DNA of 27,228 nucleotides from Gammaproteobacteria bacterium (GTDB taxonomy: Bacteria > Pseudomonadota > Gammaproteobacteria > Steroidobacterales > GCA-2729495): contig JAKLLP010000002.1 in assembly GCA_023150055.1 (NCBI GenBank), forward strand, positions 309 through 27,536, given 5' to 3'. Below, in pieces: positions 1-27,228 of the stretch. The position numbers and the translations under genes were made by a program. Under the pieces are notes generated by a model, which saw nothing but the letters and a program-made list of their open reading frames with translations, was not told the origin of the DNA and did no database searches. Numbering within the stretch: position 1 is the stretch's first letter; every line of letters begins with the position of its first letter.

Positions 1-283
1 ATTTTCGACATAGTCCTATCACGCCGTATTGCCAGCTCGAATAGGTCATCTGTGCCGTCAGCGGAGAAAGCCGAATCCTCCGTGTCAGAACGGGCCTGTA
101 GTAAACGACGCGAACTCCAGGCGGGAGCGGTTCGGACCAGCCTTCGACGGCATCCCGGCGACTGACATCCGTGATAACCACCACCTCGTGGGTACGCCCA
201 AGTTCGACAGCCCATCTCCACCCAACTCCGGGCTCACTACCGACTCCCGGTGCGAAGGCAAAGGCACTCAGCAGAATTCTCAT
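1..283 (-). CDS. Glycosyltransferase family 4, N-terminal part (cut by window edge)
   Basis: An open frame starts at ATG 283-281 and runs without a stop off the left edge, so only the first 94 codons are visible. The N-terminus begins MRILLSAFAFAPG and continues with a GSEPGVGW motif. This is the glycine-rich first loop typical of GT-B fold, family 4 glycosyltransferases that work on lipid-linked sugars at the cytoplasmic membrane face. A valine-aspartate strand (VVVITD) follows at about residue 36, as expected for the first Rossmann unit. It lies 114 nt downstream of the methyltransferase on the same strand, so it is probably the next gene of the exopolysaccharide operon. The frame is open upstream of the ATG back to a TGA about 24 codons away, including an in-frame GTG four codons before the ATG, so the start is uncertain. 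The sugar specificity cannot be read from this fragment. Confidence 0.75.
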   Translation of the reverse strand, partial: MRILLSAFAFAPGVGSEPGVGWRWAVELGRTHEVVVITDVSRRDAVEGWSEPLPPGVRVVYYRPVLTRRIRLSPLTAQMTYSSWQYGVIGLCRK

Positions 284-397
284 ACCAGAACGCACCAGGT
301 GAGCGACGAACCAGTCAGGGCCATATCGGAAAGTTAGGAAGCACAGCTTTCAGCCGCGCGAGGTAGAACGTCGTCGGTCCGATCGGATCAGCTCGGC

Positions 398-1021
398 TCA
401 GAACTTTTCGGCAGTCATCAGATAGCTGCCGTACAGAGCCATTGGAAATCTTTCCCCAAGGTACCTTGTCATCTTTCCGCTTCCACGCACACGGATACGA
501 GAGAAACCAACCATCCCAAGCCGCAGGGCTAGGATTCCAGCATGATGCTGGGTAAGATGTGCACCTCCAAGAATACTCTGCCGACGCACGATCCTCTTGA
601 TGTCACCAGGGTTCGGAGTGGTCAGAAGGAACTTTCCACCTATCCTGAGAACACGGAACACCTCGGCCAGCGTCGATTCGACGTCTCTGGGATACAGGTG
701 CTCCAAAAACTCTCCGGCAACCACGACGTCATAGCTCTCGTCCGGCACAGGAATCGCAGTAGAAAGTCCATGGACGGTCGTCGAATATACAGCCGACGGC
801 AACCGGTCCAGCCGATCCCGGACCGCATCCAGACCTGCGATCGACAGAGCGCCGTTCAGATCCTTGAGGACTCTTCCACCCCTGCCCGTGTTGCATCCGA
901 CATCGAGGACATCCTTCGAACCGTTTGGGATGTGACGGAAGAACTGCCTGTACCGCTCCTCCGTGAATGGGTCGGTTTCACTGACGGACTGGTCGGAGTT
1001 GAGAGCTTCGTAACGATTCAT
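398..1021 (-). CDS. Class I SAM-dependent methyltransferase (Methyltransf_11 type)
   Basis: A 207-residue protein with the class I methyltransferase signature. Motif I is VLDVGCNTGRGG at residues 38-49, which binds S-adenosylmethionine. An acidic residue at the end of the second strand follows (GLDAV), then the post-motif EFLEHL and LRIGGKFLLTTPNPG near residues 130-145. It is a soluble cytoplasmic enzyme. Its start codon overlaps the stop of the upstream glycosyltransferase by four bases (ATGA), so the two are translationally coupled. Such enzymes in polysaccharide loci usually methylate a sugar or a lipid-linked oligosaccharide, and that role is inferred from context only. The family is broad, so the substrate is unknown. 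Size and motif order are normal for the family. Confidence 0.85.
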   Translation of the reverse strand: MNRYEALNSDQSVSETDPFTEERYRQFFRHIPNGSKDVLDVGCNTGRGGRVLKDLNGALSIAGLDAVRDRLDRLPSAVYSTTVHGLSTAIPVPDESYDVVVAGEFLEHLYPRDVESTLAEVFRVLRIGGKFLLTTPNPGDIKRIVRRQSILGGAHLTQHHAGILALRLGMVGFSRIRVRGSGKMTRYLGERFPMALYGSYLMTAEKF

Positions 1022-2136
1022 GATTCATTTCCGATCATCGGCAGCAGAACTTGCACCGTGCTTGACCATGCCTTCGATCGCGCATGTGAAGTAATTCTCA
1101 CCCTGTCGAAATCCACGCGGCGCGTTGCGAATGTCATCAGGGCGCGCCCAAGTCCTTCGGGGGTTCGCTGAGTGACAACGATACCCGCAAACTCTGGCAC
1201 ACTCGATGAAAACGAGCCGACTTCGAAGCAAATTACCGGCACACCGAACCGAAACGCCGTGAAGAGCACGCCGCTCTGGTCGATGTGCCGATAGGGAAGG
1301 ACGACCACATCCGCACCTTCGAAGACGAGACTGACCTCACCCTCTGGAACGAAAGATTTTCTCCACTTCACCCGATGACGAGGAGCGACGGATGCCATCA
1401 GCGCTTCGATCTCCGACTCGTACCTCCGCTCACGCGGTACACCCACGATCGAAACACTCACTGGCTGAGCACAGTATTCGAGTGCCTCGAGCAGAATGTC
1501 CACGCCCTTGTACCTCATGACAGCGCCGAAAAGAAGGACACGCAGTCGCCCTTCGTCTTGGCCTTGCATTTCACCGACTCCAGGTTCTCCATGGTCCGGG
1601 ATATCGTCGACGCCATGCTCCATGATCACGATGCGTGCGACCGATATCCCGAATCTGGCTGCAAGTTCGGACGCAGCCCGCTCCGTATGGACGATCAAAA
1701 GAGAGGGGATCCTGTATATACTCGCAAGCAGGCGATCGGCCCCTTTCCCGGAGTCATGGGGCACGATATTGTGAACCGTCAGCCACAGGCGCTTGGAGAG
1801 GAGGCGCAGCAGCAGCAACTCCAGGACTGCACCCGGGCCAACTCCACCAAGAAGGAGACCGTTAAGATGGACGATGGCCGGCCTTCGAGTCGCGACATAG
1901 TAGTAGAGTCGAACGATGTAGGAAAGCAGGCCGATGGCCTTTCGAAAGGCAGAACGTGCAGGATTCTGTGATCCTCGGAGATTGACGAACTCGATCGTAC
2001 GACGAAGGTCCTCGCACAGAGTCCTGTCAGAACCGATCAAAGTCACCGCCACACCGTTGTCTGCAAGTCCGTTCGCAAAGCCTTTCTCGTAGTTTGGCTG
2101 GAATCCATGGGACACGAGGACGACACGCTTTGACAT
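1018..2136 (-). CDS. Glycosyltransferase family 4 / group 1 (GT-B)
   Basis: A 372-residue protein with a GT-B fold pattern. The N-terminal half starts MSKRVVLVSHGF and has a glycine-rich acceptor loop (YEKGFANGL). The C-terminal nucleotide-sugar domain shows LLFGAVMRYKGVDILLEALE and then the donor-binding stretch DVVVLPYRHIDQSGVLFTAFRFGVPVI. This last part resembles the family 4 EX7E region, although the first Glu is replaced by His-Ile-Asp. It would transfer a sugar from a nucleotide donor to the growing repeat unit at the inner membrane. The ATG is one base after the stop of the BNR_4 gene, and its own stop overlaps the methyltransferase start, so the three genes are tightly coupled. Donor and linkage are not predictable from the sequence. 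Confidence 0.87.
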   Translation of the reverse strand: MSKRVVLVSHGFQPNYEKGFANGLADNGVAVTLIGSDRTLCEDLRRTIEFVNLRGSQNPARSAFRKAIGLLSYIVRLYYYVATRRPAIVHLNGLLLGGVGPGAVLELLLLRLLSKRLWLTVHNIVPHDSGKGADRLLASIYRIPSLLIVHTERAASELAARFGISVARIVIMEHGVDDIPDHGEPGVGEMQGQDEGRLRVLLFGAVMRYKGVDILLEALEYCAQPVSVSIVGVPRERRYESEIEALMASVAPRHRVKWRKSFVPEGEVSLVFEGADVVVLPYRHIDQSGVLFTAFRFGVPVICFEVGSFSSSVPEFAGIVVTQRTPEGLGRALMTFATRRVDFDRVRITSHARSKAWSSTVQVLLPMIGNES

Positions 2137-2137
2137 C

Positions 2138-3469
2138 TCAGTTCATCCCGATCCTGTATATCACAGAGGCGCGTCGTTCCGGGCAAACCCTTGCCCGCAC
2201 AACGAACGCGTTCTCCTTTTCGTCGTAGACGGGGAATGGGTCGCAGAGATTTCCGGGAATACGAACGAACGTTCTCCAGGATCCGGCCTCGCGTCGCAGC
2301 ACCCTGATCCCAGAGGCAAATAGCCACTCCGTACCGTCGGGCGTGATCAGCACCTTCGATGCTCCGAACGGAAGAGCCTCGGGCCCCTGCCACCGACCAG
2401 TTGTCGGGTCCAGTCGTGCCAGCATCCTCTCCGCACCACGAGGCTCGAGTATGGCAAGAACCTCGCCGTTGCTCTTGACGGCGAGATCCTTCGCTGTATT
2501 GAAGTAGGTGCCCTGCGGCCACAGACCGATCTCCCTTTCAGCCGAGCGGACAGAAATATCGGAAGGGTAGCCCGATTCGATCAGCTTCGAATGACTGGGC
2601 GCTATCGTGTAGGATCCATCCAGACCGGATCTGGAGTCCCAGGTCGTCCATATCGCGTGAAGACTGCCTGCTCCGTCGAAGCCGATCCTGACGTTGTATG
2701 GAACATGGCGTTGGTCGAACAGAAATGGCCTCGAATGCAGGCTCTCTCCGATTTCGTCGACAGCATCTCCGTGATCGAGTCGCATCTCCTTGCCGATCGA
2801 GTTCCAGACTCTTCTCTCCGAGTCGTATCGGGCTATTCCTGCTGCAAAGCTCCTCCGTCCCCATGGCCTGGCCGGCTTCAGGGCATATCGATACGTCAGG
2901 TACAGATCACCGCGTGGCGCCGTGAAAAAGGCTGGATACGTAATCTGATTTCCTGGAACTGCCGCCCTACCGGGACCTGGGAAGTTCGTCTTGTTTCTAT
3001 CACGTATCGTCTCAAGCTCCTGCACGGAAACATTCTCGCCACGGAATTCGAACGCATCGATCGAGTACGCAGATGCAGAGACGACATATTGCCATGGCAT
3101 GTGATGCATGTTGTATGCCACATGAATGTGACCGTGGCGGTCGAAGGCCACGGACGGCTGGGTGTGATAGGCGTCGTGGAGTGTTCTGGTCTCGAGCGTC
3201 CTCTCGCTCCATTCCCACACTCCGGTCGGGCCACGCTTGCCCAGCCGGACTCGTGTCGTCAGAAAGCCGATGGCCTGTCGTGCCGGATCGTCTTCGACCT
3301 GAGCGAGCACCACATAGCCGTTGCGGACAGCCAGCGGTGTCGCAGCCGCGGACACATCGCCGGTCGGCGACACATTCGCAACTTCGAGCAGGCGTTCTAC
3401 TTCGGGGGGAGAGGCTTCTCCGCCCTCGGTGACACAAAGTAGCAGAGCCAGAACGAACGCCCGTGTCAT
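2138..3469 (-). CDS. Secreted BNR-4 repeat protein, possible polysaccharide lyase/binding protein
   Basis: A 443-residue protein starting at ATG 3469, which overlaps the stop of the polymerase gene by four bases (ATGA). A longer open frame extends far upstream but lies over the polymerase gene in another frame and is not real. Residues 1-19 form a signal peptide (MTRAFVLALLL, then a polar GGEAS cleavage zone), so it should be exported. The body matches the BNR_4 pattern, with YHTQPSVAFDRHGHIHVAYNMHHMPW near residue 95, NQITYPAFF, and repeated aspartate-box-like strand segments of a beta-propeller. BNR_4 proteins include polysaccharide lyases and sugar-binding propellers. In an exopolysaccharide operon it may trim or release the polymer, which is inference. 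Base composition is lower in GC than in the conserved eps core. Confidence 0.8.
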   Translation of the reverse strand: MTRAFVLALLLCVTEGGEASPPEVERLLEVANVSPTGDVSAAATPLAVRNGYVVLAQVEDDPARQAIGFLTTRVRLGKRGPTGVWEWSERTLETRTLHDAYHTQPSVAFDRHGHIHVAYNMHHMPWQYVVSASAYSIDAFEFRGENVSVQELETIRDRNKTNFPGPGRAAVPGNQITYPAFFTAPRGDLYLTYRYALKPARPWGRRSFAAGIARYDSERRVWNSIGKEMRLDHGDAVDEIGESLHSRPFLFDQRHVPYNVRIGFDGAGSLHAIWTTWDSRSGLDGSYTIAPSHSKLIESGYPSDISVRSAEREIGLWPQGTYFNTAKDLAVKSNGEVLAILEPRGAERMLARLDPTTGRWQGPEALPFGASKVLITPDGTEWLFASGIRVLRREAGSWRTFVRIPGNLCDPFPVYDEKENAFVVRARVCPERRASVIYRIGMN

Positions 3470-4830
3470 ACGCTCCGCACTCCGACGGATGCGGATTTTC
3501 TTCCGACACCGCTTCCCAGGGTGCGACGGCGTTCGTTCGACGCGACCTCGAATATCGATACGGAAAGCACGATCCACCACAGATGTCCAGTTCGAACGAA
3601 GCTGGTCTCCGAGACGTTGAGGAGCATGGCAGCCAGCAGAATGGCCCCGTGACAGAGCGCGGGAACACGATCTCCGCTGCGATACCGTCGAATCAGGGCG
3701 ACGAAATGGAACCCCAGGACCACGAACAGCAGAAGAAGACCCAGGATCCCAAGTTCGTTCGTGACGTCGATGTAGCCACTGTGGGCCTGTCCAGGCTGCC
3801 ACGCGAAACTGCGGACGATGGTGGCCGATTCTCCATCGACGCCGGTCCAGAACGCACCGTAGCCGGTGCCCAGGTAGGGATGTCGCAGTATCTCGTTGAA
3901 CATCATCGTCCAGAGATCGGTCCGACCCGTCAGGGTCGCGTCCTTGCCGACCGACTCCACGCCTGCAGAGAACAGTGCGTGGAGGGGCACGGTACCTTCC
4001 ACGACGAAGTAGCCGAAGGCTCCGGCAAGAGTCAGCATGGCCGCGGCTATCCCCATGGCAAGTGCCGGCGCCCCATGTTTCAGGCAAAGCATCCAGTAGA
4101 GAATCATGAAGACACTCGCTGCAGCCGTTGCGATGCTCGTGGTACTGCCGGTCGCGAGCAAAGACGCCCATGTCAGGGCCCAGGCTCCCCAGATCACGAC
4201 GCCACCTCCATGCCGAAGCGCGTGGTAGAGAACGAGGATCACCATCAGCATCGAGAACTGCCCCCAGACGTTCTTGGTGAACGTGATCCCCCTGAAACCA
4301 CCTGCCGAATCGAACGAAGAGTCGATGGTCAGTCCCGCGAGCAACCCCAGCAGGAGGATGACCATGCCCGGCCATGTGAAGGCCAGCAGGGCGTCGCCGT
4401 CGGCCTTCTGGCGCACCAGTGCCATGGCAACAACTCCGACGCCGACTAGCTGCAGGACACGCTTCGCAGACACCAGCAGTTCGTTCGACCAGATCAGCGA
4501 AAGGACCGCGAAAGCAAGCAAGACGAAATAGGGTATGGAGAGACTGGTCCGGTCCAACGAGAGTCTCTTGTCCGGACCGCGAAGAGAAAGGTAGAGGGCG
4601 ATGGTAAAGAGCAGACTCCAGCCGACCTGTCGCAACGTGCTTCCTTCGGATGCGCTCGCGAGGGACCCTCCTCCGAAGGGGATCAGGCAGAGGATCAGCA
4701 CCATCGTTGCGACCAGCCACTTCTCCGGCTTTCCGGCCACGAGAACAGCCGGGAGGGCAGCACCGAGAAAGGCTGCCACGAGAAAGTAGGGACCGAGCCC
4801 GATCAGATACGCATAGACGGTCTGGAGCAT
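3466..4830 (-). CDS. O-antigen ligase / Wzy-like polysaccharide polymerase
   Basis: A 454-residue integral membrane protein with about ten to twelve hydrophobic segments. The Wzy_C/O-antigen ligase hallmark is clear: LTGRTDLWTMMFNEILRHPYLGTGYGAFW near residues 300-330, followed by a periplasmic stretch and HSGYIDVTNELGILGLLLL. These proteins join lipid-linked repeat units (polymerase) or attach glycans to an acceptor (ligase) in the periplasm. In a cluster with a Wzx-like flippase and Wzz-like EpsF, the polymerase role is the more likely. I chose ATG 4830, five bases after the flippase stop, with GAG of the TTGAGTGAA leader as a weak ribosome site. An in-frame TTG at 4839 that overlaps the flippase stop is the alternative. 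A longer upstream open frame is antisense to nothing but overlaps the flippase and is rejected. Confidence 0.87.
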   Translation of the reverse strand: MLQTVYAYLIGLGPYFLVAAFLGAALPAVLVAGKPEKWLVATMVLILCLIPFGGGSLASASEGSTLRQVGWSLLFTIALYLSLRGPDKRLSLDRTSLSIPYFVLLAFAVLSLIWSNELLVSAKRVLQLVGVGVVAMALVRQKADGDALLAFTWPGMVILLLGLLAGLTIDSSFDSAGGFRGITFTKNVWGQFSMLMVILVLYHALRHGGGVVIWGAWALTWASLLATGSTTSIATAAASVFMILYWMLCLKHGAPALAMGIAAAMLTLAGAFGYFVVEGTVPLHALFSAGVESVGKDATLTGRTDLWTMMFNEILRHPYLGTGYGAFWTGVDGESATIVRSFAWQPGQAHSGYIDVTNELGILGLLLLFVVLGFHFVALIRRYRSGDRVPALCHGAILLAAMLLNVSETSFVRTGHLWWIVLSVSIFEVASNERRRTLGSGVGRKSASVGVRSV

Positions 4831-4835
4831 TTCAC

Positions 4836-6083
4836 TCAAGACGGCTGAAGCCGCCTCTCCCAGTAATTTCTGGCACGTGGCACGATCAGCGCGAGTTGGA
4901 GCACCTCCACCACGCACAGAGTTCCGATGATCCAGAGCGGGCCCCTCTCGGCGAAGACGAGGTAGCAGGGCACGGAACCGAGTACCGCAAACAATGTCAC
5001 GTGATGCAGGATCCTGTAGCCGCCGGGGTCCGTCATCAGCGTGGCCATATACACGTTTCTGACAAACGCGAGGGTGAAGTAGACCAGCCAGGCCAGCACG
5101 AGCGTCTGCAGACCGCTGTACTCCGCACCGAGCAGCGGCTCGATCCATGGATAGACCGTCAGGAGCACCAGGGTGAGGACGATCGAGAACACGATGGCGG
5201 CTGCGCTGCTGACGTTGGTCACCCTCCTCACCGAGACGACCTCACCCGCGGGAAGCCAGCCGGAGAACTTCGGTCGATACCAGTTACCCCAGGCCGTGGC
5301 CAGAAGTCCCAACGGCATCACAAACAATCGTGATGCCCCGAGATCCGCGACTGCAGCAAGTCCGGCGAAATAGGCTGCAACCGTCGAAAAGGAAGTCAGA
5401 TTTATCCAAGTCAACAGAACCGACGGAAGAGCCCATCGGGCACAGGACCAGATCGAGGTCATCGACGGACGATGGATCGATGCACCCTGCGTGCCCCCGA
5501 CCCTGCCCACAAGCGGCAGGGCAGCTGCAAGCCCTGTCAGGGCCAGTGCCATGCCGGCGTCCAGCACTCGGTTCCACGCTGCCACTCCGAGTCCTGCAAG
5601 GAGCAAGGTGCCATAAACAAGGTCACCGAGAAGGGCCTGAACCCCTTGGCCTTGCACATAACTCAACGAACGCTGAGCCTCCCGAATCACCGTTCCAATC
5701 ACAGCCAGTGCGAATCCGAGACAGAGAACTGCCCGGATCCCTTCCCCCGCGTCTCCCGTCACCCGGAGGTAGCCCCAGAGCAACACACCGGCGAGCAACG
5801 CCCCTGCACCAGCGAGAATCATGTGCAGCGTGACGGCGGTTCGCTTCAGGGCGGTCTTCGTTTCTGGACCGGATGCCGGCAGCAACGTGGCGACAGGAGA
5901 GTTGATCAGAGCGTTCTGTATGCCCTGAACGAGGAGCAGCATCGACCCCAACAGAACATAATACCCATATTCCTGCTTGCTGACTGTCGTGATGAGAATC
6001 ATCGAGACAGTCAGGCCCAGCAGGCTCAGAAAAGCCTGATCGACAATTGCCGCGAGGGGATTCAGACGAGATGATAACTTCAT
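4836..6083 (-). CDS. Wzx-like polysaccharide flippase (MOP superfamily)
   Basis: A 415-residue membrane protein made almost entirely of hydrophobic helices, about eleven or twelve. The start is typical of Wzx/MATE-type exporters: MKLSSRLNPLAAIVDQAFLS, then VSKQEYGYYVLLGSMLLL, close to the 'fG.y.l' pattern of lipopolysaccharide flippases. A second copy of the pattern around residues 225-265 (AVADLGASRLFVMPLGLLATAWG) fits the two-lobed fold of the family. It should flip the undecaprenyl-linked repeat unit from cytoplasm to periplasm. It is the first gene after the 316-nt gap that follows epsI, and it is coupled to the polymerase gene downstream. The family is weakly conserved, so the assignment rests on topology and gene neighbourhood. 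Confidence 0.8.
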   Translation of the reverse strand: MKLSSRLNPLAAIVDQAFLSLLGLTVSMILITTVSKQEYGYYVLLGSMLLLVQGIQNALINSPVATLLPASGPETKTALKRTAVTLHMILAGAGALLAGVLLWGYLRVTGDAGEGIRAVLCLGFALAVIGTVIREAQRSLSYVQGQGVQALLGDLVYGTLLLAGLGVAAWNRVLDAGMALALTGLAAALPLVGRVGGTQGASIHRPSMTSIWSCARWALPSVLLTWINLTSFSTVAAYFAGLAAVADLGASRLFVMPLGLLATAWGNWYRPKFSGWLPAGEVVSVRRVTNVSSAAAIVFSIVLTLVLLTVYPWIEPLLGAEYSGLQTLVLAWLVYFTLAFVRNVYMATLMTDPGGYRILHHVTLFAVLGSVPCYLVFAERGPLWIIGTLCVVEVLQLALIVPRARNYWERRLQPS

Positions 6084-6399
6084 CGTGCTTGTCGTTCGGC
6101 ACAGCCGTGTCCGGGCTGCGCGAAATCCGGCCGGAGCATTTCTTCTCCAACGCGCCGACCGGACCTCTTTCCAAGCCGATGTCTGCCCTGAGCGAACCGC
6201 CTCGCGCTCATGGCGTGCACAGCTTCACACCGATGCCCTCGGCAGCTTTCGATCGGGACCTTCGGTCCCACAGGCCGGCCCTCTTCCTGCTCCGAAACAG
6301 ACTGTCCCGGCTGCTTGGACGTCCAGCACCCTGGAATGCCGGTGCATTTGCAGCGTCCTGGCCATGTACGGCGCTGGCGTTCAGAGGATGCTTGCGCCT
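6084..6399. other. Gene-free gap between epsI and the flippase
   Basis: This 316-nt stretch interrupts an otherwise tightly packed minus-strand operon. Short open frames exist on both strands, but none has a ribosome site or a protein-like sequence I can recognise. It contains a perfect hairpin, GGGACC-TTC-GGTCCC, at 6255-6269, without a following T-run on either strand. It may hold a secondary promoter for the variable genes or be the remnant of a deleted gene. I see no clear -35/-10 pair. Confidence 0.5.
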
Positions 6400-7125
6400 T
6401 TATCCGGCAAGGCCTGCCAATCTTCTCCGCTCGGCAGGGGAAAGGCTTCCCACGAGAGCCTCCACAAAGCTCTTGTGGACCTCGAACGCTCGTTCACTGT
6501 CGGGATCGACGGTGGAGATCCTGAACAGGAGTCCATCGGCGATGTAGCCTTTCATTGCGTACCGAATCTCCTTGATCTTCTTGTCCAGTCCGGGCTCCAC
6601 CGCCTGATCACCCAATGTGGTCCAGTACGTCACCGGCTCCGGTCGGTTATGGCCATAGAAGGTCTCGAGGCGGCGTACCGGAATGTACCCGAACGAGGTG
6701 GACAGGTATCCAGGTGTGTTACTCTTCACCTGAAATCCCTGGGCCGGATAACATATTTCAGGCTTATGGACCTGAAAGGAGTCGTTCTGATTCTTTCCGT
6801 AGGCGATCGAGAGCATGACCCGATCACCCCGCTCGTTCACATAGGTCCTGCTGATCAGTTCGGAGTAGAGGATATTCAGAAGGTCAGCAGCCTGAGGATT
6901 GACCACTCCTCCGGATACTTGGACCTGCCTCCAGCCGCCGAACGATTGGGGGAGGGAGGGCTCGATCTTCAGGACCGGTCTTGTATCGGCCAAGTAGACA
7001 GTAGGCCGGACATAGTGTGCAGCACCTGCCGTCAAGGCCATAGCCAGCGCGAACGCTGCTGCAGTGGCCGTGTGCTTCACCATGGATTCGGTCTGTCCTC
7101 TAGAAGGAAACGTAGCGCTGCTCAT
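6400..7125 (-). CDS. epsI: Exosortase-associated protein EpsI (B-type)
   Basis: A 241-residue protein with one N-terminal membrane helix (about residues 20-38) and a periplasmic EpsI domain. Recognisable parts are LPQSFGGWRQVQVSGG, DLLNILYSELISRTYVN, and the conserved YGKNQNDSFQVHKPEICYPAQGFQV centred on a cysteine near residue 126. EpsI is found fused to or next to exosortases in systems that pair exopolysaccharide export with PEP-CTERM protein sorting. Its exact activity is not established. The ATG at 7125 overlaps the xrtB stop by four bases. A second ATG at 7083 has a better upstream AGAGGA and would place the membrane helix nearer the N-terminus. It directly follows xrtB, as expected. 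Confidence 0.9.
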   Translation of the reverse strand: MSSATFPSRGQTESMVKHTATAAAFALAMALTAGAAHYVRPTVYLADTRPVLKIEPSLPQSFGGWRQVQVSGGVVNPQAADLLNILYSELISRTYVNERGDRVMLSIAYGKNQNDSFQVHKPEICYPAQGFQVKSNTPGYLSTSFGYIPVRRLETFYGHNRPEPVTYWTTLGDQAVEPGLDKKIKEIRYAMKGYIADGLLFRISTVDPDSERAFEVHKSFVEALVGSLSPAERRRLAGLAG

Positions 7126-8087
7126 GCCGTTTCGCCGTGTTGGGTATTTCCGAAGCGTCGGACTCCCCAGCGGATCAGGCCATCGGTGGCCATGATCAGA
7201 AGCAGAGCCGCCATGAAGAGCACCATGCCTGCGAATCCGTGCAGGAAGCCCTGCCCCGCCTCGTCTCCGAGGTGGTATGTGATCAATGTCAGCGCGATCA
7301 CACGGATGACGTTGGCAATGAAGCTGATGGGGACGATCAGCACGGCGAGCGTGACGTTGCGCGCGACGCTCTCGTGCCGCACCAGATTAAGGTACAGCAG
7401 GCCGAGTGCCTCGAGGGTGAACAATGTATGCAGACCGGCGCAGGCATCGGCGACCAGCAGCTGGTACTGACCGATCTGCAGCACCACACCCGTGCGGCTG
7501 ATGGGATACCCGAACAGCGCCAGCGTCGCCTCGGCGACATAGGAGACCGCCATCTTCATCGGCTGCGTCAGAGTGTCGACAACGACACCCGGCAGCGGAA
7601 TCATGAACACCATGAAGAAGAGCGGAAACCAGAGAGTTGCCAGGCTCCGGGTTCCCGCCAGCGCCAGTACGATTCCAGCGATCAGCCAGATCAAGGCCCC
7701 GACTTCGAAGAGAAGAATGTCCTGAGAGCGCCCGATCAGGTACATCAGCAAGCCGACGACGAAGACGGGCCAGCCGAGCGCGGGCCGTGGCCGATGGGCC
7801 GCGGCCACGAATTCGGGCCACTTGCGCCATAGCAGCCAGAGGCTGATTCCCAGCACGATCGGGCCGTGGCCCTGGTTATCGCTGGCCCAGATGCCGTGGA
7901 ACAGCCCCCAGAAGGTCGGCAGGTACATCGTCAAAAGGCCCGCCAGGACCAGCAGCCAGGGCACCAGGGTGCCGGCACCCTGCACCCGCCATGCATTCCG
8001 GGCAAGATGGGCAATTCCCTCCGATCTGCCGGAGGACGCATCTGGAGAACTACGCTCGGGAGCAACGACAGACATGTTCTTGGACAT
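7122..8087 (-). CDS. xrtB: Exosortase B (XrtB)
   Basis: A polytopic membrane cysteine transpeptidase with about eight helices. Counting from ATG 8087, the catalytic triad expected of exosortases is present: Cys216 in VADACAGLHTLF, Arg262 in ANVIRVIALTLI and His283 in GQGFLHGFAGM. The N-terminal region has YLPTFWGLFHGIW and NQGHGPIVLGISLWLLWRKW, which fits the B subfamily. Exosortases cleave and re-anchor PEP-CTERM proteins at the inner membrane. No PEP-CTERM substrate is encoded in this window. The frame stays open upstream to a GTG at 8219 that would overlap the epsG stop by 23 bases. The extra 44 residues are arginine-rich and poorly conserved-looking, so I prefer 8087 (321 residues), with moderate certainty on the start. 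Confidence 0.9.
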   Translation of the reverse strand: MSKNMSVVAPERSSPDASSGRSEGIAHLARNAWRVQGAGTLVPWLLVLAGLLTMYLPTFWGLFHGIWASDNQGHGPIVLGISLWLLWRKWPEFVAAAHRPRPALGWPVFVVGLLMYLIGRSQDILLFEVGALIWLIAGIVLALAGTRSLATLWFPLFFMVFMIPLPGVVVDTLTQPMKMAVSYVAEATLALFGYPISRTGVVLQIGQYQLLVADACAGLHTLFTLEALGLLYLNLVRHESVARNVTLAVLIVPISFIANVIRVIALTLITYHLGDEAGQGFLHGFAGMVLFMAALLLIMATDGLIRWGVRRFGNTQHGETA

Positions 8088-8196
8088 CAGCGATGCAGGC
8101 AGGGTGGCCACGGTGGGTCCCGCAGCTGCCCGAAGCAGGCCAACGGGGGCCGTGAAACCGGTGCACGATCGATCGGGGCGTCGGCGATGCGGACGG

Positions 8197-9165
8197 TCAG
8201 AACTCGTTGACGATGACACCCGCGAGCTTCGCGGTGGTCGCGCCGACCATCTCGACCAGTTCGTTCATCCGGTTCACCCGGGTCTTGTTCTTGCGGGCCA
8301 GCAGAAGGGCGGCGCCACACTTGGAGGCCACCACCGCCGCATCGCTGCCCTGACTGCAGGCCGGAGTGTCGACCACCACATGATCGAACTTGCGCAGCAG
8401 CTCGCCCATCAGCAGGCGAAACGCCGGACGCTCCAGCAATTCGAGCGGGTTGGGTGGCGTCACACCGACGGGCATGACATACAGGCTGGGAATATCGGGA
8501 GCCTGATAGATAACGTTGTCTTCCTGCCGCCCGCTCAGGATGCCCGACAGTCCGCTTCCGTTCGGAATGCCGAACAACTGGTGCAGCCGAGGGCCGCGCA
8601 GGTCGGCATCGACCACCAGAGTCCTGCCTCCCAGCTGCGCCAGCGCGATGCCCAGGTTCGCCACGAAGAAGGTCTTGCCGTCGCCCCGATCCGGACTAAG
8701 CACCGCCAGCGCCCGCTTGCCATCGGTGGCCCCGAACACCCTCATCATCAGCTGACTGCGAATAGCCCGGAAAGCTTCGGCCTGGCGGCTGAAAGGCTGT
8801 GCCGAGACCACCAGCTCCGGGTTCGTCCCCCGCCGTTCGTCCGGTGTGAACGGGTAATGGAACTGCTGGCTGAGCGCGAAGACGACATCGGAGTCGGTGG
8901 CCAGGCCCAACGCCACCGCGGCCTCACCGAAACGGACCCCGTGCTGCTGCTGGTAGGCGATGATCGTGTCGACCTGCTCGTCCGACAGGTTCTTGATCTG
9001 GCGGATGATGTCACCGATGCTGCGCTCCTGGTCGAAGCGGCTGTGAACATCATCGGAGGACTGCTGATGCACGAGGGTCGGCCCCCGATGCAGGGCGGAA
9101 GGACGAGCAGCGGCGTTCAAGTTGGGCTCCTGAGGGGTCTTCTGGATGGCCGGGCGAGCGGTCAC
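8197..9165 (-). CDS. epsG: Polysaccharide-associated tyrosine kinase-like ATPase EpsG
   Basis: A 322-residue soluble P-loop ATPase of the bacterial tyrosine kinase/MinD-like group. The variant Walker A is SPDRGDGKT at residues 157-165, Walker A' is LVVDADLR at 183-190, and Walker B is HVVVDTPA near 263. An N-terminal segment (residues 48-110, IGDIIRQIKNLSDEQVDTIIAYQQQHGVRFGEAAVALGL) looks like a GspE-type N-domain. The protein ends at ...GVIVNEF with no tyrosine-rich tail, so autophosphorylation on a C-terminal Tyr cluster is not expected, as usual in EpsG. It should act with EpsF to control chain length. The ATG overlaps the epsF stop by four bases. Confidence 0.9.
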   Translation of the reverse strand: MTARPAIQKTPQEPNLNAAARPSALHRGPTLVHQQSSDDVHSRFDQERSIGDIIRQIKNLSDEQVDTIIAYQQQHGVRFGEAAVALGLATDSDVVFALSQQFHYPFTPDERRGTNPELVVSAQPFSRQAEAFRAIRSQLMMRVFGATDGKRALAVLSPDRGDGKTFFVANLGIALAQLGGRTLVVDADLRGPRLHQLFGIPNGSGLSGILSGRQEDNVIYQAPDIPSLYVMPVGVTPPNPLELLERPAFRLLMGELLRKFDHVVVDTPACSQGSDAAVVASKCGAALLLARKNKTRVNRMNELVEMVGATTAKLAGVIVNEF

Positions 9166-10583
9166 TGCATGCTGGGTTTGGGGAGTCGGGCCAGCACATT
9201 GCCCGGCAACTGCAGCGAGCTTCCGCGAGCCCCGCCCCGCATCGGCCGCGGCAGGCTGCCGAGCACCGGCAGACCCAGCCCTTCCGACAGGTCGTCCAAG
9301 CCTCGCACCCGGCGGTCGGTCAGCTCCCGCAGCAGTGCAGAACCCACGCCCAGGAGGGCGCCGAGGAAGACACTCAGCAGCAGGTTCAGTACCACTCTCG
9401 GCGAAGATGCCTCAGAAGGCTCGGTGGCCGGGCTGAGCACCGAAATGTTCGTCTGCGTATTCTGGCTTTCCAGATTGGTCTGGCTCATGCGCTGCACCAC
9501 CTGGTCGTAGGTGCGCTGCGCGGTCTCCACCTCGCGCTGCAGCACGTTCACCTCGTCACGCTGCTGCTTGAGCGCCAGCACCTTGGCTCGCTGAGCTTCC
9601 AGGGAAGCGCGGATCTCCTGCTCACGCTGGCGTGCGATGGTGTCGGTGACACCGACGCTGCCGGACACCCGCTGGCTCTCGGTCGCCAGTCGCTGGCGCA
9701 ACTCGGCAATGTTGGCCTTGAGCTCCACGACCTGCGGGTGGGCTTCGCCCAGACGGGCACCGAGCTCCTGCAGGCGGGCCTCCTGCCTCGACAGGTCCGA
9801 GCGCAGTCCGGCGACCACGGGGTTGTTGATCACGTCCGCGAGTTGGTCGGCCGAGCTGCGCGCCTGGGCCGAGCGGCTGCGCGACTCGGCAGACACCGCC
9901 TGCAGGGCCACGAGCTGCGACGTGAGTTCGTTGAGCCGCTGGTTCTCGATGTCGAAGCGCTCGTCGGTGGCCAGAATCCCGTGCTTCTTCTGGTAGGCCG
10001 ACAGCCGCCCCTGCGCCTGCTCGAGGGCGTCGCGCAGCTCCTTGGAACGCGCGTCGAAGAACTCCGTGTACTGCTTGGCCGGCGAGATGCGCAGCCCGAT
10101 GCTCACGTCCATGTAGGCCCGCACGAACGCATTCGCCATGGCCGCCGCATTGCGGGGGTCGTCGCTGGTGTAGGCAATGTTGATCACATTGCTCTCACGC
10201 GACGGCCTCACGTCCAGCTCACGCTTGACTGCAGCTGCTAGCCAAGCCTCAAAGCTGCCCTTGCCCTGCGTCGCCTCCAGCCACTTCTGCCGCGCGGCGA
10301 AGTTCTCGGTCATCCGCAGGCCCTGCACCACGCGCAGCGCAACACGTTCGCTCTGCACGATGTCCACCTGCGTGGCCATGTAGGCCGGCGTGGCCATCGC
10401 CCCCAGCACCATGCCGATCACTGGATCCGGGGAGCGCACATCCAGCACCACCGCGGCCGAAGCCGTGTACTTCTTGGGCAGCATCAGACTGACGGCCAAG
10501 GTGGCCCCGACCGTCAGCACGAACACCAACACGGCCAGCAGCCAGCGCGCCTTCAGGATCGAGAGGAACTGGGAGAAGGTCAT
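9162..10583 (-). CDS. epsF: Chain-length determinant protein EpsF (Wzz family)
   Basis: A 473-residue inner membrane protein with the polysaccharide co-polymerase layout. A first transmembrane helix lies at residues 14-34 and is followed by the Wzz pattern LPKKYTASAAVVLDV. A long periplasmic coiled coil spans about residues 170-385, rich in Glu, Gln, Arg and Ala (for example around 210-250 and 320-365). A second helix lies at about 405-425, after NISVLSPATEPSEASSPRVV. Such proteins set polymer length together with the polymerase and the EpsG kinase. The gene is 54 nt after epsE and overlaps epsG by four bases. Length and order fit the EpsF family closely. Confidence 0.92.
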   Translation of the reverse strand: MTFSQFLSILKARWLLAVLVFVLTVGATLAVSLMLPKKYTASAAVVLDVRSPDPVIGMVLGAMATPAYMATQVDIVQSERVALRVVQGLRMTENFAARQKWLEATQGKGSFEAWLAAAVKRELDVRPSRESNVINIAYTSDDPRNAAAMANAFVRAYMDVSIGLRISPAKQYTEFFDARSKELRDALEQAQGRLSAYQKKHGILATDERFDIENQRLNELTSQLVALQAVSAESRSRSAQARSSADQLADVINNPVVAGLRSDLSRQEARLQELGARLGEAHPQVVELKANIAELRQRLATESQRVSGSVGVTDTIARQREQEIRASLEAQRAKVLALKQQRDEVNVLQREVETAQRTYDQVVQRMSQTNLESQNTQTNISVLSPATEPSEASSPRVVLNLLLSVFLGALLGVGSALLRELTDRRVRGLDDLSEGLGLPVLGSLPRPMRGGARGSSLQLPGNVLARLPKPSMQ

Positions 10584-10637
10584 GGCCAGGGCTTTCTGAA
10601 TCGGGAAGGAGAAGGGGCCGGGCGACTCGTGCAGGGG

Positions 10638-11486
10638 TCAGAACAGACTCTCGGCCACCCGAACGACGTCGCCGTCCTGCAGGGCGGACGTCATCGGGAG
10701 TTCGAGGGCCATCACCACGCCGGAGGCGTCACGGCGATGCACCTTGATGCCCTTTTCGGTACCACGCTGGGTGAGACCGCCGCCGGCAGCCAGGGCCTGC
10801 ATCAGGGTCATGCCGCGCTCGAGGCGCATGGCGCCGGGCCGCTGCACCTCGCCGTAGATGTAGACCAGCGGCTGGCGGTCCACGTAGAGGGTGTCGCCGT
10901 TGACGAGCACCGGATCCTGCAGGCCCGTGGAGCCCGAGAACATCGCGGCCACGTTCATGGCCACACGGTAAGGCTTGCCTTCGCGCAGGCCGGTCAGCGT
11001 CACCACATCGGCACCGCCCGGGGCCACGCCGCCGGCGATGGCCAGCAGCTCGCTCATGCGCATGCCGGGCGCTTCGAGCGGATAACGGCCGGGCCGCCCC
11101 ACCATGCCGAGCACGCTCACCTGGTTGCCGCGCACCTGCATCACCAGGATGCTCACCTGCGGCTGGCGCAGAAAGTTGCCGCGGAGCAGCCCCTCGGCAA
11201 TGGTGCGCTCCGCTTCCGTCACCGAGCGGCCGCCCAGCACCACCTGGCCCAGCAGCGGGTAGCTGATGGCACCCGATTCGTTGATGCGCGTCTCGAGCGT
11301 CAGGTCCGGATTCTGGTAGACGTTGATGCGCACCACGTCACCGGCACCGAGCACATAGTCCTTCTTGACATCCTGGGCCTGCGCGCGCCCCGGCCACATC
11401 GCGAGAACGCACAGCAGGCACAGGGCCATCAGCACGAGGCGAAGGGGATGAGAGGTCCGGACCATGTCGACGTTGCGGGAGTTCAT
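10638..11486 (-). CDS. epsE: Polysaccharide export outer-membrane protein EpsE
   Basis: A 282-residue protein counted from ATG 11486. The longer open frame above it is arginine-rich and overlaps epsD, so it is rejected. A signal peptide ends at about AQA-Q38 and has no lipobox. The Poly_export domain starts DYVLGAGDVVRINVYQNPDLTLETRINESGAISYPLLGQV (residues about 43-82; only the start is quoted as evidence). Two SLBB-type segments follow: VSVLGMVGRPGRYPLEAPG and VYIYGEVQRPGAMRLERG. It should form the periplasmic/outer-membrane conduit for the polymer, like Wza but without a lipid anchor. A second ATG at 11465 would give a shorter signal peptide. It sits between epsD and epsF in the standard order. 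Confidence 0.92.
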   Translation of the reverse strand: MNSRNVDMVRTSHPLRLVLMALCLLCVLAMWPGRAQAQDVKKDYVLGAGDVVRINVYQNPDLTLETRINESGAISYPLLGQVVLGGRSVTEAERTIAEGLLRGNFLRQPQVSILVMQVRGNQVSVLGMVGRPGRYPLEAPGMRMSELLAIAGGVAPGGADVVTLTGLREGKPYRVAMNVAAMFSGSTGLQDPVLVNGDTLYVDRQPLVYIYGEVQRPGAMRLERGMTLMQALAAGGGLTQRGTEKGIKVHRRDASGVVMALELPMTSALQDGDVVRVAESLF

Positions 11487-11574
11487 GCGTTGCAGTGACA
11501 GTTGGAAGCAAAGAATCGGGCACACGCTTTCGCGTGGCCCGAACCGTATCAGCCGAGGCGGCCCGCGACGCGCA

Positions 11575-12522
11575 TCACTGGCTGGCAGCCGGCGTCGGCG
11601 CGACGGTAGGCGCCTCCACACCGCTGGCGGCGCCCTCGGGTGCGTTCGCGAACTGTCCCTTGTACTCGATCTGGGCCGCCGCACGCAGCCGCTTGATCTC
11701 CTCGGACACCAGCTTGCGCTTGCGCTCGTTGAGCAGGAACTGCTCGATGGCCGGCCGGGCCTTCTCTTCGGTCACCGGCGCCGGCTTCGCGCCGGCCACG
11801 ATGATCACGTTCAGGCCGGTGGGCACCGCGATGACCAGGGACTGCCCCTCGTTCAGCGGCGCCAGCCTGTCCAGCAGCGGCATGGGCAGGCTCTCGGGCG
11901 CCTGGGTCACGTTGCGCACCGCGTACTTGATGTTGGCCGCACGCAGGGCGTTGCCCAGTTCGTCGGCGCTGCGCACGCCCTGCAGCTTGGCACCCAGCGC
12001 CTCGCGCTGATCGGCCGGCGCCTCGATCATGAACTCGCTGAGCGCGTAGATCCGACGCTGGGCAAACAGCGCCGGCTTGCTGGCGTAGTACTGGCTGATT
12101 TCCTCGGGCGTGGGCTTGCTGGCGCCCTCGGCGACGCGATCGGCATAGGCGCGCGCGATGATCTCGCGCCGGGCGGCTTCGATGGCAGACACGACGCGCG
12201 GATCCCGGTCCAGCTTCTGCTCCACGGCCTGCTGGATCGCCAGCTCCTGATCGATCAGGCCGTCGAGGATGCGCTTGCTCGCCGCCGGCACCATCTCGGG
12301 CTTGATGCCGCGCTGACCCTGCAGCACGTGGTTGATCTGGTGAACCGAGATCTCCTCCTTGTTCACCTTGGCGGCCACCTGCGTGGCCCCCCCTTCCTTG
12401 CCGCCACCGCCGCAGGCGGACAGCAGGACCGCCACGCCCAGCGCGACACCGCCCAGGGAGAAGCGCGCAGCATGACGGCGCAGGCGGGACTTCGAAGCAG
12501 ACTGAATCGGAGTTGACATCAT
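11575..12522 (-). CDS. epsD: Peptidyl-prolyl cis-trans isomerase EpsD (lipoprotein)
   Basis: A 315-residue exported lipoprotein. The signal sequence has a basic start (KSRLRRHAAR) and a lipobox LSAC with Cys37 as the lipid-modified residue, followed by a glycine-rich linker. A SurA/PpiC-like region follows: VAAKVNKEEISVHQINHVLQGQRGI, LDGLIDQELAIQQAVEQ, then a degenerate parvulin domain at about residues 150-265. EpsD proteins probably help fold export components in the periplasm. It is the first gene of the minus-strand eps operon, with 563 nt of non-coding DNA upstream. There is no good Shine-Dalgarno sequence before the paired ATGATG start. The alanine-, threonine- and proline-rich tail (last 25 residues) looks disordered. 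Confidence 0.9.
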   Translation of the reverse strand: MMSTPIQSASKSRLRRHAARFSLGGVALGVAVLLSACGGGGKEGGATQVAAKVNKEEISVHQINHVLQGQRGIKPEMVPAASKRILDGLIDQELAIQQAVEQKLDRDPRVVSAIEAARREIIARAYADRVAEGASKPTPEEISQYYASKPALFAQRRIYALSEFMIEAPADQREALGAKLQGVRSADELGNALRAANIKYAVRNVTQAPESLPMPLLDRLAPLNEGQSLVIAVPTGLNVIIVAGAKPAPVTEEKARPAIEQFLLNERKRKLVSEEIKRLRAAAQIEYKGQFANAPEGAASGVEAPTVAPTPAASQ

Positions 12523-13085
12523 GTTTGGAGTGCTTGCCCCGGACAGCCCGACACGTCTAGAACCGATGTCGCCGCCCTGAGGTGATCGATGGAGATGCTG
12601 GAATAAGCAAGGGAAACCGAGGGCATCTTAGCGGTCACCCCTCCCCGGCCACTCCCCGGTTTGGAGGGGGAAACCGGCCCCGTGCACAAGCGCCGTTAAG
12701 TTCGCACGGAAGATGTCAGCAGTTGTTGCCGATCACAATGCCCGGCCCACGAAAGGGCCTGCCGACAGGCTGGCGGTGGTTCACCGCCTGATCCAGAGAG
12801 CGACGCGAGGTGCCCGGCAAGGCCGGTTCGGGCGGACGCTCGGCATCCGCATCGGGGGGCGCACCTGCCTTGACAAGGCCTGTCGGGCGGCATTGCGCAC
12901 CGCGTGGCACGGCCGTGGCCTTTGGCCGGGTGCCTGTGCCGTTAGGCAAATCGTGACTTGGGCGGAGGTCCGGCGCAACGCATCCATGCCGTTCGACGTC
13001 GGGTCGGCAGTGACGTTGGTGGCCACGTCTTCAGGGACGGCACCTCCTCATCGAGAGGATGGGCGGCGTGCGCCTCGGGTCGATC
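12523..13085. other. Intergenic junction between eps operon and Wadjet operon
   Basis: These 563 nt separate jetD (stop at 13086) from epsD (start at 12522), both on the minus strand, so they must hold the end of the jet transcript and the start of the eps transcript. Seen here: a hairpin CCGGTTT-N8-AAACCGG at 12656-12677 and tandem hairpins at 12757-12788. Open frames on both strands are low-complexity and arginine/proline-rich, and none looks like a protein. I could not find a convincing sigma-70 promoter for epsD. Confidence 0.5.
12757..12788 (-). terminator. Tandem hairpins, possible end of the jet transcript
   Basis: Two adjacent perfect stems: GGCGGTG-N3-CACCGCC (12772-12788) and GCCTG-CCGA-CAGGC (12757-12770). 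Read on the minus strand, the second stem is followed by CCTTTCG, only a very short T-run. They lie about 300 nt after the jetD stop. They may terminate or stabilise the jet mRNA, but in GC-rich DNA such stems also arise by chance. Confidence 0.25.
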
Positions 13086-14276
13086 TCACGACCATTGCCG
13101 TCTCGCCCGCTCGACGACGGACAGCAGTGCCTCCAACGCATCGGGCCACGTGATGCGTTCCTGCTCGAGACGCACCTTCGCTCCCCAGCGACCCGAACGC
13201 AGGCCGTCGAACACTTCGCGCTCATCCGCGGTGAGTTCTGCCAGCTCAGCGTCGGGGTACTGAGCTGGCTCCTGGACCGTGAGCGCGGCATACCGCTCGA
13301 GCGTGGCCACGTCCATCATCACGGACCGGGTCAAAGGCAAGACTTGGCGAGCGCGCGCGAGGATGGCGAGACCATGCGTGTCGATGTCGCCCCAATAGAC
13401 CGCAGGGCACGCCTGGAGCCATGGAATCGTACCCAGCGTCGCGACCGCAGCGCCCAGGCGCATGAAGGCCACCACACCCGTCATGTCGGGGAGCGCCACA
13501 CCTGTTTCCTGGTTTTCGACCATCAGCAGCACCTGCGGCGCCAGCTGGAGAGCCGCCAGTTCCTCCACCGGCGCCTCGATGTCCTTCAGGCCTCCGACCT
13601 GCGCGCGTAGGGCAGGACACAGGACTCGCATGCGCACCCGGTGGGGCGTGCGAGCCAGGCCGCAGGCCGCGTAGAAGTCCGTCTCGACCTCGCCACCACG
13701 CAGCAAGCCCAGCAAGTCCACGATGAGGCCCCGACGCTTTTCCAGCCACTTGGTGTCCACCCCCTCGAGGGGCAGCTGCCGCACGTAGAGACCCGACGCG
13801 GGGTGGTCGAGCATCCAGGCCAAGGCCGTCAGGAGCCGAGCGTAGTCCGCCTCGGCATAGTCGGCCAGCACGTCGAAGTAGCGTGCCAACCCTCGGCGCT
13901 CCTGGAACTGCGGCCAGCGTGACACCAGGTCGGCGTGCCGCTGGGCCGCCCGCCGCCAGCGCCGCTCCTGCCCGCACCAGGCGGCCACTTCGTCAGGACC
14001 GGGCAACACGACCGAGGAGGGCAGCGTCTGCGAGCCAAGGCGCAGGTACTTGCGCGGCTCCTGGCGCAGTTCGCCGGCACCCCGCCAGTTCGCCCAGGCG
14101 TCGACCCAATGGCGCACGGCCGAGATGTCCGCGGTGAAATCCGCTTCCGTCGGAACACCGAGGCTCACTTCCAAGGGCCAGTCACCACCGCCTTCGAGCC
14201 AGGCGCGATGCTGGTTGTTGTACCGGCGTATGAGCCAGTCCTTGACCTGCTCAGGCGTCAGCAGCTTCTTCGACAT
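13086..14276 (-). CDS. jetD: Wadjet nuclease subunit JetD (DUF3322 + DUF2220, Toprim)
   Basis: A 396-residue protein. The N-terminal half (residues about 5-190) is the DUF3322 arm domain, with WPLEVSLGVPTEADF, RKYLRLGSQTLPSSV and ARYFDVLADYAEADYARLL. The C-terminal half is DUF2220, a Toprim fold like topoisomerase VI-A/Spo11. The metal-binding acidic residues are present: Glu254 in LLMVENQET, and Asp297 and Asp299 in YWGDIDTHG. JetD is the subunit that cuts circular plasmid DNA after the JetABC motor has extruded a loop. The start overlaps the end of jetC by 26 bases. Length, motifs and position as last gene all fit an intact type I Wadjet system. Confidence 0.95.
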   Translation of the reverse strand: MSKKLLTPEQVKDWLIRRYNNQHRAWLEGGGDWPLEVSLGVPTEADFTADISAVRHWVDAWANWRGAGELRQEPRKYLRLGSQTLPSSVVLPGPDEVAAWCGQERRWRRAAQRHADLVSRWPQFQERRGLARYFDVLADYAEADYARLLTALAWMLDHPASGLYVRQLPLEGVDTKWLEKRRGLIVDLLGLLRGGEVETDFYAACGLARTPHRVRMRVLCPALRAQVGGLKDIEAPVEELAALQLAPQVLLMVENQETGVALPDMTGVVAFMRLGAAVATLGTIPWLQACPAVYWGDIDTHGLAILARARQVLPLTRSVMMDVATLERYAALTVQEPAQYPDAELAELTADEREVFDGLRSGRWGAKVRLEQERITWPDALEALLSVVERARRQWS

Positions 14277-17200
14277 CGTCGGTGCTCGTGGTCAACAGGA
14301 GGCGTTTGCCCTCGGTGTCGTAGTCGATGGGAATGGCGCAGGAGGTCTTGCGGTCCTTGATGTGGATGAAGCAGGCCCCGCCGATGAAGGGCTCAAGCGT
14401 CATCACGGACTTCAGCGGCGTGGCGACGACCATCTGGAATCCAAAGGTCTTGAAGATGTTCATGGCCATGGTCGTGAACTCGGCGTCGGCCTTGTCGAAG
14501 GCTTCGTCGAGGAAGACCGTCGAGAAGCGCGGCAGCGCCCGGTCCTGGCCACCGAGCTGATAGCGCAGCGCCGCCGCCAGGCAGGTCGCCGCCAGCTTCT
14601 GTCGCTGACCGCCGGACTTGCCTGCACCGCTGCGGTAGACCTCGACCTCCTTGTTGAATTCGTTGAGCTCGCGGGCCACGAACTCCACGTGCTGGCGGAC
14701 ATCCAGGACCAGCGCACGCCAGTTCTTGTCGGCCGTCTCCTGGCTGGCCAGCCGCTTGACCAGGCCGCTGATGACCTCGAAGCGCTGCTCGGCCTCCTTC
14801 GCGTTGGTCGTCAGCATGTTGCTGAGGGCGCTGCGCAGGGTTTGCTTGAAGGCGACGACGTCCTCCAGCAGCTTCTCCTGGGTCTCGATGACCAGGTGCG
14901 TGCCGGGCCCGAACGGTGCCGTTTCCAGGCTCTCGTTGACGAGGGACATGCGGTCCCGAATCGCCTTGCGCTCCTGGTCCAGCTGCGTTTGCAGCATGGT
15001 CAGGTTCTGGGCGCTCTGGTCGCGCAAGAGCTCCAGGAAGCGCTGCTCGTACTTCGGCAGCCCGTCCGTTTCCAGGCGCGCCAACTTGGCAAAGAAGTCC
15101 GGGGCACTGGCCATCCTGGGGTCCAGTCCACCCGAGTCGGCCGGCCACAGTCGCACGAAATCCGCCAGGCGGCGCTCGATGCTGTTCTCCAGGTCCTTGA
15201 TGCGACTGCTCACCTCACGCTCGTCGGCATTGATGCCACGAACCACCTGCGTGGTGGCGTTGTCGAGCGTCTCCCAGCTCATGTCCGGCAGGTAGCGGGC
15301 GTAGCGCTCGTCGAGGCCCTGCCGCTGGAAGGGCGTGAGCTCGACCATCAAGAACTCAATGCGCAGCGATTCGATGCGTCGCTGCAACTCCTGGAGCTTG
15401 CTTTGTTCTGCGGATACCTGCCCCAGGTAGTTGCTGTGGGCGCGCCGGGCCCGGTCGTGCGTGGCCTCCTGCGCCTTGATGTCATCGTCCAGCCGGGCCA
15501 GGTCCGGGCGTTCATCCTTCTCACGCTGGATGCGAGCCTTCAAGGCGTCGATGGTGCCGATGGCCGAGTTCACGTCGACCTCGTCCCACTCGGTGTTCGC
15601 CAACTGGGTGTAGGCCTTCAAGCGTTCACGCTCGGTGGACTCTTCGGCCTTGGCGGTCTCGAGCGCCTTGCGCAGCTCTTCAATCTGCTGAGACAGCCGG
15701 TGAGCTTCCTCCTTGAAGTGGGCAAGCTTGGCGGCGTTGTCGAAGCCCAGCACCCAGCGGCTCGGGTCGTCGACACGGTGGCGGTCGTTCTTCTCGTGAC
15801 GGGTGCTGTTGTGCTTGACCTGGCCTTCGCGGGTGATGGCGCGGGGGGCTGCACGGAAGGCATGGACCGTGTCCGCGCAGTCGTAGTCGAAGTGTGTCTT
15901 GAGTTCTTCCTTGACCCAATCGGCCTGAGGCGCGTTGGCGAAGTTGAGCTTGAGAATCAGGGAGTTCTGGCCCGGGCCGCGCGGCGCGGAGGTCTGGGAC
16001 ATCGTCCGGAAGTAGACGACCCGCTCACCGACGTTCGTCTCGTTCAAGTAGGCCGCGACCTGTGCGTAGTGGCGGTCCTCCACCAGCAGCGATTGCGCGA
16101 AGCCGTTGAGCACCCGCTCGATGGCACCGCGCCATGGGGCCTCGTCCTTGCGGACCTCGATGAGCTCGCCAGCGAACGGCAGGCGCTCTTCGGCGATGCC
16201 CAGCGCGTGGGCCATGCGCTCGCGCACCGCCAGCATTCGGGCCGGGATGCTCGAGCGCTGGCGTTCGAGGGACTTGACCTCGGTGACGACTTTCTGGAAC
16301 TTGTCCGCGGCCTCGTCGGACTGTTTGCGCAGCTCGTAGGTCCTGTCCGCCTGCTCCTCCCGCTTGGCATCGGCTTCGAGCAGGGCGGTACGGGCCGCGT
16401 CCTTGCGCTGGGTGAACCACACCGCGCTGTCGGGCGGCGCCCAGCCCAGGGTGTCGCACGCGGCGCGAACCGTCTCGCGCTTGGCAACCCGCTTGTGCCG
16501 GGTGGTCTCGGCCGCCTCCAGCTGGGCAGAAAGGTCCTCCAGCAGACTGCCGCCCATGCCGCTGCGCTGGTCCTGCAGCGAGCGCAGCTTCGCAAACTCG
16601 TTCTTCTCGACGCCGTCCAGGCGGGCTGCTTCCTGGGCCATGCCGGCGAGGTCGGTCTGTTGTGCGGCGACGGCTTCATCGAGCAGACGCTTGCGCGTCT
16701 GCTCCTTGTATTTGTCCACGCCGGCGGACAACTCGTCGAGTTCGCTCTTGGTTAGGCGCGCCTTGTCCAGCGCCTGCGCCTCCTCCTGGGCCGGCTTGAG
16801 CGTCTCGATTTGCAGGCGGGCTGAGACCACCGCACGGTGGGCCTCGTTCAGCTCGGCGAACTGGTCCACGAGCTTCTCGGCCAGCTTGAAGGTCTCCGGC
16901 GGCTCCAGCATGAAGTCGCGCATGAACTCGTTCAGGTCACCCAGGTTCTTGGCGGCCTGGGTCTTGTGCAGCAGGCGCAGGGCCCGTTCGCTCTCGATGC
17001 CGAGCAGCCGCCGGAAGCGCTCCTGGTAAGCGCTGAACTCATCCCGGACGAAGGCATCGGGCAGGTCGAACTTGAAGCGTCGGACGTCGAAGTCGTGCTC
17101 GGGGAAGAACTGCAGCTCCTGCAGGTCCAGTTCGCGTTCGAGCACCAGGTAGAGCCGCTTCACGTCGGACAGGCTGGTCGACTTGCCGCGCACCCAGAGC

Positions 17201-17649
17201 ACCTGGGCCAGCACCACGACGCGCCCGGTACCGTCACGGTAGGTCTCCGCCACGGCCGACCAGGTGGTGTCGGCGCGCAGGAACTGGGAGGCGTATTCGC
17301 CGGCGTCGGTGGTCTGCTGGGCCCAGGCACCGCGCACATAGGTCAGCAGGTTGCGGTCCTTCGAGCGCTTCTCGGCTTCTCGGGCTGCCACATTGAAGTC
17401 GACCCACTTCGGCGGGGTCATCACCGAAGCATGGCCATCCAGGACGGTCGACTTGCCGGAACCAGACGGACCGACGAACAGATAGCCCTGCTCGGCGATG
17501 TTCAGGCGCAGCAGCCCCTGGAAGGTGCCCCAGTTGAAGAGCTGCATCTGCCTGAGCTTCATCTGGTCGCGCTCGCCCGTGTCGACGGGCGGCTCGTCCA
17601 TCGAGGCATCCATCGGGAAAAGGCTCTGAGGGGTCATGAGCGTGTTCAC
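14251..17649 (-). CDS. jetC: Wadjet SMC-like motor ATPase JetC
   Basis: A 1132-residue SMC/MukB-like ATPase. Walker A is GPSGSGKS at residues 60-67. The ABC signature is KSGGQRQ near 1011-1017, and Walker B is VFLDEAFDKAD with Asp1048-Glu1049. Between the two head halves, heptad-rich coiled coils at about 240-480 and 640-980 enclose a hinge-like region near 490-640 (SIPARMLAVRERMAHALGI onward). JetC is the DNA loop-extruding motor of the Wadjet anti-plasmid complex. The start is GTG 17649, overlapping the jetB stop by four bases (GTGA), with a later ATG five codons in. Length is normal and both ATPase halves are intact, so it should be active. Confidence 0.95.
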   Translation of the reverse strand: MNTLMTPQSLFPMDASMDEPPVDTGERDQMKLRQMQLFNWGTFQGLLRLNIAEQGYLFVGPSGSGKSTVLDGHASVMTPPKWVDFNVAAREAEKRSKDRNLLTYVRGAWAQQTTDAGEYASQFLRADTTWSAVAETYRDGTGRVVVLAQVLWVRGKSTSLSDVKRLYLVLERELDLQELQFFPEHDFDVRRFKFDLPDAFVRDEFSAYQERFRRLLGIESERALRLLHKTQAAKNLGDLNEFMRDFMLEPPETFKLAEKLVDQFAELNEAHRAVVSARLQIETLKPAQEEAQALDKARLTKSELDELSAGVDKYKEQTRKRLLDEAVAAQQTDLAGMAQEAARLDGVEKNEFAKLRSLQDQRSGMGGSLLEDLSAQLEAAETTRHKRVAKRETVRAACDTLGWAPPDSAVWFTQRKDAARTALLEADAKREEQADRTYELRKQSDEAADKFQKVVTEVKSLERQRSSIPARMLAVRERMAHALGIAEERLPFAGELIEVRKDEAPWRGAIERVLNGFAQSLLVEDRHYAQVAAYLNETNVGERVVYFRTMSQTSAPRGPGQNSLILKLNFANAPQADWVKEELKTHFDYDCADTVHAFRAAPRAITREGQVKHNSTRHEKNDRHRVDDPSRWVLGFDNAAKLAHFKEEAHRLSQQIEELRKALETAKAEESTERERLKAYTQLANTEWDEVDVNSAIGTIDALKARIQREKDERPDLARLDDDIKAQEATHDRARRAHSNYLGQVSAEQSKLQELQRRIESLRIEFLMVELTPFQRQGLDERYARYLPDMSWETLDNATTQVVRGINADEREVSSRIKDLENSIERRLADFVRLWPADSGGLDPRMASAPDFFAKLARLETDGLPKYEQRFLELLRDQSAQNLTMLQTQLDQERKAIRDRMSLVNESLETAPFGPGTHLVIETQEKLLEDVVAFKQTLRSALSNMLTTNAKEAEQRFEVISGLVKRLASQETADKNWRALVLDVRQHVEFVARELNEFNKEVEVYRSGAGKSGGQRQKLAATCLAAALRYQLGGQDRALPRFSTVFLDEAFDKADAEFTTMAMNIFKTFGFQMVVATPLKSVMTLEPFIGGACFIHIKDRKTSCAIPIDYDTEGKRLLLTTSTDDVEEAADA

Positions 17650-18407
17650 TCGAGGGCCTCCTCGTCACGGTCGTCGGCCTCGGACGCGGCCGCTTGGACC
17701 GCCGGGTTGCTGGCCATGCCAGCTTGGTCAAGGGTGTCGCCTGAGCCTTGCGTCCCAGCCTGGGCGATGGCCGTGTACGACTGCGCCAGGGCCTGTATCT
17801 CCTCGGCCGGAAACAAGAGCTTGAGCGTCGGCGAAATCTCGAAGCGCTCATCGCCCCCACGCAGCTTGTGCAGCAGGCTCAGCTTCTTGGCCTTCTCGAG
17901 CGCGTTCTCCATCTGCCGTTCGAAGCGAGCGTGGTCGACGTTCTTGTCGCGCTCGAAGACCCGCAAGTGCTCGACCACCTCGGTCTTGGAGACCACCGCA
18001 CGCTCGCCCTGGGCGTCCGCTTGCGTCAGGCGTTGGCGCAGGAACAGGACCAGCGCCGACTCCAGGAAGGTGAGCGAGGCACGGCGCAGCAGGACGGGCG
18101 CGTCGATGTCATCGGCAACCACCTGGCGGGTGAAGGCGACCTTCTGCTCCCGGTCGACGACGAGGTCGAGGAACAGGTCGTGCAGCCGGGAGCGCAGGAT
18201 GGCCTCGTCGCGCAGGAGCACGAGCCACAGCTTGGACTGGCGATGGCCATCGACGGAGGGGCCGAGCAGCAGCTGGACGAGCGCCCGACGGGTCTCGAGC
18301 GGCAACTGACCGGTATCGCCGGCGAAGGTCACGCCTGCATCACTGGGCGGGGCAGGCTCCACCTGGTCGACGGGGTCCTCGTCCACGGTGTCAGTGGCTT
18401 GAATCAA
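17646..18407 (-). CDS. jetB: Wadjet subunit JetB (DUF4194, MukE-like)
   Basis: A 253-residue protein with the DUF4194 pattern: a winged-helix-rich core (residues about 45-205) with SKLWLVLLRDEAILRSRLHDLFLDLVVDREQKVAF, LTFLESALVLFLRQRL, and ENALEKAKKLSLLHKLRGGDERFEISPTLKLLF (given as landmarks). It corresponds to the KITE/MukE-type subunit that binds the kleisin JetA and the SMC heads. Acidic and alanine-rich tails on both ends (first 40 and last 45 residues) look disordered. Its start lies 17 bases inside jetA and its stop overlaps jetC, so the genes form a single coupled operon. Confidence 0.92.
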   Translation of the reverse strand: MIQATDTVDEDPVDQVEPAPPSDAGVTFAGDTGQLPLETRRALVQLLLGPSVDGHRQSKLWLVLLRDEAILRSRLHDLFLDLVVDREQKVAFTRQVVADDIDAPVLLRRASLTFLESALVLFLRQRLTQADAQGERAVVSKTEVVEHLRVFERDKNVDHARFERQMENALEKAKKLSLLHKLRGGDERFEISPTLKLLFPAEEIQALAQSYTAIAQAGTQGSGDTLDQAGMASNPAVQAAASEADDRDEEALE

Positions 18408-19854
18408 GGAAGCTCTCCCTCAGGAAATAGATGGCCGGGACGCGGGCACTGCGGTGCTGGCCGTCCTTGCCCTGCCAGCTGACGTGCTGCATGGCCTCGG
18501 TCACTTCGCCGTGCCTGGCGCCGAGCGCCACATAGCCCACCACCGAGCCGAAGCCCTGTTCGGCCGGGAAGCGCGCAAGCACGTCGGCGATGGAGGCCTG
18601 CGACGTGTCTCGGAGCACAGCCTGGATGTGCCCACGCAGCGTGCGGAAGTCAATTTCGGAGTGCCGCACCAGTTCTTCGACGTCGTCGATGCTCAGGTCG
18701 GACGGCGCCGCGTCGTCCATGCTGGCATCGGGCACCCGCAGGTTCGGGTCATACAGCCCCCACTGCGCGACCGAGCGGATGCGGCTGCTTGTCAGCGACA
18801 GGTCGAATCCCATGGGCTCGTTGGCGCGGACATGGTCCTTCGCGGCCAGGGCGGCCAGCTGGGCCTGTTTCAGCAGCGCATGCAGGCGGCGCTGCTCCTG
18901 GAACTCGCGACTTTGCACGAAGCTCTTGAGGCTGCGTGCGAACTGCTGCAGCACCTCGTGCACCTCACCACCTTCGGCCATCAGCGTCGCGGTCAACGAC
19001 TGCAGGAAGCGGCGCTCACGTGCATCCAGGCGACGCGCGAAGCCGCGGCTGGTGACGGCATCCAGGGCCTCGGTCAGCGCAAAGGACTGCTCGCCGTCGG
19101 TCAGCAGGCGCCAGAACGCCGTGAAGGTGCGTCCGGGGTCGCTCTCTGCAATCAGGTCCACGCCGGCGAACAGGTGCTCCAGCACGTCGCCGCGGCTGCC
19201 GTCGTTCTCCATCAGGCTCTGACGCAAGTCGCGATTGAGCCGGTCGAAGGCGTCGCGCACATTGCGGAAGTCAGCCGCCAGGTCCTGGGCGAGCTCGATG
19301 ACCTCTCGAGCGCGCTCAACGGCGCGGTCCTCCGGCAGGGTCTTCACGCCTCCGCGTTGAACCGTAGCGATTTCCTGGTCGATGCGCTCGCGCTCGGCCA
19401 TCAGCGCGGCAAGGCGCGTCTGGGGGTTGGCGTCCGTCTCCTCGGCGAGGCGTATCACCTGCTGCATCACGTTGGCCAGTCGGCTCTCGGTCGCCGCCGT
19501 GCGGGGGCGCTGAAGGCCGTTGACCAGGCGCAACGCAGTGGCCGCATCGGCGGTGAGCTCATAGACCTCCTCGGACGCACCCGCCGGAAACCGCCGGGTC
19601 AGCCAGCCTTGGGTCAGCCAGTCCGCGGTGTAGGCCTGTGCCGCCTGAGGAAGTACGTGCCCCTGTCCGCGCAGGGCGTCGATGTGCCGCGTGAGCCGCT
19701 CGAGCAGGACGGACCCAGGCAGCACCTTGTCCTCTTCCATGAAGAGGGCGTTCAGCATGGCCAGCACCACCGGGCCGAGGTCGGCGGCCAGCAGCTTCCA
19801 CACGCGGCCTTCACGCAGCGCTTGGTAGGCCTCCGAGGTGCGGAGCACCTTCAC
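18391..19854 (-). CDS. jetA: Wadjet kleisin subunit JetA (DUF3375, MukF-like)
   Basis: A 487-residue DUF3375 protein, the first gene of the operon. I place the start at GTG 19854, because a strong ribosome site AAGGGAG lies six bases upstream and the first residues then read VKVLRTSEAYQALREG. A longer frame to 19902 exists but adds only a proline/arginine-rich leader. Landmarks are VWKLLAADLGPVVLAMLNALFMEE, a winged-helix region near 50-110, a long helical part (residues about 130-300) and a C-terminal winged helix. It should be the kleisin that bridges the JetC heads with JetB. The gene is read divergently from the WYL regulator, with 171 bp between the starts. Confidence 0.93.
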   Translation of the reverse strand: MKVLRTSEAYQALREGRVWKLLAADLGPVVLAMLNALFMEEDKVLPGSVLLERLTRHIDALRGQGHVLPQAAQAYTADWLTQGWLTRRFPAGASEEVYELTADAATALRLVNGLQRPRTAATESRLANVMQQVIRLAEETDANPQTRLAALMAERERIDQEIATVQRGGVKTLPEDRAVERAREVIELAQDLAADFRNVRDAFDRLNRDLRQSLMENDGSRGDVLEHLFAGVDLIAESDPGRTFTAFWRLLTDGEQSFALTEALDAVTSRGFARRLDARERRFLQSLTATLMAEGGEVHEVLQQFARSLKSFVQSREFQEQRRLHALLKQAQLAALAAKDHVRANEPMGFDLSLTSSRIRSVAQWGLYDPNLRVPDASMDDAAPSDLSIDDVEELVRHSEIDFRTLRGHIQAVLRDTSQASIADVLARFPAEQGFGSVVGYVALGARHGEVTEAMQHVSWQGKDGQHRSARVPAIYFLRESFLDSSH

Positions 19855-19967
19855 GCCAGACTCCCTTGGTGGACGTGAACACGGCGCCGGTGTGGGCCGC
19901 ATGGCATTGGAATCGAGAGTTGCTCCAACATCGTCTCCCCGGCTTGGATTTGTCGGTTGGCGACCCC

Positions 19968-19996
19968 ATTATGGGCATAGTTTTTATATTCGTCTA
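19968..19996 (-). promoter_or_regulatory. Candidate sigma-70 promoter of jetABCD
   Basis: On the minus strand TAGACG (19996-19991) and CATAAT (19973-19968) are separated by exactly 17 bp. They match the -35 and -10 consensus at 4/6 and 5/6 positions. The jetA GTG lies about 110 nt downstream. The -35 hexamer is one arm of the palindrome at 19991-20007, so a protein bound there would block RNA polymerase. Confidence 0.5.
19985..19990 (+). promoter_or_regulatory. Possible -10 box of the WYL regulator gene
   Basis: TATATT matches the -10 consensus at 5/6 positions and stands 35 nt before the ATG at 20026. No good -35 is present at 16-18 bp spacing. If used, transcription would start inside the adjacent palindrome and give a very short leader, in line with the lack of a ribosome site before this ATG. 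Confidence 0.3.
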
Positions 19997-20007
19997 CTAC
20001 ATAGACG
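19991..20007. promoter_or_regulatory. Palindromic operator candidate between jetA and WYL gene
   Basis: CGTCTA-CTACA-TAGACG is a perfect inverted repeat with 6-bp arms and a 5-bp spacer. It sits in the only AT-rich part of the divergent gap, overlaps the candidate jetA -35 box and follows the TATATT box of the regulator gene. WYL regulators of the BrxR/CapW group bind inverted repeats near their own promoters and those of defence genes, so this is the best operator candidate. A 6-bp-arm palindrome alone would occur by chance several times in the window. Confidence 0.5.
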
Positions 20008-20025
20008 TGTGCAACAATCAAACCC

Positions 20026-20940
20026 ATGCGAACACCCCCCGCCGCACCACCCGCGACGCCGGTGCCCACCCCAGAGCCTCGAGCTGTGTCGCGCTGGGGG
20101 CAGGACCGTCGCCTGGCGTTCATCGACTTCCGCCTGCGGTGGGATGGCCGGCTGAACCGCTCGGACCTCATCGGCTTCTTTGGCATCTCGGTGCCGCAGG
20201 CGTCGCTGGACATCGCGCGGTACACCGAACTGGCCCCCGCCAACCTGACGTACGACCGCAGTGCACGGGTCTACGTCAGTGGCAGCCAGTTCGTACCACT
20301 GTTTCCGAGCACCAACTCTTCGCACTATCTCAGCGAACTGCTGGCCGCCGAAGCGGGGCTGCTCACGGCAGAGGCAACTTTCCTCGGCTGGCGGCCGCCG
20401 ATGGCGTTCGTGCCCAGCCCGGGTCGTGCCGTGCTTGCGGACACGCTGGTGCCGCTGCTGCGCGCCATCCGCGAGGGGCGTGGCGTTCGCGTGCAATACC
20501 AGTCCATGTCGCGCCCGGAGCCTTCAGAACGCAGACTGACCCCACATGCCTTGGCGCACGACGGATTTCGGTGGCATGTGCGCGCCTACTGCGACTCCCG
20601 AGCCGAGTTCCGGGACTTCGTCATCGCTCGGATGAACGATGTTCAGCTGGATGAGCCCTCTGGCCCCGGCTCGGTGGGCGATACCGCATGGAATACGCTG
20701 ACCGAACTCGTGCTAGTTCCCAATCCCAAGCTGTCGCCCTCGCACCGTCGCGCGCTGGAGGTCGACTACGGCATGGTGGACGGTGAGGCTCGGATGTCAT
20801 GCCGCGAGGCGCTGATGTTCTACGTGCTGCGGCATCTGGGGCTTCACGTCGACCTGTCAGAGCACCCCGAGAGTCAGCAGGTGGTGCTCAAGGACAAATC
20901 ACAGGTGGAGAAGGTCCTGGCCCAAACGCCCATTTCGTAG
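20026..20940 (+). CDS. WYL-domain transcriptional regulator (BrxR/CapW type)
   Basis: A 304-residue regulator with three parts. An N-terminal winged helix-turn-helix spans about residues 26-85 (RLAFIDFRLRWDGRLNRSDLIGFFGIS then SLDIARY). A WYL domain spans about 152-205, with RRLTPHALAHDGFRWHVRAYC and FRDFVIARM. A WCX-like C-terminal domain spans about 225-300. The RWHVRAYC form instead of a classic W-Y-L motif is what I expect in the BrxR/CapW group, which represses BREX, CBASS and other defence operons and may sense a nucleic acid or nucleotide signal. It is divergent from jetABCD and shares a palindromic operator region with it. The ATG at 20026 has no Shine-Dalgarno. The first 20 residues are proline-rich, and a GTG at 20086 (codon 21) is an alternative start. 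Regulation of jet is inference. Confidence 0.85.
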   Translation: MRTPPAAPPATPVPTPEPRAVSRWGQDRRLAFIDFRLRWDGRLNRSDLIGFFGISVPQASLDIARYTELAPANLTYDRSARVYVSGSQFVPLFPSTNSSHYLSELLAAEAGLLTAEATFLGWRPPMAFVPSPGRAVLADTLVPLLRAIREGRGVRVQYQSMSRPEPSERRLTPHALAHDGFRWHVRAYCDSRAEFRDFVIARMNDVQLDEPSGPGSVGDTAWNTLTELVLVPNPKLSPSHRRALEVDYGMVDGEARMSCREALMFYVLRHLGLHVDLSEHPESQQVVLKDKSQVEKVLAQTPIS

Positions 20941-21136
20941 CGTCCTCGCCCTGAATCCCACCGTATCTGCCGGCTAAGCTGGTGGCACTTCAGGGTGGAC
21001 ACCGCCCCGCAACCAGGAAGTTGATGGCTGCTCAGCATGAGGAGACATCTCGAATGTTCGCCTCCCTCCAACACCGCGCCTTCCACGGCGAGCTCTGAAT
21101 GCGGCGTCACAATCCACCCACTGGAGGCATGGGGTC

Positions 21137-22399
21137 ATGTTGAAGTTCTTGAAACTCACCCAGGTGGGGCTGGCACCCACGCTGCAGATCGACTGGGCCG
21201 AGCGCATCAACCTGATCGCGGGCGACAACGGGCTGGGCAAGAGCTTCTTGCTGGACTTGGCCTGGTGGGCCTTGACGCGCACCTGGGCCGGGCCGGTGGC
21301 GCTGCCTGCGCCGAGCAGCAAGAAGGCCACCATCGAATACCTGGTGAAGGGCAAGTCCAGGGCTGCGACCCCGGTGGTATCCACCTACCGGCGCGCGGAT
21401 GCCTCGTGGCCCCTGCCCGCCAGCCGCCCCACGATGCCGGGCATCGTGATCTACATCCGCATCGACGGTGGCTTCTCGGTGTGGGACCCGGCGCGCAACT
21501 ACTGGCGCACCGACCCCGACCGCCCGGCGGCCTACCACTTCGGTGCCGCTGACGTGTGGAACGGCCTGGACATGGACGGCCGTCGGGTGTGCGAAGGCCT
21601 GGAGCGCGACTGGATCAACTGGCAAGAGGGCCGCAAACCCCAGTTCGAGGCGCTGGAAGCGGTGCTGCAGGCCGTTTCGCCGCCCAGCGAGCGGCTGCGC
21701 GTCGGGCCGCCGCAGCGGCTGTACATCGGCGAGGGGCGCGACCGGCCCACGCTGCTGGTGGGCTCGCAGTCCATCCCTGTCGCGCTGGCGTCCGCCGGCG
21801 TGCGGCGCATGCTGGCACTGGCCTACTTCCTGGTGTGGGCCTGGCACGAGCACCGCACGGCGGCCAAGCTGCTGGGCAAGCAGCCGGAGAATCGCGTCGT
21901 CATCCTCTTTGACGAACCGGAAACCCATCTCCACCCACGCTGGCAGCGCACCGTGCTGCCCAGCTTGCTGGCGGCCATCGAAAAGCTGCAGGGCCGTGGC
22001 GGGCACGAGCCGCAGATGCTGGTGGCGACCCATTCGCCGCTGGTGACCGCGTCGCTGGAGCCGATGTTCGATGTCGAACGCGATGACCTGATTCACCTGT
22101 CACTGCAGGACGGCCATGTGGTGGCCGAGCAGGGCGGCTGGGCCACGCAGGGCGACGCCACGAGCTGGCTGGTGTCGGAAACCTTTGGCCTGGAGCAGGC
22201 GCGTTCGGTGCAGGCCGAACAAGCCATCGAGGCGGCTGAGACGCTGATGCGGGGCGAGCGCTCGCACCTGCCTGGCCTTGGCACGCGCAAGGCGGTGCAC
22301 GCCGCGCTGCAGCGGCTGCTGCCTGCCGGCGACCCGTTCTGGCCGCGCTGGCTGGTGACGACGAAGGCCATCAAGGGTGCGGGTGGAGGCGCCACATGA
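21137..22399 (+). CDS. AAA/ABC-type ATPase, Septu PtuA-like
   Basis: A 420-residue OLD/RecF-type P-loop ATPase. Walker A is GDNGLGKS at residues 29-36. A signature-like ASAGVRRM follows at 218-225, Walker B is VVILFDEPETHLHP at 254-267, and the switch histidine is in ATHSPLV at 297-303. The long insert between Walker A and the signature (residues 50-210) holds several strands and tryptophans. A ribosome site GGAGG lies nine bases before the ATG. The stop overlaps the next gene, an HNH nuclease, by four bases (ATGA). This ATPase-plus-HNH layout is that of Septu (PtuAB) defence, and of PtuAB effectors in some retrons, but no reverse transcriptase is nearby. Alternatives are other AAA_21-type two-gene systems. 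Intact in all ATPase motifs. Confidence 0.75.
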   Translation: MLKFLKLTQVGLAPTLQIDWAERINLIAGDNGLGKSFLLDLAWWALTRTWAGPVALPAPSSKKATIEYLVKGKSRAATPVVSTYRRADASWPLPASRPTMPGIVIYIRIDGGFSVWDPARNYWRTDPDRPAAYHFGAADVWNGLDMDGRRVCEGLERDWINWQEGRKPQFEALEAVLQAVSPPSERLRVGPPQRLYIGEGRDRPTLLVGSQSIPVALASAGVRRMLALAYFLVWAWHEHRTAAKLLGKQPENRVVILFDEPETHLHPRWQRTVLPSLLAAIEKLQGRGGHEPQMLVATHSPLVTASLEPMFDVERDDLIHLSLQDGHVVAEQGGWATQGDATSWLVSETFGLEQARSVQAEQAIEAAETLMRGERSHLPGLGTRKAVHAALQRLLPAGDPFWPRWLVTTKAIKGAGGGAT

Positions 22400-22986
22400 T
22401 TCGCGTGGCCAAAGTTCCGAAGCCCACCCAGTTTGAAAAGAAGGCTGGGCAACCGGGCAAGCGGTGGTTGAAGGACAACCCCACGTCGACCCAGCGTCCC
22501 CCTGCGTACTGGAACGACTTCACGGCAGACCTGAGCGCGGGCTTTGGCGGGCTCTGCGGCTATGCCGCCATGCTCGACCCCACCGGAGGCACGGTGGATC
22601 ACTACCTGAGCTACAAGAACCACCGGCATCTGGCCTACGACTGGGGCAACTACCGGTTTGCGTCAGGCATCTTGAATTCATCGAAGAAGACTGCCGACGA
22701 CACGGTGCTGGACCCGTTCGAGGTGCAACCCGGCTGGTTCGAGATCCTGCTGCCCTCGCTGCAGATGCGCGTCACCGACGCGGTGCCTGACGCCATGCGA
22801 GCCAAGGCGGAGTTCACCTTAAAGCGCCTGAAGTTGCGCGATGGCGAGCGCATCATCCGCTGGCGTCAGTCCTGGTACGACATGTACAAATGCGGAGTCC
22901 TGACGCTGGACGGACTGCGGGGCGTGGCGCCGCTGATCGCCCAGGCCGTCGAGAAGGTCATTGCTCGAGGCGGCGTGGCGCCTTAG
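22396..22986 (+). CDS. HNH nuclease, Septu PtuB-like (divergent)
   Basis: A 196-residue protein with an HNH/PtuB-like core. The sequence GGTVDHYLSYKNHRHLAYDWGNYRFASGILNSSKK (residues 64-98) carries Asp68-His69, Asn85 in YDWGNYR, and Asn94/Lys97. This matches the pattern of an acidic-His pair, a YxWxN strand and an asparagine-lysine helix in HNH proteins of the TIGR02646/PtuB group. The usual CxxC zinc pair just before the histidine is reduced to one cysteine (Cys54 in GLCGY), so metal binding may differ. The start overlaps the ATPase stop by four bases, so the two are co-translated and probably form a complex. The C-terminal 90 residues are helical with no motif I recognise. The function as the toxic nuclease of an anti-phage pair is inferred. 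Confidence 0.7.
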   Translation: MIRVAKVPKPTQFEKKAGQPGKRWLKDNPTSTQRPPAYWNDFTADLSAGFGGLCGYAAMLDPTGGTVDHYLSYKNHRHLAYDWGNYRFASGILNSSKKTADDTVLDPFEVQPGWFEILLPSLQMRVTDAVPDAMRAKAEFTLKRLKLRDGERIIRWRQSWYDMYKCGVLTLDGLRGVAPLIAQAVEKVIARGGVAP

Positions 22987-23004
22987 GCAGGAGGGTAGTC
23001 ACTC

Positions 23005-23070
23005 ATGTCGCCCAAACGCCAAAACATCGACACGAGTGATGGACATGTCGCTGCCAGCGACATAAGGTGA
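23005..23070 (+). CDS. Possible 21-codon ORF with a strong ribosome site
   Basis: A short frame, ATG 23005 to TGA 23070, encodes 21 residues beginning MSPKRQNIDTSDG. A near-perfect AGGAGGG lies nine bases upstream (22989-22995), better than for most genes here, and the frame starts 18 nt after the HNH gene stop. It contains the whole palindrome at 23045-23063. It could be a leader peptide for fic, a tiny third member of the ATPase-HNH operon, or the 5' stub of a lost gene. I recognise no family. Confidence 0.3.
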   Translation: MSPKRQNIDTSDGHVAASDIR

Positions 23071-23089
23071 GGACGTATTGCCCAAACGC
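23010..23089 (+). repeat. Direct repeat GCCCAAACGC flanking the fic palindrome
   Basis: Exact 10-bp copies lie at 23010-23019 and 23080-23089, either side of the palindrome at 23045-23063. A third copy (11 bp shared with the first, GCCCAAACGCC) ends the WYL gene at 20920-20930. Repeats of this length are expected by chance in 27 kb, so only their placement is of note. Confidence 0.3.
23045..23063. promoter_or_regulatory. 19-bp near-perfect palindrome upstream of fic
   Basis: ATGTCGCTG-C-CAGCGACAT has 9-bp perfect arms around a single base and ends 38 nt before the fic ATG. A palindrome this exact is unlikely by chance (roughly 0.1 expected in the window for this spacing). A further half-like ATGTCGCC lies at 23005. 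Likely a binding site for a dimeric regulator or a hairpin in the fic leader. Confidence 0.5.
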
Positions 23090-23101
23090 TGAAAGGTCAT
23101 C

Positions 23102-24229
23102 ATGAGCTGGCAACCGGACCGCCCCTTCAACGACCTGCCGCCCGTTCCGGCGGCCGAGGTGCTGGAGACGCGGGCGGTGCTGAAGGCCTGCATTCCGGCC
23201 CGGGCCGCGCTGGCGGCGCTGAACCAGGCGGCGGCGCTGATGCCCAACCCGGCGATGCTGGTCAACACGCTGCCGATGCTGGAGGCGCGGGACAGTTCGG
23301 AAATCGAGAACATCGTCACCACGGCCGACCGGCTGTTCCAGCACGCGGGCGGCGCGGAGCAGCAGGCCGACCCCGCCACCAAGGAAGCGCTGCGCTACCG
23401 CGGCGCGCTGTACTGGGGCGCGGCCTCGCTGCGCGAACGGCCGCTCAGCACCGCCACGGCGGTGGAGGTGTGCCGGCAAATCAAGGGCGTGGCGCTGGAC
23501 GTGCGCCGCACGCCGGGCACCCAGCTGGTCAACGACCGCAGTGGCGAGGTGGTCTACACCCCGCCCCAGGGCGAGGCGGTGCTGCGCGGCCTGCTGGCCG
23601 ACTGGGAGCGCTTCCTGCACGAGGCCACCGACGTGGACCCGCTGGTGCGCATGGCGGCGGCGCACTACCAGTTCGAGGCCATCCACCCCTTCGTCGACGG
23701 CAACGGCCGCACGGGCCGGGTGCTGAACCTGCTGTTCCTGCTGCAGGCGGGCCTGCTGGACCTGCCCATCCTGTACCTCAGCCGCGCCATCCTGCGCCGC
23801 AAGTCCGACTACTACCGGCTGCTGCGCGAGGTAACGCAGACCGGTGGGCAGACCGGCGGTCAGGCCGGTTGGGAGCCCTGGCTGCGGTTCATGCTGCAGG
23901 GCGTGGAAGAAACCGCCCAGTGGACGACCGCCAAGATTCTGGCCATCCGCGCCCTGGCCGACCACACGGCCCAGCATGTGCGCGAGCGAGCCCCCAAGGT
24001 CTACAGCCGCGAACTGGTCGACGTGGTGTTCGAGCAGCCGTATTGCCGAATCGCCAATCTCGTGGAGCGCGGCATCGCGCAGCGCCAGGCTGCGTCGCGC
24101 TACCTTCATGCGCTGGCCGAGCTGGGTGTGCTGACACCCACCGAGGTGGGCAAGGAGAAGCTGTTCGTCCATCCCGGTCTGCTGCGCCTGCTGGCCAGCG
24201 AGACGCATGAGGTGGTGCGCTACACCTAG
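23102..24229 (+). CDS. Fic family AMP-transferase (class II, with winged-helix tail)
   Basis: A 375-residue Fic protein. The catalytic motif HPFVDGNGRTGR (His195 to Arg206) is complete, so AMP or a similar nucleotide group should be transferred to a target hydroxyl. The N-terminal domain carries the inhibitory-helix motif SxxxEN as SSEIEN at residues 65-70, which blocks ATP binding in class II Fic proteins and suggests self-inhibition without a separate antitoxin. A winged-helix-like C-terminal domain follows (about 300-370, YCRIANLVERGIAQRQAASRYL). Between them lies a tandem Q-T-G-G repeat. AAAGG stands five bases before the ATG. Fic genes are often embedded in type I restriction loci, and the scar immediately downstream fits that. 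The target is unknown. Confidence 0.9.
   Translation: MSWQPDRPFNDLPPVPAAEVLETRAVLKACIPARAALAALNQAAALMPNPAMLVNTLPMLEARDSSEIENIVTTADRLFQHAGGAEQQADPATKEALRYRGALYWGAASLRERPLSTATAVEVCRQIKGVALDVRRTPGTQLVNDRSGEVVYTPPQGEAVLRGLLADWERFLHEATDVDPLVRMAAAHYQFEAIHPFVDGNGRTGRVLNLLFLLQAGLLDLPILYLSRAILRRKSDYYRLLREVTQTGGQTGGQAGWEPWLRFMLQGVEETAQWTTAKILAIRALADHTAQHVRERAPKVYSRELVDVVFEQPYCRIANLVERGIAQRQAASRYLHALAELGVLTPTEVGKEKLFVHPGLLRLLASETHEVVRYT
23837..23872 (+). repeat. Three 12-nt tandem units inside fic
   Basis: Three in-frame units, each close to CAGACCGGTGGG, encode QTGG-QTGG-QAGW (residues 246-257). They sit in the linker between the Fic core and the tail domain, where related proteins usually have one short turn. 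The units would allow length change by slippage without a frameshift. Confidence 0.6.
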
Positions 24230-24289
24230 ACCCGCCAAGACCTGTCACCAGAAGCAGGCCAGCCAAGAACGAATCAGCGAACCCACAAG

Positions 24290-24379
24290 ATGAGCAACTT
24301 CGCCTTCCTCCAGGCCGAGTGGGGCATGGTCTTCGAGGCCGCACACCGGGCCGAGAGCGCCGTCCACAGCGACGCCCGC
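24290..24379 (+). pseudogene. 5' stub of a DUF4145/type I restriction HsdR-like gene
   Basis: ATG 24290 opens with MSNFAFLQAEWGMVFEAAHR and about ten more residues, through HSDAR. This strongly resembles the N-terminus of DUF4145 domains that start many type I restriction HsdR subunits (family knowledge: MSNFAFLQ-EW...EAA-RAE pattern). After residue 30 the similarity stops abruptly. The frame goes on to 24556 with arginine- and serine-rich sequence that is the complement of another protein-like stretch on the minus strand. The gene was therefore cut at about 24380-24395 by a deletion or inversion. It follows fic by 60 nt, the usual neighbour in type I restriction loci. No hsdM or hsdS is visible in the window. 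Confidence 0.6.
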
Positions 24380-25012
24380 TGGCTGAAACCAGGTCGCGAC
24401 AGGAGATGGCGTAGCTGCTCGGGGTTGGTGATGCCGTCACGGCCTGATGCGATGGTGCCGATGGTGGCTCGCACCTCGAAAAGCGTGCCTGCGGCCTCTA
24501 CGCACGCCCCAGGCGTCTCGCTTTGGTCGCTGGGAAGCAGCCGGTCCAGGGCGTAGACCTGGTCGGCCGTGAGGCCGTCGTAGTGGAGGACGGGCCGATG
24601 TCGGCGTGCCACTGCAAGCGAGTGGGCGACGGGATAGGCGCAGAGGATGCAGCGAAGGCGCTGGACATGTTGGACCTGGTGGCATTGAGGACGGCGCCAG
24701 CCTCATGCGAGGGGGCTGGGGCAAGGCGGGTCCTGACCTGGGCTTCCAACCCCAGGCCGCCGAGCGACGGCAGATCATTGTCGACCGGCGGGCGCGAGGC
24801 GTCCAAGCCCGCGAATCAGTGGGATGCATATTGCCGCAACATTGCGTGATGTGCCGAGAGTTCACGGAAGGAGATTGCCTCCTGTGTGGCCGGGCGATAC
24901 CCTCGGCGGGCAGACCTGTTGTTCCGCGGTGCGGGGCCCCTGTGATGGGGGGCATAGGTCAGGTCCACCGGTCACAAGTCATCCGCCCTTCGAACTCCCC
25001 AGGCCATCCCCC
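24380..25012. other. Region without a supported gene; degenerate minus-strand stretch
   Basis: On the minus strand, 24386-24590 reads as protein-like sequence (landmarks HYDGLTADQVYALDRLLPSD and AGTLFEVRATIGTIASGRDG). It would need a frameshift to join the plausible stretch upstream at 24600-24815, and a stop lies in its own frame at about 24705. It looks like a decayed gene of unknown family abutting the HsdR-like stub head to head. The rest (24815-25012) shows no coding signal, promoter or repeat that I can support. Confidence 0.35.
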
Positions 25013-25195
25013 ATGAGCGACCCAGACAACGAGAAGGCCCGCGGCCTGCAGATGCTCGAGGACCGTCTGGGCCTGGTGATCCCGGAAGATGACCCGATGG
25101 CGACGGCTGCGGCGCAAAACGAACTGTCGCTGTCGCGTCTGTTCGAGCGGCTCAGTGCTGAATCGGAAGCACCCCAGGACCAGCCGAAAGGGTGA
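25013..25195 (+). CDS. Small acidic hypothetical protein (60 residues)
   Basis: ATG 25013 to the stop at 25195 encodes 60 residues starting MSDPDNEKARGLQMLEDRLG. The sequence is charged, acidic and predicted helical, with DDPMATAAAQNELSLSRLFERL in the middle and a disordered PQDQPKG end. No signal peptide or membrane segment is present. It does not look like random GC-rich reading frame output, which here is arginine- or proline-rich. No clear ribosome site precedes the ATG (CCATCCCCC). I do not recognise the family. It lies between the scarred region and tRNA-Ser, so it is probably core genome. Confidence 0.5.
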   Translation: MSDPDNEKARGLQMLEDRLGLVIPEDDPMATAAAQNELSLSRLFERLSAESEAPQDQPKG

Positions 25196-25327
25196 AGCCC
25201 GTCGCTGGCCGGTATCCGACCGGGTATCCACACCGAGGGGCACGCTTCCGCGCTGATGGGTGAGATGATGGGTGCAGACAGCACCGAAGAAAGGATCCCA
25301 GCCGGGACAGCCACTCGAGCTCGATCC

Positions 25328-25417
<90 letters not shown>

Positions 25418-25483
25418 AGTGCAGGCTGGATTGTGTCAGATCCCGGCCCGCAGGCCAGGGCCGCCGTGCCTGATCGAGGCGCT

Positions 25484-26305
25484 TCAGCCCGGCTTGCGGG
25501 CCTGGGCGCAACGCACCGAATAGATCTCGCGCCGCCCGCCGTCGATGCGCGCGGCCGTCAGGCTGCCGCCCCAGACGCAGCCGGTGTCCAGCGCCAGCAG
25601 GTCCGGGCGCGAACGCAGCCCCAGTGTCGACCAGTGCCCGAAGGCCACCGGCACGCCTGCGCTGCGCCGGCCGGGCACCTCGAACCAGGGCATCAGGTGC
25701 TTCGGTGCGGCATCGGCGCCCTCCTTCACCTTGAAGTCCAGCGTGCCGTCGGCGCTGCAGAAGCGCATGCGGGTGAACACGTTGATGGCGAAGCGCCAGC
25801 GGTCCGCGCCGGCCAGGGCGTCGTCCCAGCGCGCCGGCTCGTTGCCGTACATCACCTGCAGGAAGGCGGGCAGGTCGTCGCTGTCGAGCAGGCGGTGCAG
25901 CTCGTCGGCCAGCGCCAGCGCCTGCGCAGCGTCCCACTGCGGCGCCAGGCCGGCGTGCACCATCAGCCAGCCGTGCGCCTGCACCGCCAGGCGCTGCGCA
26001 CGCAGCCAGCGCAGCCAGTGCTCGCGCCGCGGGCTGGCGAGGATGGCGTCCAGCGTGTCGCTGCGGTGCAGCTTGCGTACCCCGTGGGCGACAGCCAGCA
26101 GATGCAGGTCGTGGTTGCCCAGCAGGCAGGTGGCCGCATCGCCCAGCCCCTCGAGGCGCTCGAGCACCGCCAGCGACGCCGGCCCGCGGTTGACCAGGTC
26201 GCCCAGCAGGTAGAGCCGGTCGCGCGAGGGCGAGAAACCGATCTGCGCGAGCAGCCGCTCGAAGGCATCGCAACAGCCCTGCAGGTCTCCGACGAGGTAG
26301 ATCAT
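25484..26305 (-). CDS. apaH: Symmetrical bis(5'-nucleosyl)-tetraphosphatase ApaH
   Basis: A 273-residue metallophosphatase starting at ATG 26305, after GGGAGA about ten bases upstream. Metal-binding motifs are in order: GDLQGC at residues 6-11, GDLVNRGP at 35-42, and GNHD at 63-66. MVHAGLAPQWD then lies near residue 120 and a later GHW in the C-terminal half. It hydrolyses diadenosine tetraphosphate to two ADP and so limits this stress-linked dinucleotide in the cytoplasm. Length is the family norm. A longer frame extends upstream but reads through the divergent gap and is rejected. It is transcribed away from the CNNM-family gene and toward tRNA-Ser, with no operon partner visible. Confidence 0.95.
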   Translation of the reverse strand: MIYLVGDLQGCCDAFERLLAQIGFSPSRDRLYLLGDLVNRGPASLAVLERLEGLGDAATCLLGNHDLHLLAVAHGVRKLHRSDTLDAILASPRREHWLRWLRAQRLAVQAHGWLMVHAGLAPQWDAAQALALADELHRLLDSDDLPAFLQVMYGNEPARWDDALAGADRWRFAINVFTRMRFCSADGTLDFKVKEGADAAPKHLMPWFEVPGRRSAGVPVAFGHWSTLGLRSRPDLLALDTGCVWGGSLTAARIDGGRREIYSVRCAQARKPG

Positions 26306-26516
26306 GGCGGCATTCTCCCTGGATTCCCCCATGCGCCTGACTGGCGGCCGAACGCGGCGCGCGGCTGCAGCGCGCTGGGCGACGGACAGGGTCGGCGCTG
26401 GCCGGACCTGCTCGCCGGCGGACCGCCCGCGCGCAAGCCCCGGATCGACGGGCGCACGGATTCTGCTACGCTCCCCAGCCGCTTCACTCGGGTGCGGATC
26501 CTGCTCCGTGCCGACC

Positions 26517-27228
26517 ATGGAAATCGCCTTACTCATCTTCCTGATCCTGCTCAACGGCGCCTTCGCCATGTCGGAAATGGCGCTGACCGCCAGCCGCAAG
26601 GCCCGACTGCAGGTGCTGGCCGAAAGCGGCGATGCCGGGGCCAGGGCGGCGATGGAGCTGCACGAAAGCCCGACGCAGTTCCTCTCCACGGTGCAGATCG
26701 GCATCACCTCCATCGGCGTGCTCAACGGCATCGTCGGCGAAGCGGCCTTCTCTGCGCCGCTGGCGGCCTGGCTGAAGGACAGCTTCGAGATGCTGCCGGC
26801 GCGTGCGGCCGACCTGGGCGCCACCGGCATCGTGGTGGTGGTGATCACCTTCATGACCATCATCTTCGGCGAGCTGGTACCCAAGCGCGTCGGCCAGATG
26901 CATCCCGAGACGGTGGCCAAGCTGGTGGCGCGGCCGATGAACCTGCTCTCGCTGGTGGCCAGCCCCTTCGTGAAGATGCTGGCCGGCAGCACCCAGGCGG
27001 TGCTGCGCCTGCTCGGACTGCGCGACAGCGGCGTGCGCGGCGTGACCGAGGAGGAGATCGCCGCCAGCCTCGAGGAAGGCGTGGATGCCGGCGTCATCGA
27101 GGCACACGAGCACCTGATGGTGCGCAACGTGTTCCGCCTCGACGACCGCCAGATCGGCTCGATGATGATCCCGCGCGGCGACATCGCCTGGCTGGACGTG
27201 GCAGCCCCGCGCGATGCCATCCTCGCCG
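26517..27228 (+). CDS. CNNM/CorC-family (hemolysin-like) membrane protein, 5' part
   Basis: ATG 26517 opens a frame that runs off the right edge, showing 237 codons. The start MEIALLIFLILLNGAFAMSEMALTASRKARL is the classic CNNM (DUF21) first helix with the conserved N-x-x-F-x-x-S-E-x-A pattern. FLSTVQIGITSIGVLNGIVGEAAF and TIIFGELVPKRVGQMHPE follow, also diagnostic. A first CBS-type segment begins at about residue 215 (DDRQIGSMMIPRGDIAWLD). Family members are inner membrane proteins linked to magnesium or other cation transport, often annotated as hemolysin. The CBS pair end and the CorC_HlyC domain would lie outside the window. It is divergent from apaH with 211 nt between starts. Confidence 0.93.
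   Translation, partial: MEIALLIFLILLNGAFAMSEMALTASRKARLQVLAESGDAGARAAMELHESPTQFLSTVQIGITSIGVLNGIVGEAAFSAPLAAWLKDSFEMLPARAADLGATGIVVVVITFMTIIFGELVPKRVGQMHPETVAKLVARPMNLLSLVASPFVKMLAGSTQAVLRLLGLRDSGVRGVTEEEIAASLEEGVDAGVIEAHEHLMVRNVFRLDDRQIGSMMIPRGDIAWLDVAAPRDAILA

Follow-up and report, generated by a model that had tools for sequence, protein, structure and literature searches.

Type I Wadjet systems cleave circular plasmids. The locus described here carries a jetABCD operon back to back with a gene for a WYL-domain protein, an arrangement that raises the question of whether this protein controls the operon and, if so, through which DNA sequence. An earlier note on this DNA proposed an answer: a 17-bp palindrome between the two genes, serving as a shared operator over the -35 element of jetA. 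That proposal is followed up here in the window (the whole stretch of 27,228 nucleotides that was analysed), in relatives of the locus and in control jetA loci.

Locus organization

The operon that the earlier note had called Wadjet is of type I. JetA1, JetB1, JetC1 and JetD1 are the best PADLOC matches of four adjoining same-strand genes that form one operon (Table 1). Wadjet I, the capW-like regulator gene, Septu and SoFic together make up one defence island. To the left of this island (7122-12522, minus strand) is an exopolysaccharide/exosortase cluster with genes for exosortase EpsH, a Wzz/GNVR chain-length protein, a ParA-like protein, polysaccharide export and a PPIase.

Table 1. Genes and predicted regulatory elements of the Wadjet/WYL region (window coordinates)
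Feature	Position	Strand	Basis or remark
jetD	13086-14276	-	JetD1 (E-value: 9e-128); PF09983
jetC (MukB-like SMC ATPase)	14251-17649	-	JetC1 (E-value: 0); PF13555, PF13558
jetB	17646-18407	-	JetB1 (E-value: 9e-90)
jetA (DUF3375)	18391-19854	-	PF11855 (E-value: 1e-148); JetA1 (E-value: 4e-193); GTG start at 19854, Shine-Dalgarno GGGAG at 19861-19865
Predicted jetA -10, CATAAT	19968-19973	-	17-bp spacer from -35; 4-bp overlap with dyad 1
Predicted operator dyad 1, TATGGGCATA-gtttt-TATATTCGTC	19970-19994 (centre 19982)		Score 15.7, best of the window
Predicted operator dyad 2, TATTCGTCTA-ctaca-TAGACGTGTG	19987-20011 (centre 19999)		Score 15.2, second of the window
Predicted jetA -35, TAGACG	19991-19996	-	In the half-site region common to both dyads
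Core palindrome, CGTCTA-CTACA-TAGACG (CGTCTA-N5-TAGACG)	19991-20007		Sequence; lies within dyad 2
Predicted capW extended -10, TG-C-AACAAT	20010-20018	+	7 nt before the ATG
capW-like gene (P0001; wHTH-WYL-WCX, 304 aa)	20026-20940	+	PF13280 (E-value: 3e-16); CapW/BrxR structure homologues
Septu ptuA	21137-22399	+	Directly downstream of the WYL gene
Septu ptuB	22396-22986	+	Follows ptuA
SoFic (Fic-domain) defence gene	23102-24229	+	PADLOC (E-value: 1e-115)

The nearest named relative of this Sphaerotilus-like genome is Sphaerotilus hippei, whose WYL protein is 88% identical to P0001. The locus is patchy in the genus, since of 12 other genus genomes searched, one (G003) matched the WYL protein over nearly its full length. 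A single scan of species genomes gave 170 relatives, 80 of which were kept for analysis. A divergent jetA lies upstream in 22 of these 80, in one case (L038) with about 1.3 kb between the genes. These 22 relatives and the window constitute the 23 Wadjet-I loci referred to below; L003, which repeats the S. hippei locus (L032) in the gap, is not counted.

Because ptuA and ptuB, which the earlier note does not mention, lie behind the WYL gene on its own strand, the regulator might belong to the Septu genes and stand beside Wadjet by chance. This is extremely unlikely. The block homologous to S. hippei stops at 20908, just before the WYL stop codon, and restarts at 25328, so that Septu and SoFic occupy an interval of their own. 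The S. hippei locus has no PtuA match above 45 bits, jetA is the upstream, divergent neighbour in the 22 relatives mentioned above, and none of the six best operator sites of the window falls in the 196-bp gap before ptuA.

The WYL protein

Among solved structures, P0001 is most similar to CapW of P. aeruginosa (7tb5, E-value: 5e-82) and of S. maltophilia (7tb6, E-value: 1e-78), followed by a further CapW entry and then BrxR (7t8k, E-value: 5e-43). The homology is near full-length: residues 8-297 of P0001 align with 7tb5 and residues 22-296 with 7tb6. The DNA-contact residues of S. maltophilia CapW (R32, S42, Q45 and S47) correspond to R45, S55, Q58 and S60 of P0001, which are retained in 84, 84, 80 and 84 of 84 clade members, respectively. 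H184 corresponds to the histidine that replaces the WYL tyrosine in CapW and is retained in all 84. The ligand-pocket residues Y145, R183, F185 and R189 correspond to Y158, R196, F198 and R202 (retained in 84, 42, 84 and 83 of 84); the R183 position, kept in 42 of 84, is therefore variable in the clade. The recognition helix shows very little variation (S55, P57, Q58, A59 and S60 in 84, 83, 80, 82 and 84 of 84), which fits a single shared operator code. With its PF13280 domain, its homology to 7tb5, 7tb6 and 7t8k and its conserved contact residues, the protein bears out the proposal of a divergent WYL regulator of the CapW/BrxR type, and it is predicted to be a repressor of this family. CapW/BrxR proteins further have as their operator an inverted repeat that overlies the core promoter elements of the adjoining defence operon; the sequence shows this trait as well, as described below.

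Activators are known among WYL proteins (PMC10693628, PMC11804915, PMC12340889), and P0001 could activate jet transcription as PafBC, SiwR and DriD do in their systems. Such a role is very unlikely: the protein is closest to CapW, which was reported as a repressor on the basis of tests, and the predicted sites cover the jetA -35 element and reach the -10 element rather than lying upstream of the -35.

The jetA-WYL gap and its palindrome

The gap between jetA and the WYL gene is 171 bp (19855-20025), with the WYL ATG at 20026. This length holds if jetA starts at the GTG preceded by GGGAG (Table 1). That start agrees by eye with the starts in relatives; the longest open reading frame begins at an ATG at 19902. 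The earlier note gave the right coordinates for the gap, the palindrome and the minus-strand TAGACG-N17-CATAAT promoter. Its description of the gap as the only AT-rich part of the area is almost accurate: no 59-bp stretch of the window is richer in AT than 19968-20026 (35.6% GC), but the gap as a whole is exceeded in AT content by 2% of the window's 171-bp segments.

Taken alone, the palindrome is weak evidence, not beyond chance. When the gap was shuffled 2000 times with dinucleotides preserved, 642 shuffles contained an inverted repeat with 6-bp arms and a spacer of 0-10, and 86 contained one whose spacer is exactly 5; in the window, N5 repeats with 6-bp arms of any sequence number 16. The exact pattern is present at one place in the 4.6-Mb genome, which is no enrichment by itself because a reversed control pattern is equally present at one place. 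Promoter-like sites in 5.2 kb number one, versus 0.5 +/- 0.6 expected. The features observed here owe their weight to comparison with relatives and not to the window alone. A count of inverted repeats by spacer length (0-12), made before the motif search described below, did not single out N5; odd spacers from 1 to 11 rose together.

Identification of the operator motif

A 25-bp symmetric motif, TAtnCGTATA-aTaAt-TATACGnaTA (10-N5-10; 20 bits), was learned by EM from 52 upstreams, a training set that left out the window, S. hippei and L033. The 99% shuffle level is passed by 45 of the 52 training upstreams and failed by seven. Sites are weak in L004 (9.4) and L071 (8.4), and a scan with this motif gave no site above 5 in L064, L068, L072, L079, L081 and L086. 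The WYL starts of the window, L032 and L038 were set to a hand-picked ATG; the automatic choice for the window and L032 is an inner GTG.

The dyad scores in Table 1 come from a held-out model, trained on 40 upstreams in which no type I jetA was detected (detection rests on tblastn; L040 and L061 have little upstream sequence, and L050 has jetA-, jetC- and jetD-like genes downstream). Its training log-likelihood is 327, versus 39-45 for five shuffled sets that were searched with fewer starts and iterations than the real set. This model marks all 23 Wadjet-I gaps, including that of the window, with a lowest best score of 13.2. Among 2000 shuffles of the window gap the maximum score is 12.7 and the mean is -4.8. 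In the 27-kb window, the sites that follow the two dyads score 4.5 (in a register overlapping dyad 1) and then -1.2. The left half of dyad 1 (TATGGGCATA) is poor and the outer right half of dyad 2 is odd. The conserved operator is thus predicted to be a 25-bp dyad, of which the gap carries two overlapping copies 17 bp apart. Conservation of the palindrome in relatives, on which the earlier proposal depended, is limited in its exact form to the nearest of them: the 17 bp are kept in S. hippei (L032/L003) only, L033 has one change, and the other relatives have different but related repeats. Taken literally, this loss would refute the earlier proposal by its own standard. The family motif, by contrast, is present in 23 of 23 loci.

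The strict form of dyad 2, with at most one mismatch, occurs at this place alone in the 4.6-Mb genome, once per strand; this count shows no enrichment, as the reversed control pattern has three matches. Outside WYL upstreams, eight sites scoring at least 12 were found in 1.396 Mb. Four of the eight would, we think, be explained by misplaced WYL starts in rows such as L081 and L086, two (L089) are at -279/-262 in the same intergenic region, and two in the 1.396 Mb are unexplained. None of 11 relatives with less than 44% identity (L007-L017, excluded from training) reaches the 99% shuffle level, and the operator code is therefore valid for the near clade only.

Control jetA loci

As a control, 36 jetA loci were chosen regardless of WYL genes (best matches from 369 and 399 genomes) and scanned with the 52-upstream motif, whose training includes Wadjet-I loci. 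Of the 36, 34 lack a WYL match, and their sites score 4.4 at most, although the sequence before jetA in L118, L137, L138 and L148 is 453, 119, 46 and 673 bp long; this is hardly enough to show that the operator is missing from L137 and L138, and not fully enough for L118 and L148. In the other two loci a WYL gene is divergent from jetA. The near-clade locus L144 has an operator scoring 20.6, while L145, whose WYL gene is 38% identical to the nearest query (L043), has no operator (-3.6). The pairing of Wadjet with a WYL gene is therefore not always made through this code, and L145 is perhaps another, distinct case of a WYL gene paired with Wadjet I. The operator accompanies the regulator rather than the jet operon, and the regulator is an accessory that few of the type I Wadjet loci sampled here carry.

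Geometry of the operator array

Steps between the centres of neighbouring dyads were counted in 54 non-redundant upstreams, 14 of them from Wadjet-I loci, which are mutually related. Steps of 15 bp (30 times) and 17 bp (39 times) predominate among a total of 77, the remainder being steps of 32 bp (five) and others (three). Three dyads are present in 26 of the 54 upstreams, two in 21, one in three and five in one; no dyad was found in three of the 54. In a 15-bp step a whole 10-bp half-site is used twice, and in a 17-bp step the overlap is 8 bp. The window has a single 17-bp step. Such a stepped array, unlike a lone palindrome, suggests dimers bound side by side, and their binding may be cooperative.

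Two other layouts were observed. In much of the E1-E2/JAB group (L097, L067, L095 and kin) the array is at approximately -47/-32/-15, nearly touching the WYL start, which indicates another promoter layout. In L089 (Pseudomonas mandelii) the region before the WYL gene carries two distinct operator arrays, at -279/-262 and -46/-31 from the WYL start.

Promoters

The top-scoring promoter directed towards jetA has a 17-bp spacer and a -35 element within the array in 21 of the 23 Wadjet-I loci (the exceptions are L034 and L075). This count covers 130 bp before the WYL ATG and spacers of 16-18; a spacer of 17 was favoured by half a point, and L039 becomes a tie if this bonus is removed. On the regulator side, a -10-like hexamer is positioned 6-7 nt before the ATG in 22 of the 23 loci, versus 243 of 12512 control ATGs; the same is found in 13 of 40 other non-redundant upstreams. 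In 19 of 23 Wadjet-I loci this hexamer also has the upstream TG of an extended -10 element. In the window, the distance from TGC-AACAAT to the ATG (7 nt) would place the capW transcript start approximately at the ATG. The message is therefore probably leaderless, as predicted from spacing.

The predicted dyads cover the jetA -35 and part of the -10, as well as the capW -35/extended -10 region. Dyad 1 overlaps the spacer of the jetA promoter, 4 bp of its -10 element and part of its -35 element. The shared operator over the jetA -35 is thus retained from the earlier proposal as to the overlap, which involves both promoters, but it is revised in form: it consists of 25-bp dyads rather than the 17-bp palindrome, there are two of them, and the first reaches the jetA -10.

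As the half-sites overlap promoter hexamers and the palindrome by itself is not beyond chance, the conserved block could merely be two back-to-back core promoters, with the look of a dyad arising as a by-product of facing -35 and -10 hexamers. This explanation is unlikely. The held-out motif was learned outside the Wadjet-I set and includes CG positions for which a core promoter has no use, and the 52-upstream motif gives no score above 4.4 in the 34 control jetA loci without a WYL match. The dyad has the same geometry as the BrxR site, and arrays of three or five dyads exceed what two promoters need.

Proposed model and comparison with known systems

The proposed model, which we consider highly probable, is that the gap acts as a back-to-back, ligand-released CapW repressor switch over the jetABCD promoter and the leaderless capW promoter. 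Two CapW-type dimers would sit on the overlapping 25-bp dyads, covering 19970-20011, and exclude polymerase from both promoters. Because the dyads overlap the hexamers of both, Wadjet would be silenced and the repressor's own synthesis limited. When the WYL domain binds its ligand (ssDNA in tested family members), the repressor would leave the DNA and both promoters would fire. Wadjet would probably be held off in this way until the cell meets ssDNA or DNA damage.

CapW represses CBASS (Blankenchip 2022, PMC9122588). The system described there resembles this one in protein family, wHTH-WYL-WCX architecture, contact residues and a palindrome over core promoter elements; it differs in that the operon is CBASS and a single bound palindrome of 19-24 bp per promoter lies over the -10 (PMC9122588). 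The motif derived here also picks out sites in a promoter adjoining the gene for the same E. coli CapW protein. In E. coli FDAARGOS_1262, which encodes CapW WP_001534693.1, three sites were scored in the capW promoter of the strain's own locus; two of them (13.0 and 10.3) are the best of the 8-kb locus, and the third scores 5.5. Because related CBASS loci are in the training set, this match is support and not an independent test.

BrxR represses BREX (Picton 2022, PMC9122601), and its site is 25 bp long, with 10-bp halves and a 5-bp gap, over the -35 (Luyten 2022, PMC9122589). Taken together, the two papers describe inverted repeats of 25-27 bp with 10-11 bp halves and a 5-bp spacer, a site over the -35 in Acinetobacter, a second R-BOX in E. 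fergusonii and inverted repeats upstream of 193 of 347 BrxR homologues (PMC9122589, PMC9122601). Luyten et al. also suggest that DNA-bound BrxR dimers associate at high concentration (PMC9122589). In contrast to these BREX loci, the two dyads here overlap, have a fixed 17-bp step and serve two divergent promoters. Picton 2022 mentions Wadjet a single time, as co-localised with BrxR homologues (PMC9122601).

According to a 2026 paper, CapW/BrxR proteins repress until ssDNA is bound (PMC13373217). CapW-type regulators beside Bub operons are described there as well, and so serve non-CBASS operons, as is proposed here; the E1-E2/JAB neighbours of the L097 type may be of the Bub kind. The main text of that paper, unlike the present analysis, has no occurrence of the word Wadjet (PMC13373217). 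No study of Wadjet regulation was found in the literature searched, from which most subscription papers lay outside, so that absence is not proven. The two dyads and their coordinates give an exact predicted operator for Wadjet, and with it a direct way to ask whether this anti-plasmid system is ssDNA-inducible.

The same clade beside other defence operons

The earlier note took the WYL regulator to be dedicated to Wadjet. This does not hold, as members of the same clade, with the operator, also adjoin defence operons of at least three other types. They are divergent from Wadjet III in L054 (JetA3, JetC3 and a weak JetB3 match), from CBASS in L106 (cyclase, HORMA and TRIP13) and from an E1-E2/JAB operon in L097, with operator sites in each case. 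With the clade code TAtnCGTATA-N5-TATACGnaTA, in 15/17-bp steps, defence operons under the control of a CapW-type repressor can be predicted.

A tree of 84 proteins requires four changes of the Wadjet-I label, at least three of them forced by well supported branches, and likewise four and three of the Wadjet-III label. PADLOC scans underlie these labels for nine proteins of L097, L054 and L106 only. The other labels are from blastp clusters or, for L059, L080, L089, L095, L096 and L108-L110, from gene order and size; 19 rows carry no label, and the label patatin is a reading of the sequences. It is possible, though doubtful, that a portable CapW cassette (the gene with its fixed-step array) has repeatedly captured Wadjet and that ssDNA, for example during conjugation, switches the system on. 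If so, the signal that the regulator senses would correspond to what the nuclease attacks.

A different arrangement was observed in L050. JetA-, JetC- and JetD-like genes (29-30% identical) lie downstream of the WYL gene in its own orientation (9890 onward, plus strand) and a gene of the E1-E2 group is divergent from it, which places one regulator between two defence operons.
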